Assembly: GCF_022695985.1 (NCBI RefSeq)
Contig: NZ_JAAPBF010000008.1
Span: 1-64,000 of the forward strand
Length of the DNA stretch: 64,000 bases
DNA from: Streptomyces sp. NP-1717
GTDB taxonomy: Bacteria; Actinomycetota; Actinomycetes; Streptomycetales; Streptomycetaceae
Reading direction: 5' to 3'
Shown here: in pieces, positions 1-64,000 of the stretch
Position numbering within the stretch: position 1 is the first letter of the stretch
Layout of the letters: each line of letters starts with the position of its first letter
Made by a program: the position numbers and the translations under genes
Notes under the pieces: model-generated
What the model was told of the DNA's origin: nothing
The model's database searches: none
Seen by the model: the letters and a program-made list of their open reading frames with translations, nothing else

Positions 1-12
1 CAGGAGAAAGCG

Positions 13-738
13 ATGAAGCAGGAAAAGACAACGCTCGACGCCCCACCGGCGCCGGTCGCCGCGGCCGCTCCCGCGGCGAGGCCGGCGGCACCCGTGCCGG
101 ATCCGTCCACCGGCCCCCGGGCCACCGAGCCGGCCATGCTGGGCTTCGGCGGATTCCTGCTCGGCTCCATCTCGCTCGCCTTCTACCTGAAGGACGTCAG
201 CATCCCGGCCAACTCCCTGGTGGCCTCCCTGCCCATCATGGTGTTCAGCAGCACCATCATGCTGCTGATGGCCTCGGTCTGGGCGATGCGCCTGGGCGAC
301 GGGATCTTCGCGGCCGTGTACGGGCTCTTCGGGACCTTCTGGCTGAGCTTCTCCATCCTCAGTCTCGCCCTGAACAACAACTGGATGGGCGAGTTCGAGA
401 ACATCGAACAACGCCAGGCCACCGCCAACTTCGTCCTGGTGTGGGCCATCGTGATCATCCTGTTGACGCTGACGACCCTGCGACTCCCGCGGATCTTCAC
501 GTTCCTCTTCGTGGTCGTCTCCACGACCCTGCTCGTTCTGTACGGCTCGATCGAGCAGGCCATCGACCAGATGGTCAACAACCCCACCAAGCCCGACGAC
601 CCGTGGCTGATCTACGTCGGCATCACGACGATGTTCCTCTTCATCGTGCTCGGCATGTACATCTTCGCCGCCTTCATGCACCAGGCGACCGGCGCCAAGC
701 GCCTTCCCCTGGGCAAGCCGCTGGTCAAGGGCCGCTGA
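13..738 (+). CDS. GPR1/FUN34/YaaH (SatP-like) acetate permease
   Basis: Predicted inner-membrane carrier of 241 residues for acetate or related small acids. After a Pro/Ala-rich, probably disordered N-terminus (residues 1-40), about six hydrophobic helices follow, with the charged tail KRLPLGKPLVKGR at the end. The first helix starts with EPAMLGFGGF, a degenerate form of the NPAPLG signature of the family. The final helix carries FAAFMHQATG, a position where family members usually have a comparable conserved stretch. An AGGAG ribosome-binding site lies directly upstream of the ATG. The gene sits 50 bp before the SfmD-like gene and probably shares its transcript, so it may supply a precursor to, or belong to the edge of, the biosynthetic cluster. 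Family assignment is fairly firm; substrate is inference. Confidence 0.75.
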   Translation: MKQEKTTLDAPPAPVAAAAPAARPAAPVPDPSTGPRATEPAMLGFGGFLLGSISLAFYLKDVSIPANSLVASLPIMVFSSTIMLLMASVWAMRLGDGIFAAVYGLFGTFWLSFSILSLALNNNWMGEFENIEQRQATANFVLVWAIVIILLTLTTLRLPRIFTFLFVVVSTTLLVLYGSIEQAIDQMVNNPTKPDDPWLIYVGITTMFLFIVLGMYIFAAFMHQATGAKRLPLGKPLVKGR

Positions 739-788
739 GCACGGACGCACGACTCCCCCCGACGTAACGCGTATGAACAGGAGGCACG

Positions 789-1841
789 ATGACCGACTAC
801 CTGCCCCACGTCGCCACCGTCCCCTTTCCCATGCCGCGGCCGGAGGATCTGCCCGTCGACGCCCCGGCGATCGCGGCGGCGGTCCCCACCGCCCTCGCGG
901 CGCCGGCCGCCCGGATGTCCGATCCGGCCGGCCGGACCGGGCTCGCCCAGCTGCTGGCCGCCACCGTGGCCGCCCGCGCCGAACTCGGCCCGGTGCCCAG
1001 CACCCTCGTCGGCGACGACCCGAAGGAGTCGCGGCCGAATCGGGACAACGACCTGGCGTTCGGCATCGAGCGGCACCACGGTGACCCGCTCGCCCTGTTC
1101 GCCGCGGCGCTCCTCAACGCCCAGCACGGCATCGTGGAGATCGCCGAGGAACGGGGGACCGGCCTCGACGAGGCCTCGTGGCACGACCTGCTCGCGGGCT
1201 TCGACGTACTGCTGCGCTGGCCGGCCGATCCCACCCGGCTGCCCGCGCCGCTGCCCGCGCCCGAGTGCCCGCGGTCCGGGAAGCCGGAACCCCTCGACGG
1301 GCTCCGCCGCTGGGTCCGCGGCCACCATGTGTTCATGGTGCTCGCGCAGGGCGGCACCCTCGCCGTGAACAGCCTGAGGGCGGCGGCCGAGGCGGGCGAC
1401 GAGGAGACCGCCGCCGCGGCGGCCGGCGTGGCCTCCCGGGTCATGTGGGCGTGCCGGGCCTCACTTCAGTTCGCCGGGGACGCCAGCCCCGACCAGTACC
1501 AGGCGGAGATCAGGCCCACCCTGATGCCGCCCGTCGCACCCCCGCAGATGAGCGGGCTGCGATGGCGGGACCACGAGGCCCTGGTCGCCGCGCTCACCGG
1601 GTCGAGCGACGCCTGGTCCTGGCTGGCCGAGCGCCGGCCCGGCCCGCTCGAAGACTTCCGGACCGCGCTCGACGCCACGTACGACGCGCACAAAGGCGTG
1701 TGCGGACACTTCGTCGGCAGACAGTCGCCGAGCCTGCTCGCGACCAGCCGGTCCCATCGTCCCGCGGTGGGTGTCATCGAGCAGTTCCACCGACTGCGGG
1801 CGGGCACCCTTCCCGCCGCTCCACTTCCCGACCACAACTGA
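789..1841 (+). CDS. SfmD-like heme 3-methyl-L-tyrosine hydroxylase
   Basis: 350 residues; start fixed by AGGAGG five bases upstream. The C-terminal half holds the signature of SfmD, the saframycin-pathway heme enzyme that hydroxylates 3-methyl-L-tyrosine with peroxide: a first His (H262, in RWRDHEAL), a second His exactly 39 residues later (H301) and a Cys four residues after that (C305, in AHKGVCGHF). As I recall, SfmD ligates heme by two histidines 39 residues apart and ties it to the Cys by one thioether. The spacing here is identical. The segment EQFHRLR near the end and the central LLNAQHGI fit a helical heme-dioxygenase-like fold. The next two genes encode the methyltransferases that act before and after this step in the known pathway, which strengthens the call. 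What cannot be seen is the actual substrate: tyrosine, 3-methyltyrosine or an analogue. Confidence 0.82.
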   Translation: MTDYLPHVATVPFPMPRPEDLPVDAPAIAAAVPTALAAPAARMSDPAGRTGLAQLLAATVAARAELGPVPSTLVGDDPKESRPNRDNDLAFGIERHHGDPLALFAAALLNAQHGIVEIAEERGTGLDEASWHDLLAGFDVLLRWPADPTRLPAPLPAPECPRSGKPEPLDGLRRWVRGHHVFMVLAQGGTLAVNSLRAAAEAGDEETAAAAAGVASRVMWACRASLQFAGDASPDQYQAEIRPTLMPPVAPPQMSGLRWRDHEALVAALTGSSDAWSWLAERRPGPLEDFRTALDATYDAHKGVCGHFVGRQSPSLLATSRSHRPAVGVIEQFHRLRAGTLPAAPLPDHN

Positions 1842-1939
1842 TCCCCAACGGCAACGGACTTCCTGACCACCACAGGTGTCGCGACCGCACACACCAGTGA
1901 CCGGCAGAGACCCATCCACATCCGAGAGGCAGGGCACTC

Positions 1940-3001
1940 ATGACCACCGCACCCACCCAGCACGGCGGGCCCATCGAGCTCGACATGGACGGCCTGTCCC
2001 GGATTCTCTTCGGGCATGCGGCTTTCCAGTACCTCAACGCGGCCTGTGAACTGGGCCTGCCGGACCTGGTCGCCGAGAAGCAGGAGCTGACCCGGGAAGA
2101 GATCCGCGACGCCCTGAGCCTTCAGGACCGCGCCGTCGACATCCTCCTCCTCGGCTGCACCTCGCTGGGCATCCTCGTCAAGCAGGACGGTCTGTACCGA
2201 CTGGCCGGGGTCGTCAAGGACCTCATGGACGAGGGCGACTGGCAGCGCTTCAAGGACACCGTCGCCTTCGAGCAGTACATCGTGTACGAGGGCCAGCTCG
2301 ACTTCACCGACTCGCTCCGCGAGAACCGCAACGTCGGTCTGCGCCGGGTCCGCGGCTCCGGCCGTGACCTCTACCACCGGCTCGCCGAGAACCCGCACAT
2401 GGAGCAGGTGTTCTACCGCTACATGCGGTCCTGGTCCGAGCTGGCCAACAAGCACCTCGTCCAGGAACTCGACCTCTCCGGCCGCAAGCACCTGCTGGAC
2501 TGCGGCGGCGGCGACGCGGTGAACGCCATCGCGCTCGCCCAGGCCAACCCGGACCTCAAGGTCACCGTCTTCGAGATCCCGGCCTCCGGCACCATAGCCG
2601 AGAAGAAGATCGCCCAGGCGGGGGTGAGCGACCAGGTCTCCGTCATCACCGGTGACATGTTCAGCGACGCGCTGCCCACCGGTCCCGACGTGGTGATGTT
2701 CGCCCACCAGATGGTCATCTGGACACCGGACGAGAACACCGAACTGCTCCGTCGCGCCTACGAGGTGCTGCCCGAAGGCGGTCAACTGGTCATCTTCAAC
2801 TCCATGTCCAACGACGAGGGTGACGGCCCGGTCGTCGCCGCGCTCGACAGCGTCTACTTCGCCGCGCTGCCGGCCGAGGGCGGCATGATCTACTCCTGGG
2901 CGACGCACGAGCGGTCCCTGCGCGCGGCCGGGTTCAGCACCCTCAAGCGCATCCCCTTCCCGGGCTGGACCCCGCACGGCGTCATCGTCGCCACCAAGTA
3001 G
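1940..3001 (+). CDS. SfmM2-like C-methyltransferase (tyrosine 3-methylation)
   Basis: 353 residues. N-terminal dimerisation/winged-helix region (about 1-110), then a class I SAM fold with motif I LLDCGGGDAVNA near residue 185 and the acidic loop VFEIPA after strand 2. This is the layout of the O-methyltransferase/CrtF superfamily. The usual catalytic His-Asp pair of O-methyltransferases (HxxHDW) is replaced by HQMVIWTPDE, which argues for C- rather than O-methylation. In saframycin biosynthesis SfmM2 makes 3-methyltyrosine for SfmD. Adjacency to an SfmD-like gene (98 bp) and to a second methyltransferase of the O-type suggests the same role here. The ATG at 1940 is preceded by a purine-rich AGAGGCAGGG. 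Family is clear; the specific reaction is inferred from context. Confidence 0.7.
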   Translation: MTTAPTQHGGPIELDMDGLSRILFGHAAFQYLNAACELGLPDLVAEKQELTREEIRDALSLQDRAVDILLLGCTSLGILVKQDGLYRLAGVVKDLMDEGDWQRFKDTVAFEQYIVYEGQLDFTDSLRENRNVGLRRVRGSGRDLYHRLAENPHMEQVFYRYMRSWSELANKHLVQELDLSGRKHLLDCGGGDAVNAIALAQANPDLKVTVFEIPASGTIAEKKIAQAGVSDQVSVITGDMFSDALPTGPDVVMFAHQMVIWTPDENTELLRRAYEVLPEGGQLVIFNSMSNDEGDGPVVAALDSVYFAALPAEGGMIYSWATHERSLRAAGFSTLKRIPFPGWTPHGVIVATK

Positions 3002-3015
3002 TTCCCCGTTCCAGC

Positions 3016-3056
3016 GGATCCCACCCGGCCGCCCGCGCGGCGGCCGGGCGGGATCC
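3016..3056 (+). terminator. GC-rich hairpin between the two methyltransferase genes
   Basis: Arms 3024-3033 and 3039-3048 (CCCGGCCGCC / GGCGGCCGGG) around the loop CGCGC. An outer GGATCCC/GGGATCC pair (3016-3022, 3050-3056) extends it. No T-run follows, so it could attenuate or stabilise the transcript rather than end it. Confidence 0.4.
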
Positions 3057-3093
3057 CGTCCCGTCCCACTCCTACGAACAAGGAGGTGACAGC

Positions 3094-4137
3094 GTGCTCA
3101 ACCCACAACTCCGGGACGACGCCGCACGGATGCGCATGCTGCTCTACGGCCAACTCGTGTCGAGGGCGGTCTGCACGGCGGTGAAGCTCGGCCTGCCGGA
3201 GGCGCTGGCCGGTGGCCCCCGCTCCGCCGAGGACCTCGCCGGAGAGGTGGCCGCCCACCCACTCGCCCTGCGCAGGCTGCTCCGCGCCCTCGTCCCCTTC
3301 GACGTCTTCACCGAAGAGACCGACGGCACCTTCCGACTGACCGAGCTCGGCGCCACCCTGCTGCCGGCCACCCCCGGTACGGCACGCCCCACCGCCATGC
3401 TGCTCGGCGGCGAAGTCGGCCGCACCTGGGGCGAGTTCGAACACACCGTCCGCACCGGCGACTCGGCGTTCCAGCTGATCCACGACTGCGAACTCTTCGA
3501 GCACCTGGAGCGGCGGCCCGAGCGGCGCGAGGTCTTCGACCGTTCCCAGGAGGCCGGGCTGCGCCTGGAACTCGACGAGATCTTCGAGGCCGTCACCTTC
3601 GACGGCTACCCGCGGATCGTGGACGTCGGCGGCGGCAACGGCCATCTCATGTGCGAACTGCTGCTGCGCACCCCGGGCAGCACCGGCGTCGTGGTGGACC
3701 TGCCCGGTACCGTCGCGCTCGCCGAGAAGCGGATCGTCGAGGGGAACCTCGTCGACCGTTGCACCGCCACCGCGGGAGACTTCTTCAGCTCCGTGACTCC
3801 GGGAGCGGACCTCTACATTCTCAGCCACATCCTGCACGACTGGGGTGACGACAGCGCGGTCTCGATCCTCCGTACCTGCGCCGCGGCCATGCCCCCGCAC
3901 GGGCGGATCATGGTGATCGACCTGCTCACCGACGCCGACTCGCCCGAAGGCGGACGACACCGGCTCCCCGCCCTGATGGACCTCTACATGCTCTCCCTCT
4001 TCGGGGCCTCCGGCGGTCGGGAGCGCACCACCGGGGAGTTCACCGCGCTGCTCGCCGCCGCCGGGCTGGAGCCGGCGGAGACCCTGGTGCTGCCCAGCGG
4101 CATGGCAGTCATCACGGCCCGTCCGCTCGCCGCCTGA
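3094..4137 (+). CDS. SfmM3-like O-methyltransferase
   Basis: 347 residues, GTG start behind a near-perfect AAGGAGGTGA. N-terminal winged-helix dimerisation domain (about 10-95) and C-terminal SAM-binding domain with motif I IVDVGGGNGHL (about residue 170) and the catalytic motif HILHDWGDD (about 245), in which the first His of HDW is the general base of this family. This contrasts with the preceding gene, where the motif is lost. In the saframycin and naphthyridinomycin pathways an enzyme of this kind methylates the phenol of 3-hydroxy-5-methyltyrosine or its precursor. Position directly after the SfmD- and SfmM2-like genes supports the same task. A different phenolic substrate is possible. 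Confidence 0.78.
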   Translation: MLNPQLRDDAARMRMLLYGQLVSRAVCTAVKLGLPEALAGGPRSAEDLAGEVAAHPLALRRLLRALVPFDVFTEETDGTFRLTELGATLLPATPGTARPTAMLLGGEVGRTWGEFEHTVRTGDSAFQLIHDCELFEHLERRPERREVFDRSQEAGLRLELDEIFEAVTFDGYPRIVDVGGGNGHLMCELLLRTPGSTGVVVDLPGTVALAEKRIVEGNLVDRCTATAGDFFSSVTPGADLYILSHILHDWGDDSAVSILRTCAAAMPPHGRIMVIDLLTDADSPEGGRHRLPALMDLYMLSLFGASGGRERTTGEFTALLAAAGLEPAETLVLPSGMAVITARPLAA

Positions 4138-4159
4138 ACGACGTGGTCGAAAACCGCTC

Positions 4160-4182
4160 CCGAGCGGCCGCCGGCCGCTCGG
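4160..4182 (+). terminator. Short GC-rich inverted repeat before the exporter gene
   Basis: CCGAGCGGCCG (4160-4170) and its complement CGGCCGCTCGG (4172-4182) with almost no loop. Lies in the 84 bp between methyltransferase and exporter. May be a weak attenuator. Confidence 0.3.
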
Positions 4183-4221
4183 TCGGCGTATCACCCTCCG
4201 TCGCTGGATAGGCACTCCGAC

Positions 4222-5889
4222 ATGAGTCAAGACGCCACCTTCACCCCGCCCGAGCGTGCCGGAAAACGCGAATGGACAGCCCTCGGCGTCCTCGCCTTAC
4301 CGGCGCTGCTCATCACCCTCGACAACACGGTGCTGCACCTGGCGGTTCCGCATCTCAGCGCGAGCATCGACCCCAGCGGTCTGCAACTGCTCTGGATCGT
4401 CGACATCTACAGCTTCCTCATCGCCGGCCTGCTGATCATCGCGGGCACCCTCGGTGACCGGGTGGGGCGTCGTCGGCTGCTGTTGATCGGGGCGGCGGGC
4501 TTCGGATTGGCCTCACTGCTCACGGCGTTCTCCTCCAGCGCGGAGATGCTGATCGTCAGCCGGGCGCTGCTCGGTATCGCCGGGGCGACCCTCATGCCGT
4601 CCTCGATGTCGCTGATCCGCAACATGTTCGCCGACCCACGGCAGCGGTCCGTCGCCTTCAGCGTCTGGATCGCCTGCTTCCTGGTGGGCGGGGCGATCGG
4701 CCCCATGGTCGGCGGTGCGATGCTGGAACACTTCTGGTGGGGCTCCGTCTTCCTGCTGAGCGTGCCCGCGATGGTGCTGCTGCTGATCGTGGGGCCGGTG
4801 CTGCTCCCCGAGTACCGGGATCCGAACCCGGGCAGGATCGACCCCGCGAGCGTGCTGCTGCTGGTGACCTCCCTGCTCTCGACGGTCTACGGACTCAAGG
4901 TGCTCGCGGGTGAGGGTGTCGAGCCACTGCCGGTGGTGCTGCTCGTGGCCGGACTCGGGCTGGCCGTGGTCTTCGCCTCGCGCCAGCGACGTATCAGGCA
5001 TCCCCTGCTGGAGCCCGGACTGTTCCGCGAGCGCACCTTCGCCGTCTCCCTCGGCGCCATGGCCCTCGCCCTGTTCGTGATGTCGGGATCGCAGTTTTTC
5101 ATCGCGCAGTATCTGCAGATGGTGGTGGGTCTGTCCCCGCTGGAGACGGGTCTGTCCTCGCTGCCCGGGAGCGTCGGCGGCGTGGTCGGGGCCCTGTGCG
5201 CCCCGCTGGCGCTGCGGTGGATGCGGTCCGCGTACGTGATGACGGCAGGCCTGTCGATCGCCGTCGTCGGTTTCGCCGTGCTGACCCAGGTCCAGACGGA
5301 GAACGGACTGATCCCGGTGATGATCGCCCTGGGGCTGCTCAACTTCGGTGTGGCACCGACCATCGCGCTCGGTACCGACATGATGATCGCGTCCGCACCC
5401 CCGGAGAAGGCCGGGGCGGTCTCCGCGATCTCCGAGACGTGTCATGAACTCGGCCTGGGTATGGGCATCGCGATCCTCGGCAGCGTCGGGACCGCCGTGT
5501 ACCGCGGCGAGGTCTCCGGCACATTGCCCGAAGGGCTGCCCGCCGACGCGGCGTCGCGCGTCCAGGACACGATCGGTTCGGCCGTGTACGAGGCCGGACG
5601 GCTGCCCGGTGAGCTGGGCACGGTCGTTCTCGACGCCGCCCGGGCGGCCTTCACCGACGCCCTGTTCTACGTCAGCGTGATCTGTACGGTGGTCACCCTG
5701 CTGACCGTGATCACGGTCGCGGTACTGCTGGGTCCGCTGTCCAAGGACGGCGGTCACGGCGGCGGTGAGGGCGATGGCGGTGACGGCACCGCCGGGGGCA
5801 CCGCTTCCGACGAGCCCTTGGAGACGGCCGACCCGCGCATGGCTGATTACCGCCGACAGGCGGCGGCACCGGAGGACCGGGCGCACTGA
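4222..5889 (+). CDS. DHA2-type MFS drug exporter (EmrB/QacA family), copy 1
   Basis: 555 residues with about 14 hydrophobic segments and a Gly/Asp-rich hydrophilic tail. Motif A of the major facilitator superfamily is visible as GDRVGRRRLLLIG (about residues 76-88). Motif C of the antiporters is present as the VGGAIGPMVGG stretch in helix 5, and D34 in helix 1 (LITLDNTVL) matches motif D1 of the 14-TM QacA group. It probably expels the cluster's product or an intermediate by proton antiport and gives self-resistance. Its closest relative in the window is the convergently placed exporter at 9.3-11.0 kb, with which it shares long identical stretches. It ends in a strong hairpin, so it closes the first operon. 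Confidence 0.85.
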   Translation: MSQDATFTPPERAGKREWTALGVLALPALLITLDNTVLHLAVPHLSASIDPSGLQLLWIVDIYSFLIAGLLIIAGTLGDRVGRRRLLLIGAAGFGLASLLTAFSSSAEMLIVSRALLGIAGATLMPSSMSLIRNMFADPRQRSVAFSVWIACFLVGGAIGPMVGGAMLEHFWWGSVFLLSVPAMVLLLIVGPVLLPEYRDPNPGRIDPASVLLLVTSLLSTVYGLKVLAGEGVEPLPVVLLVAGLGLAVVFASRQRRIRHPLLEPGLFRERTFAVSLGAMALALFVMSGSQFFIAQYLQMVVGLSPLETGLSSLPGSVGGVVGALCAPLALRWMRSAYVMTAGLSIAVVGFAVLTQVQTENGLIPVMIALGLLNFGVAPTIALGTDMMIASAPPEKAGAVSAISETCHELGLGMGIAILGSVGTAVYRGEVSGTLPEGLPADAASRVQDTIGSAVYEAGRLPGELGTVVLDAARAAFTDALFYVSVICTVVTLLTVITVAVLLGPLSKDGGHGGGEGDGGDGTAGGTASDEPLETADPRMADYRRQAAAPEDRAH

Positions 5890-5917
5890 CCTTCCCGGGG
5901 TCTCCCCGGGAAGGTCA
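5887..5917 (+). terminator. Terminator after exporter copy 1
   Basis: Perfect 14-bp arms (5887-5900 and 5904-5917) around the loop TCT. The left arm starts inside the stop codon of the exporter. Confidence 0.75.
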
Positions 5918-6359
5918 ACGGCGCCTGTGCGGTCGCCGCCCGAAAGTCGGCCGCATCGACCATCACGACGGTCCGCGCATTGCGGCCTCGGACCGCTCCC
6001 GCCCTGCCGGGGACTACGGGACAGCTCTTAGGGTCACAACACCGATGGGTCAAGGGCGAATTCTCGACGATGTGCCGCTCGGTCTCCTTGTCCGGGAATG
6101 GAAGTCGGATTCCGCGTAAGCCCTTGCGAATCCCATGGCCACAGCGGGAGTTGCTCTCCCATGCGCATCACCGGAACGCTGAAACAACTCGCGTCCGCGG
6201 AGTCAACTTGACCCCAACATTCCACTTACACAGAGAGATCCAATAATCGTTTCATTTCCAACGTCATGCCATAAGCTTCCGATCGGCTGATGCCGGACCA
6301 GTCGGCGGATGGCCAAGATCAACTGTGCTCCGTTCCAGTACATGCGAGGAGTCGCGTAC
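5918..6359. other. Intergenic region upstream of the exported oxidase
   Basis: 442 bp without a convincing gene. Base composition falls towards the oxidase start (for example around 6240-6300), as expected for a promoter region. No clear -35/-10 pair or operator could be fixed by eye. Confidence 0.4.
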
Positions 6360-7979
6360 ATGTCTGAATTGAACCGCCGTGGGTTACTTACTCGTGCCGC
6401 ACTCGCCGGGGCCGGCCTGGTCGCGGCGGATGCCTTAGTAGGCGCTCGGCCCGCGACCGCGGCGGGGAGGGGGACGACGAGCGGACCATGCACTCCGGCG
6501 TTCGACTCCGTCACCATAAAGCCCGGGGACTCCCGCTACGAGAGCTTCGTGCGCGCGCACAACACCCGCTTCACCAACCGCCCCGACCAGGTGACCATCG
6601 CGACCACCCCGGCCCATGTCGCCGAGGCGCTCGGCAAGGCCGTCGCGGCCGGCCGGCAGGTCACCGTCCGCTCCGGCGGCCACTGCCTGGAGAACTTCAC
6701 CACGTGGTCCGGGGTCAAGGACCTCATCGACCTCTCGCAGATGACGGACGTCTACTTCGACGAGCGGCGCAGGGCCTTCGCCGTGGGGCCGGGCGCGATC
6801 GTGGCCCCGACGCAGAACACGCTCTTCAAGGGCTGGGGCGTCACCATTCCCTCCGCGGGCTGCTCGGAGGTGGGCCTCGGCGGGCACATACTCGGCGGCG
6901 GCTACAACTTCTACTCGCGCATCCACGGCATCGCCGTCGACCACCTCTACGCCGTCGAGGTCGTCGTGGTGGGCGCCGACGGACAGCCCCGCATCGTCGT
7001 GGCGACGCGCGAGGCCAACGACCCCAACCGGGACCTGTGGTGGGCGCACACGGGCGGCGGAGGCGGCAACTTCGGCGTGGTCACGCGGTACTGGATGCGT
7101 ACGCCGGGAGTGGACACCGCCGACCCCACCAAGCTCCTTCCCCGTGGCTCCGATCAGCGGACCCGTACGGTGCAGTGGTCGTGGGACACCCTGTCGCAGC
7201 AGTCGTTCACCACACTCATCCGCAACTACTGCCAGTGGTACGAGCGCAACAGCGCCCCCGGGGCGAAGGAGGTCCAGGTATGGGCGTCCTTCTCCGCCTC
7301 GCACGTGTCGGCCGGCGTGATCGGCCTGATGGCCGGTGTCTCCAAGTCGGTCGAGGGCGGCGAGGCCATGCTCGACGGGCTGTTCGACGCGGTCACCGCC
7401 GGTGCCGGCGTCACGCCCGCGACGGACTCCAGGTCCGAACTGGCGTGGATCGACCGGGACAACTGGTTCTGGGGTCCTCCCGGCCGCCAGAAGGACAAGA
7501 CCTCGGATCTGAAGAAGAGTTACACCGATGAGCAGATAGCGACGATCTACCGCTATCTCCACGACGACTCCATCAGCAATCCCGGTGCACAGGTGAACCT
7601 GGCCGCCCTCGGCGGCAAGATCAACAGCGTGAGCGCCGACGCGACCGCCTATGTGCACCGCGACTCCATCCTGCGCACCTACTTCACCCCCGGTGTGTGG
7701 CGGGCGGAGGCGGACGACGCCGCGCACGTGGCCTGGGTGCGCAAGTGCTACCGGGACGTCTACAAGCGGACCGGCGGTGTTCCGGTGCCCGACGCGATCA
7801 ACGCGGGCGCCTACATCAACTATCCGGACGTCGACCTCGCCGACCCGGAGTGGAACACCTCCAACACGCCGTGGCACGGGCTGTATTACGGCGCGAACTA
7901 CGCGCGTCTGCAGCGGATCAAGAGGGCCTACGACCCCCGCGAGGTGTTCCGCCACCCGCTGTCGATCCGCCCCAGCTGA
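6360..7979 (+). CDS. Exported berberine-bridge-type FAD oxidase (NapU/SfmCy2-like role)
   Basis: 539 residues from the ATG that follows GAGGAG. The N-terminus (LNRRGLLTRAALAGAGLVAA...ATAAG) is a twin-arginine signal peptide, so the folded flavoprotein is exported. FAD_binding_4 domain: RSGGHC with H108 as the 8-alpha-histidyl anchor, and GCSEVGLGGHILGGG with C168 as the likely 6-S-cysteinyl anchor, that is, bicovalent FAD. The C-terminal BBE domain ends with NYARLQRIKRAYDPREVFRHPLS. In saframycin and naphthyridinomycin producers, secreted FAD-linked oxidoreductases (SfmCy2, NapU) act on the exported, matured product. This gene beside an SfmD-like cassette fits that job. The Tat export and the FAD anchors are seen; the substrate is inferred. 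Confidence 0.8.
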   Translation: MSELNRRGLLTRAALAGAGLVAADALVGARPATAAGRGTTSGPCTPAFDSVTIKPGDSRYESFVRAHNTRFTNRPDQVTIATTPAHVAEALGKAVAAGRQVTVRSGGHCLENFTTWSGVKDLIDLSQMTDVYFDERRRAFAVGPGAIVAPTQNTLFKGWGVTIPSAGCSEVGLGGHILGGGYNFYSRIHGIAVDHLYAVEVVVVGADGQPRIVVATREANDPNRDLWWAHTGGGGGNFGVVTRYWMRTPGVDTADPTKLLPRGSDQRTRTVQWSWDTLSQQSFTTLIRNYCQWYERNSAPGAKEVQVWASFSASHVSAGVIGLMAGVSKSVEGGEAMLDGLFDAVTAGAGVTPATDSRSELAWIDRDNWFWGPPGRQKDKTSDLKKSYTDEQIATIYRYLHDDSISNPGAQVNLAALGGKINSVSADATAYVHRDSILRTYFTPGVWRAEADDAAHVAWVRKCYRDVYKRTGGVPVPDAINAGAYINYPDVDLADPEWNTSNTPWHGLYYGANYARLQRIKRAYDPREVFRHPLSIRPS

Positions 7980-7989
7980 TCCGGCGTCG

Positions 7990-8041
7990 ACACGGGGCAT
8001 CCACCGGCCGGTTCACCAACCGGCCGGTGGATGCCCCGTGT
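7990..8041 (+). terminator. Long perfect hairpin after the oxidase gene
   Basis: 24-bp perfectly complementary arms (7990-8013, 8018-8041) around the loop CACC, 10 bp after the oxidase stop codon. Very stable. A factor-independent terminator without T-run, as is common in Streptomyces. Confidence 0.75.
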
Positions 8042-8405
8042 TCGTACGCACCGGCAGTCCGCTCCTGTGGGAAGAGATCCGGCACGGGAACGGCGGAGCT
8101 GCGCGGCGGACGGCGGAAACGGGCCAGGGTCCTGTGTGCCGGGACTCGGGAAAGCCGGAAAAGTGGCCCCATTCCACCACGCTGACCTGCGCTTCTCATG
8201 CGGACCGGCCCGACCGGGGCTGATTCGGACCGCCTTGACACCCCCCACCGGTCATGAGTTTGTTTACGCGTCCTAGCAAGATTTCGACCACCCCGGAGAA
8301 AGCTCCCGGCCCCGCTCTCGCACAGTGGCCGCCATGGCCTCTGTCGTGGCCCGGCCGGTCGAGCGACCGGGGCCAAGGGTGTCGCAGACACGACAGGGAG
8401 ATCGA
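8042..8405. other. Intergenic region with possible promoter for the methyltransferase
   Basis: 364 bp without a convincing gene. TTGACA at 8235-8240 could be a -35 box; the matching -10 is poor (TTTGTT after 18 bp). Nothing else stands out. Confidence 0.3.
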
Positions 8406-9248
8406 ATGGCTGCCGAGATGTCCGGCGTTGACGATGTCGCGAGTTTCTACGAAGGTCTCGGTCAGGTTCTCAACGCCGCCTGGGGTGAGAACCTGCACTA
8501 CGGCTACTGGGAGGACGACAGCGACGACAGCGCCGTCGAGGTCGCCACTGCCCGGCTGACCGACCTGCTGGTCACCCTGCTCGATCCCGCGCCCGGCGCG
8601 GCGGTCCTCGACATCGGTTGCGGTGTGGGCAAACCGGCGCTCCAGCTCGTCGCGACCAGGGACGTACACGTCACCGGCATCGCCATCAGCGACGTCGAGG
8701 TGGAGCAGGCCGCCGAGCGCGCCAAGGAGGCGGGCCGGTCGGACGTGACCACCTTCCGGAACGCCGACGTGATGGAACTGCCCTTCGCCGACGGCTCGTT
8801 CGACGGCGCCTGGGCGGTCGAGTCGCTGCTCCACGTGCCGGACCGGGGCCGGGCGCTCGCCGAGACGGCCAGGGTGCTGCGCCCCGGCGGACGGCTGGTG
8901 ATCGCCGACACCGCCGAGATTCCGCCGTTGGGTCCCGACGGCCGTGCGGTACTCGACGACATCTGCGCCTCCTACGGCGTGAGTTCGTTCGCCACCGCCG
9001 CCGAGTACCTCGAACTGCTCACCGCCCACGGGTTCGTCGATGTCGAGGTGCGTGACATCAGCGACAACGTGGTCCGGACAGGGGCGATCATGGCCGACGT
9101 CGTCGAGGCCCGGCGCGACGAACTGGCCAAGATCGACGGGCCGGAACCGGTCGACCAGTACATCGGCCTCATGCGCCGCGCGGCGGCCAACCCGAACATC
9201 GGGTACCTCGTGGTAGCCGCGACGCTGGGCCCCGCGTCCGGCTCCTGA
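8406..9248 (+). CDS. SAM-dependent methyltransferase (SfmM1-like or glycine/sarcosine N-MT type)
   Basis: 280 residues, ATG preceded by ACAGGGAGA. A single class I methyltransferase domain: motif I VLDIGCGVGKPAL (about 63-75), then DVMELPFADGSFDGAWAVESLLHV, and ARVLRPGGRLVIAD. The opening region (FYEGLGQVLNAAWGENLHYGYWED) is the substrate-lid helix typical of the RebM/PhzM-like and sarcosine/dimethylglycine N-methyltransferases and of small-molecule N-methyltransferases in antibiotic clusters. Saframycin producers carry an N-methyltransferase (SfmM1) that would fit, but assignment of the acceptor from sequence alone is not possible. It converges with exporter copy 2 across a shared terminator. 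Confidence 0.7.
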   Translation: MAAEMSGVDDVASFYEGLGQVLNAAWGENLHYGYWEDDSDDSAVEVATARLTDLLVTLLDPAPGAAVLDIGCGVGKPALQLVATRDVHVTGIAISDVEVEQAAERAKEAGRSDVTTFRNADVMELPFADGSFDGAWAVESLLHVPDRGRALAETARVLRPGGRLVIADTAEIPPLGPDGRAVLDDICASYGVSSFATAAEYLELLTAHGFVDVEVRDISDNVVRTGAIMADVVEARRDELAKIDGPEPVDQYIGLMRRAAANPNIGYLVVAATLGPASGS

Positions 9249-9266
9249 CGCCGGCCTGTTGTGCGT

Positions 9267-9309
9267 GTACCGCCCGACACCCCCGCGTGACAGGGGTGTC
9301 GGGCGGTAC
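9267..9309. terminator. Bidirectional terminator between convergent genes
   Basis: Perfect 17-bp arms at 9267-9283 and 9293-9309 with a 9-nt loop. Placed between the ends of the methyltransferase and exporter genes, which face each other. Confidence 0.75.
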
Positions 9310-9323
9310 GTGGCCGGGCGGCG

Positions 9324-10973
9324 TCAGTCGGTGGTGCGGCCGCCGGCTTCCTGCAACTCCCCTGACGCCCCGTCGGCCTTGCCGAACTGCTCCGGCTGCC
9401 CCGGCCCTTCGGATTCCCCGGCCCCTTCGGACTCCCCGGGCCCGGCGAGCGCGGGAACCTTGCGCAGACCCAGCGTCATGAACGCGGTCAGCAAGGTCAG
9501 TACGCCGCAAGCGACGCTCACCAGCACCAGACTGTGCGTGAACGCCTCCCGAGCCACATCCAGGGCCGCCGTGGCCAGACCCTCCGGCAGCCGGGAGATC
9601 TCGTCGACCGCGTTGCCGATGCTGTCCTTGATACTCGCGGCCGCCCCCTCGGACAGCCCGGCGGGCAGTTCGCCGGAGACCTGATCGCGGTAGACCGCGC
9701 CGCCCACACTGCCGAGCACGGCGATGCCCAGGCCCAGGCCCAGTTCATGAGAGGTGTCCGAGATGGCGGAGACCGCTCCGGCCTTCTCCGGCGGCGCGGA
9801 GTTGAGCATCATGTCGGTGCCGAGCACAACGGTGGGACTGACGCCGACGTTCAGCAGCCCCAGCGCGACCATCACCGTGGCCGGCCCGCTGTCGGCACCG
9901 GCCTGGGCCAGGACCACGAAACCGGCCCCGGCGACGGCGAGGCCCGCCGTCATCACGTACGACGCGCGCATCCACCGCAGCGCCACCGGGGCGAGCAGCG
10001 ACCCGGCCACACCACCGAGACTGCCCGGCAGCGACGCCAACCCGGCCTCCAGCGGCGACAGTCCCACCACCATCTGCAAGTACTGCGCGATGAAGAACTG
10101 CGAACCCGACATCACGAAGAGGGCGAGCCCCATCGAGCCGAGGGACGCGGAGAAGGTGCGCTCGCGGAACAGAGCCATGTCGATCAGCGGATGGGTGAGC
10201 CCGCGCTGGCGCAGGACGAAGAGCACGCCCAGCGCCAGACCGGCCAGGAGGACCAGTGCGGGGACGGCCGCGACGCCTTCGACGGCGAGCTTCTTGAGGC
10301 CGTAGACACTGGCGAGCAGGGAGAGCACGAGAAGGCCCATGCTCGCGAAGTCGATGGTGCCCGGCCTGGGGTCGCGGTACTCGGGGAGCAGTACGGGCCC
10401 GAGGATCAGCAGGAGCACCATGGCCGGCACGCTCAGCAGGAAGACCGAGCCCCACCAGAAGTGTTCCAGCATCACGCCACCGACGAGCGGGCCGATGGCG
10501 CCGCCCACCAGGAAGCACGTTATCCAGACGCTGAGGGCCACGGTCCGCTGCCGCGCGTCGTGGAACAGATTGCGGATCAGCGACATCGAGGAAGGCGTCA
10601 ATGTCGCCCCGGCTATGCCGAGGAGCGCACGGCTGACGATCAGCATCTCGGCACTGTTGGAGAACGCGGTCAGCAGCGAGGCGACACCGAAGCCCACCGC
10701 GCCGATCAGCAGCAGCCGCCGGCGCCCGACCCGGTCGCCCAGCGTCCCCGCGATTATCAGCAGACTGGCTATCAGGAAGCTGTAGATGTCGACGGCCCAC
10801 AGCAGTTGCAGACCGCTCGGGTTCAGGCTGGCGTTCAGGTGCGGTACGGCGAGGTGCAGCACCGTGTTGTCGAGGGTGATGAGCATGGCCGGCAGGGAGA
10901 GGACGCCGAGAGCCGTCCATTCGCGTCTTCCGGCGCGGGCGGGGGAGGGCGCGGTCGATTCTTGTTCAGTCAT
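9324..10973 (-). CDS. DHA2-type MFS drug exporter (EmrB/QacA family), copy 2
   Basis: 549 residues, about 14 membrane segments. Same motifs as copy 1 (GDRVGRRRLLLIG; LITLDNTVLHLAVPHL; VGGAIGPLVGG), and near-identical segments such as SGSQFFIAQYLQMVVGLSPL. The tail is Gly/Glu/Pro-rich and differs from that of copy 1. The two genes are clearly paralogous and face opposite ways around the oxidase and methyltransferase genes, pointing to a duplication inside the cluster. Likely a second exporter for product or shunt metabolites. No good Shine-Dalgarno precedes the ATG at 10973, so a different start is possible. Confidence 0.83.
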   Translation of the reverse strand: MTEQESTAPSPARAGRREWTALGVLSLPAMLITLDNTVLHLAVPHLNASLNPSGLQLLWAVDIYSFLIASLLIIAGTLGDRVGRRRLLLIGAVGFGVASLLTAFSNSAEMLIVSRALLGIAGATLTPSSMSLIRNLFHDARQRTVALSVWITCFLVGGAIGPLVGGVMLEHFWWGSVFLLSVPAMVLLLILGPVLLPEYRDPRPGTIDFASMGLLVLSLLASVYGLKKLAVEGVAAVPALVLLAGLALGVLFVLRQRGLTHPLIDMALFRERTFSASLGSMGLALFVMSGSQFFIAQYLQMVVGLSPLEAGLASLPGSLGGVAGSLLAPVALRWMRASYVMTAGLAVAGAGFVVLAQAGADSGPATVMVALGLLNVGVSPTVVLGTDMMLNSAPPEKAGAVSAISDTSHELGLGLGIAVLGSVGGAVYRDQVSGELPAGLSEGAAASIKDSIGNAVDEISRLPEGLATAALDVAREAFTHSLVLVSVACGVLTLLTAFMTLGLRKVPALAGPGESEGAGESEGPGQPEQFGKADGASGELQEAGGRTTD

Positions 10974-11169
10974 GGAGGAGAGCCCAGTCGGTGAGAGTGA
11001 ACGTGCGAAGAGCCGGGCACCGGGTGTGGTCCCGGTGCCCGGCCGAGGGGCCGGTCATCTGGTCGGTGTTCTCGGATCGCGAACCGTTCGCCCGGACCGA
11101 TGGCCCTCTTCCGGGCCGGGGCGCCGAAGCGCCGGCGCCGTCAGTGCCCCGGCCCGTGGGCGGTGTCCG

Positions 11170-12105
11170 TCACCGGTAGCCGGAGGCGTCCGCCGGCTTG
11201 CCGGTCTCCTCGACCTCGACCAGGTAACGCCAGCAGTCGGGGCGCGAGCCGTCGAGGTCGGTGAAGCCGTACTCCTGCGCGAGTTGCCCGCTGGACACCG
11301 ACTCGCCGTTCCAGCGCGCGACGTCGGCGTCGCCGGCCAGCGCCGCGACCGCGCGTCCGACGTACGCCGGGCTCTCCGAGATGCAGAAGTGCGGCACCTC
11401 GGTCAGCGCGTCGCGCCAGGTGTCCTCGGTGACGCCGAGCGTGTCGAGCATCATCTCCGAACGCATCCAGCCGGGGCTGAGCGCCACCGCCGTCCCGCCG
11501 TGCGGCTTCAGCTCGTGGGCGAGCACGAACGCCATGCGCAGCACGCTGTTCTTGACGAGGTCGTAGAAGTACGAGTTGCGGTAGCGCGTCCCGTTGTACG
11601 CGGACGTTCCGTCGGTCATCTCGATCACCAGGCCGCCCGGCCGGCGCACGAGCAGCGGCAGTACGAAGTGGCTGGTGATCGCGTGGGTCGCCACGCCCAG
11701 CCGCATCAGCCGCAGTCCGTTGTCGAGGTCGTGCTCCCAGACCGGCTTGTCGAACTCGAACAGCCGCTCCCCGCCCCAGACATCGTTGACCAGCACATCG
11801 ACCCGCCCCTGCTCGGCGTCGATGCGCTCGGCCAGCGCACGGACCTGGTCGGGCTCCAAGTGGTCGGTCGGCACCGCGATGCCGGTTCCGCCCGCGGCCG
11901 TGACGAGGTCCGCGGTGTCCTCGATCGTCTCGGCCCGGTTGTACTCCGAGCGCCGTTCCCTCGTCGTACGGCCGGTGACGTAGACCGTCGCACCCGCCGC
12001 GCCGAGCTGGACGGCGATGGCGCGCCCGGCTCCCCGCGTCGCACCCGCGACCAGCGCGACCTTTCCGCTCAGGTCCGGTGCCGAAGTGTCGGGATTGAGT
12101 GTCAT
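11170..12105 (-). CDS. Short-chain dehydrogenase/reductase
   Basis: 311 residues. N-terminal NAD(P)-binding motif ALVAGATRGAGRAIA (TGxxxGxG type; the first Gly-rich position is Ala-Gly), an R-rich stretch TGRTTRERRSE after strand 2 that favours NADP(H), and the active-site pair YDLVK (YxxxK) preceded by a Ser/Thr-rich strand. The C-terminal extension (about residues 255-311, DGSRPDCWRYLVE) is longer than in a minimal SDR. It is the last gene on the minus strand before the exporter, 196 bp away, so it may or may not belong to the antibiotic cluster. Substrate unknown. Confidence 0.72.
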   Translation of the reverse strand: MTLNPDTSAPDLSGKVALVAGATRGAGRAIAVQLGAAGATVYVTGRTTRERRSEYNRAETIEDTADLVTAAGGTGIAVPTDHLEPDQVRALAERIDAEQGRVDVLVNDVWGGERLFEFDKPVWEHDLDNGLRLMRLGVATHAITSHFVLPLLVRRPGGLVIEMTDGTSAYNGTRYRNSYFYDLVKNSVLRMAFVLAHELKPHGGTAVALSPGWMRSEMMLDTLGVTEDTWRDALTEVPHFCISESPAYVGRAVAALAGDADVARWNGESVSSGQLAQEYGFTDLDGSRPDCWRYLVEVEETGKPADASGYR

Positions 12106-12249
12106 TGCTTTCCTTATCTATCTGCGCGGCCTGGTCCACGTCAGTCGTCGACGCGACCGGTGACACCATGATCGCCCCGAAACCGGACACCTAGTGTCGT
12201 ACTTTTCATCGTTCTGGGCGGGGTGTCGTACGCGGCTGCGCAACAGCCG

Positions 12250-13356
12250 TCACTCGAAGAACTTGAGGCCGTATCCGACGTCGGTGGGGGAGCCGGGGAC
12301 GTTGGCGCGGCGGTAGGTGGTGCTGCCCCACCAGACGGCCGTGCCGCTGTACCAGTAGCGGTTGGACCACGAGTACGGAGTGCCCTTGGCGACCGCGTGG
12401 AACAGGGTCGGGAACCGGTTGCCGGACGGCGGGCCGGCGGCGACGTCGCCGCGCGGCAGGACGAACGTGTGGTGGCCGGGACCGTTGACGTTGATCGTGG
12501 GGTCCCAGCCGGACATCATGGTCGAGGCGTGCGAGCCGAACTGACAGCCGTTGCTCTTGTACCAGTCCCACACGTACGTCGGATCGCCGCCGGCCCGCAG
12601 CCGCAGGTCGGCCACGCAGTACTGGTCGCTCCAGCTGCCGTTCGCGGAGTACACGACGTGCAGCCGCCCGTCGGGGTCGACGATCGGCTGCGGTGCCTCG
12701 TTGATGTACGGGTTGCCGACGACCCGTTCCCACGGTTCGCGCGGCTGCGAGATGACGTAACGGCCGCCGGTGGTCGTGGTGGGACCGCTCATCCGGGCGA
12801 TGTAGAGGTTCTGCTCGACGTTGGTGTCGCCGGACCAGCCGGACCATACGAACCAGCGCTGCCCGCCGAAGGTGAACGGCACCCCGTCGATGGCCCATTT
12901 GTCCCCGGGCAGGGCGACCTTGGTGGCGGCGGAGTAGCCGGAGTCCGGGCTGGGCGAGCTGATGTGGTACGTCCGGTGGGCGGCGCCGGTGCCGGCGGCG
13001 AAGTAGATGCGGTACTGACCGTCGTGGTGCACGATCTCCGGGGCCCAGACCTCGCCGAGGCCGGCGGTGTCCCGCCACACCTGGTGCTTGGGGGCGGTGG
13101 CGACGCCCTCCAGGGTGGACGACGACCGCACGGCGATGCCGCCGTCCACGGACTTGGCGGAGACGTAGAGGTCGCCGACCTTGATGACGCTCGGGTCGGC
13201 GCCGCCGACGAGGGGGCGGCCGAGCGTGGACGGCTGGTCGTCCGTCACCCGGGGGACGGCTTCGGTGGGTTCTGCGGTGGTCACGACGTGCCCGAACGCC
13301 AGTGTGCTGACGAGTCCGAGCGGAACGATTCCGGCGAGCCATCGGATGGGGGACAT
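12250..13356 (-). CDS. Secreted GH43 glycoside hydrolase (arabinanase/xylosidase type)
   Basis: 368 residues when started at the ATG preceded by CAGGAGGAA. A Sec signal peptide covers roughly residues 1-28. The five-bladed propeller of GH43 is recognised from its three acidic residues in context: base D54 (GGADPSVI), pKa-setting D157 (WAIDGVP) and acid E220 (PYINEAPQ). The motif EVWAPEIVHHDGQYRIYFA is also typical. Predicted to cut arabinan or arabinoxylan side chains outside the cell. A LacI-type operator lies just upstream, and pectate lyase genes are found 7-11 kb away, so it probably serves pectin and hemicellulose use. A paralogous activity within GH43 cannot be excluded. Confidence 0.82.
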   Translation of the reverse strand: MSPIRWLAGIVPLGLVSTLAFGHVVTTAEPTEAVPRVTDDQPSTLGRPLVGGADPSVIKVGDLYVSAKSVDGGIAVRSSSTLEGVATAPKHQVWRDTAGLGEVWAPEIVHHDGQYRIYFAAGTGAAHRTYHISSPSPDSGYSAATKVALPGDKWAIDGVPFTFGGQRWFVWSGWSGDTNVEQNLYIARMSGPTTTTGGRYVISQPREPWERVVGNPYINEAPQPIVDPDGRLHVVYSANGSWSDQYCVADLRLRAGGDPTYVWDWYKSNGCQFGSHASTMMSGWDPTINVNGPGHHTFVLPRGDVAAGPPSGNRFPTLFHAVAKGTPYSWSNRYWYSGTAVWWGSTTYRRANVPGSPTDVGYGLKFFE

Positions 13357-13383
13357 CAGGTTCCTCCTGATCATGTCCATGAT

Positions 13384-13397
13384 GGAAAGCGCTCTCG
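13384..13397. promoter_or_regulatory. LacI-type operator upstream of the GH43 gene
   Basis: GGAAAGCGCTCTCG, an imperfect palindrome about the GC/GC centre, 28 bp before the GH43 start. It has the central-CG form of LacI/GalR-family operators controlling sugar genes in Streptomyces. The same core recurs before the PL9 gene. Confidence 0.6.
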
Positions 13398-13546
13398 GAG
13401 CATCCCCACGTGGCGAACGTCCGTCAAGCGCAACTCCGGGGCACCGCACGCTCGTTGGCCGAGAACCCTCAGTCCCCGCCCCCTGATCCAGCACCCGCGC
13501 CGTGGACGACGCCCGGCCCTCGGGAGTCCCGCGCGTGGGCGCGGAC

Positions 13547-13584
13547 GTACGGGCGGGACGCCTCCGGGGCGTCCCGCGCCGTAC
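13547..13584 (-). terminator. Hairpin downstream of the nicotinamidase gene
   Basis: Inner arms 13553-13562 and 13568-13577 (GCGGGACGCC / GGCGTCCCGC) plus outer GTACGG/CCGTAC with one bulged base. Lies in the 377 bp between GH43 start and nicotinamidase end. Apart from this and the operator I see nothing in that stretch. Confidence 0.55.
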
Positions 13585-13733
13585 GACCGCACGGCGTGCC
13601 GGACCGCGTCGGCATCATCACCGGCACGCTCGGCAGGGCGCCCGGCGGCGAGTCCGGCCGGCTACGTGGCCGCGCGCGCCGAGACCGTCGCCCCGCTGCG
13701 CCGGCGGTCGCGCCCGTGGCGCGGCCTCGTGGG

Positions 13734-14321
13734 CTACTCCGGTACCGGCAGCGCTCCGGTCACGGTGACACCCGCCTGGTGGAAGTCGTCCACGGCGGCG
13801 GCGCTGGTGTGCGCGGCGACGCCCACCGCGTAGTCCAGGAGTACGCGGGCCCCGAAGCCCGCGGCGACGGCGTCCAGCGCCGTCGCGCGTACACAGTGGT
13901 CGGTCGCGATTCCCACCACGTCGACCTCGTCCACCCCTCGGGCGCGCAGCCACTCGGCCAGGGAGGTTCCCCGGTCGTCGGCGCCCTCGAAGCCGCTCTT
14001 GGACGCGCTGTGGGCGCCCTTGAAGAAGACGGCGTCGATCTTCGGCAGCGCCGGGGCGAGGTTCGGGTGGAACTCGCCGCCGGCCTGCCCCGCCACACAG
14101 TGCACGGGGAAGCTCTCCTGGAAGTCGGGGTGTTCGGAGAAGTGGCCCCCGGGGTCGATGTGATGGTCCCGGGTCGCGACGACGTACGCGTAGTCGTGAT
14201 CCGCGCGCCGGTCCACCAGACCGGCGATCGCGGTCGCGATCCGCGCCCCGCCGGAGACGGGAACACTGCCTCCTTCACAGAAGTCGTTCTGTACATCCAC
14301 CACGATCAAGCCCCGGCTCAT
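13734..14321 (-). CDS. pncA: Nicotinamidase (isochorismatase superfamily)
   Basis: 195 residues from ATG 14321, which has GAAGGGTG upstream; a GTG nine bases earlier is an alternative. The catalytic triad is complete: D9 (IVVDVQND), K101 (FKGAHSASKSGF) and C143 (GIATDHCVRA). The metal site is present too (D52, H54, H60 in TRDHHIDPGGHF). The active-site surroundings and length match bacterial PncA, which hydrolyses nicotinamide to nicotinate and ammonia for NAD salvage. It stands alone between GH43 and the stress-signalling operon. Confidence 0.9.
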   Translation of the reverse strand: MSRGLIVVDVQNDFCEGGSVPVSGGARIATAIAGLVDRRADHDYAYVVATRDHHIDPGGHFSEHPDFQESFPVHCVAGQAGGEFHPNLAPALPKIDAVFFKGAHSASKSGFEGADDRGTSLAEWLRARGVDEVDVVGIATDHCVRATALDAVAAGFGARVLLDYAVGVAAHTSAAAVDDFHQAGVTVTGALPVPE

Positions 14322-14488
14322 CACGAACACCCTTCGACGGCGCGGCCGCGTCCCCGAAGGAGCGCGGGCGGGAAAACCTCCCGCGCGGTTCTACCTGCCG
14401 CCCCGTCCCCCCAGGGCGTCCAACGGCCCCTGCTCACCCGGACGGACGCGCACATTCACCACCGGGCGGGGCGGCAGATGGTGTGCGA

Positions 14489-14848
14489 TCAGCCCGCCGA
14501 GGGCGGTCTCCAGGCTTTTTCGGCGTCCCGGACCGTGGGGTAGGCGGGGAAGACCCCGTCCAGGCCGACGATGCCGAAAATCCTGCGGACGCGGTCGGGG
14601 ACGGCGATCAGGGCGATGGTGGCGCGGGCGGCCAGTGCGTGGTTGCGGGCGGCGATGAGGATGGTGATGCCGGTGGAGTCACAGAAGGTGAGCCCGCCCA
14701 GGTCGATCAGGAGCTGCTGGCCGGGACCGAGAGGGAGAGCGGGCAGGATGTCCCGGACCTGGGAAGACGTGTGGTGGTCGAGCTCTCCGCTGACCTCGAC
14801 GGCGGCGCCGGAGGGCAGGGTGCGGGTGGTCACGCTCAGCTGGGTCAC
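14489..14848 (-). CDS. STAS-domain anti-anti-sigma factor (RsbV-like)
   Basis: 119 residues forming one STAS domain. The phosphorylation site is FCDSTGIT, the standard DSxG motif in which the Ser is phosphorylated by an anti-sigma kinase and dephosphorylated by a PP2C phosphatase. The start overlaps the stop of the upstream phosphatase gene by four bases (ATGA), so translation is coupled. In the partner-switching scheme the unphosphorylated form captures the anti-sigma factor and frees a SigB/SigF-type sigma factor. No RsbW-like kinase is seen in the window, so it would have to be encoded elsewhere. Confidence 0.85.
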   Translation of the reverse strand: MTQLSVTTRTLPSGAAVEVSGELDHHTSSQVRDILPALPLGPGQQLLIDLGGLTFCDSTGITILIAARNHALAARATIALIAVPDRVRRIFGIVGLDGVFPAYPTVRDAEKAWRPPSAG

Positions 14849-16102
14849 TGCTGCTCCTCACGGTCGGGGAGGGGCACACTGACGGCCAGGATGGCGGCGT
14901 CGTCGTCCACCCCGGCACCAAGGGCGTCGAGAAGCTCGCGGATCGCGGCGACGGTGTGCCGGGCGGTGGTGGGGGCCAGTGCGCGGCCGAAGCCGAGGAG
15001 CGCTTCGTCTCCGTAGCGGTCGCCGGAGGCTGCGGTGTGGGCCTCGGTGAGGCCGTCGGTGTGCAGGAGGAGGGTGTCGCCGGGGCCGAGGTGAAAGGTG
15101 GTGGTGGCGATGTACGCGTCCTGGAGCACGCCGACGAGCTGGCCGCCGGGGGTGTGCACGTAGTCGGCGGTTCCGTCGGCGCGTAGCAGCAGGGCCGGCG
15201 GGTGCCCGCCGCTGGGTGATCCGGAAGCCTCCATGGCCGTGGTCGGGGGTGAGCAGGCCGAAGACGACGGTGCAGAATCGCGGGTCGTCGCCGTTGTACT
15301 CGTGGTTCAGAACAGTGTTCAGGTTGCCCAGTACCGCGGCCGGGTCCGGGTCGTAGACAGCGGCGGCGCGAAGGGTGTATCGGGCGAGGGAGGTGACGGC
15401 CGCGGCCGCGGCTCCCTTGCCGCAGACGTCTCCCAGGAACAGTCCCCAGGTCCCGGCGGCGAGGGGGAACAGATCGTAGAAGTCGCCGCCGACCTCGTCG
15501 ACGGAGGCGATGTGGTAGTGCGCGGCAACGTCCAGTCCGGGAACGCCGGCCAGGGCGGGCGGCAGCAGCGTGGCCTGGAGCGTGGCCGCCAGTTGCTGGA
15601 GACGTTCCCGTTCGCGTTCGGACTCCTTGCGGGCGCGCAGCAGTTCTTCTTCGTAGGCGCGGCGGTCGCGGGCGTCGAAGACGGTGGTACGGATGAGCAG
15701 TGGCTGCCCGTGGTCACCGGTCTTGACCGTGGAGGTGACCAGGACCGGCAGTCGGCTGCCGTCGGCCGTCCTCATCTCCAGGGCGATACCGCTGATCTCC
15801 CCCCGCATGCGGAGCAGCGGCGCGAAGTGCGTCTCGTGGTACAGGCGCCCGCCGACGGTGAGGAGGTCGGAGAATTGCCTGCGGCCCACCAGGTCGCCGC
15901 GCTCGTAGCCCAGCCAGTTCAGCAGCGTGGTGTTGACCTTGGCGATCTGCCCGTCCAGCAGGGTGGAGAGGTAGCCGCACGGCGCGTTCTCGTACAGATC
16001 CACGGCGCTGTCTTCCAGCAGCGCGGAGAACAGGCGGGAATCGTCGCCCGCTCGGCCGTTGGAGGTCGCGTCATTGCCCCGGTCGTCACCGGTGGCGCAC
16101 AT
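14845..16102 (-). pseudogene. PAS-PP2C phosphatase (RsbP/RsbU-like), frameshifted
   Basis: From ATG 16102 the reading frame gives a PAS domain (about residues 25-150, YENAPCGYLST ... GSRLPVLVTSTV), a coiled coil (RRAYEEELLRARKESERERE), and the first part of a SpoIIE-type PP2C domain (GGDFYDLF, FLGDVCGKGAAAA). Near 15215 it leaves the domain after FRIT. The rest (GGHPPALLLRADGT ... LLLHTDGLTEAH ... DDDAAILAVSV) continues in another frame down to 14845. Against the usual ...ITLASGGHPP... a five-base loss would explain the switch. Start and stop overlap the neighbouring genes (TGATG with the hydrolase, ATGA with STAS). Either a real mutation that cuts the RsbQ-to-RsbV signal or an assembly error. 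Confidence 0.75.
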
Positions 16103-16911
16103 CACCGGAGGGCTCCCGCGAACGCGGCGATCGCCTGCGCGGTCTCTTCGGGAGCACTGAGCTGGGGGCAGTGCCCGGTCGCCTTCAACGTGACCAGTTC
16201 GCTGCCCTTGATCTGCGCGTGAACGAAGGCACCCACCTCGGGGGGCGCGATCGCGTCGCTGGAGCACTGGGCGACCAGTACCGGCACGTTCACCCTGCGC
16301 AGATCCTCCCGGTTGTCGGACAGGAACGTCACGCGGGCGAAGACGCGGGCGATGTCCGGGTCGGTGGCGCAGAAACTGGTGGTCAGCTCCTCACCCAGCT
16401 CCGGGCGCTCCGGATTGCCCATGATCACCGGCGCCATCGCCCCGGACCAGCCGAGGTAGTTCGCGTCCAGCGATCCGAGGAGCTCGTCGATGTCCGTGGC
16501 GCTGAACCCGCCCCGGTAGCCGGTGGCAGGATCGTCGATGAAGCACGGTGAGGGAGCGAGCAGGACCAGGCCCGCGAAGTACTCGGGCTCCTGTGCGGCC
16601 GCCAGAACGCCCATCATCGCGCTCACCGAATGCCCGACGAAGGTCACCGGACCAAGGCCCAGTTCACGGCAGATCTCCAGCACGTCCTCGACGTATCCGT
16701 CCAGATCGGAGTACCGCTCCCTCTCCCAAGCCGAAAGATCTGAACGGCCGGAACCAACATGGTCGAACAGGACAACGCGGAAATCACGCTCCAGCGTCGG
16801 CAGTACCAGGCGCCACAGGTTCTGATCGCACCCGAACCCGTGCGCCAGCATCACCACCGGGCCGTCCGCTCGCCCGGAGACCCTCACGTTGTTCCTGTTC
16901 CGCACATCCAT
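16102..16911 (-). CDS. rsbQ: RsbQ-like alpha/beta hydrolase
   Basis: 269 residues, exactly the length of Bacillus subtilis RsbQ, with the triad at matching places: S95 (GHSVSA), D219 (CSSDAIAP) and H247 (TGHCPQLS). The N-terminus NRNNVRVSG and the HGFGCDQNLW loop are typical. In Bacillus, RsbQ is needed for the PAS-PP2C phosphatase RsbP to sense energy stress and is thought to supply a small hydrophobic ligand to its PAS domain. Here the next gene encodes just such a PAS-PP2C protein and overlaps by one base, and an RsbV-like gene follows. The function call rests on length, triad spacing and gene order. Plant KAI2/D14 receptors share the fold. Confidence 0.82.
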   Translation of the reverse strand: MDVRNRNNVRVSGRADGPVVMLAHGFGCDQNLWRLVLPTLERDFRVVLFDHVGSGRSDLSAWERERYSDLDGYVEDVLEICRELGLGPVTFVGHSVSAMMGVLAAAQEPEYFAGLVLLAPSPCFIDDPATGYRGGFSATDIDELLGSLDANYLGWSGAMAPVIMGNPERPELGEELTTSFCATDPDIARVFARVTFLSDNREDLRRVNVPVLVAQCSSDAIAPPEVGAFVHAQIKGSELVTLKATGHCPQLSAPEETAQAIAAFAGALR

Positions 16912-17002
16912 GCGGCCATCCTCGCAAAATCGAACGACAGGTGGATCGAGAGTTCCGGGCGGTGCGGTGCCGAGCGGTTCCCGCGGGCCGTTCGGCGAAG
17001 TC

Positions 17003-17800
17003 TCAACCGGACCTGCGCGAGGTGTGTCGGTTGACGGGTGCCGGACGGGGGAGCTCGCGGCCGTCCAGGAAGATGTCCGTCTGTTCGTTGTAGAAGCAGA
17101 CGAGCCCGGCGATGGGCGCGAGCTGGCGGGTCGGGAAATCGTAGGACCAGGCGATGTCCGTGTGGCTGTCGGCCTTCGTGGTGACGGACCAGTAGGCGCT
17201 GGTACTGCCCTTGTAGGGGCAGGCGGTGACGGTGTCGCTGGGCACCAGCCGGGTGAGATCGGTGTGCAGGCGGTCGAGGTAGTAACGGGTCGGCAGGCCG
17301 GTTTCGAACACCATGACGGTCGACGGCGCATCGGCAAGGACCTCCCCGTCCAGCTCGACACGGACCCCGCGGCTCGACCGGAGCGCGTCCACCCGGGTGT
17401 AGGGGCTGCGAGGATGGACGAACACCTGCTCGTCCTCCTCGAACCACGCGTCGGGGGCGGCCCAGTCGATACGTACGGTGCCCGCGAGACCTGTCGGCGA
17501 CTTCTCCGTCCACAACCGCGCCGAGCCCGGCCGTTCGACGCCGCCGATACGCAGCCCACAGCGGCGCGCCACCCCCAGGTTCAGCTTCAGCGTGTGGTCC
17601 TCGTCGACGAGAGCTCCCTCGGTGAAATCCTCCGCCGGAACGCAGTACTGCGGATAGCCGGACCACTCCCACACGTAAAGGGCCCGCACCGTGTCGAACA
17701 CCATCCGGCCGGCCAGGAACGCGCGGATACGGCGGGCGACCGGTTCGACATGCCCGACCGGGACAATCATCTGCGGAAAGAACTGGGCGCTGTCAGGCAT
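17003..17800 (-). CDS. DUF427 protein with two repeated domains
   Basis: 265 residues, ATG after AGGAG. Two DUF427 units can be seen, each with the pattern R-x-F-x-x-x-x-V-x-D-[ST] followed by a pentapeptide such as YPQYCVPAEDF in the first (about residues 20-130) and TRYYLDRLHTDLT plus CPYKGSTSAYWSV in the second (about 135-250). The second also ends with DIAWSYDFP and FYNEQTDIFLDG, both highly typical. The biochemical role of DUF427 is not established. It lies 91 bp upstream of the RsbQ-like gene on the same strand and might be co-transcribed. Confidence 0.75.
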   Translation of the reverse strand: MPDSAQFFPQMIVPVGHVEPVARRIRAFLAGRMVFDTVRALYVWEWSGYPQYCVPAEDFTEGALVDEDHTLKLNLGVARRCGLRIGGVERPGSARLWTEKSPTGLAGTVRIDWAAPDAWFEEDEQVFVHPRSPYTRVDALRSSRGVRVELDGEVLADAPSTVMVFETGLPTRYYLDRLHTDLTRLVPSDTVTACPYKGSTSAYWSVTTKADSHTDIAWSYDFPTRQLAPIAGLVCFYNEQTDIFLDGRELPRPAPVNRHTSRRSG

Positions 17801-17925
17801 GGATGCTCCTGTCCCTGATCAGTAGGAGGGCTGCCTGACCCACCATCACACGACCATGGACATCAGGCACGTCGCCGAGGCCCCGGCCCCGGCCGCACGC
17901 AGACCCGGGGATTCCGGTCGTTCTG

Positions 17926-18864
17926 TCACCACGCGTCGATGACCGGCGCGTCGGGTTCGGACAGCCTCCAGGCGTGGTTCAGACGCGCGAGCCGGTCCGC
18001 CGACGCGATGCCGCACAAGGACGCGACCTTGCCGTCGCTGACCTCGAACGCCACGGCTCCCATGACCCGGTCGTCGACCACGGCGAGCACGGCCGGGCGG
18101 CCGTTGACCCGTGCGAGATGGAAGGCGGGCGAGCCCCCGGCCAGCCGTCGCTTCGCCTCTGTGGGCTTGAAGCCGGCCCGTGCGAAGGAGGCGACCCGCT
18201 CGGGCGTCCGGTAACGCAGCACATGCCTGGCCAGCCCCGCGCCGTCCGAGACCACGGTGACGTCGTCGGTGAGCAGCGCCACCAGTCGTTCGGTGCGCCC
18301 CGATGTGGCCGCGGCGAGGAACTCCTCCACGACCTTGCGCGCCGACGCGGGGTCGGCCTCCCCACCGCGGTGGCGCTCGGCGGCGACCCGGACCCGGGCC
18401 CGGTGGACATGCTGCTGGCTCGCGGGCTCCGTGATGTCGAGAATCCCGGCGATCTCGGCGTGGCTGTACGCGAAGGCCTCACGCAGGACATAGACGGCCC
18501 GCTCGACCGGCGAGAGGCGCTCCAAGAGGGTCAGTACGGCCAGGGACACCGACTCGCGCTGCTCGAAGGTCTCGGCCGGTCCGAGCATCGGGTCACCTTC
18601 GAGGAGCGGCTCGGGCAGCCAGGCACCGGCAGATCGCTCGTGGCGCACCCGCGCCGAGCGGAGGCGGTCGAGGCAGATGTTGGTGACGACCTTGGTCAGC
18701 CATGCTTCCGGCACCCGGATCCGGTCGCGGTCCGCGGCCTGCCAGCGGATGAACGTGTCCTGCACGGCGTCCTCGGCGTCGGCGGCCGAGCCGAGCAGAC
18801 GGTACGCCAGTGAGGCCAGCCGACCCCGGCCGGCCTCGAACCGGTCAATGGCTGCACTGTCCAT
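17926..18864 (-). CDS. ECF41-type sigma factor (SigJ-like) with SnoaL-like C-terminal domain
   Basis: 312 residues from the internal ATG (MDSAAIDRFE). Sigma region 2 (LASLAYRLLGSAADAEDAVQDTF), region 4 (LSPVERAVYVLREAFAYSHAEIAGIL) and a NTF2/SnoaL-like extension from about residue 190 are present. The linker holds the WLPEP signature that marks ECF41 factors, where the C-terminal domain acts in place of an anti-sigma factor. As in most ECF41 loci, a neighbouring redox enzyme gene is the probable regulon target, here the flavoprotein gene directly upstream, only 10 bp away. Confidence 0.88.
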   Translation of the reverse strand: MDSAAIDRFEAGRGRLASLAYRLLGSAADAEDAVQDTFIRWQAADRDRIRVPEAWLTKVVTNICLDRLRSARVRHERSAGAWLPEPLLEGDPMLGPAETFEQRESVSLAVLTLLERLSPVERAVYVLREAFAYSHAEIAGILDITEPASQQHVHRARVRVAAERHRGGEADPASARKVVEEFLAAATSGRTERLVALLTDDVTVVSDGAGLARHVLRYRTPERVASFARAGFKPTEAKRRLAGGSPAFHLARVNGRPAVLAVVDDRVMGAVAFEVSDGKVASLCGIASADRLARLNHAWRLSEPDAPVIDAW

Positions 18865-18874
18865 ACGCAACAGC

Positions 18875-20065
18875 CTACGAGGCGACTCGTACACCGGCCC
18901 GGTCGGACGCGGTGACCAGCCGGCGCCTGCGCTTCGGCATACCGAAGGTCGGGTGGGCGATGCTCAGCCCGGCCCCCGTGAGCACGCCCGACTTGAGCCG
19001 TGCGGCGGTCCGGCCGCCCAGGTACCAGGACTTCGACCGGACGTCGCCGTCCACCATCTGGAAGATCGCGTCCCGCCGCCCGAGACTGATGTGGTTGCCG
19101 AAGTACTTCAGCCCGGTGATCGGGACCTCGTCGCCCGTCAGACGCGCGATGATCGCGGCGGTCGCCTGCATGTTGGTGAAACCGGCCGACGCGCACGACA
19201 TCGGCAGCCGCCGGCCGTTCTCACCGATCGCGTGGACGCTGTCACCGGCCGCGTAGACGTCGGGGTGCGAGACCGAGCGCATGGTGCGGTCGACGACGAT
19301 CTGGCCGGTCGCGGCCACCGCCAGGCCGCCGGCGGCCGCGATCGGGTGCACGGCGAACCCCGCGGACCAGACGGTCACATCGGCCGCGATGGACGTGCCG
19401 TCGGCGGCGACCGCCCGAGCCGCCTCGACGGCCGCGATCTCGGTGTGCTCGTGGACGGTGACGCCGAGCCGGTCGAAGGCCCGGCGCAGGTGACGGCGGG
19501 CCTTCGGGGAGAGCCAGGCGCCCAGCTCGCCGCGGGCGGCGAGCGCGACCGAGAGGTCGGGCCGGGACTCGGCGAACTCGGTGGCGGTCTCGATGCCCGT
19601 CAGCCCCTCGCCGACGACCAGCACCGTGCCGCCCTCGCCCAGGCCGGCCAGGCGCTCGCGCAGACGCAGCGCCGAGGACCGGCCGGTCACATCGAACGCG
19701 TACTCGGCCACGCCCGGGACGCCGTGGTGGGCGACGGAGCTGCCGAGCGCGTAGAGAAGCGTGTCGTACGCGAGTTCCCCGACGCCGTCCTCTCCCGTCA
19801 CGGTGACGGTCCTGCGCTCGGGGTCGATGCCGCTGACACGCGCCAGGCGCAGCCGCACCCCGGTGCCCGCGAATACGTCGGTGAGCTCGCGGAACCGGAG
19901 GTCCTGGCCGATCGCGAGCTGGTGGAGCCGCATGCGCTCGACGAACACGGGCGCGGCGTTGACGACGGTGATCTCGGTGTCGGCGGGGGAGAGTCGGCGG
20001 GCCAGGTTTCCGGCGGCGTAGGCCCCCGCGTATCCGGCGCCGAGTACGACGATGCGGTGCTTCAT
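18875..20065 (-). CDS. NDH-2-like FAD/NAD(P) oxidoreductase, ECF41 partner
   Basis: 396 residues from ATG 20065 (MKHRIVVLGAGYAGAYAA), preceded by ACAGGAGCA. Two Rossmann motifs: GAGYAGAYAAGNL for FAD at the N-terminus and VVGEGLTGIETATEFAE for NAD(P) near residue 155, plus VYAAGDSVH, the second FAD motif. The C-terminal helix that anchors true NDH-2 in the membrane is not obvious. The gene runs straight into the ECF41 sigma gene. In this family the pair is usually autoregulated through a conserved ECF41 promoter; I could not fix that promoter upstream by eye. Electron acceptor unknown. Confidence 0.8.
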   Translation of the reverse strand: MKHRIVVLGAGYAGAYAAGNLARRLSPADTEITVVNAAPVFVERMRLHQLAIGQDLRFRELTDVFAGTGVRLRLARVSGIDPERRTVTVTGEDGVGELAYDTLLYALGSSVAHHGVPGVAEYAFDVTGRSSALRLRERLAGLGEGGTVLVVGEGLTGIETATEFAESRPDLSVALAARGELGAWLSPKARRHLRRAFDRLGVTVHEHTEIAAVEAARAVAADGTSIAADVTVWSAGFAVHPIAAAGGLAVAATGQIVVDRTMRSVSHPDVYAAGDSVHAIGENGRRLPMSCASAGFTNMQATAAIIARLTGDEVPITGLKYFGNHISLGRRDAIFQMVDGDVRSKSWYLGGRTAARLKSGVLTGAGLSIAHPTFGMPKRRRRLVTASDRAGVRVAS

Positions 20066-20805
20066 GACGTTGCTCCTGTCTCGTTCGCGTGCCCCTTGAA
20101 CGAGATGGGGCCCCGATTGCTGACAGGTGCCGTGCGTGACGCGGAACACAGTCCTTCAGCCGGGGCCGCACCGATCTGACGTCGACGATCCGCTCGCGGA
20201 CCGCACGGACGGCTCGTCAAATTCGTGGTCGTCATTCACATGCGTGGACAAGTTAAGGATTCCAGGAGGCTAGGTCAAGTGCCTTGAGGGTTCCGGAAGT
20301 TCTTCGGTTCGAAGCGTTGACGAACCTTGCGGGCAGCTCTAGCTTCATCGCGTCGTACTTCGTACGTCAGATATGAGACGCGATACACGAGGTGAGAGCT
20401 CTTCGCCCATGCCTTCTGCGCCTGCTCCGACCCCGCCCCGACCCCCTGTCGCCGGTGACTCCACGGCCGCCGCGGAACACGTCGACGCCGCGCCCGAGGA
20501 GGGCGGGGGCATGGCCCTGGCGAGACTTGGCCTTCGTCCGGTCCGGCCGCGACGATCAGAAGACCGAGGCCCTGGGCTGTGGCACCGACCCGTACGCCAC
20601 TCGGTACAAGCACCTGCGCCCATACGTGACGGGCGCAGCCGGTGCTCGTCACCTCCGCCGAGGACCGCCGGTTCGCCGCCGACCGGGGCCCGGGGCAGTG
20701 AATCGCCCGGTCCGGGCCCCTCCGACAGGGCGCCGCGTACCCGCGGCCGGCACTCCTCGCCTCTTACCTCTCCTCTTGCTCCCCGATTACAGAGAAGGAT
20801 TCGCC
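20066..20805. other. Long divergent intergenic region
   Basis: 740 bp between the divergent flavoprotein and pectate lyase genes. Open frames exist on both strands but have skewed Arg/Pro composition and no recognisable domain. An AT-richer patch at 20215-20270 could hold promoters. No operator matching the AAGCGCTT core was found. Confidence 0.35.
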
Positions 20806-22137
20806 ATGCCCGCACACATGCGTCACTCCATCGCCGTGGCCGTGGGCTGCGCATCGCTGGCCGTCGCCATGAGCGTCCCTGCCCAGGCCGCGCCGCACCC
20901 GCGCCAACAAGGAGCGGGCGCCGAGCGGGCCGTACTGCCCGACAAAGACGGCTGGGCCGCCGCCGAGGGCTCCACGACGGGCGGTGCCGACGCCACTGCC
21001 GACCGCGTCTACACAGTGACCGACCGGGCCGGACTCATCGCGGCCTTCGCCGATGCCGGCGACGCACCGAAGATCGTCAGGATCTCCGGCACCGTCCACG
21101 GCAACTCCGACGCCTCGGGCACCCCGATCGGCTGCGAGCAGTACCAGACCGACGGTTACACGCTGGAGAAATACCTCGCCGCCTACGACCCCGAGGTCTG
21201 GGGCCGGGACACGCTCCCCTCGGGCCCGCTGGAGGACGCCCGCGCGGCCTCCGCGAAGCTGCAGGCGGCCACCGTCAACATCAAGGTCCCCTCCAACACC
21301 ACCCTGATCGGAGTGGGGAAGGACCCGAAGATCATCGGGGCCGGGCTTCAGTTGACACACGTCTCCAACGTCATCATCCGCAACATCAGCTTCGAGGACA
21401 CCTACGACTGCTTCCCCCAGTGGGACCCCACGGACGGGGAGAAAGGCGCCTGGAACTCGGAGTACGACAACCTCGTCGTGTACGGCTCCCGCCATGTCTG
21501 GGTCGACCACAACACCTTCAGCGACGGCGGACGCCCCGACGCCGACCAGCCTCACTACTTCGGCCAGGTGTATCAGCAGCACGACGGCCTCTTCGACGTC
21601 GTGCGCGGCGCCGACCTGGTCACCGTCTCGTGGAACGTCCTCAAGGACCACGACAAGACCATGCTCATCGGCAACAGCGACGGCGCCGGGGCGACCGACC
21701 GGGGCAAGCTCCGCGTCACGCTCCACCACAACCTCTTCAAGGACGTCAAGGAGCGGGCCCCGCGCGTCCGTTTCGGCCAGGTCGACTCGTACAACAACCA
21801 CTTCGTCGCGACGCCGGGCAGCGCCTACGGCTACACGTACGGCATCGGTGCCGAGTCCCAACTGGTCGCCGAACACAACGCGTTCACGCTCGCGCGGCAG
21901 GTGGACCGGGCGACGGTCCTGAAGAAGTGGTCGGAGTCCTCGCTCACGGCGCGGAACAACTACGTCAACGGACGGAAGACCGACCTGATCGCCGTGCACA
22001 ACGCGGGCGTGCCCGGCGAGCACCTCACCGAGGGCGCGGGCTGGACACCCCACCTGCGGCCGACGGTCCACCATCCGCTCGCCGTGCCGGCGCTCGTGGC
22101 GCTCAAGGCCGGGGCGGGCGAGGCGACCAGGCGGTGA
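20806..22137 (+). CDS. Secreted pectate lyase, PL1 family (copy 1)
   Basis: 443 residues, ATG after GAAGGA. Sec signal peptide to about residue 27 (AVAMSVPAQA). Right-handed beta-helix with PL1 marks: the turn VIIRNISFED, the calcium-site segment VWVDHNTFSDG, HDGLFDVVRGAD and the catalytic Arg region ERAPRVRFGQVDSYNNHF (R-x-P-x-x-R-x-G type). It cleaves polygalacturonate by beta-elimination outside the cell and needs Ca2+. Longer than average PL1 enzymes because of an insert around residues 105-150 (YQTDGYTLEKYLAAYDPEVWG). First of three pectinase genes in a row on this strand. Confidence 0.88.
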   Translation: MPAHMRHSIAVAVGCASLAVAMSVPAQAAPHPRQQGAGAERAVLPDKDGWAAAEGSTTGGADATADRVYTVTDRAGLIAAFADAGDAPKIVRISGTVHGNSDASGTPIGCEQYQTDGYTLEKYLAAYDPEVWGRDTLPSGPLEDARAASAKLQAATVNIKVPSNTTLIGVGKDPKIIGAGLQLTHVSNVIIRNISFEDTYDCFPQWDPTDGEKGAWNSEYDNLVVYGSRHVWVDHNTFSDGGRPDADQPHYFGQVYQQHDGLFDVVRGADLVTVSWNVLKDHDKTMLIGNSDGAGATDRGKLRVTLHHNLFKDVKERAPRVRFGQVDSYNNHFVATPGSAYGYTYGIGAESQLVAEHNAFTLARQVDRATVLKKWSESSLTARNNYVNGRKTDLIAVHNAGVPGEHLTEGAGWTPHLRPTVHHPLAVPALVALKAGAGEATRR

Positions 22138-22151
22138 GAGAGTCCTACAGG

Positions 22152-22169
22152 TGTTCATGATGATGAACA
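22152..22169. promoter_or_regulatory. Palindrome upstream of the PL9 promoter
   Basis: TGTTCAT-GATG-ATGAACA, perfect 7-bp arms, 20 bp upstream of the -35 box. Looks like a second operator or activator site; the regulator is unknown. Confidence 0.5.
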
Positions 22170-22188
22170 GAAATCATGTACGCGGATA

Positions 22189-22217
22189 TTGACGTGTCCA
22201 TGTAAAGCTCTTAACGT
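22189..22217 (+). promoter_or_regulatory. Promoter of the PL9 pectate lyase gene
   Basis: -35 TTGACG (22189-22194), 17-bp spacer, -10 TAACGT (22212-22217). Good match to the principal (HrdB) consensus. Transcription should start near 22224. Confidence 0.65.
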
Positions 22218-22225
22218 TCCCCGCA

Positions 22226-22237
22226 GTAAGCGCTTTC
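22226..22237. promoter_or_regulatory. LacI-type operator at the PL9 start site
   Basis: GTAAGCGCTTTC around the perfect core AAGCGCTT, directly over the expected transcription start. Repressor binding here would block initiation. Shares its core with the site before the GH43 gene. Confidence 0.6.
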
Positions 22238-22288
22238 TCCAGTACCTCCCACCGAGTCCTGACCAGACCGAAACCACCTGGAGACACG

Positions 22289-23482
22289 ATGCGAGTAAGA
22301 CCACTCACCGCGTGCGTCGGCCTGCTGGCCGGAACGCTGTTCACTCTCTCCGGCACCACGGCGCAGGCCACGTCCGTACCTCACGCGGCGCCGTCCGCCG
22401 CCGCGCTGTACGTGTCACCGAACGGCAGCGACGGCGCGTCCGGCACGGAGTCCGCCCCGACGACGCTCACCTCGGCGATCGACCGGATAGCTCCCGGCGG
22501 GACGATTCATCTGCGGGGCGGTACGTACCGCTACTCGCAGACGGTCACCATTCCGCAGGGCACCGACGGCACCTCGGGCGACCGCACCGAACTGACCGCC
22601 TACCCGGGCGAGAGGCCGGTGCTGAACTTCGCGGCCCAGTCGGAGAGTTCGTCGAACCGCGGGCTCGCGGTCAACGGGTCGTACTGGCACGTCCGGGGGA
22701 TCGTCGTCGAGCACGCCGGCGACAACGGCATCTTCGTCGGCGGCAGCGGCAACGTAATCGAGCGCACGGTGACGCGCTTCAACCGCGACACCGGGCTTCA
22801 GCTCTCGCGTACGACCTCCGACACGCCCCGCGACCAGTGGCCGTCCAACAACCTGATCCTGAGCGCGGAGTCGCACGACAACGCCGACTCCGACGGTGAG
22901 GACGCCGACGGATTCGCAGCCAAGCTCACCTCCGGCCCCGGCAACGTCTTCCGCCACGCCGTGTCCCACAACAACATCGACGACGGCTGGGACCTCTACA
23001 CGAAGTCGGATACGGGAGCGATCGGCGCGGTGACCATCGAGGACTCACTCGCCTACGAGAACGGCACCCTCTCCGACGGCACCCAGAACTCCAGCGGAGA
23101 CCGTAACGGCTACAAGCTCGGTGGTGAGGACATCAAGGTCAACCACGTTGTCCGGCGCAGCATCGCCTACGACAACGGCAAGCACGGGTTCACCTACAAC
23201 CGGAACCCGGGCACGATGACGCTCTCGGAGAACGTCAGCATCGACAACGCCGAGCGCAACTTCTCCTTCGACGCCGGTACTTCGGTGTTCCGCGGCAACA
23301 TCTCGTGCCGCGGCGGCGACGGGTCCAACGACAAGACCGTGGGCAACGCCGACGGATCGAACCAGTTCTGGACCGGCTCGAACGGATCGCGGTGTTCCGC
23401 GTACACCGGTGCCCTGGACTGGGCCTTCGCCACGGACGGCCGCCTCGTGGTGACCTTCGGCGGAAACCGGGTCACCCGGTAA
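22289..23482 (+). CDS. Secreted pectate lyase/exopolygalacturonate lyase, PL9 family
   Basis: 397 residues. Signal peptide to about residue 27 (TAQA). DUF1565-like start YVSPNGSDGASGT, then parallel beta-helix coils. The PL9 catalytic region is clear: the acidic calcium cluster DNADSDGEDADGFAAK (about 197-212), NNIDDGWDLYTK, and K276 in NGYKLGGEDIKVNH at the position of the catalytic lysine. It acts extracellularly on polygalacturonate. Promoter, LacI-type operator and an upstream palindrome are all visible before it, so it is transcribed separately from the PL1 gene in front. Confidence 0.87.
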   Translation: MRVRPLTACVGLLAGTLFTLSGTTAQATSVPHAAPSAAALYVSPNGSDGASGTESAPTTLTSAIDRIAPGGTIHLRGGTYRYSQTVTIPQGTDGTSGDRTELTAYPGERPVLNFAAQSESSSNRGLAVNGSYWHVRGIVVEHAGDNGIFVGGSGNVIERTVTRFNRDTGLQLSRTTSDTPRDQWPSNNLILSAESHDNADSDGEDADGFAAKLTSGPGNVFRHAVSHNNIDDGWDLYTKSDTGAIGAVTIEDSLAYENGTLSDGTQNSSGDRNGYKLGGEDIKVNHVVRRSIAYDNGKHGFTYNRNPGTMTLSENVSIDNAERNFSFDAGTSVFRGNISCRGGDGSNDKTVGNADGSNQFWTGSNGSRCSAYTGALDWAFATDGRLVVTFGGNRVTR

Positions 23483-23654
23483 TCGGTCCTCCCCGCAGCG
23501 CGGATCCCGCCGCCGGCAACGGAAACGCGCATCGGTGCCCACGGCCTCGGCCGCGGTACCGACAACCACGGAGACCCAGGCTGATCAAGGCCGCGGCGGC
23601 GACCGCGGCCTGTAGCCACAACACCCGCGTGCAAAGACGAAAGTTGAGGCGAAA

Positions 23655-24761
23655 ATGACACGACGAGCAGTCGCACCGCGACTCCACGCGGCGCTGGCCA
23701 CGATGGTCCTCGCGGCCGCGGCCGGTGTGTTTCTGTCGACGCCCGAGGCGTCGGCGGCGACCGGCAGCGCCACCGGCTACGCGACCCAGAACGGCGGGAC
23801 CACCGGTGGGGCGGGCGGCCGAACGGTGCGGGCCACGACAGGGACCGCGATCCACGCGGCCCTGTGCGGCCGGGCCGCCAGCAGCACCCCGATCACCATC
23901 GAGGTCGAGGGGACCGTCAACCACGGCAATACCAGCAAGGTGTCCGGCGGCAGCTGCAACACCGCCGCCGGCGTGATCGAGCTCAAAGAGATCAGCAATG
24001 TCACGATCGTCGGCGTCGGAAGCGGAGCCGTCTTCGACCAACTGGGCATCCACATCCGCAAGTCCAGCAACATCATCATCCAGAACGTGACGGTCCGGAA
24101 CGTCAAGAAGTCCGGTTCGCCCACGTCCAACGGCGGTGACGCCATCGGCATGGAGAGCGACGTCCGCAACGTCTGGGTCGATCACGTCACCCTTGAGGCT
24201 TCGGGCGGGGAGTCGGAGGGGTTCGACGGCCTCTTCGACATGAAGGACAACACCCGGTACGTGACCCTCTCCTACAGCATCCTGCGCAACTCCGGCCGCG
24301 GTGGCCTCGTCGGGTCCAGTGAGAGTGAACTCTCCAACGGCTTCATCACCTACCACCACAACCTGTACGAGAACATCGACTCCCGCACGCCGTTGCTGCG
24401 CGGCGGCATAGCCCACATCTACAACAACCACTACGTGAAGCTCAACGAGTCCGGCATCAACTCCCGGGCCGGGGCCCGCGCCAAGGTGGACAACAACTAC
24501 TTCAAGAACTCCAAGGACGTCCTCGGCACCTTCTACACCGACGCCGCCGGGTACTGGCAGGTCAGCGGCAACATCCTCGACAACGTGACCTGGTCCAGCC
24601 CCAGTAGCGAGAACAACCCCGCAGGGCCCGACCTGAAGTCCAACACCACGGTCGGCATCCCGTACTCGTACAGCCTCGATCAGGCCGGCTGCGTACCGGA
24701 CATCGTGGCCCGGACGGCAGGTGCCAACAAAGGGCTACAGGTGTCGGACGGCAACTGCTAG
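23655..24761 (+). CDS. Secreted pectate lyase, PL1 family (copy 2)
   Basis: 368 residues. Signal peptide ends near ASA (residues 33-35). Compact PL1 beta-helix: VTIVGVGSGAVFD, the calcium-binding VWVDHVTLEA, FDGLFDMKDNTRYVTLSYS, FITYHHNLYENIDSRTPLLR and GGIAHIYNNHY with the catalytic Arg. Only distantly related to copy 1, so not a recent duplicate; the shorter form fits the common Streptomyces Pel type. 172 bp after the PL9 gene, with no clear promoter between, so possibly co-transcribed. A strong terminator follows. Confidence 0.88.
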   Translation: MTRRAVAPRLHAALATMVLAAAAGVFLSTPEASAATGSATGYATQNGGTTGGAGGRTVRATTGTAIHAALCGRAASSTPITIEVEGTVNHGNTSKVSGGSCNTAAGVIELKEISNVTIVGVGSGAVFDQLGIHIRKSSNIIIQNVTVRNVKKSGSPTSNGGDAIGMESDVRNVWVDHVTLEASGGESEGFDGLFDMKDNTRYVTLSYSILRNSGRGGLVGSSESELSNGFITYHHNLYENIDSRTPLLRGGIAHIYNNHYVKLNESGINSRAGARAKVDNNYFKNSKDVLGTFYTDAAGYWQVSGNILDNVTWSSPSSENNPAGPDLKSNTTVGIPYSYSLDQAGCVPDIVARTAGANKGLQVSDGNC

Positions 24762-24769
24762 ACCTTGCG

Positions 24770-24807
24770 TACGGGCCGTACTCGCCAACTGGCGAGTACG
24801 GCCCGTA
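24770..24807 (+). terminator. Terminator after the pectinase genes
   Basis: Perfect 18-bp arms (24770-24787, 24790-24807) with a 2-nt loop, nine bases after the stop codon. Separates this run from the convergent Ig-repeat gene. Confidence 0.8.
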
Positions 24808-24880
24808 TCCCATCAGGCTGCGACAGGGCGATTGTCGTGTCCGCCGGCGCCGCTACCCGTACGGGTGTTGGTCCCTTGAG

Positions 24881-27800
24881 TTACGGGACCGGCGGGATCG
24901 GGACGAAGGTCAGGCCCGCCGTGACCGAGGACCGTGCGAAGCAGGCCGCCGCGGCGAACGTCGCCGTGTAGGTGGTCGCCGTCACGATGGTGCTGGGAAC
25001 GGTGACGGTGGGCGGGGCGAGGGTCGCCACGCCGTTGGCGTCGGTGACGGCCGTGCCGATCAGGATCGGCCCGCTCACCGCGTTGGCGGTGAAGGTCACC
25101 GTCATGCCGGGGATCGGTGCGTTGGTCGCGGCGTTCCTCAGCGTCGCGTTCATGGTCTGGATGACGAAGGTGCCGTTGAGCCGCAGCCGGATCTGCCGGG
25201 GTGCGGCCGTGAGAGTGGTCGCCACGCTTGTCGCGTTGATGACCACGGAACCCGTCGACGCCCCGAAGCACGGTGCGCCGTTGTAGTGGGCGGTGATGGT
25301 GCCGGAGGACAGGCTGGTGGAGCTGAAGCAGGCCTGGCCGGCGGCGTTGACGGCGACTGTCTGGTTGAGTCCGCCGGGTCCGGTGAATGTCACTGTGCCG
25401 GTGGGTGTGCCCGAACCTGGTGCGTTGGTGGTCACTGTCGCGCACACCGTCACCGTCTGCCCGCACACCGACGGGTTGGGTGTCGCGGTGACGGTCGTGG
25501 TGGTCGTCGCCGGGTTGACCGTGGCGGTGGTCGTGCCGGTGGAACCGGTGAAGCACGGTGCGCCGTTGTAGTGGGCGGTGATGGTGCCGGAGGACAGGCT
25601 GGTGGAGCTGAAGCAGGCCTGGCCGGCGGCGTTGACGGCGACCGTCTGGTTGAGCCCGCCGGGTCCGGTGAATGTCACCGTCCCGGTGGGTGTTCCCGAA
25701 CCTGGTGCGTTGGTGGTCACTGTCGCGCACACCGTCACCGACTGCCCGCACACCGACGGGTTCGGCGTGAGCGAGACCGTGGTGCTGGTCGAGGCCGGGT
25801 TGACCGTGACCGTGACGGTGTCGCTGGACGCTGCGAAGCACGGGCCCTCACCGTTGTAGACGGCGGTGATCGTGCCGGTGGCCAGCGACGTCGTGGTGAA
25901 GCATGCCTGCCCACTCGCGTTGAGCGGGACTGTCTGGTTGAGCCCGCCGGGTCCGGTGAATGTCACCGTCCCGGTGGGTGTTCCCGAACCGGGCGCGTTG
26001 GTGGTGACCTTGGCGCAGACCGTCACCGTCTGCCCGCACACGGTCGGGTCGGGTGTCGCCGTGACGGTCGTCGTGGTCGCCGCCTCGTTCACGGTGACGG
26101 CGACGGAGCCGCTGGAGCCGTTGACGCAGCTGGTGCCGTTGTACGTGGCGGTGACCGTGCCGGTGGACAGGGAGGTGGTGGTGAAGCAGGCCTGGCCGGC
26201 GGCGTTGAGCGGGACTGTCTGGTTGAGCCCGCCGGGTCCGGTGAACGTCACCGTCCCGGTGGGTGTACCCGAACCCGGTGGGGTGATGGTGACCGTCGCG
26301 CAGAGCGTGACCGACTGCCCGCACACCGATGTCGCCGGTGTCGCCGTCACCGTCGTGGTGCTGGCGGCCGGATTGACCGTGAGGGAGGCGGCCCCGGTGG
26401 ACGGCAGGAAGCAGCTGCTGCCGTTGTAGACGGCGGTGACGGTGCCGGTGATCAGCGAGGTGCTGGAGAAGCACGCCTGTCCGGCGGCGTTCAGCGGCAC
26501 CGTGACGTTCAGCCCGCCGGGTGCGGTGAAGGTGACGGAGCCGGTCGGCGTGCCGGAGCCCGGCGCGTTGGCGGTGACGGTTGCGCAGAGCGTGACCGAC
26601 TGGCCGCAGACGGACGGGTTCGGCGTGGCCGTCACGGTCGTGGTGGCGGCCGGATTGACGGTGAGTGCGACGGTGCCTGAGGAGGCCGCGAAGCAGGGGC
26701 CCTCACCGTTGTATGTGGCGGTGATCGTGCCGGAGGTCAGGGACGTGCTGCTCAGGCAGGCCTGACCGCCGGCGTTCAGCGGCACCGTGACGTTCAGGCC
26801 GCCGGGTCCGGTGAATGTCACTGTGCCGGTGGGTGTGCCCGAGCCGGGTGCGTTGGTGGTGACCGTGGCGCAGACCGTCACCGACTGGCCGCACACGGAC
26901 GGGTTGGGTGTCGCGGTGACGGTCGTGGTGGTCGTCGCCGGGTTGACCGTGGCGGTGGTCGTGCCGGTGGAACCGGTGAAGCACGGTGCGCCGTTGTACG
27001 TGGCGGTGATCGTGCCGCCGGCCAGGGACGTCGTGGTGAAGCACGCCTGCCCACTCGCGTTGAGCGGGACTGTCTGGTTGAGTCCGCCGGGTCCGGTGAA
27101 TGTCACTGTGCCGGTGGGTGTGCCCGAGCCGGGTGCGTTGGTGGTGACCGTGGCGCAGACCGTCACCGACTGGCCGCACACGGACGGGTTGGGTGTCGCG
27201 GTGACGGTCGTGGTGGTCGTCGCCGGGTTGACCGTGGCGGTGGTCGTGCCGGTGGAACCGGTGAAGCACGGTGCGCCGTTGTACGTGGCGGTGATCGTGC
27301 CGCCGGCCAGGGACGTCGTGGTGAAGCACGCCTGCCCACTCGCGTTGAGCGGGACTGTCTGGTTGAGTCCGCCGGGTCCGGTGAATGTCACTGTGCCGGT
27401 GGGTGTGCCCGAGCCGGGTGCGTTGGTGGTGACCGTGGCGCACACCGTCACCGACTGGCCGCACACCGACGGGTTCGGCGTGAGCGAGACCGTGGTGCTG
27501 GTCGAGGCCGGGTTGACCGTGACCGTGACGGTGTCGCTGGACGCTGCGAAGCACGGGCCCTCACCGTTGTAGACGGCGGTGACGGTACCCGAGGCCAGGG
27601 TGGTGCTGGTCAGGCAGGCCTCGCCGCTCGGGTCCAGGCTTACCGTCTGGTTGAGCCCGCCGGGGCCGGTGAACGTGACCGTCCCGGTGGGTGTACCCGA
27701 ACCGGGCGCGTTGGTGGTCACTGTCGCGCACACCGTCACCGACTGGCCGCACACCGAGGGGTCGGGTGTCGCGGTCACGGTCGTGGTGGTCGCCGCCTCG

Positions 27801-30382
27801 TTGACCGTCACGTCGACCGTGCCGGTGGACGGCGCGGCACAGTCGTCACCGTTGTAGGTGGCCGTGACGGTGCCGGAGAGCGTGGCGGGTGCGGTGAAGC
27901 AGGCCTCGCCGGTGGCATCCAGGGTGACTGTCTGGTTGAGCCCGCCGGGGCCGGTGAAGGTCACCGTCCCGGTGGGTGTGCCCGACCCGGGCGGGTCGAT
28001 GGTGACGCCCGCGCAGAATGTGACCGTCTGGCCGCACACCGAGGGGTCGGGTGTCGCGGTCACGGTCGTGGTGGTCGCCGCCTGGTTGACCGTCACGTCG
28101 ACGGTGGCCGTGGACGGGTTGGCACAGTCGTCACCGTTGTAGGTGGCCGTGATCGTGCCGGTGGCCAGTGCGGTGGTCGTGAGGCAGGCCTCGCCGGTGG
28201 CATCCAGGGTGACTGTCTGGTTGAGCCCGCCGGGACCGGTGAAGGTCACCGTCCCGGTTGGTGTGCCCGAGCCGGGCGGGTCGATGGTGACGCTCGCGCA
28301 CACCGTCACCAGCTCACCGCAGACCGAGGGGTCGGGCACTGCCGTCACGGTGGTGGTGGTGTCGGCGGGGCCGACCGTGACGGCGACGGTACCCGACGAG
28401 CCGGCGAAGCAGGGGCCCTCACCGTTGTACGTGGCGGTGACCGTACCGGTGGCCAGGGAGCTCGTTGTGAGGCAGGCCTGTCCGGCGCCGTTCAGGGCCA
28501 CCGTCTGGTTGAGCCCGCCGGGCCCGGTGAAGGTGACGGTGCCGGTCGGGGTGCCCGAACCGGGCGGGTCGGTCGTCACCGTGGCGCACAGGCTCACCGT
28601 CTGGCCGCAGACGGACGGGTTCGGGGTGGCGGTGACCACCGTGGTCGTCGACGCCTCGTTCACCGTCACATCTGCCGTGCCGGTGGACGGGTTGAAGCAC
28701 GCCGCGCCGTTGTAGGTGGCCGTGACCGTCCCGGTGATCAGCGTGGTGGTGGTCACGCAGGCCTGTCCGGTGGGGCCCAGTACGGCAGTCTGGCTGAAAC
28801 CGCCCGGAGCCGTGAACGTCACCGTGCCCGTCGGAACGCCGGAGCCGGGCGCGTCGGTGGTGACCGTGGCGCAGAACGTGACCGACTGGCCGCACACCGA
28901 CGGGTCCGGGGTGACGGCGAGGGTGGTCGTGGTGTCTGCCGGGTCAACTGTCACGTCCGTGCTGCCGGTGGAACTCAGTGCGCAGCTGTCACCGTTGTAG
29001 GTGGCCGTGATCGTGCCGGTGGCCAGCGCGGTGGTCATGAGGCAGGCCTCGCCGGTGGCATCCAGGGTCACCGTCTGGTTGAGCCCGCCGGGCCCGGTGA
29101 AGGTCACCGTGCCCGTCGGCACGCCGGAACCGGGCGGGTCGACGGTGACCGTCGCACAGACCGTCACCAGCTCGCCGCAGACCGACGGATCGGGGACGGC
29201 GGTGACCAAGGTGGTGGTCGCGGCCTGGTCGACCGTGACCGCGACCGCTTCGGCGGAGCCCGCGAAGCACGGGCCCTCACCGTTGTAGACGGCGGAGACC
29301 TCTCCGGTGACCAGTGTGGTGGTGGTGACACAGGCCTGGCCGGCGGCGTCGAGGGGGACGGTCTGGTTGAGACCGCCGTCGGCCGTGAAGGTCACCGTGC
29401 CCGTCGGGGTGCCCGAACCCGGTGACTGGGTGGTGACCGTCGCGCAGACGGTGACGCTCTGTCCGCACACGGACGGGTCGGGGGTGACGGTGACGTCGAT
29501 GTTCGTCAGTGCCTCGTTGACCGTGACGTCGACCGTGCCGGTGGACGGCGCGGCACAGGAGTCGCCGTTGTAGGCGGCGGTCACTGTGCCGGTGGCCAGC
29601 GAGCCGGTCGTCACGCAGACCTGGCCGGTGGGGTCCAGCACGGCGGTCTGGCTGAAGCCGCCGGGGCCGGTGAAGGTCACCGTGCCCGTGGGGACGCCGG
29701 CGCCGGGCGGCTCGATGGTGACCGTCGCGCACAGGGTGACCGGCTGGCCACAGACCGACGATTCAGGGCTGGCCGTCACCACTGTCGTCGTATCCGCCTG
29801 GTCGACCGTGACGTCGACGCTGCCCGAGGAGCTCGCGGCGCAGTCGTCACCGCTGTAGGTGACCGTGACGGTGCCGGTGCTCAGCACTGCCGTCGTCACA
29901 CAGGCGTTGCCGCCGCTGTCGAGCATGGCGGTCTGGTTCAGCCCGCCGGGACCGGTGAAGGTGACGGTCCCGGTCGGGGTGCCCGTGCCGGGCGGGTCGA
30001 TGGTGACGGTCGCGCAGAGGGTGACGGTCTCGCCGCAGACCGAGGGGTTCGGGCTTGCCGTCACGAGGGTCGTGGTGTCCGCGGCGTTGACGACCTGGTT
30101 CAGGAGGCCGGACGACGACGGGTCGAAGGTGCTGTCGCCGCTGTAGGCGGCGATCGCCTGGTGGGTGCCGACGCTCAGGTCGTCGATGGTGACCTGGGCC
30201 TGGCCGGCGGCGTCCAGGGTGCCGACGAGCGTGGGCCCGTCGTCGCTGATGATGACGCTGACGGTGCCGGTCGGGGTGGTGGTCTCCGGCGGTACCGGGG
30301 AGACCTGGACGGTGAAGGTGACCGACTCCCCGCAGACCGACGGATTGGGAGACGATGTCAGCGTGGTGGTGGAACTGGCCAT
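24881..30382 (-). CDS. Giant Ig-like repeat protein, 18 four-cysteine repeats
   Basis: 1833 residues from ATG 30382, fixed by AAAGGAGG seven bases upstream. The protein starts at once with the first repeat (MASSTTTLTSSPNPSVCGE), so there is no signal peptide, no Tat motif, no membrane helix and no sortase signal. About 18 copies of a ~95-residue Ig-like (Big_3/HYR-like) beta-sandwich follow, each with the landmarks PNPSVCGQ, VTVCATV, GTPTGTVTFTGPGG, GQAC and YNG-x-x-C: four cysteines per repeat except in the first. A last divergent domain of about 115 residues ends VPIPPVP. Neighbouring minus-strand genes encode phage-type lysis proteins, so it might be a fibre or capsid decoration. A surface adhesin released by lysis is the other option. 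Function unknown. Confidence 0.75.
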   Translation of the reverse strand: MASSTTTLTSSPNPSVCGESVTFTVQVSPVPPETTTPTGTVSVIISDDGPTLVGTLDAAGQAQVTIDDLSVGTHQAIAAYSGDSTFDPSSSGLLNQVVNAADTTTLVTASPNPSVCGETVTLCATVTIDPPGTGTPTGTVTFTGPGGLNQTAMLDSGGNACVTTAVLSTGTVTVTYSGDDCAASSSGSVDVTVDQADTTTVVTASPESSVCGQPVTLCATVTIEPPGAGVPTGTVTFTGPGGFSQTAVLDPTGQVCVTTGSLATGTVTAAYNGDSCAAPSTGTVDVTVNEALTNIDVTVTPDPSVCGQSVTVCATVTTQSPGSGTPTGTVTFTADGGLNQTVPLDAAGQACVTTTTLVTGEVSAVYNGEGPCFAGSAEAVAVTVDQAATTTLVTAVPDPSVCGELVTVCATVTVDPPGSGVPTGTVTFTGPGGLNQTVTLDATGEACLMTTALATGTITATYNGDSCALSSTGSTDVTVDPADTTTTLAVTPDPSVCGQSVTFCATVTTDAPGSGVPTGTVTFTAPGGFSQTAVLGPTGQACVTTTTLITGTVTATYNGAACFNPSTGTADVTVNEASTTTVVTATPNPSVCGQTVSLCATVTTDPPGSGTPTGTVTFTGPGGLNQTVALNGAGQACLTTSSLATGTVTATYNGEGPCFAGSSGTVAVTVGPADTTTTVTAVPDPSVCGELVTVCASVTIDPPGSGTPTGTVTFTGPGGLNQTVTLDATGEACLTTTALATGTITATYNGDDCANPSTATVDVTVNQAATTTTVTATPDPSVCGQTVTFCAGVTIDPPGSGTPTGTVTFTGPGGLNQTVTLDATGEACFTAPATLSGTVTATYNGDDCAAPSTGTVDVTVNEAATTTTVTATPDPSVCGQSVTVCATVTTNAPGSGTPTGTVTFTGPGGLNQTVSLDPSGEACLTSTTLASGTVTAVYNGEGPCFAASSDTVTVTVNPASTSTTVSLTPNPSVCGQSVTVCATVTTNAPGSGTPTGTVTFTGPGGLNQTVPLNASGQACFTTTSLAGGTITATYNGAPCFTGSTGTTTATVNPATTTTTVTATPNPSVCGQSVTVCATVTTNAPGSGTPTGTVTFTGPGGLNQTVPLNASGQACFTTTSLAGGTITATYNGAPCFTGSTGTTTATVNPATTTTTVTATPNPSVCGQSVTVCATVTTNAPGSGTPTGTVTFTGPGGLNVTVPLNAGGQACLSSTSLTSGTITATYNGEGPCFAASSGTVALTVNPAATTTVTATPNPSVCGQSVTLCATVTANAPGSGTPTGSVTFTAPGGLNVTVPLNAAGQACFSSTSLITGTVTAVYNGSSCFLPSTGAASLTVNPAASTTTVTATPATSVCGQSVTLCATVTITPPGSGTPTGTVTFTGPGGLNQTVPLNAAGQACFTTTSLSTGTVTATYNGTSCVNGSSGSVAVTVNEAATTTTVTATPDPTVCGQTVTVCAKVTTNAPGSGTPTGTVTFTGPGGLNQTVPLNASGQACFTTTSLATGTITAVYNGEGPCFAASSDTVTVTVNPASTSTTVSLTPNPSVCGQSVTVCATVTTNAPGSGTPTGTVTFTGPGGLNQTVAVNAAGQACFSSTSLSSGTITAHYNGAPCFTGSTGTTTATVNPATTTTTVTATPNPSVCGQTVTVCATVTTNAPGSGTPTGTVTFTGPGGLNQTVAVNAAGQACFSSTSLSSGTITAHYNGAPCFGASTGSVVINATSVATTLTAAPRQIRLRLNGTFVIQTMNATLRNAATNAPIPGMTVTFTANAVSGPILIGTAVTDANGVATLAPPTVTVPSTIVTATTYTATFAAAACFARSSVTAGLTFVPIPPVP
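25229..30382 (-). repeat. Tandem 285-bp coding repeats
   Basis: Eighteen in-frame units of about 285 bp (95 codons). Some neighbours are almost identical in DNA: the unit starting at 26991 recurs at 27276 with hardly a change, and those around 25290 and 25575 differ at few positions. Outer copies are more diverged. This is the pattern of recent expansion by unequal crossing-over in the middle and 3' part of the gene, and a likely spot for assembly collapse. Confidence 0.85.
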
Positions 30383-30573
30383 GGTGCAGCCTCCTTTGGG
30401 AGTGAACGCGGCCAGAGCGACCCGACGCCTTTTCGGGCGACAGCGGAAATGAGAGGCACGCCGGAAGGAAAACAAGCAGTGCCGGCGCATTACTCACCGG
30501 GCCACACAATCGGGCGCCGGGGATTCACTCTCTGACGCTTCCCAGTAGGCGCCCTGGTCCCGTTCATCCGCCA

Positions 30574-30599
30574 TACGGGTGCACGTAATAGCACCCGTA
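30574..30599 (-). terminator. Hairpin between microprotein and Ig-repeat genes
   Basis: TACGGGTGC (30574-30582), 8-nt loop, GCACCCGTA (30591-30599). Lies in the 335-bp gap 30383-30717, which otherwise shows only the strong ribosome-binding site of the Ig-repeat gene. Confidence 0.55.
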
Positions 30600-30717
30600 C
30601 AGCGGAGCGCCCAGGGGGGTGGGGGGCGTAATTCAGATATTCTCCGGTGCCTACCGGCGCGGGACCCCCCAGAGGCTGTCCCGCCCCGCTCGAAAAAGCG
30701 CACCGGCGGTACGACAC

Positions 30718-30870
30718 CTACTGGTTGACGACGATGACCGTGCCGCCGCCGCGGCGCCGCGCGGCCTCGGCCTCCTGGCGGGTGGGGTAGTCGCGCATGA
30801 CTCCGTTGGGCAGGACCAGCCGGTAGACGGTTGCTCGTCGGCCGGCACGTGCACCGCAGTTGCATCCCAT
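30718..30870 (-). CDS. 50-residue phage-type microprotein
   Basis: Short gene preceded by AAGGAGGAG six bases before the ATG. It starts MGCNCGARAGRRA, continues with VYRLVLPNGVMRDYPT, and ends RRRGGGTVIVVNQ. The N-terminal Cys-x-Cys and the Arg-rich stretches resemble small uncharacterised proteins of actinobacteriophages (DUF7196-like, from memory). It lies 34 bp downstream of the DUF1360 gene on the same strand. The clean ribosome-binding site and the beta-strand pattern argue that it is real despite its size. Role unknown; the CxC could bind metal. Confidence 0.6.
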   Translation of the reverse strand: MGCNCGARAGRRATVYRLVLPNGVMRDYPTRQEAEAARRRGGGTVIVVNQ

Positions 30871-30904
30871 GGAAACTCCTCCTTCGTACTTCGTCGTACT
30901 TCTT

Positions 30905-31222
30905 TCAGTCGAGCCAGGTGGACGCCAGGCCCGCCAGGTAGGACAGCGTCAGGACCATGGCGACCGCCTGGAAGACGGTGGTGTCGCCGGCCAGGTAGGC
31001 GAGCGGCACGACCGACGCGGAGGCCCAGATCCCCGTGCACCAACCGCAGGTGACCAGATAGGCGGGACGGGATTCGTCCCCGAAGCGATCGGCCACCCAT
31101 GTGCGTAACCCGGCAGCCAGTACGTCCTTGGTTATAAATCTGGTGATACGACAAATTGCGCCGAGGGACAAAAGAAACACCACCGGATCCATGCAATTCA
31201 TCGTAAGCCGAGTGATATTCAT
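30905..31222 (-). CDS. DUF1360 membrane protein (phage-associated)
   Basis: 105 residues; MDPVV ten residues in is an alternative start. Three hydrophobic stretches (PVVFLLSLGAICRIT; ASASVVPLAYLAG; AVAMVLTLSYLAGLAS) and the conserved centre LVTCGWCTGIWAS with its CxxC are typical of DUF1360, a small membrane family frequent in actinobacteriophages and prophages and sometimes set near lysis genes. Together with the microprotein downstream and the lysins at 32-33 kb it suggests a phage-derived module. Function not established; a holin-like or membrane-scaffold role would be inference. Confidence 0.7.
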   Translation of the reverse strand: MNITRLTMNCMDPVVFLLSLGAICRITRFITKDVLAAGLRTWVADRFGDESRPAYLVTCGWCTGIWASASVVPLAYLAGDTTVFQAVAMVLTLSYLAGLASTWLD

Positions 31223-31232
31223 GCGGTAGGCC

Positions 31233-31267
31233 CTTGCGTAAGCATTTCCATGGCATGAATACGCAAG
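31233..31267. repeat. Inverted repeat between DUF1360 and the integrase stub
   Basis: CTTGCGTA (31233-31240) and TACGCAAG (31260-31267), 19 bp apart. Could be a regulator or recombinase site. Short enough to be chance. Confidence 0.3.
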
Positions 31268-31530
31268 GAAAGCATGTGCTGTTGTGGTGCTTATGGGGCG
31301 AACTCTCTGCCGCTCACCACGTGCTGCGGCGCACCTGTGCCTCGATCATGCTGGAAGCCGGAGAGTCTGTCGTGACCTTGGCGCGGTGGCTCGGGCACTC
31401 CTCGCCCGCGATCACCCTTGGTTACTATGCTCACTTCATGCCGGAGGCCGGAGGCGGCTCGCTCCCCGGCATCGTCGAGGCCGACGATCTCGGGACGTAC
31501 GTCATGAAGTTGCCCAGAGGGGCGGGCTGA
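31234..31530 (+). pseudogene. C-terminal stub of a phage tyrosine recombinase
   Basis: Homology begins near 31306 and covers only the last catalytic part: HHVLRRTCASIMLEAGES (HxxR box), LARWLGHSSPAIT and GYYAHFMPEAGG with the nucleophilic Tyr. The N-terminal arm-binding and core-binding domains and the first catalytic Arg are absent, and the tail after PEAGG is unlike normal family members. It is a remnant of an integrated element, in keeping with the lysis genes and repeat debris beside it. Confidence 0.72.
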
Positions 31531-31761
31531 CCTGCGGGAATGCCGACTAAGGGTTTCTGATCTGCAAGGACGCTTCTTTCTGTGTCTTTCAGGCTCGTGC
31601 CAAGTGACGTGGTCGGTTCTCCCCAAACGCTCCCCAGCGGCGTCCGTTCTCCCCAGATTCTCCCCGGTCGATGCCGACGCCCAGCCATGTGACCTGGAGC
31701 GCAGGCTCTCGGAATGCCTGGAGTGGGGTTACTCGGGGTGGTCAAGGTGGGGGGCCGAAGA

Positions 31762-31973
31762 GCGGGTCCGCGTGTTGGCCGCGGGAGCAGAGCGGCATGC
31801 AAGTCTGTTGCCCGCGCCGGGGGATCATCCTGCGGGGGCGGGGAGCAGCCGTTCTGCTGGCAGGCAGAGCGGCCATCGGCTGGACCATCCCAGCGGAGCG
31901 CGGGGAGCAGCGCGTTACGGACTGATTGTCGTCGATCGTGATGGGACGATCCCCGCGCCCCCGGGGATGGTCC
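31762..31973. CRISPR. Decayed type I-E CRISPR-like array
   Basis: Three to four degenerate units with 58-62 bp spacing. Best copies: 31821-31848, 31882-31910 (ends GCGCGGGGAGCAG) and 31943-31973 (contains GATCCCCGCG and CCGGGGATGGTCC). A poorer one ends GCGGGAGCAG at 31790. Spacers 31849-31881 and 31911-31942 are 33 and 32 bp, which is the I-E geometry (29-bp repeat, 32-bp spacer). The units resemble GGACCATCCCCGCGGGCGCG-type repeats of Streptomyces. No cas gene is in the window, and the repeats are too diverged to be active. Confidence 0.5.
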
Positions 31974-32117
31974 CTGACGCGCGCCCGCGCGGCAAAACGT
32001 AGGCGGGGGAAGCCGGGCGATTCGCGGCGGTGTTCCACCGCGTGAAGCCGTTCCGGCCCGTGTTGCCCGGGCCGGAACGGCTCTTTGTACATCAGGTCCC
32101 GCAGTCGGCCCGTGGTG

Positions 32118-32744
32118 TCACTTCCTGGGCAGCGGAGTCGTCAGGCGCCGGGTGATGCGGTCGCGCATGCCGGGCATGGTGAAGCCTTTGGGGTCGATCT
32201 TGTCGTTGGACCATTCGAGGTGGCCGATGACGCTCTGGGCGCCCCATTTGTGGGTGCGGCAGATCGCGGTACCGACCCGTTCGATCGCCATGAGCTGGGC
32301 GGCCGGCCAGGGATCGGTCCCGTTGCCGAGGTTGACGCACTCGAAGCCGTAGAAGTGGGTGTTGCCGTCGACCCCGTCGGTGTTTCCCACGGTGGGCCGG
32401 GGCGGCCGTTCGTCGTAGTCCTCGGCGATGACGTGCTTGAGGACCTGGGGGTCACCGCCGCCGGCGTGGTTGGTACGGCCGTACCCGACGAGGTGGACCA
32501 CCCCGTCCTTGCCGATGACTCCGTGGCACAGGGGCCCGGGCAGGGTGCGGTGACCGTCGCGGCACAGGGCGACGGACGACTGGGTGCCTGAGGTGACGGT
32601 GTGGTGGATCATCACACCGTTGACCGGGCCCCAGGAGCCCTTGTGGTTGCGGTTGTGGGTGCGCCAGTTCCCGACTTCGGTGACCTTCACGCCTTCGGCG
32701 CGCAGGGCGGCGATGAAGGCGTCGGCGGACAGGGGCGATGCCAT
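32118..32744 (-). CDS. N-acetylmuramoyl-L-alanine amidase (Amidase_2 endolysin)
   Basis: 208 residues, ATG after GGGAGG. Amidase_2/PGRP fold: MIHHTVTSG with the first zinc His pair, CHGVIGKDGVVHLVG, GRTNHAGGG, HFYGFECVN, and the last zinc-side segment SVIGHLEWSNDKIDPKGFTM. No signal peptide and no cell-wall-binding domain, as in phage endolysins of T7-lysozyme type. It would cut the bond between MurNAc and the stem peptide. It follows the M23 endolysin gene by 25 bp on the same strand; the two probably form one lysis cassette. Confidence 0.85.
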   Translation of the reverse strand: MASPLSADAFIAALRAEGVKVTEVGNWRTHNRNHKGSWGPVNGVMIHHTVTSGTQSSVALCRDGHRTLPGPLCHGVIGKDGVVHLVGYGRTNHAGGGDPQVLKHVIAEDYDERPPRPTVGNTDGVDGNTHFYGFECVNLGNGTDPWPAAQLMAIERVGTAICRTHKWGAQSVIGHLEWSNDKIDPKGFTMPGMRDRITRRLTTPLPRK

Positions 32745-32769
32745 GTGAACCTCCCGATTCGGGTCGTTG

Positions 32770-33408
32770 TCACCAGGACGGCTTGCGGTCGTTTCCGTAA
32801 CCACCGCCGCGCGGGCGGTCCTCGAAGTGAAGATGCGGCCCGGTGGAGTTGCCGGTGCTGCCGACTTCGCCCAGCTTCTGGCCGGCCTTCACCTTGTCGC
32901 CCTTCTTCACGCCTCGCTTGGAGAGGTGGCAGAAGTAGTAGTCGCGGTTGTTGTCGGCCCGCAGGACGATCAGATTCCCGTACGAGCCACCGTCGTTCTT
33001 CGACTCCGCGATGGTCCCCGCGCGCACCGCCACGACGTCCGTGCCGGTGGGCGCCGGGTAGTCGTCGCCGGTGTGGTAGCCGGCCCCGTAGTTGCCGGGC
33101 GCGCCGTAGCGATTGGTGATGCGGGAGTGGCCGCGCACGGGTGAGGGCACCCGGCCCGAGCCGCCGTGGCCGCCGTCGGTCAGCTTGAGTCGCGCGAACG
33201 TCTCGGGGCCCGGGGCCCCGTCCGCGTCGCTTCCGCTCCACCCCTGCGCCCGCTGGAACGCGGTGCAGGCGGCCTTGGTCTCGTTCCCGTACAACCCGGT
33301 GGCCCCGGACGGGATCTTGTGGCCCTTGGCTATAAGGGCCTTCTGGAAGGTCTTGACGCACGGGTCGGTCGAACCGTGCTTCACATGACTGAACTCTATT
33401 GCGGCCAT
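32770..33408 (-). CDS. Peptidoglycan-binding M23 endopeptidase (endolysin type)
   Basis: 212 residues from the ATG behind AGGAGA. The N-terminal half (about 1-75) is a PG_binding_1-like domain (VKTFQKALIAKG ... GNETKAACTAFQRAQG). The C-terminal half is an M23 (LytM) metallopeptidase with H..D (YHTGDDYPAP) and HLHF (TGPHLHFEDRP) zinc motifs plus GNLIVLRAD. There is no signal peptide, so export would need a holin or phage context. Expected to hydrolyse peptide cross-links in the wall. Together with the amidase it gives two different wall-cutting activities side by side. Confidence 0.85.
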   Translation of the reverse strand: MAAIEFSHVKHGSTDPCVKTFQKALIAKGHKIPSGATGLYGNETKAACTAFQRAQGWSGSDADGAPGPETFARLKLTDGGHGGSGRVPSPVRGHSRITNRYGAPGNYGAGYHTGDDYPAPTGTDVVAVRAGTIAESKNDGGSYGNLIVLRADNNRDYYFCHLSKRGVKKGDKVKAGQKLGEVGSTGNSTGPHLHFEDRPRGGGYGNDRKPSW

Positions 33409-33788
33409 GCCAAATCTCCTGGCAGTAGGGCTTCGCGACCGTCCATGGGCTCTTCGGCATACCGGAGTCACGAAGCTGCGAAGACGGGTGGGAAACCGGG
33501 GTTGTCCGGCTCGGTCGTTCCCGTCTGACCACCACTTTCAGCGGGTGTGGGGTTGTCCGGCATCCCGTTTCGGGGTGCCGGACAAAGCCGTGTGGCGGGA
33601 GCCTGGGTGACATCGGACAGGGGAAATGGGAATCCTGGCGCTTTGTTCACGCAGCGCGACCGGGGGACGAAGGGAAGCAGGATGGGGCGGCAAGGAAGCC
33701 ACTTGAGTCTGGTGCGGGACCGGTTCAGCAGTTCGCCTTCGAGCTGCGTTCGCTGCGGAACACGGCGGGCGGCATCACCTACCGGGCG

Positions 33789-36700
33789 ATGGCCCGCGAG
33801 AGCGTGTACTCGACGACAACCCTCGCCGCGGCGGCCTCCGGGGAGAGACTGCCTTCGCTCGCGGTCGCCCTCGCGTATGCGACCGCATGCGGCGCGAATC
33901 CTGCGGAGTGGGAGGAGCGGTGGCAGCACGCGGCCGCACTGGAACGGGCACAGCCGTCCGCCGACCAGGACGCTGTGCCCCCTTACACCGGGCTGCGACG
34001 TTTCCAGCCCGAGGACCACGAAAGGTACTTCGGGCGGGATGAGCTTGTCGGGACCCTCACCACCCTGGTGGCCGGTCACCGGATCACGGCAGTGGTCGGC
34101 GCTTCCGGCAGCGGAAAGTCTTCGCTCCTGCGTGCCGGACTCATCCCTGCTCTTCGCACCGGCCCGCTGTCGGACCAGCGGCCGGCCGCGATCAGAGTCT
34201 TCACTCCCGGCAGGCGCCCGGCCACTGCTCACGGCCGGCTCCTCGAACCGGGCCGTACCGACGGCGAGGGCGACACCGTGGTCCTTGTCGACCAGTTCGA
34301 AGAGATTTTCACCCTCTGCCACGACACAGCCGAACGCGAACGATTCATCAGCCTGATGCTCACGGCCCGCGACCCCCGGCACCGTTTACGGGTCGTCATC
34401 GCCGTCCGGGCGGACTTCTTCGGCCACTGCGCTGACAACCGGGAACTCGCCGAAACGCTGCGGGAATCCACCCTGCTCGTCGGGCCCACGGACTCCGGCG
34501 AACTGCGCGAGGCCATCGTCAAACCCGCTGCCGCCGCGGGGCTGATCGTCGAACGCGGCTTGACGAAACGCCTCATCGAGGAAATCTCCGGGGAACCGGG
34601 CGGTCTGCCGCTGCTCTCCCACGTACTCCTGGAGACCTGGCGCCGCCGACGCGGCCGATCCCTGACCATGGACGCCTACGAGGCGACCGGAGGTATCCAC
34701 GGCGCCGTCGCCCAGACCGCCGAGGACATCTACTCCCAGCTGCCACCGGGTCAGGCAGAGGCCGCCCGCCGGATCCTGCTGCGTCTGATCTCACCCGGCG
34801 ACGGCGTTCAGGACACCCGCCGCCCTGCGGGCCGCGACGAGCTGCGCGCGGACGAGCCCGGCGACGCTGCCGCCGTACTCGAGCAGTTGGCCCGTGCCCG
34901 GCTGATCACACTCGACGACTGCACGGTCAATCTCACCCACGAAGCTCTCATCAGCGGCTGGCCGAGACTGCGCCGCTGGATTGACAACGACCGTGAACGC
35001 CTGCGTCTCCAGCGCCGGCTCACCGACGACGCCTGTCTGTGGGAGGAACTGGGCTATGACACGGGGGCGTTGTACCGCGGCACCAGACTGGCCGACGCCA
35101 GCGAGGCTTTCGCCTCCACCGGGGAGGAGACGGGTCTCACCCCGCTGGAACAGTCCTTCCTCGACGCCAGCACAGCCGCTCGCCGGGCGGAACGGAGAGC
35201 GGACGCACGATCGGCCCGTCGGCTGCGGGCGTCCGCTGCCGCACTGTCCGTGCTGCTGGTCCTGGCCGTCATCGCCGCGGGCCTGGCTTTCGGCCAACGC
35301 CGGACGGCCCTCACCGCGCAGGACACGGCCCTCTCCCGCCAACTGGCCGCCCAATCGCTCAGACTGGCGGAGACGAACCCCGATCTCGCCTCGCTCCTGG
35401 CCGTCCAGGCATACCGGACCAGCCCCACCGCGGAAGCCCGCGCCAGTCTCTACTCGGCCGGAGCCAGTCCCCTGCGCCGTCGTCTGACCGAGAACGCCGC
35501 CCAGGTACTGTCGGTGGCCTTCAGCCCGGACGGCCGCACCGTCGCCATCGGCAGGCACGACGGCACCGTACGGCTGAGGGATGCGGCCACCGGCAGGACC
35601 CGAAGCGTGCTCAAAGGCGACTTCGGTCCCGTTTACTCGGTGGTCTTCAGCCCCGACGGCCGCACGATGGCAACGCTAAGCGAGGGCAGTGTGCGCTTAC
35701 GCGATACCCGCACTGGCCGACCGCGGACCCCTCTCGCCTCCCTTCCGGACTGGGCCGCCGCCGTGACGTTCACCCCCGAGGGCCGGGTGCTCGCAGTAGG
35801 CAGTGACGGAAGCGTATGGGACGTAACCACCGGCCGGACGAAGGTGGTTCGCGCGAATACTTCGACCGAACCCGCGTCATCTGCTGTGGCCGTCAGCCTC
35901 GACAGCCGCACCCTCGCTATCAGCGACAGAGATCGGACCGTACGCATCCGGGACCTGGCCACCGGCCGTACCCGCCACACCCTCACCCACGCATCCGGCG
36001 ACTCGGTCCGGCGGATGGCCTTCAGTCCGGACGGGAAGACTCTGGCCACCGGAACCTCGGGCGGAAACATACGGTTGTGGGACATGTCCACCGGCCGCGT
36101 CAGGGAAGACGCTCCCCGGGGACCAATCACGGGTCACAGCTCGGACGTGACCTCGCTGGCCTTCAGCCCCGACGGAAAGCACCTCTCCACAGCGGCGGCC
36201 GATTCAGCGGTGCACCTGTGGGATCTGACGGACAGCAGCAACGACACCGCCCTCACCGGCCACACCGGGTCCGTAGGCTCGTTGGCTTTCAGCCCGAACA
36301 GCCGCACGCTCGCCACCAGCAGCCGCATGGTCAACGACGCGGTGCGACTGTGGAACGTCGCGCCGGACGCCCGAAAGACCCTCACGCGCTCCGAAACCAG
36401 CCAGATCAGAGCACTCGCGTTCCGTCCTGATGGGCAAACCCTGATCGCGAGCAGCGAGGACCGGGAAATGAGCCGGCACACCAACACTGCGAGGCTCTGG
36501 CACCTCCCGACCGGGCGGACTTGGGCCTTCCCTACCAGCCACACCGGAATGCTTGAGTCGTTGGCTGTCAGTCCGGACGGGCGCGCCATAGCCGCCGTCA
36601 GAGCGGACGAGTTCTCGGATGACTCGGTGCATCTGTGGGACGTGGAGGCCACACGCATCAAAGCCGCCCCCCTCCCCTCGGACGAGTTGGGCTCTGGGTC

Positions 36701-37436
36701 AGTGGTGTTCAGCCCTGACGGGAACACCGTGGCCTTTGCCATGACCCAAGGCGCTGTCGGCCTGTGGAATGTCACCACGGGACGGCTGAAGCGCATCATC
36801 ACCGGTCACACCATGCTGACCAGATTTGTGGGCTCGCTCGCCTTCAGTCCGGACGGGCGCACCCTCGCCGTAGGCAAATACCCTTCCACGATTCAGCTGT
36901 GGAACACGCGCACAGGCCGTCTCGCCACCACTCTGAACACGGGACCCCGGATTTCGGAGCGGCCAGTCCGCTGGGAGCAGACGCTCGCCTTCAGTCCGGA
37001 CGGAGAGACCCTGGCAAGCGCGGATTTCAGCGAAGGTGACGGTGCGACGCGCCTCTGGGACGTGACCACCGGTCGTAGCACAGTCACCTTCGCCAGCACC
37101 CTGGTGACATCCCTTGCCTTCAGTCCCGACGGCCGCACCCTCGCCACCGCCAGCGACAACAGCAGCGCGGTACGGCTGTGGGACGCGGCCACCGGCTTCC
37201 CACAAGCCAGATTCAGCGGCTACGCCGGAGGCGTGGCCTCTCTCGCCTTCAGCCCGAACGGCCGCACTCTCGCCACCGGCGGCAACGACGGGAAGATTCG
37301 GCTGTGGGACTCCGGACAGGACCGTCCCGCCGAGACGATCAAGAAAGTCTGCCGGTCGGTCGGCCGTGAACTCACACCCCAGGAACGAAAAGCACACCTG
37401 CCGGACCAGCCGTCTCATCCCGTCTGTCCAACCTGA
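33789..37436 (+). CDS. STAND NTPase with transmembrane helix and 14 WD40 repeats
   Basis: 1215 residues from ATG 33789. Order: partial Xre-like HTH (about 1-45, SVYSTTTLAAAASGERLPSL), linker, nSTAND1 NTPase entered by YTGLRRFQPEDHERYFGRD with Walker A VVGASGSGKSS (103-113) and Walker B VVLVDQFEEIF (~165), one membrane helix (~484-500), and 14 WD40 repeats (~571-1190; units such as VTSLAFSPDGRTLATAS). The usual family N-terminus with the rest of the HTH is also present but out of frame: ATG 33682 starts MGRQG, and in the frame of this gene the codons just upstream read PLESGAGPVQQFAFELRSLR. One missing base near 33695 would explain it. Probably a signalling or conflict-type sensor; ligand unknown. 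Confidence 0.82.
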   Translation: MARESVYSTTTLAAAASGERLPSLAVALAYATACGANPAEWEERWQHAAALERAQPSADQDAVPPYTGLRRFQPEDHERYFGRDELVGTLTTLVAGHRITAVVGASGSGKSSLLRAGLIPALRTGPLSDQRPAAIRVFTPGRRPATAHGRLLEPGRTDGEGDTVVLVDQFEEIFTLCHDTAERERFISLMLTARDPRHRLRVVIAVRADFFGHCADNRELAETLRESTLLVGPTDSGELREAIVKPAAAAGLIVERGLTKRLIEEISGEPGGLPLLSHVLLETWRRRRGRSLTMDAYEATGGIHGAVAQTAEDIYSQLPPGQAEAARRILLRLISPGDGVQDTRRPAGRDELRADEPGDAAAVLEQLARARLITLDDCTVNLTHEALISGWPRLRRWIDNDRERLRLQRRLTDDACLWEELGYDTGALYRGTRLADASEAFASTGEETGLTPLEQSFLDASTAARRAERRADARSARRLRASAAALSVLLVLAVIAAGLAFGQRRTALTAQDTALSRQLAAQSLRLAETNPDLASLLAVQAYRTSPTAEARASLYSAGASPLRRRLTENAAQVLSVAFSPDGRTVAIGRHDGTVRLRDAATGRTRSVLKGDFGPVYSVVFSPDGRTMATLSEGSVRLRDTRTGRPRTPLASLPDWAAAVTFTPEGRVLAVGSDGSVWDVTTGRTKVVRANTSTEPASSAVAVSLDSRTLAISDRDRTVRIRDLATGRTRHTLTHASGDSVRRMAFSPDGKTLATGTSGGNIRLWDMSTGRVREDAPRGPITGHSSDVTSLAFSPDGKHLSTAAADSAVHLWDLTDSSNDTALTGHTGSVGSLAFSPNSRTLATSSRMVNDAVRLWNVAPDARKTLTRSETSQIRALAFRPDGQTLIASSEDREMSRHTNTARLWHLPTGRTWAFPTSHTGMLESLAVSPDGRAIAAVRADEFSDDSVHLWDVEATRIKAAPLPSDELGSGSVVFSPDGNTVAFAMTQGAVGLWNVTTGRLKRIITGHTMLTRFVGSLAFSPDGRTLAVGKYPSTIQLWNTRTGRLATTLNTGPRISERPVRWEQTLAFSPDGETLASADFSEGDGATRLWDVTTGRSTVTFASTLVTSLAFSPDGRTLATASDNSSAVRLWDAATGFPQARFSGYAGGVASLAFSPNGRTLATGGNDGKIRLWDSGQDRPAETIKKVCRSVGRELTPQERKAHLPDQPSHPVCPT

Positions 37437-37832
37437 AGCAGATCCTCATCGGGGTCGTCGTCAGGTCTCCACGTGCCACGTGGCGATGAACACCCACCTG
37501 AATACGCACGCGACCAGCACGACGACTCTGCACGCTGTGCGGCGCGATGGCGGGTTCGATCCCCGGCTTGCCCCCGCGCCAGTCCACCACCGTGTAGCCC
37601 CGAGCCGACGGCCTGGCGACCAGGAACGGCCCGCATCAACCAATCGGTCGCGCAAACGCCCGCCCCTCGGGGCGGCGTTCGGCGTGGTCCGGTTACGCGG
37701 CGGGTTCGTACTCCACCATCTGCTGTCCGCAGCCTGCAGCGATGTCGCGCAGAGCCCGAGCGATCCATGCGTGACCTAATGCGCGATTCAATGAGCGATT
37801 GGACGACGGTGGCCTATTTGGAGGTGACTTCT
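37437..37832. other. Intergenic region before the tap pseudogene
   Basis: 396 bp. Contains a tRNA T-arm lookalike (CGGGTTCGATCCCCG, about 37550-37564), but no cloverleaf fits around it. AT-richer DNA from about 37780 precedes the GTG of the next gene. Confidence 0.35.
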
Positions 37833-39081
37833 GTGTCCACTGATGAACAACAGCTGTTCAGCGCGGTCGACGCGCTGCTGGAGCAAGTCGCGCAGGACGA
37901 TCTGCCACCCCCTGATGAACGAAAGAGGCTGCGCGAGGCGGCCGGGCTGAGCCAGGGCCAGATCGCGACGGCGTTGTCAGCGCGCCGGGAGGCGGTGGGG
38001 AACTGGGAGACCGGGCGGACCGATCCGCGGCCGCCGGAGCGCGCCGCCTACGCCCGGCTCCTCGAGGGCCTCGCCGCCCGGTTCCCCGCCCCGGACACCG
38101 AAGCAGCCGGCCCGACCGAAGTACCGGCAGTCTCCGAAGCGTTCACCGGCCCGACAGGCTCGACGGTGCAGGCGCCTGCGCCGGAACCGGTACGGACACC
38201 TGCCGCGACCGCGTCGGCGCCGGTACGTCCGGCGGCGAGCAGCGCCCCGATGTCGTCTTCGCGGCGTCCGGGTGCGAAGAAAGCGGCGAAGACGACCGTG
38301 GCCGCCGGCCCGGCTGTGGTCGACCCGCGGTTTGAGAATGGGCCGCTCGCGGTCGTCGACGTCGATCAGGACGGGGTGGTGTCGGCGTACTGCGTCGGCG
38401 GCCTGGTCCTGGATGTCCCCGCCAAGTCGATCCCGGCGCTGGTGGAGTGGACGTTGAAGGAGGCGCGGCTCGGGCAGGCGCGGCTGCACCGCAACGGCCG
38501 CGACGCCGACCCGATCCTGGTGCTGACCCGGCCCGCGCTGGAGCGCTACGGCCTGCCCGTCGCGTTGTCGGAGGAGGAGCGGCGTGCCCGTCGTCTCCCG
38601 GCCGGGCGCACAAGGTTCTGGGGCAGTTGGAGCGTGCCGAATGGCGGCTCACTCAGCGGGGGTTCGGGCCGTGGGCGCGGATCTTCCGTCCGGCCGAAGG
38701 GGCGAAGCGCAACTGCGTGCAGTTGTGCGTCCCGGCCTGGAACGCGCTGGATGTCCGCGAGTGGGACGACAAGGACCACCCGGTGCTGCCGACGATGGGT
38801 GCGGCGGATCTGGCGCGGTTCCTGGTACGTACGCGTCGCGGGTGATGACGCCGCGCGGCACGACGGCCGTCACGGGCCTGGAGTTGATGACGGCGCTGCA
38901 CCCGCCGCGCGTCCGGCGGTGCGAGCGCCGGCTCCGCCCGCAGCCGCCTGCCTGTCGGTCTCCAGTGCCGTCGTCTTCGTCCAGCTCCGGCGCGTCCGGG
39001 TCGCGCAGCGGGCGCAGGGCGCAGGTTGCCTCCACCACCTCGATGTGGAGCGACGACCTATGGGTCGTGGATGAGGGATAA
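37833..39081 (+). pseudogene. tap: Telomere-associated protein Tap, degraded
   Basis: GTG start with GGAGG upstream. First frame: HTH domain (RKRLREAAGLSQGQIATAL ... REAVGNWETGRTDPRPPERAAYARLLEGLAARFP), a Pro/Ala linker, and DPRFENGPLAVVDVD ... YCVGGLVLDVPA, the classic body of Tap, which with the terminal protein Tpg replicates the ends of linear Streptomyces replicons. Near 38605 the homology moves to another frame (AHKVLGQLERAEWRLTQRGFGPWARI), near 38828 to the third (GTYASRVMTPRGTTAVTGLELMTALHPP), and the last half of the ~740-residue protein is missing. At least two frameshifts plus a truncation: not functional. No tpg gene lies nearby. Confidence 0.78.
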
Positions 39082-39160
39082 GGGTCGTCAACTCGTCATG
39101 CTGGTCACGGCCGCCCTTGGCCAGGGTGTCCGTACCCGGGCAGTTGGCCGACCGGCTCTC

Positions 39161-40006
39161 TCACGGGTCGCGCCGTTGTGCGCTGGTGACGGCGAGCACG
39201 GCTGCGGTGAGCGCCCACACCGCGTAGACGGTCCAGGCTCCGCCGGTCGTCCATGGGAAGTCGGTCTGGCGGGGGCCGACCTCCACGAGCCGCAACCACG
39301 CCTGATAGAGCGTTGCGTGCCCGGCTACCGCCGACCAGTGGCGGCCCTCGGTGAAGACGATGGGCAGCACCAGGATGACCGCCACCGCGGCGATCATGGT
39401 GGCCGTGGTGCGCCTGATGACGGCGCCGATGGCCATGCCGACGACCGCGCACACGGGCGCAAGGAGGGCGGATGCCACTACGACACGCAGGGCGCCCGGG
39501 TAGCTGATCGATATGCCTGCGTCCCGGACGTCGAGGATCGCCTGCGTCAGGCCGAACGAGGCCCCCGCGACGATCGAGCCGACGACGGTGGCGACCGCAG
39601 CGACGACCACTGTTTTGGCGGCCATCACCGAACGACGGTCCGGAACGGCCGCGAACGTCGTACGAATGCTGCCTGTGCTGTACTCGCCGATGATCGCGAG
39701 GGCGCCGATGGCACCGAGGGCGAGCATCATGACCATGGCGGAGTTCGCCGTGAACGCCTCCTGCAGCGGAATACCCGCTCGGACGTACCCGGCCCGGTTT
39801 GCCGCGCTCCGCTCCGGCCAGTAGTTGTAGGTGTCGAAGGCGGTCCCCGCGTTGAACGCGATGACGGCCAGGGCGGTGGCCCCGTACGCGATCCAGGTCG
39901 AGCGCAGCGACCGAAGCTTGATCCACTCGGCGGCCACCAGGTCGTGGAAGCGGGCACGGGGTTCGTCGGCGCCAAGTCCGCCAACGGGAGCGTACGTCGT
40001 GGTCAC
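39161..40006 (-). CDS. ABC-2 type transporter permease
   Basis: 281 residues, GTG start overlapping the stop of the ATPase gene by four bases (GTGA). Begins with LVAAEWIKLRSLRSTWIAY, the standard opening of ABC-2 permeases of the NatB/CcmB type in Streptomyces, followed by about six hydrophobic helices. GEYSTGSIRTTFAAVPDR is the conserved loop that contacts the ATPase. It forms an exporter with the ATPase encoded just before it. Such pairs beside a NarL-type two-component system commonly export peptides, lipids or antibiotics that the kinase senses. Substrate unknown. Confidence 0.85.
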   Translation of the reverse strand: MTTTYAPVGGLGADEPRARFHDLVAAEWIKLRSLRSTWIAYGATALAVIAFNAGTAFDTYNYWPERSAANRAGYVRAGIPLQEAFTANSAMVMMLALGAIGALAIIGEYSTGSIRTTFAAVPDRRSVMAAKTVVVAAVATVVGSIVAGASFGLTQAILDVRDAGISISYPGALRVVVASALLAPVCAVVGMAIGAVIRRTTATMIAAVAVILVLPIVFTEGRHWSAVAGHATLYQAWLRLVEVGPRQTDFPWTTGGAWTVYAVWALTAAVLAVTSAQRRDP

Positions 40007-40911
40007 TGGGGGTCTCCTGCGAGGTATTGCACGCTGTCGGCGGTGAGCTCCATGAACGCCTCTTCCAATGAGGCGGACCGGGTGCTGAGGTGATGCAGCG
40101 GAATACGGCGCTCCATGGCAATCTCACCGATCCGGACCGCGGTCGCACCAGTCACAGCAAGCAGGTCGCCCGCCGTGTCCACGGCCGCGCCGTCGGCCGT
40201 CAGCACATCTCTCAGGACGGCAGCGGCGGGTGTACCCACCATGACGCTCTGCCCACTGCCGCGAGCGGAGAACTCCGTGAGGCTCTCGGCCGCGATCAGC
40301 TCACCGCGGCCGATGACGATCAGCTCGTCGGCGCTGTGTTCCATCTCGGACATGAGATGGCTGGAGACAAACACCGTGCGACCCTCGGCAGCCAGACGCC
40401 TGAACAGGTCACGCACCCACCTCACGCCTTCAGGGTCAAGGCCGTTGAGCGGCTCGTCAAAGAGCAGTACCGGTGGGTCACCGAGCAGGGTGGAAGCGAT
40501 GCCGAGCCGCTGCTTCATGCCGAGCGAGAATCCGCCGATGCGGCGCCGGGCGACCTCGGCGAGGCCGACCTCCCGCAACACCTCCTCCACCCGACGCTGC
40601 GGGATGCGGTTACTGCGGGCCAGGGCGGACAGCTGCGCCACCGCGCTGCGCCCGCCGTGCACATCGTGCGCGTCGAGAAGGGAGCCGACATGACGCAGGC
40701 CGCGGGGCCGGTCGCGGAAAGGGCGGCCGTCGACGGTGACGGTGCCGCTGGTGGGCTCGTGGAGTCCGAGGATCATCCGCAGCGTGGTGCTCTTGCCGGC
40801 GCCGTTCGGACCGAGAAACCCGGTCACCTGGCCGGGCCGCACAGTGAAGGTCAGATCTTTGACGGCCGTCGTGCCGCCGTATCGCTTCGTGAGCTCGTTG
40901 ACTTCGATCAC
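40003..40911 (-). CDS. ABC transporter ATP-binding protein
   Basis: 302 residues from GTG 40911 (VIEVNELTKRYGG); a TTG 54 bases earlier is possible. Walker A GPNGAGKSTT, Q-loop, signature GFSLGMKQRLG, Walker B VLLFDEPLNG, and H-loop VSSHLMSEMEH are all complete, so it should be an active ATPase. The C-terminal region (about 220-302) is the extension usual in drug-type ABC-2 ATPases (DrrA/NatA group). Translationally coupled to the permease. 133 bp separate its start from the divergent kinase gene, and that gap should hold both promoters. Confidence 0.88.
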   Translation of the reverse strand: MIEVNELTKRYGGTTAVKDLTFTVRPGQVTGFLGPNGAGKSTTLRMILGLHEPTSGTVTVDGRPFRDRPRGLRHVGSLLDAHDVHGGRSAVAQLSALARSNRIPQRRVEEVLREVGLAEVARRRIGGFSLGMKQRLGIASTLLGDPPVLLFDEPLNGLDPEGVRWVRDLFRRLAAEGRTVFVSSHLMSEMEHSADELIVIGRGELIAAESLTEFSARGSGQSVMVGTPAAAVLRDVLTADGAAVDTAGDLLAVTGATAVRIGEIAMERRIPLHHLSTRSASLEEAFMELTADSVQYLAGDPQ

Positions 40912-41044
40912 GGGAACAACGGTGCCGGTGGGCAACCCCGCCCGTAATCGGACCACCGATGACAATCAGAGGACACGAGCGTCAACCCCGTTTGTACAGC
41001 CACGGTCGGATGTGCCGTCAGATGCAGGTGCCTACGATCAATGC

Positions 41045-42292
41045 ATGTCCGCCTCACCGCCGCTGCCGCTGCTCAAACGCATACCGCCGGGCATATGGAC
41101 CGCACTGGCGTGGTACGCGGCAGCAGTCGAACCCATCGTCGAGTACGTAGTGATGCCGCAAGCGCCGACGTACTCGCTCAACTACCCCCAGGACGGGCTC
41201 GACTCGCTCGGAGCCCAGGCGCTGCTCGTTGTCGCCTTCGTGCTGATCCTGGCCGGCAGCGCGGTGCTGCGCCGCAGGACCTCCGCGGCGTACGGCCTGG
41301 TGATCGTCGGTACGGTCATCTCGACGGTGGCCTGGCGGCAGGATGAAATTCCGCCCACGCAGTTCCTGGCCGTGGATATCGCCCTCTGCTACCTCGCAGC
41401 CACCCGGCCTCGGCGGAGCTCGCTCACCGCGGCCGCCGCAGCGCTCGGCACACTCGCCGGCTACCTCGTCCTGCGGTTGATCACGGGCGACGATTCCAGC
41501 ATCGCCCAGGAGCCGCTGGTTGCCCTGACCGTGGTCATCGCCTGGCTCATCGGTAATTCGTCCCATCAGGCCCGTGCTCACACCGCAGAGTTGCACGCCC
41601 AGGCCGCCGCCGAGGCCGTCACCGCCGAACGGCTGCGCATCGCCCGCGAGATGCACGACACCGTCGCCCACAGCATCGGCATCATCGCCTTGCAGGCCGG
41701 CGCCGCGGCCCGGGTCATCGAAACCCAGCCAGCCAAAGCCCGCGAGGCGATGCTCACCGTGGAGATGGCCGGCCGCGAGACACTGTCCGGGCTGCGAAGG
41801 ATGCTCGGCGCGCTGCGCCAGGCCGACCACGATGAGAAACGCCACGGCCGCGCGCACGCGCTGGCGCCCCTGCGGCAGGCCGCCGGCCTGGCGAACGTGG
41901 AACAGCTCGCCGCTACGACCACGGCCGCCGGAGTCCGCGTGGAGGTGCGGTGGCGGGGCAGGCGCCGCCCTCTGCCAGCCGACATCGACCTCGCGGCGTT
42001 CCGGATCGTCCAGGAGTCGGTGACCAACGCCGTACGGCACTCGGGTGCCGATTCCTGCCAGGTGCGCCTCGACTACCGCGCGGACGAACTCGCCGTCGAG
42101 GTATCGGACCGGGGGAAAGGCGGCGGCACCAACACGGACACCGGATACGGCCTGATCGGCATGCGCGAGCGGGCCACCCTGCTGCACGGCGATTTCACGG
42201 CCGGACCCCGTCCCGGGGGCGGCTTCCTGGTAGCGGCCATACTCCCGGTACCGGCAGGGACCGAGGCAGAAGCGAAGGCGGGAGCCAGATGA
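41045..42292 (+). CDS. Two-component sensor histidine kinase (NarL partner type)
   Basis: 415 residues. Four to five membrane helices within residues 15-175, no extracellular sensor domain of size, then HisKA_3 with the phospho-acceptor H204 (REMHDTVAHSIGII) and a HATPase_c domain (AFRIVQESVTNAVRHSGA as N-box, DRGKGGG and GYGLIGMRERA as G-boxes). The short-loop membrane domain is that of intramembrane-sensing kinases, often found beside ABC exporters and responding to cell-envelope stress or the transported compound. Stop overlaps the regulator start (ATGA). Confidence 0.88.
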   Translation: MSASPPLPLLKRIPPGIWTALAWYAAAVEPIVEYVVMPQAPTYSLNYPQDGLDSLGAQALLVVAFVLILAGSAVLRRRTSAAYGLVIVGTVISTVAWRQDEIPPTQFLAVDIALCYLAATRPRRSSLTAAAAALGTLAGYLVLRLITGDDSSIAQEPLVALTVVIAWLIGNSSHQARAHTAELHAQAAAEAVTAERLRIAREMHDTVAHSIGIIALQAGAAARVIETQPAKAREAMLTVEMAGRETLSGLRRMLGALRQADHDEKRHGRAHALAPLRQAAGLANVEQLAATTTAAGVRVEVRWRGRRRPLPADIDLAAFRIVQESVTNAVRHSGADSCQVRLDYRADELAVEVSDRGKGGGTNTDTGYGLIGMRERATLLHGDFTAGPRPGGGFLVAAILPVPAGTEAEAKAGAR

Positions 42293-42948
42293 CCATCCGT
42301 GTCGTGCTCACCGACGACCAGCCCCTGGTCCGGGCCGCCCTGCAGATGGTCATCACCGACACCGCGGACATCGAGGTGGTGGGCGAGGCAGAAGACGGCG
42401 CGCAAGCGGTACGGCTGACGGAAGAACTCGCCCCCGACGTCGTCGTGATGGACCTCCGGATGCCCGGCATGGACGGCATCGAGGCCACCCGGCTGATCAC
42501 GACGGGCGCCGGTTCCACACGCGTCGTCGTCCTCACGACCTTCGACGACGACGACTACGTCTACGGGGCGCTGCATGCCGGCGCGTCCGGATTCCTCGTC
42601 AAGGACATGGCCCTGGACGACATCCTCGCCGCGATCCGGATCGTTGCCGCCGGGGACGCTCTGATCGCACCAGCCGTTACACGCCGGCTGATCAAAGAGT
42701 TCACCACCCGACCCGCAGCGTCACCGCCGCGGCGGTCGGAGCTCGACGGCATCACCGCCCGGGAACGCGAGGTGCTGACCCTCGTCGGCAGAGGTCTTTC
42801 CAATACGGAAATCGCAGGCGAGCTCTCCATCAGCATCGCCACAGCCAAGACCTACCTGACCCGCCTACTCGCCAAGCTCAATGCCCGCGACCGGGTGCAG
42901 CTAGTGATCCTGGCCTATGAGGCGGGCCTGGTGGCAACATCCCAGTGA
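42289..42948 (+). CDS. NarL/LuxR-type response regulator
   Basis: 219 residues. Receiver domain with DD pair (VVLTDDQPLV), phospho-acceptor D55 (VVMDLRMPGMDG), the Thr in VLTTFDDDD and the Lys in FLVKDMALDD. The C-terminal LuxR HTH reads ITAREREVLTLVGRGLSNTEIA ... TAKTYLTRLLAKL. Cognate of the overlapping kinase. The likely target is the divergent ABC exporter operon, although no clear direct repeat could be fixed in the 133-bp gap. Confidence 0.9.
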   Translation: MTIRVVLTDDQPLVRAALQMVITDTADIEVVGEAEDGAQAVRLTEELAPDVVVMDLRMPGMDGIEATRLITTGAGSTRVVVLTTFDDDDYVYGALHAGASGFLVKDMALDDILAAIRIVAAGDALIAPAVTRRLIKEFTTRPAASPPRRSELDGITAREREVLTLVGRGLSNTEIAGELSISIATAKTYLTRLLAKLNARDRVQLVILAYEAGLVATSQ

Positions 42949-43084
42949 GTGGACGGACTCCCCGCCCGGCGAGCACCGACGGACGGTGCGATCCACGCGA
43001 GTCCGGTCCAACCCCGCCTGCCGTCAGTGCACAGGTTGATCAAGGTTCTGGCTCACCGCCGGCTGCCACCGGGGGCCAGAAGGC

Positions 43085-43330
43085 CTGGTCAGCTCAGCGG
43101 CCGCCGGCGAGGGCTTGAAGTAACGGCGGAGGTTCTCCGGCTTCCTGTGACGCGACTTGGCCATCCGCATAAACAGTCACGCACCTTGCTCGCCGAGGTA
43201 CGTGAGAGCAGAGTGCCGGTACTCGTGAAGGTCCCAACCGCTGCCCGTCCACGAACTGGGGTGTGCCCATCCAGTAGCGCGCGGACGTCCTGAGCAGCTT
43301 CTCCTGGAAGGAGAGGGTGGAAGGCGGCAA
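43085..43330 (-). pseudogene. Tyrosine recombinase fragment with in-frame stop
   Basis: Read on the minus strand from about 43254: [20 protein letters not shown], then a TGA stop, then [24 protein letters not shown] in the same frame. This is the HxxRHSALT catalytic box and the [13 protein letters not shown] stretch of actinobacterial integrases. The residues before ([11 protein letters not shown]) lie in another frame. No N-terminal part remains. A different element from the stub at 31.3 kb. Confidence 0.65.
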
Positions 43331-43574
43331 GCTGCTGGCCCGGCTGGAGCAACCCCGGCGGTACGCAGGCGACATCGACATGAAGATGCTCCAGGCCGCA
43401 CTCGGGCCCCTGGAACGCAGCCGTGGGCTGTTTGCCGCAGATATCGTGTCGTACGACAGCGTCAGAGCCCTGAGCACCGCGTACGAGGACATGCTGGCTC
43501 TGCTGCTGAACTCCCTGCAGCGATCAAACCTCCAGCTGCCGCACAAACTCGGCTACGCCTTCAGCAGACCCTGA
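43317..43574 (+). other. Unassigned open frame, possibly a gene fragment
   Basis: Up to 85 codons; contains the smooth stretch [20 protein letters not shown] and [20 protein letters not shown], which looks like real helical protein. It has no good start and no family I recognise. Probably the tail of a lost gene. Confidence 0.25.
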
Positions 43575-43601
43575 TCCGCATTTGCGGTCGACCTCCTCCT
43601 G

Positions 43602-43631
43602 GGATCATCCCCGCGGGCGCGGGGATGGCCT
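43602..43631. CRISPR. Solitary type I-E CRISPR-like repeat
   Basis: Begins GGGATCATCCCCGCGGGCGC and ends GGGGATGGCC; strongly palindromic. No second copy 61 bp to either side. Same repeat type as at 31.8 and 48.4 kb. Confidence 0.35.
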
Positions 43632-43956
43632 GGGCTTTTCCTCCCGCAGGTGCTGCACTGCTCCAGCGATACGTCGTCCGGCGTCCACACGGTCGGCGAG
43701 CAACACGGTCTTCGCCCCTCTCAGGGGAGACGGCAGGCGCACTCGTATTCTCGGATTGGCTCTGTTCGCGGCACTCCGCAACTCGGGGCGAATATCGGGC
43801 TCCGTACACGCTGCGATGCCGTACGAGGGTGGCTACCGTAGATCGTATGGAACGAGGCGGCGCGGTCCTGATCGACATCGCCCTGCGCCGTCGCGGCCAT
43901 GGAGAGGCTGCGCGCCTCGGGGCGCCCCCACGGCGCCGCTCACCGCGGGGGAGCGC

Positions 43957-44149
43957 TACTTGGTGTGTACCGACGGACTCACCGACCCCGACCCCGTGCG
44001 TGAGGACAGGCTCGACGACCTGCTGCGAACCGTGGAAATCCGCCATCGAGGCAGGTGGCCTCGACAACATCACGCTCGCGCTGATCGACCTCCTCGAACA
44101 GCCGACGCCGAGGCGCCACGTCAGACATGCCGGCACAGCAGACACCTGA
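43957..44149 (+). pseudogene. PP2C-type phosphatase remnant
   Basis: C-terminal piece of a Ser/Thr PP2C phosphatase. ERYLVCTDGLTD and VREDRLDDLLRTVE are in one frame; then SAIEAGGLDNITLALIDLLE continues one frame over, the switch being near 44037. DNITLALID is the last metal-binding strand (usually DNITVVVVD). The rest of the enzyme is absent. Confidence 0.62.
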
Positions 44150-44184
44150 AAGACACGACGCACACGACAGAACGGAGGCCCGGC

Positions 44185-45285
44185 TTGATCACGCTGTTCG
44201 TCTGCGGCGACGTCATGCTCGGCCGCGGCGTGGACCAGATTCTGCCGCACCCCGGTGACCCGGAACTCCGCGAGAGGTACATAAGGGACGCCCGGGAGTA
44301 CGTCGGTCTGGCGGAGGCGGCGAATGGCCCCATCCCGCGCCCGGTCGACTTCTCCTGGCCCTGGGGGGACGCACTGGAGGTCCTCGAGTCGGCCGCGCCC
44401 GACGCCCGCGTGATCAATCTGGAGACCAGCGTCACATGCAGCGACTCGTTCGCCCCCGGCAAGGAGATCCACTACCGGATGCACCCCGCCAATCTCCCCT
44501 GCCTGTCGGCCGCCCGCCCCGATGTCTGCGTACTGGCCAACAACCACGTCCTGGACTTCGGCCGCCGCGGCCTCGCGGAGACACTCGACTCGTTGGCCGG
44601 CGCGGACTTGCGGACGGCCGGCGCGGGCCGGGACGCCGCCGGGGCGAGCCGCCCGGCGATCGTCCTCCTCGACGGGGGCCGACGGCTCCTGGTCTTCTCC
44701 TTCGGCATGCCGTCCAGCGGCGTCCCACAGTCCTGGGCCGCGACCGGGTCGCGCGGCGGAGTCGGCTTCGTGGCCGGTCCTTCGGATGCCGCCGCGGCAG
44801 AAGTGGCCGACCGTATACGGCGGATGAAGCGCCCCGGGGACATCGCGGTGATCTCGGTCCACTGGGGCTCCAACTGGGGCTATCGCGTACCCCGGGATCA
44901 AGTCGCCTGCGCCCACGCCCTGATCGACGCCGGAGCGGACATCGTGCATTCCCACTCCTCGCACCACCCCCGCCCCCTGGAGGTGTACCGGGGCAAGCTC
45001 GTCCTGTACGGCTGCGGCGACCTCATCAACGACTACGAAGGAATCACCGGCTACGAGCAGTACCGCGACGACCTGCGGCTCCTCTACCTCCCCTCGCTCG
45101 AGCCCGGCACGGGCAAGCTCACCGACCTGCGCATCACTCCCCTGAAGGCCCGCCGCATGCGCCTGTGCCACACCTCGTCTGACGACTACCAGTGGCTGCG
45201 AACCCTCCTCGACCAGCTCTCCGAGGGTTTCCGCCCGTGCGCCGCACCGGACCCGGAAGGCACCTTGACGCTCTGGGCGGCCTGA
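44185..45285 (+). CDS. CapA-family metallophosphatase-like protein
   Basis: 366 residues from a TTG with GGAGG seven bases upstream. The CapA/PgsA fold (calcineurin-like) is shown by LFVCGDVMLGRGVD at the N-terminus, RVINLETSVT, CVLANNHVLDFGRRG, VISVHWGSNWGY and DIVHSHSSHHPRPLEVY, that is, all metal-site motifs in order. In Bacillus the relative CapA/PgsA takes part in poly-gamma-glutamate synthesis, but many actinobacterial members stand alone, as here, with unknown substrate. No capB, capC or ligase gene is near and there is no signal peptide or membrane helix, so a cytoplasmic phosphoesterase role is more likely. Confidence 0.83.
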   Translation: MITLFVCGDVMLGRGVDQILPHPGDPELRERYIRDAREYVGLAEAANGPIPRPVDFSWPWGDALEVLESAAPDARVINLETSVTCSDSFAPGKEIHYRMHPANLPCLSAARPDVCVLANNHVLDFGRRGLAETLDSLAGADLRTAGAGRDAAGASRPAIVLLDGGRRLLVFSFGMPSSGVPQSWAATGSRGGVGFVAGPSDAAAAEVADRIRRMKRPGDIAVISVHWGSNWGYRVPRDQVACAHALIDAGADIVHSHSSHHPRPLEVYRGKLVLYGCGDLINDYEGITGYEQYRDDLRLLYLPSLEPGTGKLTDLRITPLKARRMRLCHTSSDDYQWLRTLLDQLSEGFRPCAAPDPEGTLTLWAA

Positions 45286-45407
45286 TGGACCAGCTCGCCA
45301 AGGCCCTGCCCGCGCTCCCCGATTTCCACAACCCTCACCCGTGTCCGCCAGGAGCTCTTTCCTGACAGGGACGAGCACGGCCTGGGTGCCTGCCCTGCCG
45401 CCGGCGA

Positions 45408-45656
45408 CTACTGCGCCCGTGGACGGTTCGCTTTTCGGGACGCTGATCCAGTGGTGGCTCCGCTGTCCAGTGCGTCAAGGAATTCACCGAAGGTGTGCCG
45501 CAGCACGGCGGACTGTGCCATCGTCTGGTCCGGATCAGCGAGGACGCGGCTGACCAGGTTGGCCTCGTCCTCGTCGGCAACCTGCTGCAGCTTGTCGCGG
45601 TAGGCCGCGAAACGGACGTGCTCGTCCGGGCTCTACAGGATGTTGTCGACGCTCAT
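45408..45656 (-). pseudogene. Small ORF with UAG at codon 8, behind the IS256 fragment
   Basis: The ATG overlaps the IS256 transposase stop (ATGA). The frame reads MSVDNIL, TAG, then SPDEHVRFAAYRDKLQQVAD and on for 74 further sense codons to a proper stop at 45408. Only one base (TAG for CAG) interrupts an otherwise intact ~82-residue frame. Family unknown. Probably a passenger or accessory gene of the insertion sequence, inactivated by a point mutation. Confidence 0.5.
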
Positions 45657-45815
45657 GCGGCCTGCTCCTCGCGCTCGACCAGGTCGCCGTTCTCGAATCG
45701 TGCGCTGGTGCGGACCAGGGACACGAGGTGGGCTCCGGTGATCGCACGCCACCGCGCTTGGGCGGACTCGGCGAGATTGAACACCATCGCGAGCGTGGCC
45801 GCCGGGCTGCCCACG
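45653..45815 (-). mobile_element. IS256-family transposase, C-terminal fragment
   Basis: Minus-strand frame ATLAMVFNLAESAQARWRAI, then TGAHLVSLVRTSARFENGDL and VEREEQAA-stop. This is the conserved end of Mutator/IS256 transposases. The catalytic DDE part is missing; the sequence breaks off against IstB-like DNA near 45815. Confidence 0.75.
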
Positions 45816-45819
45816 CCTA

Positions 45820-46096
45820 CCGAGACCGCGATGAAGGGCTACCGCGTCCGCTACACGCGCGCCACCAAGCTGGTGAACGAGCCGGTCGAGGCCGCCGACG
45901 AGAAGCAGCTGAACAAGACCCTCGCCCGCTACGGCCGCGTCGCTCTCCTCTGCATCGACGAACTCGGCTACACGGAACTCGACCGCCACGGCGACGAACT
46001 CGTCTTCCAGGCCTGACCGAACGCGAGCAGAAGAACTGCGTCGCGATCGCCTCGAACGAGTCGAACCGAAGAACCTACAGCGGGCTGACCCCCTGA
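45820..46096 (+). mobile_element. IS21 helper ATPase (IstB) fragment, frameshifted
   Basis: GYRVRYTRATKLVNEPVEAA, then KQLNKTLARYGRVALLCIDE (Walker B) and LGYTELDRHGDELVFQA end in one frame. LTEREQKNCVAIASNES continues in the next. Both ends of the protein are absent. Abuts the IS256 remnant head-on. Confidence 0.75.
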
Positions 46097-46139
46097 AACC
46101 GCTGGACTGCTGGTCAGGGCACCTGTCAGGCTCCGCCTC

Positions 46140-46511
46140 GTGGAAATTCTCGATGTCCTGACCAGCATGGCGAAGACAGGCCGGCTGGGCCCGGTGTTCA
46201 GCGGAGCCGACTGGGACGATGTGACCGCAGCACTCGGCGAGCCCTGGGACATCGGATCAATGAGCAGGAAAAGAAAGTGGCCACGGCTCTTCGCCTACGG
46301 AGACCTTGAGCTGAGTGTCTGCCGCTGCCGCAAGGTCTCCCTCATCTGCGTCCAGACCTGGCGTGACGTCGTCGAACTCCCTCCGTCGGTTGTCGGTGGG
46401 ACGGGCACCTTCCCGGCAGTGCTCAAGCATGCGGACGTCGTTTCCGCCACAAACCGTATATCGATAATCACTTTACGTAGCTGCTTGTGGAGAGCCGTGT
46501 GCTGCCTCTGA
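46140..46511 (+). CDS. Hypothetical protein, possibly immunity-like
   Basis: Up to 123 residues from a GTG. The first 90 look like a folded small protein (FSGADWDDVTAALGEPWDIG, RKWPRLFAYGDLELSVC, CVQTWRDVVELPP). The end (NRISIITLRSCLWRAVCCL) looks like read-through, so the gene is probably truncated at its 3' side. The style resembles small actinobacterial proteins near toxin or nuclease genes, and a NucA/NucB nuclease gene follows 230 bp downstream. That link is only inference. Confidence 0.4.
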   Translation: MEILDVLTSMAKTGRLGPVFSGADWDDVTAALGEPWDIGSMSRKRKWPRLFAYGDLELSVCRCRKVSLICVQTWRDVVELPPSVVGGTGTFPAVLKHADVVSATNRISIITLRSCLWRAVCCL

Positions 46512-46738
46512 TGTCAGCCAGTGAACTCCGTGACCTGGCGGTCAACCCTCAGCGCCTCGCTGCTGCCCGTGAGCTTCCTGTCGGCAGGAATGCCGTTCTT
46601 CCGAAGGAGGTGGTGGGGCCGGCGGCATCATTCGCCCAGCGGGCGATCGAGGACTCCGCTCGGCCGGCCCCTTAGAGGGTCGCTGAGCGTTCCACGGCTG
46701 GTGCGGCCGCTGTCTCATACCCCGAGCCCGCTCACGAC

Positions 46739-47767
46739 ATGACCTGGGAGGAGTGCCGCGACGGTCTCGGTACTGAGAACCGGGTCTATGTGAAGTCACG
46801 CTTCGCTGTCTGCTCCGGAGCCTCCTTCACCCAGGCATGGAGTCGCAACGGACAGCCGTCGGGTACAAGTTTCTTCAACTTGCGAGTGGTCGGCACCATC
46901 CCGCTGAACAGCCGCACGATCACGTACACGTACCACTACACGGATCTCGGAACGGTGGGTACCACCGGTGCCGCAGTCATGGGGATCACTACCTCCGCTA
47001 CCGTTCCGTTCATCTCGCCCTCGACCGCAAAGACGACGCAGGGCGGAACCGTCTTGCCGTCCACGAAAACCTTCGCCCAACTCGCCGCGTCCGGAACGTT
47101 CGCACAGACGCAGACAGCCGCGGCCGGCCAGGGATCTAACGGGGCAACTGACACCGTGTTCGGCGTGTACCAGCCCAGCGTGAAGATCAAACCGCCCGCC
47201 GGCTACACGCTGACCGGCAACCTGGAGGGCAGCCCCTTCATGTTCCCCCCGCGCTGGGACAAGGCGTCCTACCTCAACTTGTTCGGCACCGGCGCCGCCG
47301 TCTTCAGCATGATCACGCCGATGCTGTACAGCAAGGCCGCCGACGCCCCCGAGCGTGCCGTCGCGCTCCATATCGAGAAGGCGTTCAAGACCCCCGGCCT
47401 CACCCAGCCGCCGAGCTCGACGAAGAACGTTCCCGGCCAGACCACCGCCGCCCCTCTGACCCGTCTCTACCAAGACCGGAAGCGGCGCGACGACAACCGC
47501 GCCCAGGCGGTGAACGCCTGCAGGAGGCACTTCGGCCCCGACTACACCGCCGGCGGAAAAGACTGCGACGAATACCCCTTCGCGACAACCTACGAAGGCG
47601 CCGCCGGATCGATGTACGACCCCGAGCAACTACCGAACAACTACAGCGTGATGGCGCTGGACTCAACGCAGAACCAGGCCGCGGGCACACTCCTCGGCCA
47701 GTTCCTGACCAAGGCACGCCTCATCGACGGCCCGGACGACGGCTTCCTCGTCCAGATCGTCCCGTAG
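46739..47767 (+). CDS. NucA/NucB-type deoxyribonuclease, N-terminally truncated
   Basis: 342 residues. The C-terminal ~85 residues are the NucA/NucB DNase domain: NACRRHFGPDYTAGGKDCDEYPFA with the catalytic acidic pair in DEYPFA, then TTYEGAAGSMYDPEQLP and NQAAGTLLGQFLTKARLIDG. The N-terminal 240 residues are Thr/Ser-rich and begin abruptly (MTWEECRDGLG); in relatives this part follows a signal peptide, which is missing here. Codons upstream stay open back to a TAG near 46675 without a start, as if the 5' end was lost. Predicted substrate: extracellular DNA, or a competitor's DNA. Confidence 0.65.
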   Translation: MTWEECRDGLGTENRVYVKSRFAVCSGASFTQAWSRNGQPSGTSFFNLRVVGTIPLNSRTITYTYHYTDLGTVGTTGAAVMGITTSATVPFISPSTAKTTQGGTVLPSTKTFAQLAASGTFAQTQTAAAGQGSNGATDTVFGVYQPSVKIKPPAGYTLTGNLEGSPFMFPPRWDKASYLNLFGTGAAVFSMITPMLYSKAADAPERAVALHIEKAFKTPGLTQPPSSTKNVPGQTTAAPLTRLYQDRKRRDDNRAQAVNACRRHFGPDYTAGGKDCDEYPFATTYEGAAGSMYDPEQLPNNYSVMALDSTQNQAAGTLLGQFLTKARLIDGPDDGFLVQIVP

Positions 47768-47810
47768 CGGACACAGCCGGTGTCGGTTGATCGCACAGTC
47801 CGCCACCGGC

Positions 47811-48236
47811 TCACCGCTTGGGCCAGAGCTGCACCAGGTACTGCTCGACGCCGTGCGGCACCGTCTGCGACGCAAGACGGGCAACCTCGGCACGCCCTGT
47901 TGCGTGGACTCGCACACACCACGTTTCTGGCCCAGGCCGCTCGGACACTTCGAGCAGATAGGGCATCGGGCCGCCTGCGACGGCCCACGCCCGAAGTGTT
48001 CCTGAGGGATAGTCGACTTCACCCTCGCCACTCATCTCCCAGGACCCGACGAGTTCAGGCTCCTCGTCCCAGACTTCAAGGGTCAGTCCAGCGGTGTGCG
48101 TATGACCCGCACTGCGGACGTCGATACGCCCCGTTCGAGTAGAGACGAAATCGACGGACTCGAAGCCCTCAGGCCATTGCACCGGGACCGCCGTGTCGTC
48201 GGCGTCCTGGAGACAGAATCCGTAGAAGTCCACCAT
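47811..48236 (-). CDS. Small hypothetical protein convergent with the nuclease
   Basis: 141 residues from ATG 48236 (MVDFYGFCLQDADD). Acidic, beta-rich, with a W-rich middle (LEVWDEEPELVGSWEMSG) and a tidy end HGVEQYLVQLWPKR. No membrane segment or signal peptide. Convergent with the nuclease gene, 43 bp apart. Could be an immunity protein, but those normally follow the toxin on the same strand. No family recognised. Confidence 0.5.
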   Translation of the reverse strand: MVDFYGFCLQDADDTAVPVQWPEGFESVDFVSTRTGRIDVRSAGHTHTAGLTLEVWDEEPELVGSWEMSGEGEVDYPSGTLRAWAVAGGPMPYLLEVSERPGPETWCVRVHATGRAEVARLASQTVPHGVEQYLVQLWPKR

Positions 48237-48427
48237 TACGGACTCCTCGTGACGCCTGACCACGCGTGCCACCGTGCGTCCTTTCAGCAGTCAGCAGCCC
48301 AGATCCTGGAAATGGGGGCATTATGCCAGGCGATCTACACACCCGTCGGGGCGGCGGTCATGTTCCGCACCGGCTCTTATCCCCCCCGCATAGAGCGCGC
48401 GTATGGCTGGCTGCGACGCCGACCCGC

Positions 48428-48517
48428 GGGACCATCCCCGCGGGCGCGGGGAGCGCGATCCGAGTATCCCGGTGATCATCACGTTGGGCGGACCATCCCC
48501 AAAAGGGCGGGAGCAAG
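48428..48517. CRISPR. Two type I-E CRISPR-like repeats 61 bp apart
   Basis: First unit 48428-48457 (contains GGACCATCCCCGCGGGCGCG), second 48489-48517 (GGACCATCCCCAAAAGGGCG, then GGAGC). The GGACC starts are exactly 61 bp apart and the spacer 48458-48489 is 32 bp: the I-E period. No further copy is visible on either side. The 48237-48797 region otherwise shows no gene. Confidence 0.5.
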
Positions 48518-48797
48518 TGACCATGAGCTGTGACATGGGGTCCAGCGGGGGCGTACGGGAGGAGCCCTTCGTGTTGTCGCGTGCGGCAGAGATAGGACAC
48601 CGAGGCAGTGATCCCCGCGAGTTCGCGGAAAACTGAAGCTTCTTCAGCGGGAACCCGAGGGTCCAGGGATGCCATTCTCGGGGGTTGACCCGTGGGTTCG
48701 GGGCGAACACGCGGAGCGGCTTCGAGGGCGGCCTGGAAAAGAGGGCTGACCCCGTTCCTCGTCGAGATGGTCTCGCTTTGTCAGGACGGCAGGGCGA

Positions 48798-49748
48798 TCA
48801 CAGGACGAGTATGAGCTTGCCGCCGGGTCGGCGGGACTGGCTGAGCTCGGCCGCTTCCTGGATCTGGTCGAGCGTGTAGGTGCGGGCGACCGTTACGGCC
48901 AAGATGCCTTCGCCGGCGAGCCGGGCGAACTCGTCCATCTGCTCATAGCGGATCTCGGTGGTGGTCCGGACGCCCAGCTCGGCCGCGGCGGCGAAGTCCG
49001 AGACGGTGAGGACGCGGTCGGGATCCCCGGTCAGCTCGATCAGGGTCGGTAGCGAGCCGCCAGCTGGGCTGGGCTGGTTGGCGCGGTCGATCCGGCCCCC
49101 GGTAGGCGCCGTGTCCAGGGCGCGGTCGACGCGGCCTCCGGCCAGTGCGCTGACACGTTCGGCCATGCCCTCGCCGTAGGCGGCCACCTGGGCGCCGATC
49201 TCATCCAGGGCTGCGGCCCGAGTCGGCCCGGCGGTGGCGATCACGCGAATACCCCGGTGCAGCGCGAAGCGCACCGCCGCCTCACCCACGGTGGTACCCG
49301 CGCCGTGGACGAGCAGCAGCTCACCCGGTTGGACGCCGAGGTCGTCGAGCGCGCGCCACGCAGTCTCGGCCGCCATCGGCAGCGCGGCGGCCTGCTCGGC
49401 GGTTACGCCTTCGGGAATGCGTGCCCAGGCCGGCATCAGCGCGTACTCGGCGGCGCCGGCCGTCGGGCCGTGGAAGGTGGTCGGGCCGAACACGCGGTCG
49501 CCGATCCGGACCCCGGTGACGCCCTCGCCGAGCGCGTCGACGGTTCCCGCGACCTCGAGGCCGAGCCCGCGCGGCAGCGGCGGCAGATGGTCGGCGAGGA
49601 GACCGTCGACGACGTGCCAGTCGGCCGGTGTCAGGCCGCACGCACGCACGGCGATCCGGATCTGGCCGGGTCCCGGCTGCGGCTGTGGGACGTCGCGGAG
49701 CACGATCACGTCCGGGGACCCGAACCGGTCGAACTGAAGAGCCTTCAT
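48798..49748 (-). CDS. NADPH:quinone-type oxidoreductase (MDR, zinc-free)
   Basis: 316 residues from ATG 49748 (MKALQFDRFGSPDVI). Medium-chain reductase with GroES-like N-domain (GQIRIAVRACGLTPADWH, GLEVAGTVDALGEGV) and Rossmann domain (LLLVHGAGTTVGEAAVRFAL). The zinc-binding cysteines of alcohol dehydrogenases are absent, which places it in the quinone oxidoreductase/enoyl reductase branch. Divergent from a TetR gene across two palindromic operators, so it is the obvious target of that regulator. Likely detoxifies a quinone or reactive enone. Confidence 0.83.
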   Translation of the reverse strand: MKALQFDRFGSPDVIVLRDVPQPQPGPGQIRIAVRACGLTPADWHVVDGLLADHLPPLPRGLGLEVAGTVDALGEGVTGVRIGDRVFGPTTFHGPTAGAAEYALMPAWARIPEGVTAEQAAALPMAAETAWRALDDLGVQPGELLLVHGAGTTVGEAAVRFALHRGIRVIATAGPTRAAALDEIGAQVAAYGEGMAERVSALAGGRVDRALDTAPTGGRIDRANQPSPAGGSLPTLIELTGDPDRVLTVSDFAAAAELGVRTTTEIRYEQMDEFARLAGEGILAVTVARTYTLDQIQEAAELSQSRRPGGKLILVL

Positions 49749-49762
49749 GTCGAACTCCAAAT

Positions 49763-49817
49763 GATGACAGCATCTGTTGTCATCAACATTATCATCGTGA
49801 CAACAGATGCTGTTGTC
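49763..49817. promoter_or_regulatory. Twin TetR operators in the divergent promoter
   Basis: 49763-49784: GATGACAGCATCTG..., a 22-bp palindrome with two mismatched pairs. 49799-49817: GACAACAG-ATG-CTGTTGTC, perfect 8-bp arms. Centres are about 34 bp apart. They fill the 83 bp between the oxidoreductase and regulator genes, so one repressor can silence both. Confidence 0.75.
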
Positions 49818-49831
49818 GTACCCTGGTGGGT

Positions 49832-50404
49832 ATGCCGAGATGGGAATCCGACGCACAAGGCCGACTCGAGCGCGCGGCGCTCGACCTGTTCGAGACACAG
49901 GGGTTCGAGCGCACCTCGGTCGCGCAGATCGCGGGCGCCGCCGGCCTGAAAGAGCGCTCCTTCTACCGCTACTTCCCCGACAAGCGGGAAGTCCTCTTCG
50001 CCGGTAACGAACTCGAGACCCACCTCGTCGCCCACGTCGAGGCGACCGACCCGGACCTCACGCCGATCGAGGCGCTGCTGACCGCGCTGAAAACCGCCGA
50101 GGAGATCTTTCGCCCGCGCGAATTCCTGCTGCGCCGCGTCAGAGTGATCGCCGCCAACCCGGCACTGGCTGAGCGCGATCTGATCAAACTCGCCGACATC
50201 GCCGACGCGCTGGCGCCGGCGCTCGAGCGCCGCGGCGTCGAGCCCGGCAAGGCACACTTCATCATTGACGTGGTGCTGGCGATCCACCGGCGCGCCACGT
50301 CCCGCTGGCTGACCTCCCCGAACGCCTCCCTCTCCCAGCTCATCACCCAGGCCGCCGACGAGTTGCGCGAAGCGGTCACGCCGCCAGCTCCTAAGGCACG
50401 CTGA
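49832..50404 (+). CDS. TetR-family repressor
   Basis: 190 residues. Standard N-terminal HTH: RLERAALDLFETQGFERTSV, QIAGAAGLKERSFYRYFPDK. The C-terminal ligand domain is helical and not assignable. Divergent from the quinone oxidoreductase gene and almost certainly autoregulatory through the two palindromes between the starts. Inducer unknown, probably a substrate of the oxidoreductase. Confidence 0.9.
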   Translation: MPRWESDAQGRLERAALDLFETQGFERTSVAQIAGAAGLKERSFYRYFPDKREVLFAGNELETHLVAHVEATDPDLTPIEALLTALKTAEEIFRPREFLLRRVRVIAANPALAERDLIKLADIADALAPALERRGVEPGKAHFIIDVVLAIHRRATSRWLTSPNASLSQLITQAADELREAVTPPAPKAR

Positions 50405-50615
50405 GTCGGCCCAGGACTCCCGAAGCTGTCACAACGGAAACTGGCTCTGTCGATGACGAGGGGCTCTGGCACGACTTCTGTAAGACTCAGTTCTCGTGGG
50501 GCGTCGGCGAGAAGTCGTCCGGCTACGTGGTCGGCATGGTGGACGCCTCCGAGGACGTCGCCCAGCACTCGAGATCGACTCGCGCGCGGGCGGTGAGCGG
50601 GGGTGGGGCCCGGGC

Positions 50616-51312
50616 TCACTCAGTGGCGGACGCACTCCTCTTCGGGCTGGCTGCGGCCCATGGGCCGAGGACGAATTCAGCCCTGTCCCGTCGGACTTCC
50701 AGGGCACCCGCACCACCGAAGTGCGCGGGGACGAGCAGTTCCCGTTCATCGGCCGCCCGCCCGAGAATCCGGCGGCGGCTGGCCACCGCTTGTTCCTGGT
50801 CCAGGCAGGCGTTGCTGTTGCAGCAGGGATCGAGAATCTGCACCGGGCTGTGCAGCAGATCTCCGACGAAAACCGCCCGGTCGCTCCCGGACGCGAGTCG
50901 GAGTACCGAAGAGCCGGGGGTGAGCCTGCATCGGCGGCCGTCCGTTCCATCCACTTCCGCACCTTCACTGCTTGCTCGAAGCGGTTGACGTCCTTCTTGG
51001 ACGCCGTGTCCAAGGTCTCCGAGATCTTGTCGAAGGTGTCGGGAAGGACATCGAGGAGACCCCAGATCTGCTCGCCGGTGCTGACGGTCAGCAGTTGCTG
51101 GCACCTCCACTGCAGCGGCACCTCGGGACGGTGCGTGAGCCGCTGCACGAGTGTCGGGAACAGGTAGTGCGTCGCGTCTGCGGCGAGGTGCTCTCGTAGC
51201 CAGTCGACCGGGAGCCGCGCTGGCTGAAGCCATGCATGGCGGCCTCCTGGGCCAGGTCCAGGAGCTGAGCGGTGTCGACGGCTCGGACGGTGCGGCGAAG
51301 GGTCGGGGTCAT
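50616..51312 (-). pseudogene. Composite pseudogene: unknown fragment joined to MBL-fold hydrolase end
   Basis: From ATG 51312 one frame reads MTPTLRRTVRAVDTAQLLDL and on to about 51225. A second frame carries VDWLREHLAADATHYLFPTL ... DVLPDTFDKISETLDTASKK (family unknown) to about 50930. A third then gives LTPGSSVLRLASGSDRAVFV, GDLLHSPVQILDP, AASRRRILGRAADERELLVP and AHFGG, the C-terminal part of a metallo-beta-lactamase-fold hydrolase. The MBL part lacks its HxHxDH site. At least two frame changes and a junction of unrelated pieces. Confidence 0.6.
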
Positions 51313-51351
51313 GTCGCGATGATGCCAAGAAGCCAGTGCGGCGCCGAGAGG

Positions 51352-51666
51352 TCAGCTGGGCCGGGATGCGATCTGCTGACGGGCAAGGCCCCAGACGTCC
51401 TCGAACTCCTCGAAGGTGAGTTGTTCGGGGTCGTGGCCTTCCCATTCCGAGACGGGCAGCTCGGCGGTGATCCCGAATCTGCTGTCGTAATCACCGAGGC
51501 GGCCTGCGTCGCGGGCCCGCTGCCACTCGGCGAGGGAAGCAGCTGCGATTGGGATCAGCTCTGGCCCTTCGAGTTCGACCTGCCGGATCACCCAGCCTTC
51601 GGCGTCGACCTCGAAGTAGAACCAGATGTCTTCCTCGTCCCAGTAGCAGCGCATCCATGTGGTCAC
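51352..51666 (-). CDS. Conserved hypothetical protein
   Basis: 104 residues from GTG 51666 (VTTWMRCYWDEEDIWFYFEV). Strongly acidic with many aromatic residues. Smooth beta-then-alpha layout (RQVELEGPELIPIAAASLAEW ... LTFEEFEDVWGLARQQIA). Relatives of this form occur as lone small genes in Streptomyces. The longer upstream frame has poor composition, so the GTG is preferred. No function known. Confidence 0.6.
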   Translation of the reverse strand: MTTWMRCYWDEEDIWFYFEVDAEGWVIRQVELEGPELIPIAAASLAEWQRARDAGRLGDYDSRFGITAELPVSEWEGHDPEQLTFEEFEDVWGLARQQIASRPS

Positions 51667-51712
51667 CAGGCCATGATGCCGGGCCAGAGGCGCCGCCCTA
51701 CTCCGCTCTGTC

Positions 51713-52048
51713 TCATGACTGGGCGATGAATCCTGCGGATCGGTCGAGCTGGAAAGGAGAACCGACCCGGGTTGGATCCCAGCCTTGATCCCGTGCCTCT
51801 CGAATCCTGGCAACAACGTGAGCCGGACGAATGGGCTCCGCCTCGACGCCCACCCAGTTGCTGGGATGGGCCTGACCGCTGGTGACGATCAAGGTCGTGC
51901 CCGGCTGGCTGCCGCTGGCCGGTTCAACCGCATAGGTCAGCGGTGTCCAGCAGAGGCCCTGCATGTAGGAGGGCTTCCTGCGGATCCGCCAGCGGTACTC
52001 GATCCCGTCAACGGTTATGCGCCGGGAACCCTTCTTGTTCAGCGCCAT
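51713..52048 (-). CDS. Conserved hypothetical protein
   Basis: 111 residues; ATG 52048 behind GGAGG. Starts MALNKKGSRRITVDGIEYRW, continues with basic beta-strand segments, and ends DRSAGFIAQS. A compact, probably single-domain protein without signal or membrane segment. 46 bp upstream of the acidic 104-residue gene on the same strand. The opposite charges of the two products could hint at a complex, but that is speculation. Confidence 0.6.
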   Translation of the reverse strand: MALNKKGSRRITVDGIEYRWRIRRKPSYMQGLCWTPLTYAVEPASGSQPGTTLIVTSGQAHPSNWVGVEAEPIRPAHVVARIREARDQGWDPTRVGSPFQLDRSAGFIAQS

Positions 52049-52247
52049 CTTCGCCTCCTCCGCTGTGGGACTCTGCTGTGTTGCCGCGGTCGCGAAAAGC
52101 AGGTTGCACGCGAACGTACCGAACGTTGTCGCCGACAAGCGTCTTCGGGACTACGGATGGGTTGATCAGCCCATAATTGGAGTCAGTGCCGAGCGACCCG
52201 GCGCATCGCACCCGCCCCGGGTGCACTCACCGCGATCGGAGAGCATC

Positions 52248-53492
52248 GTGAAGAACAGCCCGTTGTGGCGAGTGGTTGACAACGAGAGTGGTAGCCAGTC
52301 CATCGTCAGCACGCCCTCCGAGGCGGTCGCGTTCGTCAACAGCCGGTTCGCCACCGATGACGACGACGAGCCGTTCAGCATCCTCGAGGTCGGTCCTCTC
52401 CTTCCGAAGCCGCTCGGGGTCATCACCGCATGGGCCGCCGAGAAGGACGGCGAGCGAACCGACGGGCGTACTGCCCCGATCACCATCAGGCCGGTTGTGA
52501 CGGACAACGCCGGCGAGTGCGATGACGTAGTGCTCTGGCGCGACGTGTACGTCTCCTGGGACCACGACATGTACACCGTCGAGGAGCAGCCGGACAGCTC
52601 CGAGTACAGCGAGGTTTACAGCGCTGCCGAGTTGAGCGCGATCCTCGACGAGTACGCCGACAACTACGAGTACGCGCCTGAAGGGCCCGACAGCCACAGG
52701 TGGCCGAAACCGGAAGAGTTGATCACCTACGGCGCCCAGGAGTGCGCCAAGCGGTTCGGGCACCTCGACGACGACGCCCTGCTGTGGCTCGCTGCCACCC
52801 GCATCACGCTCGCGGTGTGGCGCAACACACCCGTCGAGAACTGGCATGCCGGGAAGAGTCCGCTCCAAGACGGCACAATGATGCGGATCAACACGGCAAC
52901 CACCCGACTCGTGCGCTCGATGCTGTCGTTCGACCATGTCGACTGGATCGGTCTCGGTCTCGCGATCGTCAACCCGTCCCGGGTTCTACCGACCGGGCAG
53001 TCTGTTCTCGAGCTCGGGCTAGCCTGCCACAATCCTGACGACCCGGCGCACGAGGCTGATCCGCGCGAAGAACTCGCGGAGATGGCACAGGACGCGATCG
53101 CTTGGGGGCGAGCGTACTGCCTTCGCGAGAAGACGTTCGGCCTGCGAACCCTGATCGAATTCTTCTCCGCGTCCGACAACGGCTGGTTCGGAACACCGAG
53201 TTGGGAGCGCATCGTCGATCGGTTCACTACAGCTGTCGACGACCGGGAGAATGCGCACTGGCACGTGCACCGAGACAAGCCTTGGTTCGACGAGTGGTTC
53301 ACCAACCGCCCGGTCGACATTGCGGACACCACGGAACTTCGTCGGCTGCTCCATGCCGGGCCCGACCTGCTGTCCGAGGAGGCCGCCGAATGGTGCGTGG
53401 ATGGTGCCATCGGCTACGTCTGCCGGGACGACCACGCGAACGGCTGCCTGCAGTGCGGCATCCCGCTGGCAACGGAGTCCCCCAACGAGTGA
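52248..53492 (+). CDS. Large acidic hypothetical protein
   Basis: 414 residues from GTG 52248 (VKNSPLWRVVDNES), with GGAGAG upstream. Rich in Asp, Glu and Trp. Soluble, with no signal peptide. Landmarks: VVLWRDVYVSWDHDMYTVEE, WPKPEELITYGAQECAKRFG, and a Cys-containing end (CVDGAIGYVCRDDHANGCLQ). The four closely spaced Cys and one His could bind a metal. No enzyme motif is recognised. The surrounding DNA is full of element remnants, so it may be cargo of a former mobile element. Confidence 0.6.
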   Translation: MKNSPLWRVVDNESGSQSIVSTPSEAVAFVNSRFATDDDDEPFSILEVGPLLPKPLGVITAWAAEKDGERTDGRTAPITIRPVVTDNAGECDDVVLWRDVYVSWDHDMYTVEEQPDSSEYSEVYSAAELSAILDEYADNYEYAPEGPDSHRWPKPEELITYGAQECAKRFGHLDDDALLWLAATRITLAVWRNTPVENWHAGKSPLQDGTMMRINTATTRLVRSMLSFDHVDWIGLGLAIVNPSRVLPTGQSVLELGLACHNPDDPAHEADPREELAEMAQDAIAWGRAYCLREKTFGLRTLIEFFSASDNGWFGTPSWERIVDRFTTAVDDRENAHWHVHRDKPWFDEWFTNRPVDIADTTELRRLLHAGPDLLSEEAAEWCVDGAIGYVCRDDHANGCLQCGIPLATESPNE

Positions 53493-54239
53493 ACGTGGGC
53501 ACCAGCGTAGAAAAGCAGCAACCCACTGACCGCGCTCTCTCTTGCCTACTGCGACCTGCGAATCACAGCATGGTGTCGGATCCGACTTCAACCCGACACC
53601 GACCGTGAGATCCCGACACGGAATTTGAGATCCCACAAATGATGTAGGGTCTCGCGTTCCTTGGCACAGGCTGTACTCGCCGACCAGCGGCACTTTCGCT
53701 GTCTCAGGTCGCTGGCACAGCGCTCGGTCTCACGAACGTGGCACTTCCTCAGGGTCTCGACCGAGCCGGATGGAATCGGCGAGCAGGGAGTTGACTCGGC
53801 GCGCTGTGGGCTCAGTGGCGGAGGATGGCGCTGGCCGCCGACCGGCGGACCACGGCCCCGCAGAGGCGTGCGGCTGGCATGGCTTTCTCGATGTCGTGCG
53901 ACAGCAGTTGTCGACGACCGCGGCAGACGCCTGCGGCTCGAGGAAAGTCGATGTCGACGAGTTCGGGAGACGGTTGTTACGAGCACTGCCCTGTAGCCAG
54001 CGCTTTGCTCACGCCGACGAAGAGCGCGGACGACTCACACATGCCTCCGCCGTTCCGCTGTTCGCTGCTTGCCCGAACTGGCAGCCGAGGTGCCTCCCGA
54101 ACAGCGCGAGACGCTGCTCTTCAACGTCGACAGAGCCAGGCGCGTCCGATGAAGATCTTGGGCCAGCCGCACAACGACTCGTTGGGCGGCGATGGCGACA
54201 CCCCCCTGCGGAGCCGCCCTCGCATTCCGGCTCACACCC
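53493..54239. other. Gene-poor stretch upstream of the IS5 remnant
   Basis: About 750 bp with frames on both strands but none with a domain. A fragment reading PELAAEVPPEQRETLLFNVD near 54075-54135 may belong to the same lost element as the IS5 piece that follows. Confidence 0.35.
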
Positions 54240-54420
54240 GCTTTGGGTATGCAAGTTCATCTCCGGCAAGAACAAGCAGAACGCCGTCAAGTCGACGGTC
54301 GTCACGGACGGTGAAGGTCGCGTGCTGTGGTGCAGCCCAGCACGGCCCGCAAGCTGCGCGGACATCACTCACGCTCGCCAGTTAGGGCTGGTCAGGCTCT
54401 TGGCCGGCGGGCCTGCGGGG
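54240..54420 (+). mobile_element. IS5-type DDE transposase fragment
   Basis: Frame KFISGKNKQNAVKSTVVTDG, then EGRVLWCSPARPASCADITH and ARQLGLVRLLAGGPAG. This is the middle of DDE_Tnp_4 transposases (the second catalytic-strand region). It stops where the MarR gene's 3' end begins; both overlap on opposite strands between 54382 and about 54420. Confidence 0.72.
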
Positions 54421-55107
54421 AGTCACGATCAAGGTGTCGGCCGGAGGCTGTGAAGCCGGATGAATCGTGGGTGACCGGCCGTCCACCGCGCCGTCCACCG
54501 GAGGCGAAGCCGCAGCGCCCGCGTCGGGTTGCCCGCGCTTGATGGCCGCGTCCACCGCGGCACCGATGCGGCGCAGTGCCGCCAGCTCCTGAGGACCGAG
54601 ATCATCGATCAGGTACTCGCGGACTGCGGCGACGTGTCCCGGCGCCGCTGCCACCACTACGTCGTAACCGGCCTCGGTCAGCGTCGCGGTGGTGCGCCTT
54701 CCGGAACCGGGGATCCGCTTCCGTGCGAGCAGTCCGCGCTTCTCAAGCCGACCGACGACATGGGACAGCCTCGACAGTGACGCCGCCGTTCGCGCGGCCA
54801 GGGCGCTCATCTGCATGGTGCGATCCGGCTGCTCGGAGAGGACCGAGAGCACCATGTACTCGAAGAAGGTCAGCTGAGCCTCGCGCTGCATGCGCGCATC
54901 CAGCGCGGCCGGCAGGCTGATCATGATCGCGGAGTTGGCCAGCCACGCCGCCAGCTCGTCGCCGTTCAGCCATCGCGTCTCGGCAACCGGACCGGTGGAC
55001 TCCCCGGAGTCGGAGCCTTCGTCGGCACGAGCCGTCGCCTCGGATGTCGGCCCGTTCCGTGGTCGCCGACGGCGCCGGCCGTTCGTGTCATCTGCCGTCC
55101 TCGCCAT
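54382..55107 (-). CDS. MarR-family regulator with transposon-derived tail
   Basis: 241 residues. A disordered basic/acidic N-terminal extension (1-45), then a MarR winged helix: LTFFEYMVLSVLSEQPDRTM, SLSRLSHVVGRLEKRGLLAR and the wing RRTTATLTEAGYDVV. The domain ends near residue 180; a Pro/Ala linker follows. The last ~10 residues (RRPAGQEPDQP) are encoded by the antisense strand of the IS5 remnant, so the original stop was lost. Divergent from the aldo/keto reductase gene with palindromic operators between, hence probable repressor of the redox operon and of itself. Confidence 0.83.
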   Translation of the reverse strand: MARTADDTNGRRRRRPRNGPTSEATARADEGSDSGESTGPVAETRWLNGDELAAWLANSAIMISLPAALDARMQREAQLTFFEYMVLSVLSEQPDRTMQMSALAARTAASLSRLSHVVGRLEKRGLLARKRIPGSGRRTTATLTEAGYDVVVAAAPGHVAAVREYLIDDLGPQELAALRRIGAAVDAAIKRGQPDAGAAASPPVDGAVDGRSPTIHPASQPPADTLIVTPRRPAGQEPDQP

Positions 55108-55129
55108 GAGGACATCCTAAACCCACTTA

Positions 55130-55174
55130 TTGACGCGTCAAGTTCGAAGGAGTAGAACTTGACGCGTCAAGTTC
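55130..55174. promoter_or_regulatory. Tandem palindromic operators for the MarR regulator
   Basis: TTGACGCGTCAA occurs twice, at 55130-55141 and 55159-55170 (centres 29 bp apart). The second is the core of a 20-bp perfect palindrome GAACTTGACGCGTCAAGTTC (55155-55174). Both lie in the 111-bp gap between the divergent MarR and aldo/keto reductase genes. Confidence 0.78.
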
Positions 55175-55218
55175 GCTCTGCGGTGCTGAGGCCCGCCCCC
55201 ACACGGAATGGACAACAG

Positions 55219-56190
55219 ATGCAGTCCACGTCGCTCGGCAGGCTCGATGTCCCGCGCATCGGCCTGGGTGTCATGGGGATGTCGGCGTACTACACCGGCG
55301 CCGGCCGGGACGAAACCGAGTCGATCCGCACCATTCGTCGCGCCGTCGACCTCGGTGTCACCCATCTGGACACCGCCGAGGTGTACGGCCCCTACGTCAA
55401 CGAGGAACTGCTGGGTCGCGCGATCAAGGGCCGCCGGGACGAAGTCGTCCTCGCCACCAAGTTCGGCCTCGTCTCCCACACCGGCCGGCCGGGCCCGGAC
55501 AGCACCCCTGCCAGCATTCACGCGGCTGTCGACGGCTCACTGCGGAGGCTCGGAACCGACCGCATCGACCTCTACTACCAGCACCGGGTCGACCCCGGCA
55601 CTCCCATCGAGGAGACGGTGGGGGCGCTGAGGGAGCTGGTGGAGGCGGGCAAGGTCCTCCACATCGGACTGTCGGAGGCGGCAGCGGTGACCGTCCGCCG
55701 GGCCTATGCGGTCCATCCCGTGGCCGCTGTCCAGAGCGAGTACTCGCTCTGGACACGGGACCCGGAGGCCGAGGTGCTGCCCACGCTGCGCGAGCTCGGC
55801 ATCGGACTGGTTCCCTACGCACCGCTGGGACACGGCTTTCTCACCGGTGACATCCGCACCCTGGACGGACTGGACGCCGCCGACTGGCGTCGCTCCAATC
55901 CCCGGTTCACCGGCGACAACCTCACGCGCAACCTGCGCATCGTCGACCAGGTACGCGAGGTCGCCGACGAGGTCGGGGGCACGCCCGCGCAGGTCGCTCT
56001 GGCCTGGCTGCTCGCACAAGGAGACGGCATCGCGCCCATTCCGGGGACGAAACGCATCGACCGCCTCAAGGAGAACAGCGCCGCCGACGGCATCCGACTC
56101 ACCACAGACCAGATCACCCGCCTGAACAACCTCACACCGGCGTCCGGCGAACGCCACGCCGAGTCCGACATGGCCGCCATCGACCAGTGA
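55219..56190 (+). CDS. Aldo/keto reductase
   Basis: 323 residues from ATG 55219 ([20 protein letters not shown]). TIM-barrel AKR with the tetrad visible: Asp in [10 protein letters not shown], Tyr in the same motif, Lys in VVLATKFGL, and the catalytic-site partner in [10 protein letters not shown] (YQHR is common in the AKR12/13-type branch). NADPH site [14 protein letters not shown] at the C-terminus. First gene of the run under the MarR operators. Probably reduces aldehydes or ketones; the true substrate is not evident. Confidence 0.88.
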
Positions 56191-56267
56191 GAGAAGCGCG
56201 AACGCGCCGATTCGCCCCGCGCACCACACCACGTCTTGCTTCAGCGAAAGAAATGGAACACCACATC

Positions 56268-57359
56268 ATGTCAAGCACTCTCATTCGGGTCGGCATCATC
56301 GGCGCGGACACGAAGGCGAGCTGGGCGGGCGCATCGCACATACCCGCGCTGGCGGCACAGCCCGACTTCCACCTGGCCGGTGTGGCGACGCGGCACGAGG
56401 AGAGCGCGCGCGGCGCTGCCGAGGCGTTCGGCGCCGAGCGTTGGTTCGCGGACCCCTACGCGCTCATCGGTGACCCTTCGATCGACGTCGTCACCGTTGC
56501 GGTGAAGGTCCCGGCTCACCGCGAGCTCGTCCTGGCGGCCCTCGCGGCGAACAAGGCCGTGTACGCGGAGTCGCCGCTGGGCGCGACCGTCGCGCAGACG
56601 GAAGAGATGGCTGAGGCGGCCGGCTCACTGCACACCGCGATCGGCCTGCAGGGCCGGCTCAACCCCTCGGTACGCCGCGCGGCGGAGATCATCGCTGAGG
56701 GCCGGCTCGGGAGGCTGCTCTCGGCGCGAGTCGCCGCGACGACCTTTGGCAACGGCCCGGAGTCGGTGAGCGCGTACGAGTACTTCGACAAGGCAGCGTC
56801 CGGAGCCGGTTTCCTCACCATTGCCGCGGGCCACGTCCTGGATGTGGTCGAGGCCGTTCTCGGCGACATCACCGAGATCGATGCCCGCACCGAACTCCTC
56901 TGGCCCCAGGTGAAGTTGGTCGACACCGGCGCGATATCTGTCCGCGAGGTCCCGGATCACCTCGACGCCATCGCCAAGACCTCCTCGGGGGCTCCGGTCG
57001 GGGTGCAGATCCTGGCGGGCGTGCCCGCCTCCGACGCCCACTTCAGTCTGGAAGTACGCGGATCGGAGGGCTGGCTGAAGCTGACGGGCGACCACCCCGC
57101 GGGCGTTCAGGTCGGCGACCTCACCCTCTCGTCGAGCGTCGAATTCACCGCGCCCGACCGCCCGGTCGCCACCGGCGCGGGACCCACCGCCGCCGACATC
57201 TGGACGGGCGCTTCCATCAACGTCGGCGAGGTCTACGCCAGCCTGGCCCGCGACATCACGAACGGCACCCACCACACCCCGGGTTTCCAGCACGCCGCCC
57301 ACAACAGCCGTCTCATCGCCCGAGTCGAACAAGCCGCCCGGACCGGCGTCCGGCACTGA
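56268..57359 (+). CDS. Gfo/Idh/MocA-family oxidoreductase, copy 1
   Basis: 363 residues from ATG 56268; ATG 56253 is an alternative. Rossmann entry IRVGIIGADTKASWAGASHI, VAVKVPAHRELVLAALAAN, and the Lys/Pro loop VYAESPLGATV where the classic EKP motif is changed to ESP. The Lys usually used for catalysis is therefore absent, as in the galactose-repressor (Gal80-like) branch, to which the WAG..HIPAL opening also points. Copy 2 at 61.7 kb has EWP at this place. Could be a dehydrogenase of unusual chemistry or a sensor-like protein. Confidence 0.8.
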   Translation: MSSTLIRVGIIGADTKASWAGASHIPALAAQPDFHLAGVATRHEESARGAAEAFGAERWFADPYALIGDPSIDVVTVAVKVPAHRELVLAALAANKAVYAESPLGATVAQTEEMAEAAGSLHTAIGLQGRLNPSVRRAAEIIAEGRLGRLLSARVAATTFGNGPESVSAYEYFDKAASGAGFLTIAAGHVLDVVEAVLGDITEIDARTELLWPQVKLVDTGAISVREVPDHLDAIAKTSSGAPVGVQILAGVPASDAHFSLEVRGSEGWLKLTGDHPAGVQVGDLTLSSSVEFTAPDRPVATGAGPTAADIWTGASINVGEVYASLARDITNGTHHTPGFQHAAHNSRLIARVEQAARTGVRH

Positions 57360-57553
57360 CGCCACCGCACCTCGCGGCACCGTGCATTACTGCCGTGACG
57401 GATACGGCGACCGATCCGCGGGCACGGGCGGCCGACATAGGTTCGGACCCGCTGAAGGGTTCCTGAGGCCCACCCCCCGATCAGGGAGTCGTTGATGATT
57501 TCAGTCCCTTGTCACCATGGCGCTCGCGGCGCTTCGCGGCAGGCTCACGGCGT

Positions 57554-58669
57554 ATGACCACCTCCGCGCGCGCCGCTGTTCTCGAAGTGCAGGACGGGCC
57601 CTTCGATTTCCGCGACATCGAGATCGAGGACCCGCGGTCCGACGAGGTACTCGTTCGCATGGTCGCGACCGGAATATGCGCGACCGATGCGCACGTGCGT
57701 GCGCAGCGAATGGCGACGCCGCTGCCGGTGGTGCTGGGGCACGAGGGAGGAGGAGTAGTCGAACGCGTGGGGGCCGCTGTCACCACCGTCGAGCCCGGTG
57801 ACCACGTTGTCCTCTCCTACCACTCGTGCGGCCGCTGCAAGCCGTGCATGTCTTCGCACGCGGCCTACTGCGACAACGTCTGGGCGGCCAACTTCGCAGG
57901 TGCCCGCCTGGACGGCTCGAACGGTCTCCACGTCGCCCACGGTGCTGAGCCGCACGGTCACTTCTTCGGCCAGTCCTCGTTCGCCACCCACGCCCTGACG
58001 CACCAACGGAACACGATCAAGGTCCCCCGCGATCTGCCCCTCGACGTCATGGCTCCGCTGGGGTGTGGGCTGCAGACGGGCGCGGGGGCCGTACTCAAGG
58101 CCCTCGCCGTGCCGACGGGAGCGTCCTTCGCGGTCTTCGGCGTGGGAGCGGTGGGCCTGGCGGCGGTCATGGCGGCACATGTCGCGGGTGCCACCACCAT
58201 CGTCGCCGTCGACGTCGACGCCAGCCGCCTCGATCTGGCCCGCGATCTCGGAGCGACGCACCTCGTCGACCCCGGCCGGGTCGAGGATCTGACCGGCGCG
58301 CTCCGGACCGTCGACGAACGCGGTCTGGAGTACGTCCTCGACACGAGCGGCCGCGCGGAGAACCTCGACGCCGGGGTCGGCGCCCTGGCGCCGATGGGCC
58401 GATTCGGCTTCGTGGCGTTCCACGAAGGAGCGGGCGCCGTGCTCGACGCCGGCCGGCTCACGCTCGGCCAGTCGCTTCAGGGCATCATCCAGGGCGACGC
58501 CGTCTCGTCGCTCCTGATCAACGACCTTGCCCAGCTCTATCGAGCGGGCCGGTTCCCCATCGACCGACTGCTGTCCTTCTACGACTTCGCCGATATCAAC
58601 ACCGCGTTCGAGGATGCGGGCTCAGGCCGCGTCACCAAGGCGGTCCTTCGATTCACGTCACGGGGATAG
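57554..58669 (+). CDS. Zinc-dependent alcohol dehydrogenase (aryl-alcohol type)
   Basis: 371 residues from ATG 57554. Medium-chain ADH with catalytic zinc ligands (CATDAHV, GHEGGGVVERVG) and the structural zinc site CGRCKPCMSSHAAYC with four cysteines. NAD-binding FGVGAVGLAAVMAAHVAG, followed by VDVDASRL, whose Asp favours NAD+. The architecture of the class III/benzyl-alcohol (XylB/AreB) branch is supported by LGCGLQTGAGAV. 47 bp before the MBL-fold gene, so co-transcribed. Would oxidise an alcohol produced by the reductases nearby. Confidence 0.87.
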   Translation: MTTSARAAVLEVQDGPFDFRDIEIEDPRSDEVLVRMVATGICATDAHVRAQRMATPLPVVLGHEGGGVVERVGAAVTTVEPGDHVVLSYHSCGRCKPCMSSHAAYCDNVWAANFAGARLDGSNGLHVAHGAEPHGHFFGQSSFATHALTHQRNTIKVPRDLPLDVMAPLGCGLQTGAGAVLKALAVPTGASFAVFGVGAVGLAAVMAAHVAGATTIVAVDVDASRLDLARDLGATHLVDPGRVEDLTGALRTVDERGLEYVLDTSGRAENLDAGVGALAPMGRFGFVAFHEGAGAVLDAGRLTLGQSLQGIIQGDAVSSLLINDLAQLYRAGRFPIDRLLSFYDFADINTAFEDAGSGRVTKAVLRFTSRG

Positions 58670-58716
58670 ACCACCCGTTCGACAACTTCCCAAGAACACA
58701 GAAGGGCGTCCCGCCT

Positions 58717-59799
58717 ATGTGCCAGAGCAGTCAGATACCCATCAGCGTCGAAGAAACCCCGAGCTTCTACGGGATCGACCACTATGGATTCCCCCGCGCG
58801 GGGGCGGACGACCCGTTGGACCCCGAGGGTTATTACCCCCCGTATTTCCAGAGCGAACACTTCCAGAAGTACGGCTACCACGTGGAAGAACTGCGCGGCG
58901 GCTTCTACTGGGTCACCAGTGCCGGCTACGACGCCGCATTCGTGGTGACCGAGGAGGGCGTGGTCGCGATCGACGCACCCCCGACACTGGGCGAGAACAT
59001 GCTGGCGGCGATCGAGGACGTCACCGACCGACCGGTGACCCACGTCATCTACAGCCACTGGCACGCCGATCACATCGGCGCGGCCTCCGTGTTCGGTCCC
59101 GACGTCGAGATCGTCGCCCACCGCATCACCAAGGAACTCCTGGAGCGCTTCCCCGACCCGAAGCGACCTCTGCCGACGAGGACGTTCGACGACGAACTCG
59201 TCCTCGAAGTGGGCGGCGTGAGCCTGCAGCTCTCCTACAGGGGAGAGAACCACTGCCCCGGCAACATCTTCATCTACGCACCGCGGCAGAAGGTGCTCAC
59301 GGCCGTCGACATCCTCAGTCCGGGAAGCGTCACGTTCATGCACTGCGACGCCTCGCAGAACATCTCCGGCTGGTACGAAGCCCAGTCCCAGATCCTCGAA
59401 TACGACTTCGACTACTTCGTCGGCGGGCACCACATGCATTACGGCACCTACGAGCAGGTGAAGCTGTGCGTGGAGTACTTCGCCGACGTGCTCGAGGGGG
59501 CGACTGCGGCGGTCGAGCGGTTCAGCCGCTCGGATGCGCTCGCCGACATCGTGACCGGCACTGGCTGGGACAGGGTCTTCGTCGGTACCGAGAACTGGAT
59601 CAGCTCCATGGCGAACTACACCACCCGCCACGTCCTCGAGAAGGAGACGAGCGACGGCCGGCTCTGGTGGGAACGGCTGGCAGGAGCCACCACCCAGACC
59701 AAGTACCACGCGTACACCGTGCTGGAATCGATCCGCCTCGAACGGCCCCGGCCCGACTACCGCCTGCGGGGCGAGAATCCTCCGGTCTTCCTGACCTGA
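58717..59799 (+). CDS. MBL-fold metallo-hydrolase
   Basis: 360 residues. Metal-binding motif YSHWHADHIG (HxHxDH), later His in RGENHCPGNIF, Asp in LTAVDILSPG, and the last His in FVGGHHMHYGTYEQV. The long N-terminal lead (residues 1-60, SFYGIDHYGFPRAGADDPLD) and C-terminal helical part (TRHVLEKETSDGRLWWERL) set it apart from lactamases. Such proteins often hydrolyse thioesters, lactones or sulfate esters. Within the operon it may open a ring or ester between the redox steps. Substrate not predictable. Confidence 0.82.
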   Translation: MCQSSQIPISVEETPSFYGIDHYGFPRAGADDPLDPEGYYPPYFQSEHFQKYGYHVEELRGGFYWVTSAGYDAAFVVTEEGVVAIDAPPTLGENMLAAIEDVTDRPVTHVIYSHWHADHIGAASVFGPDVEIVAHRITKELLERFPDPKRPLPTRTFDDELVLEVGGVSLQLSYRGENHCPGNIFIYAPRQKVLTAVDILSPGSVTFMHCDASQNISGWYEAQSQILEYDFDYFVGGHHMHYGTYEQVKLCVEYFADVLEGATAAVERFSRSDALADIVTGTGWDRVFVGTENWISSMANYTTRHVLEKETSDGRLWWERLAGATTQTKYHAYTVLESIRLERPRPDYRLRGENPPVFLT

Positions 59800-59851
59800 C
59801 ACCGCTCTGAACGGTGCGAGCAAACGACCCTTGTATACGAGAAGGATCATC

Positions 59852-60757
59852 ATGAAAGCCGTCGTCCTCACCTCGTTCGGCGAACCCTCCGTGTTGCGGG
59901 TTGCGGAGGCTCCGCGACCGGTGCCGGGTCCGGGTCAGGTACTGGTGCGGGTTCACGCCGCGGGGGTGAACCCGGCGGAGATCCAGGCACGCGCCGGAGC
60001 GTTCCGCCTGCGTGCTCCCGCCATCATCGGATTCGAGTTCGCCGGCGTCGTCGAGGCGGTCGGCCCTGGCGTCGACGTGGGCGTGGTCGGCGACCGCGTC
60101 GCCGGGTGGCCGGACTCCGCCACCCAGGGCTCCTACGCCGAGTACACGGTTAGCAGCAACTTCGCGATGATCCCCGACGGCGTTTCCTTCGAGGAGGCCG
60201 CGGCTACTGTCATCGGCGCCGACAACGCGGCGAGGGCTCTCGGGCTTCTGAACATTCGCCCGGGTGAGACGCTCGTGGTCACCGGCGCGAGCGGTGCTCT
60301 GGGCGGCGCCGCCGTGCAGTTCGCGCGACAGCGCGGTGTGACGGTGATCGGCGTCGCCGGGACTGCCAACGCCGACTTCGTCAGGAGTCTCGGAGCGACC
60401 CCTGTCGCCCACGGCCCGGGCCTGGTCGATCGCATCCGTGCCGCCGCTCCGGGCGGGGTCGACGCAGCGCTCGACACCGCCGGCAAGGGGCTCCTTCCCG
60501 CTCTCGTCGATCTTCTCGGCGGCCCCGACCGGATCGTGACGCTCGCCGACCGCGATGCCGCACAACACGGCGTCGTATTCAGCCCTGGGGGCAGCGGGAA
60601 CCGCGACCGTGGCCCTGTCCAGGAAGCCCTGAATCTGATCGCCGCCGGCGCATGGGCCGCACGCATCGGCCGGAGCTTCCCACTCGACGAGGCCGCGGAC
60701 GCTCATCGCCTCGTCGCCACGGGCCACACCCACGGCAAAGTCATCCTCCTTCCCTGA
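59852..60757 (+). CDS. NADPH:quinone-type oxidoreductase (MDR)
   Basis: 301 residues, ATG after AAGGA. GroES-like domain (GQVLVRVHAAGVNPAEIQAR, IIGFEFAGVVEAVG) and Rossmann motif VVTGASGALGGAAVQFARQ. No zinc ligands. Same subfamily style as the gene at 48.8 kb but not a close copy. 52 bp after the MBL-fold gene, continuing the operon. Expected to reduce a quinone or alpha,beta-unsaturated carbonyl. Confidence 0.86.
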   Translation: MKAVVLTSFGEPSVLRVAEAPRPVPGPGQVLVRVHAAGVNPAEIQARAGAFRLRAPAIIGFEFAGVVEAVGPGVDVGVVGDRVAGWPDSATQGSYAEYTVSSNFAMIPDGVSFEEAAATVIGADNAARALGLLNIRPGETLVVTGASGALGGAAVQFARQRGVTVIGVAGTANADFVRSLGATPVAHGPGLVDRIRAAAPGGVDAALDTAGKGLLPALVDLLGGPDRIVTLADRDAAQHGVVFSPGGSGNRDRGPVQEALNLIAAGAWAARIGRSFPLDEAADAHRLVATGHTHGKVILLP

Positions 60758-60808
60758 CTCGGCCGACCGGCCATTCAAGCACGACAACAATCAATTGGAG
60801 AATCCGAA

Positions 60809-61531
60809 ATGCCTGCAGTCCTCGTCCATGGTGTACCTGATACCCACCGGCTTTGGGACACCGTCCGTTCCTATCTTCAACGCGAAGATATTGTGACGAT
60901 CGATCTTCCCGGGTTTGGTGTACCCCTCCCAGCGGGATTCACGTCGACGAAAGAAGAGTATCTCGATTGGCTTATTAAGAAGATCGAAGAAATCGGCGAA
61001 CCCGTCGACCTGGTCGGTCATGATTGGGGGTCTCTGCTCACGGGCCGTCTCGCGTCTATTCGACCAGATCTGGTGCGGACATGGACAGGCATCAGCGGAC
61101 CAATCGATCCGGAGTATCCGTGGCACTATCTTGCCAAGATCTGGCAAACGCCAGGCGACGGCGAGCAATGGATGGCGGACCTCGACCTGGAGGCGTTCGC
61201 AGCAAGCCTCAACGAGGCGCAGATGCCGCGCGACGCGGCAAACGAATCGGTCCGGCATCTCGATGCCACTATGAGAGCAAGCATTCTCGCCCTTTACCGT
61301 TCGGCGATCGAGGTCGGGGCGGAGTGGAAGCCAGATTTGAGCAACGTGACCGCACCAGCGCTAGTGATCTGGGGCCTGGACGATCCGTTTCTTCCTCACC
61401 GCTTCGCCGACGAGCTCGGTAATGCCACACGCGCACGTGCCGTCTTCAAGCTGCGCAGCTCGCACTGGCCGATGATAGAGCGTCCCGCCGATGTCGCGCG
61501 CGAACTCGAGGCCCACTGGGCTCACACGTAA
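60809..61531 (+). CDS. Epoxide-hydrolase/dehalogenase-like alpha/beta hydrolase
   Basis: 240 residues. The nucleophile elbow is GHDWGS with Asp, as in epoxide hydrolases and haloalkane dehalogenases; HGVPDTHRLW is the oxyanion-hole loop, DDPF the acid region, and SSHWPM holds the catalytic His. Shorter than typical (about 290), the start lying right at the HG motif. Codon use here (GAT, ATT and CTT codons, frequent A/T third positions) departs from the GC-rich neighbours, suggesting later acquisition from another lineage. Confidence 0.8.
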   Translation: MPAVLVHGVPDTHRLWDTVRSYLQREDIVTIDLPGFGVPLPAGFTSTKEEYLDWLIKKIEEIGEPVDLVGHDWGSLLTGRLASIRPDLVRTWTGISGPIDPEYPWHYLAKIWQTPGDGEQWMADLDLEAFAASLNEAQMPRDAANESVRHLDATMRASILALYRSAIEVGAEWKPDLSNVTAPALVIWGLDDPFLPHRFADELGNATRARAVFKLRSSHWPMIERPADVARELEAHWAHT

Positions 61532-61699
61532 AACCTGCGCTTGGGTCACTCGGGCTCAAACCCCGCGGCCGCTACGCGAACGGCAATAATTGCTCGCTCG
61601 CCATGGTGAGCCCGAGTGCGCACGCCTTTGTCCGGAAGCGAATCATCGTGACGCAGCCCGGAGAGCGTTGCCGGGGCTGCACAAGGCAGGAGCATCCTA

Positions 61700-62842
61700 A
61701 TGACGAATTCAGCAAATACCCGGATCGGCGTCGGTCTTATCGGGGCTAGTGCCGATCGGGGTTGGGGCGGAATTGCTCACGTCCCGGCGCTGCAGGCGCT
61801 CGACGCATTCCAGATCCGCGCCGTCAGTACGACTCGTATGGAGAGCGCGAACGCGTCCGCTCGTCGGCTGGGCGCCGATCTCGCCTTCGACACACATGAG
61901 GCTCTGGTCGTGCGACCGGAGGTCGACCTGGTGGTGGTTGCGGTCAAGGTGCCGGAGCACAAGCAGATTGTTTCCGACGCGCTGGCCGCGGGCAAGATGG
62001 TTTATTGCGAATGGCCGCTCGCAAGAAACCTATCGGAGGCCGAAGCGCTGGAGGGGTTTGCCCGCGAGCGGCGGCTGCGGACGGTTGTCGGGTTGCAGGG
62101 CGGCCTGCACCCGCCGATCCTCTTCCTTCGCGACCTCATCGCGCAAGGCGTGATTGGCAAGCCGCTCAGCACGAGCATCCGAGCGCATTTGACTGACGAC
62201 ATGTGGGTCGGCCGATATGACCCGCCGGTCGAGTACATGGCTCAAGCAAAGCATGGCGCCACGCTTCTGAGCATCATGCTCGGCCACGGGCTCGAACCGC
62301 TTGCGCGCGTGCTCGGCACGTTCGAGAGTCTGTCCGCCGTCGTCGCCAATCAGCGCGGTGACGGCGTCCGCCTCTCCAATGGCGCGTCGCTGCCGAAGGA
62401 CGCGCCGGATGAGATCGTCGTCGCCGGCGTTCTCGAAGGCGGGATCGTCACTTCGCTGCACTACAGTGCCGGGCAGTCTGCCGACTCGGCGATGGTATGG
62501 GAGATCCAGGGCACCGAGGGCAGTGTGCGTGTGGAGTCGGCGTCGGGCTACATCCATTTCACCGATTTCACCATCACGCTGCGCCGCGGCAGCGAGCCTG
62601 TCCAAGTGCTACAGGTCCCCCCCGCTTATGCGGCTCCCGACCTGCAACTCGACGCACCCGCAGCGGGGGTCTCCCGCCTCTACGCCCAGTTCGCCGCCGA
62701 CCTCCGCGACGGAACCGCCGATGCGCCGGATTTCGCGGTCGCACTCGATCGCCACCGCGTACTCGAGGCGATCACACGGGCCGCTGAAACAGGTCATCGG
62801 CAGCATCTGTCCCGCCCCGACCGAATGAACTCCAATCGTTGA
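61700..62842 (+). CDS. Gfo/Idh/MocA-family oxidoreductase, copy 2
   Basis: 380 residues. Opening VGLIGASADRGWGGIAHVPA, VVAVKVPEHKQIVSDALAAG, then VYCEWPLARNLSEA: the Lys of the EKP motif is replaced by Trp, a feature of the Gal80-like branch. Related in design to copy 1 at 56.3 kb, but with less extreme GC content, like the hydrolase before it. The 168 bp gap in front may hold its own promoter. The C-terminal domain closes with RLYAQFAADLRDGTADAPDF. Function unknown; two lysine-less members in one locus is uncommon. Confidence 0.8.
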   Translation: MTNSANTRIGVGLIGASADRGWGGIAHVPALQALDAFQIRAVSTTRMESANASARRLGADLAFDTHEALVVRPEVDLVVVAVKVPEHKQIVSDALAAGKMVYCEWPLARNLSEAEALEGFARERRLRTVVGLQGGLHPPILFLRDLIAQGVIGKPLSTSIRAHLTDDMWVGRYDPPVEYMAQAKHGATLLSIMLGHGLEPLARVLGTFESLSAVVANQRGDGVRLSNGASLPKDAPDEIVVAGVLEGGIVTSLHYSAGQSADSAMVWEIQGTEGSVRVESASGYIHFTDFTITLRRGSEPVQVLQVPPAYAAPDLQLDAPAAGVSRLYAQFAADLRDGTADAPDFAVALDRHRVLEAITRAAETGHRQHLSRPDRMNSNR

Positions 62843-62963
62843 ACCCGGGAGAGGCACTGCCGCAGGACCCGAGGAGATGGCGATCCGCGAGCTAACCCTG
62901 ACTTGATCACACAGAGCTGACTCGCACAGTGTCGAAGAGCTCTGCCGACCAGACCCCGCCGCC

Positions 62964-63215
62964 GTGATCAACCAGCCGCTGCGGGAAGTCCGCCGCCTCG
63001 CCGAGGCCGAGGTCCGCGACCCGGCCGGCATCGACGCCATCCTGAGGATCAACCCCACCGCCGAGTCAACCGTGCCGGAGATCGCGGACATCATCCTCCG
63101 TACGGGAGACGAGACGGACGTCGACCACGTCTTCGTCGACTTCGTCCACCTGGCCGACCAAGGCGTGGACCAAGCCCTGGAACTGCTGCGTCAGATGATG
63201 GAACTGTCCCGCTGA
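62964..63215 (+). pseudogene. Probable 3' fragment of a larger gene
   Basis: 83 codons from a GTG without a clear ribosome-binding site. The sequence (LREVRRLAEAEVRDPAGIDAI ... DVDHVFVDFVHLADQGVDQA) looks like the last helix-strand units of an LLM-type flavin oxidoreductase, but the match is weak. The frame stays open upstream for some codons. Either a remnant or a small gene of unknown role. Confidence 0.35.
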
Positions 63216-63256
63216 AAGCCGAGCCGCAAGAGGGCGCGGCCCGCCCCGGGGCCGCG

Positions 63257-63847
63257 TCATCGCGTCGGTCCCTCGCGCGCGGTTGAGGTGGCGGCATAGA
63301 GCCAACGGCGAAGGACGAGGGTCACAGCCGGCATCATCAGATACGTCATCAACGTACTGAACAGAAGCGCGAGCATCAGCACCCGCGCCACAAGCGGCCA
63401 AGCACGGAGCGCCGGCCCCAAAAGACCGTTGCCGATCAGGGAGATCGGGAGTACGGCCGCGAAGGCGGCGAGCGCCATCTTCCACCGAGGTGGCGCCGTC
63501 GTGGGCGTGTCGTGCGCAGTGGTGAACAGGGTCTCCATTCCGGAGAGTTCGCGACGCGCCACCTCGCACTGGTGATGGCCCTCGCAGTGGTCGAACAGTG
63601 CGGCCCGCTCCGGTGATGCCGTCCAGCGCTGCGCGGACTCTTGGTCACGGAACCGGTGGATCAGGACCCATGGCCGGGCGGCCGTGGCAGGCCGGAACAA
63701 CCCGTCCCCCAGGTGTCCGGGAAACGCTGAGGCGGTGTCGGTCACCCGCCCGAACCACTCCCGGAAGTCCTGCTCGTAGCCGGGTTCCACAGCGCGCGCG
63801 GTCAGCAGGGTGACGTCGGCCGGGCCGACGTCGTCCGTCTCGGTCAT
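63257..63847 (-). CDS. Antibiotic-biosynthesis-monooxygenase-domain membrane protein
   Basis: 196 residues. The N-terminal ~100 residues form an ABM (dimeric alpha/beta barrel) domain: VTLLTARAVEPGYEQDFREW, FPGHLGDGLFRP, WVLIHRFRDQESAQRW. Two hydrophobic helices follow (MALAAFAAVLPISLIGNGLL and ARVLMLALLFSTLMTYLMMP), then VLRRWLYA. This ABM-plus-two-TM form is a known but uncharacterised type; the barrel probably faces the cytoplasm. 27 bp after an aldehyde dehydrogenase gene on the same strand, so perhaps co-transcribed with it. Confidence 0.82.
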   Translation of the reverse strand: MTETDDVGPADVTLLTARAVEPGYEQDFREWFGRVTDTASAFPGHLGDGLFRPATAARPWVLIHRFRDQESAQRWTASPERAALFDHCEGHHQCEVARRELSGMETLFTTAHDTPTTAPPRWKMALAAFAAVLPISLIGNGLLGPALRAWPLVARVLMLALLFSTLMTYLMMPAVTLVLRRWLYAATSTAREGPTR

Positions 63848-63874
63848 CGATTCTCATTCCGCCGTCGAATGCCG

Positions 63875-64000
63875 TCAGAGCTGCGGTGCCACATGCACGA
63901 GGTGCTTGGTCTCCTGGAATTCCTCGATCCCGCGGATGCCGTTCAGACGGCCGACTCCTGACTGCTTGTAGCCGCCCTCCTCGAACTGGTCGTGGACCGT
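63875..64000 (-). CDS. Aldehyde dehydrogenase, C-terminal part (gene runs off the window)
   Basis: The last 41 codons: TVHDQFEEGGYKQSGVGRLN, GIRGIEEFQETKHLVHVAPQ and L-stop. GGYKQSGVGR is the conserved ALDH end motif that packs at the dimer interface, and EEFQETKHL is the usual last strand. Its 5' portion lies beyond 64000. Confidence 0.8.
   Translation of the reverse strand, partial: TVHDQFEEGGYKQSGVGRLNGIRGIEEFQETKHLVHVAPQL

Follow-up and report, generated by a model that had tools for sequence, protein, structure and literature searches.

A naphthyridinomycin-type tetrahydroisoquinoline cluster in Streptomyces sp. NP-1717, probably split across two contigs

Analysis of the window, the 64,000-nucleotide stretch of Streptomyces sp. 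NP-1717 DNA whose start is also one end of contig C439, suggests that positions 1 to ~12,200 hold the right-hand half of a tetrahydroisoquinoline (THIQ) cluster of the naphthyridinomycin type, with a cassette that makes 3-hydroxy-5-methyl-O-methyltyrosine. As an explanation of the whole, we give this reading a probability of about 95%. It builds on homology, gene order, co-occurrence, and the ending of contigs at napO, all of which are directly observed, and on the published literature (PMC8648761; PMC13109631, PMC9570651, PMC9268379, PMC7570522, PMC11375781, PMC7333363, PMC11791213, PMC11904535, PMC7987185, PMC8227522). The genes are arranged in the order (NapO)-NapP-SfmD-C-methyltransferase-O-methyltransferase-MFS-NapU-NapV-MFS-NapW (Table 1).

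Table 1. Predicted genes of the cluster in the window.
Feature	Position	Strand	Evidence
NapP-like membrane protein, GPR1/FUN34/YaaH family	13..738	+	Pfam PF01184 E 4.7e-14
SfmD-like heme protein, predicted 3-methyltyrosine hydroxylase (His262, His301, Cys305)	789..1841	+	6vdp SfmD 348 bits, 181/345 identical
SfmM2-like tyrosine C-methyltransferase (HDW replaced by VIW)	1940..3001	+	SibL 4qvg 335 bits, 154/337 identical
SfmM3-like O-methyltransferase (HDW kept)	3094..4137	+	Pfam Methyltransf_2 E 6.1e-40; HDW at 248
MFS exporter, DHA2 type (QepA/LfrA-like, under NCBIfam cut-offs)	4222..5889	+	Pfam, NCBIfam
NapU-like BBE flavoprotein, predicted secreted	6309..7979	+	Pfam FAD_binding_4 and BBE
NapV-like methyltransferase (probable N-methylation)	8325..9248	+	NCBIfam; adjoins NapU
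Second MFS exporter	9324..10973	-	70% identical to first MFS exporter; Pfam
NapW-like SDR, predicted self-resistance imine reductase	11170..12105	-	7bsx NapW 625 bits, 271/309 identical

The preliminary description of this DNA had proposed a row of SfmD, SfmM2, and SfmM3 look-alikes, and the three ORFs are present on the plus strand as described, encoding 350, 353, and 347 residues. Searching the PDB with the 350-residue protein returned SfmD (6vdp), a 3-methyltyrosine hydroxylase of the HDAO superfamily, as the sole match up to an E-value of 10, with full-length homology (residues 2-346, 52.5% identity). At 348 bits and an E-value of 4.7e-103, this is no chance similarity, and the best match is SfmD rather than some unrelated family lacking heme. 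The residues singled out earlier, His262, His301, and Cys305, with a 39-residue His-His spacing and an HxxxC pattern, align with residues 274, 313, and 317 of the 6vdp chain, which we take to be the two heme His ligands and the thioether Cys of SfmD. According to the title of its study, SfmD reportedly holds a heme with a single thioether and bis-His ligation, and by analogy the window protein may do the same. All 20 other distinct loci in the alignment retain the triad (L023 and L032, which are one and the same place, being counted once), and six of them are just 29-41% identical. It thus marks a wider family and does not alone single out SfmD, and was rejected as non-specific when considered as proof of SfmD. 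Pfam and NCBIfam searches found no family for this protein and therefore say nothing either way.

The second gene encodes a protein of the Methyltransf_2 fold (PF00891, E 1e-27) in which the base of the HDW motif is lost, the motif being replaced by VIW (F-A-H-Q-M-V-I-W), while the third retains HDW at 248-250 (S-H-I-L-H-D-W); the loss and the retention of HDW had been read from the sequence before. Of 13 homologous loci, 12 share the VIW form, and only L025, at 26% identity, departs from it with an ordinary HDW enzyme. The C-methyltransferase is 72-96% identical to those of 12 loci that also carry an SfmD gene, and the values for L018, L020, and L021 are 72-73%. Among 392 genomes of the genus (our own included), eight contain it at 93% identity or more, and each of the eight has an SfmD gene at 81% or more. 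Conversely, 25 of the 28 genomes with C-methyltransferase relatives of 36-72% identity have no SfmD match; such relatives being common without SfmD, the C-methyltransferase alone proves nothing. The HDW-bearing Methyltransf_2 O-methyltransferase, whose closest solved relatives are 6c5b and CalO6 (~220 bits each), lies beside the SfmD-like and C-methyltransferase genes. At the level of sequence, the trio as a set of SfmD, C-methyltransferase, and O-methyltransferase is supported; the names SfmM2 and SfmM3 were assigned by family, motif, and genomic company.

Contig C312 of the same genome carries UvrA-like, E1/transketolase-lipoyl, KAS III, and SARP genes along with counterparts of NapH, I, J, L, M, and N; by family, the ketose-unit genes NapB/NapD/NapE, the NapI dioxygenase, and the UvrA-like NapR1 are all present. 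It stops at residue 176 of NapO, these first 176 residues being the only part of napO in the assembly, whereas a cluster of this type would be expected to have a three-module NapO, besides NapN, NapL, and a NapJ ending in a reductase. C312 is colinear with two relatives, G044 and G344, in which both halves are joined on one contig. The window begins 65 bases (G044) and 64 bases (G344) past the napO stop, and the gap between C312 and C439 amounts to ~8.9 kb, all inside napO. The nine genes of Table 1 recur in G044 with their order unchanged and at 83-96% identity, and the gene just ahead of NapP there is an NRPS that has three modules and no reductase. They recur in G344 too, eight of them at 91-98% identity and NapP at 95%. 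The NRPS genes anticipated to the left are thus directly so placed in the two one-contig relatives, and in our genome they lie across a contig break inside napO. The napO of G044 contains three 300-base repeats, 87-95% alike, and such repeats are a usual cause of short-read assembly breaks. The four small NRPS contigs C15, C60, C253, and C290 were considered as carriers of the napO remainder, and none fits (at most 49% identical). Taken together, homology, gene order, and contig ends at napO suggest that C312 and C439 are one cluster that seems to have been cut in two by the assembly, the joining being modeled on characterised relatives.

As to the other window genes, NapP has a tblastn match in seven distinct fetched loci, and its provisional name is taken from its place behind NapO together with the dnacin table, which lists NapP as a hypothetical protein. 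The first MFS exporter is also present in seven distinct fetched loci. The second occurs in G044 and G344 as well, with no separate copy inside the fetched stretches L009-L011, L013, L014, and L017. The NapU-like protein, so named by family, has a twin-arginine stretch close to its N-terminus (N-terminal NRRGLLTRAALAGAG), and NapU itself is reported to be a BBE-like protein secreted by the Tat route. The top NCBIfam match of the NapV-like protein is a sarcosine/dimethylglycine N-methyltransferase (92 bits, under the cut-off of 550), and its putative role follows what the dnacin-cluster paper gives for NapV. The SDR is 87.7% identical to NapW (7bsx) from the nap cluster of Streptomyces lusitanus NRRL 8034, the gene-level identity to that cluster coming from NapW alone, and its residue 165 is an Asp, which matches the catalytic position provided that the 7bsx chain carries a 20-residue tag. 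In locus L012 (SfmD 82%, C-methyltransferase 94%), the stretch reaching 10 kb past the SfmD gene has no MFS, NapU, NapV, or NapW match, so the right-hand gene set is not invariable.

By analogy with characterised relatives, from which each enzyme activity, the step order, and the product are taken, the SfmM2-like enzyme would methylate L-tyrosine at ring carbon 3, hydroxylation of the other ortho carbon would fall to the SfmD-like heme enzyme, and the SfmM3-like enzyme would methylate the phenol oxygen, presumably giving 3-hydroxy-5-methyl-O-methyltyrosine. The NRPS of the split-off left half would couple this tyrosine unit with two others, a two-carbon one that comes from a ketose and one that comes from arginine or ornithine, in which NapI-type dioxygenases have a role. 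Within the cell, the NapW-like SDR may then reduce the reactive iminium; the harmless, reduced form would leave through an MFS pump and be re-oxidised outside by the NapU-like flavoprotein. It is speculative, and rather unlikely in combination, that the product is a naphthyridinomycin/aclidinomycin-group congener not yet described and that NapP, kept beside the NRPS in naphthyridinomycin-type clusters, serves THIQ export or maturation as a dedicated membrane step.

The right half could instead be a broken remnant surviving without a working NRPS, as the rest of napO past residue 176 is absent from every contig of the assembly (other matches at most 49% identical) and the related locus L012 shows that parts of such a cluster may be lost or relocated. 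We consider this improbable, given that both contigs end where napO is expected, that repeats like those within the G044 napO are a usual reason for short-read assemblies to break, and that the remaining genes are open frames (C312 74-95% like G044, with a 105-residue frame at 81%; the window 83-98% like G044 and G344).

Even less credible is a saframycin-type cluster, in which two copies of the tyrosine unit would be joined by an SfmC-like NRPS. SfmD and the C-methyltransferase are common to both cluster kinds, and the SfmD-like proteins of L015 and L016 are nearer to that of the window (67-68%) than SfmD is, and they lie behind a frame of ~1470 residues that in L015 reads C-A-PCP-RE, as in the saframycin-like L020. 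However, the SfmD-like protein of L020 scores 550 bits against 6vdp and is 53% identical to the window protein. Its gene directly follows the C-A-PCP-RE NRPS, and an M28 peptidase comes next. In the window, the SfmD gene is preceded by the NapP-like gene, for which L015, L016, and L018-L021 have no match. Moreover, C312 carries the ketose-unit and NapI-like genes, and the adenylation stretch of NapJ is FDASGGGLYW as against FDPSVWAVFW in the L020 type. A saframycin filing was rejected on gene order, identity to L020, and NRPS features, and the predicted tetrahydroisoquinoline type, supported by the placement of the trio in a THIQ cluster, is refined to the naphthyridinomycin kind. As for the C-methyltransferase, its nearest solved relative is SibL of the sibiromycin pathway (4qvg, 45.7%, among the best 60 of 73 PDB matches), which shares its family and VIW motif and reportedly acts on 3-hydroxykynurenine; the counterpart in L020 is 72% identical to the window enzyme. 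That the latter acts as SibL does has only a minimal probability: its closer relatives sit in the 12 SfmD-bearing loci, and genomes with relatives of ~45-53% mostly have no SfmD. SibL being nearest is not decisive, because these 60 matches include no SfmM2-named chain and the genomic company differs, and the sibiromycin filing was rejected on the same two points.

The raw-sequence reading of the cassette is thus borne out by independent evidence, and a cluster that the assembly seems to show as two partial ones is named more precisely. The find is an ordinary one, cluster kind and pathway being already known. THIQ compounds are DNA alkylators, and ET-743, an anticancer drug with approval, is one of them; a further likely producer strain is therefore useful to have, though the pathway has been described. 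The type is assigned at the family level, within which naphthyridinomycin, aclidinomycin, and bioxalomycin are indistinguishable by these genes.

Compared to known systems, the saframycin cassette of S. lavendulae has the same triad in SfmD and differs in neighborhood and NRPS architecture, as judged by L020. The nap cluster resembles ours in the NapH-to-NapP run, which is arranged as its counterparts are in the dnacin table. For the dnacin B1 cluster (din) of Actinosynnema, this table gives NapP, NapU, NapI, NapJ, and NapO counterparts; the pathway differs in being described there as p-aminophenylalanine-based. In a published antiSMASH table, cluster 25 of Streptomyces niveus SCSIO 3406 (6975232-7045695), a strain given as the source of the THIQ aclidinomycins, is entered as naphthyridinomycin, 92%. 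G344, a closer relative than G044, is taken to be this strain, with cluster 25 covering the place of the window. It lies on one contig there and is split here, and it is colinear across both of our contigs, with 90-95% DNA identity in the main blocks and 86% in one outlying block of C312.

All three open reading frames named in the preliminary description are present as described. Neither Pfam nor NCBIfam assigns the 350-residue SfmD-like protein to a family, and its sole match among all PDB sequences up to E 10 is 6vdp (348 bits, residues 2-346; 181 of 345 aligned residues identical), which is the 3-methyl-L-tyrosine peroxygenase SfmD, in keeping with the kinship claimed for it. The His262, His301 and Cys305 triad read as an SfmD feature is present and aligns with residues 274, 313 and 317 of the 6vdp chain. 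However, it is conserved in 20/20 other distinct loci aligned (L023 and L032, one place, counted once), down to 29-34% identity, and thus marks a wider family rather than SfmD alone. Distant SfmD-like proteins of 29-34% identity that retain the triad occur in L025, L026, L027, L028 and L029; in the L025 neighbourhood (L036), an HDW methyltransferase, an FAD-binding protein and a Rieske oxygenase lie near the gene, and a scan of six genes there detected no NRPS. In genome G085 (L035), an SfmD-like protein (41-44%) directly follows a reductase-ending NRPS with an SfmC-like stretch, FDPSVWATFW, near a tryptophan-halogenase-like protein and a BBE flavoprotein. No match to either methyltransferase of the cassette was found in 20 kb of this 39.8-kb contig, and the locus is possibly a different, halogenated relative.

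Features of the cluster and its surroundings (window coordinates unless a locus or contig is named)
Feature	Coordinates	Strand	Remark
NapP-like membrane protein	13-738		GPR1/FUN34/YaaH family
SfmD-like heme protein candidate	789-1841	+	350 residues
C-methyltransferase (C-MT)	1940-3001	+	SfmM2-like
O-methyltransferase (O-MT)	3094-4137	+	SfmM3-like
MFS exporter	4222-5889
NapU-like BBE flavoprotein	6309-7979		twin-arginine stretch
NapV-like methyltransferase	8325-9248
Second MFS exporter	9324-10973	-
NapW-like SDR	11170-12105	-	Asp at 165
Two pectate lyases and beta-helix protein in tandem	20392-24761		outside cluster
NapH counterpart	L049:4186-6747		own contig C312
NapL counterpart	L049:12646-16455		own contig C312
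Very large NRPS frames of another cluster	C112, about 36-86 kb		own contig; 5465 and 6331 residues
Close cassette relative	L012:1-15980
Possible halogenated relative (G085)	L035:1-20000

The best solved match of the C-MT is SibL (335 bits, 154/337 identical), the next reaching 89 bits among the best 60 of 73 PDB matches. The C-MT reads FAHQMVIW where the O-MT has SHILHDW; the HDW motif said to be lost in the second gene is indeed replaced by VIW, and the third encodes, as proposed, an ordinary HDW-bearing O-methyltransferase. The VIW form is conserved in 12 of 13 homologous loci, the sole exception (L025) being 26% identical. SfmM2 is described as C-methylating L-tyrosine (PMC13109631), and the published path proceeds by tyrosine C-methylation, oxidation and O-methylation to 3-hydroxy-5-methyl-O-methyltyrosine (PMC9570651), with which the predicted trio of the window agrees.

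A survey of 392 genus genomes, the own genome included, revealed C-MT relatives (E 1e-60 or better) in 36, eight of them at 93% or more. All eight carry an SfmD gene at 81% or more. Among the 28 genomes with a C-MT of 36-72%, no SfmD match at E 0.001 was found in 25, and three gave one (G278 at 53%, G200 and G163 at 31%). C-MT relatives in this range thus commonly occur without SfmD, and it is the cassette rather than the C-MT that is diagnostic. In a genus sample, any SfmD match was present in 8/101 genomes, and at about 90% or more in the own genome and the one-contig relative G044 only. Genome counts and locus counts are not independent of each other, since some entries coincide (G132 with L011 and G142 with L012, for example, at the same coordinates). 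The O-MT query matched only the C-MT in L018 and L020, and L019 has an O-MT and no C-MT in its stretch.

The window starts at base 1 of contig C439, so that nothing is readable to its left, where NRPS genes were to be sought. In G044, the same nine genes (83-96% identity) follow an NRPS of 3116 residues built from three modules, each C-A-PCP; farther left lie NapH, NapI, NapJ, NapL, NapM and NapN counterparts, a SARP regulator, a transketolase/lipoyl protein, KAS III and a UvrA-like protein, and the H-to-P run has the order of the counterparts in a table of the dnacin paper (PMC7570522). Searching the own genome with the G044 counterparts located, on contig C312 (44,406 bases), NapJ (94%), NapI (93%) and NapH, L, M and N (85-90%), together with E1, transketolase/lipoyl, KAS III, SARP and UvrA-like genes. 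Apart from short breaks, C312 keeps the order of G044 all the way from the UvrA-like gene to its own last base, which lies inside napO. The window begins 65 bases past the napO stop in terms of G044 and 64 in terms of G344, another one-contig relative, leaving gaps of 8,888 and 8,860 bases, respectively. The missing napO part is on no contig of the own assembly, where other matches reach 49% at most; three 300-base repeats in the G044 napO, 87-95% alike, are a likely reason for the contig break. From these two relatives we infer the order C312, napO, C439, which would place the own NRPS genes to the left as proposed. On own contig C112, the product of a gene at 30.5 kb shares 40% identity with the NapI counterpart.

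Condensation and carrier domains are present in the own-genome NapL, which gave no AMP-binding match up to E 0.01, and its adenylation part in G044 barely matches Pfam (18.9 bits). With this part of NapL degenerate and NapH an adenylation protein that stands alone, loading in trans is likely.

To the right of the cassette, the flavoprotein matches what would be expected from NapU, described as a BBE-like oxidase that is exported by the Tat route and converts the prodrug to its active form extracellularly (PMC11375781), and is predicted to be secreted. The SDR is identical to NapW (7bsx; PMC8648761) at 271/309 residues (87.7%). NapW reduces the naphthyridinomycin hemiaminal warhead for self-resistance, and its relatives outside such clusters, homW and SlvW1 of S. 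lividans, are 75% and 74% identical to it (PMC8648761); the SDR alone is therefore weak evidence, although its identity exceeds theirs. DNA similarity to G044 and G344 stops at about 12204, which sets the right border just past the SDR; beyond it lie isochorismatase, sigma factor and pectate lyase genes in the window and an APH-type and a TAP-like protein in G044. The second MFS protein is 70% identical to the first, on the opposite strand, and is found in G044 and G344; no separate copy was detected within the stretches L009-L011, L013, L014 and L017, and it is perhaps a recent extra exporter.

Identity alone cannot separate the naphthyridinomycin and saframycin kinds, because the SfmD-like proteins of L015 and L016 are 67-68% identical in loci without NapP, and that of L015 is preceded by an NRPS with a terminal reductase, an arrangement shared with L020, the saframycin-like locus. 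No NapP match was found in L015, L016 or L018-L021. In NapJ the adenylation stretch reads FDASGGGLYW and does not resemble FDPSVWAVFW, the type present in L020. L012 matches NapP, SfmD, C-MT and O-MT, with no match to MFS, NapU, NapV or NapW within its 16-kb stretch; L017 has NapU-, NapV- and NapW-like genes on the other strand (NapW match 55%). The acetate-transporter-family protein adjoins the SfmD gene in naphthyridinomycin-type loci (seven distinct fetched loci), and the literature matches listed include none linking naphthyridinomycin with an acetate transporter or GPR1.

Taken together, the observation is confirmed, and the analysis supports the predicted tetrahydroisoquinoline (THIQ) pathway class and narrows it to the naphthyridinomycin type of cluster, the product itself being presumed. 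The cluster is already known as a kind and little here is new, NP-1717 being one more strain beside those that share it. Streptomyces niveus SCSIO 3406, which we take to be G344 (SfmD gene at 7026552), is listed with naphthyridinomycin (92%) as cluster 25, 6975232-7045695 (PMC7987185), and genome-directed work on it is described as yielding eleven THIQ-like aclidinomycins (PMC9268379). Strain HM190, reported with a probable naphthyridinomycin-like cluster (PMC7333363), has a window-type locus (L010), and naphthyridinomycin was reportedly detected by mass in five Indonesian strains with the cluster (PMC8227522).
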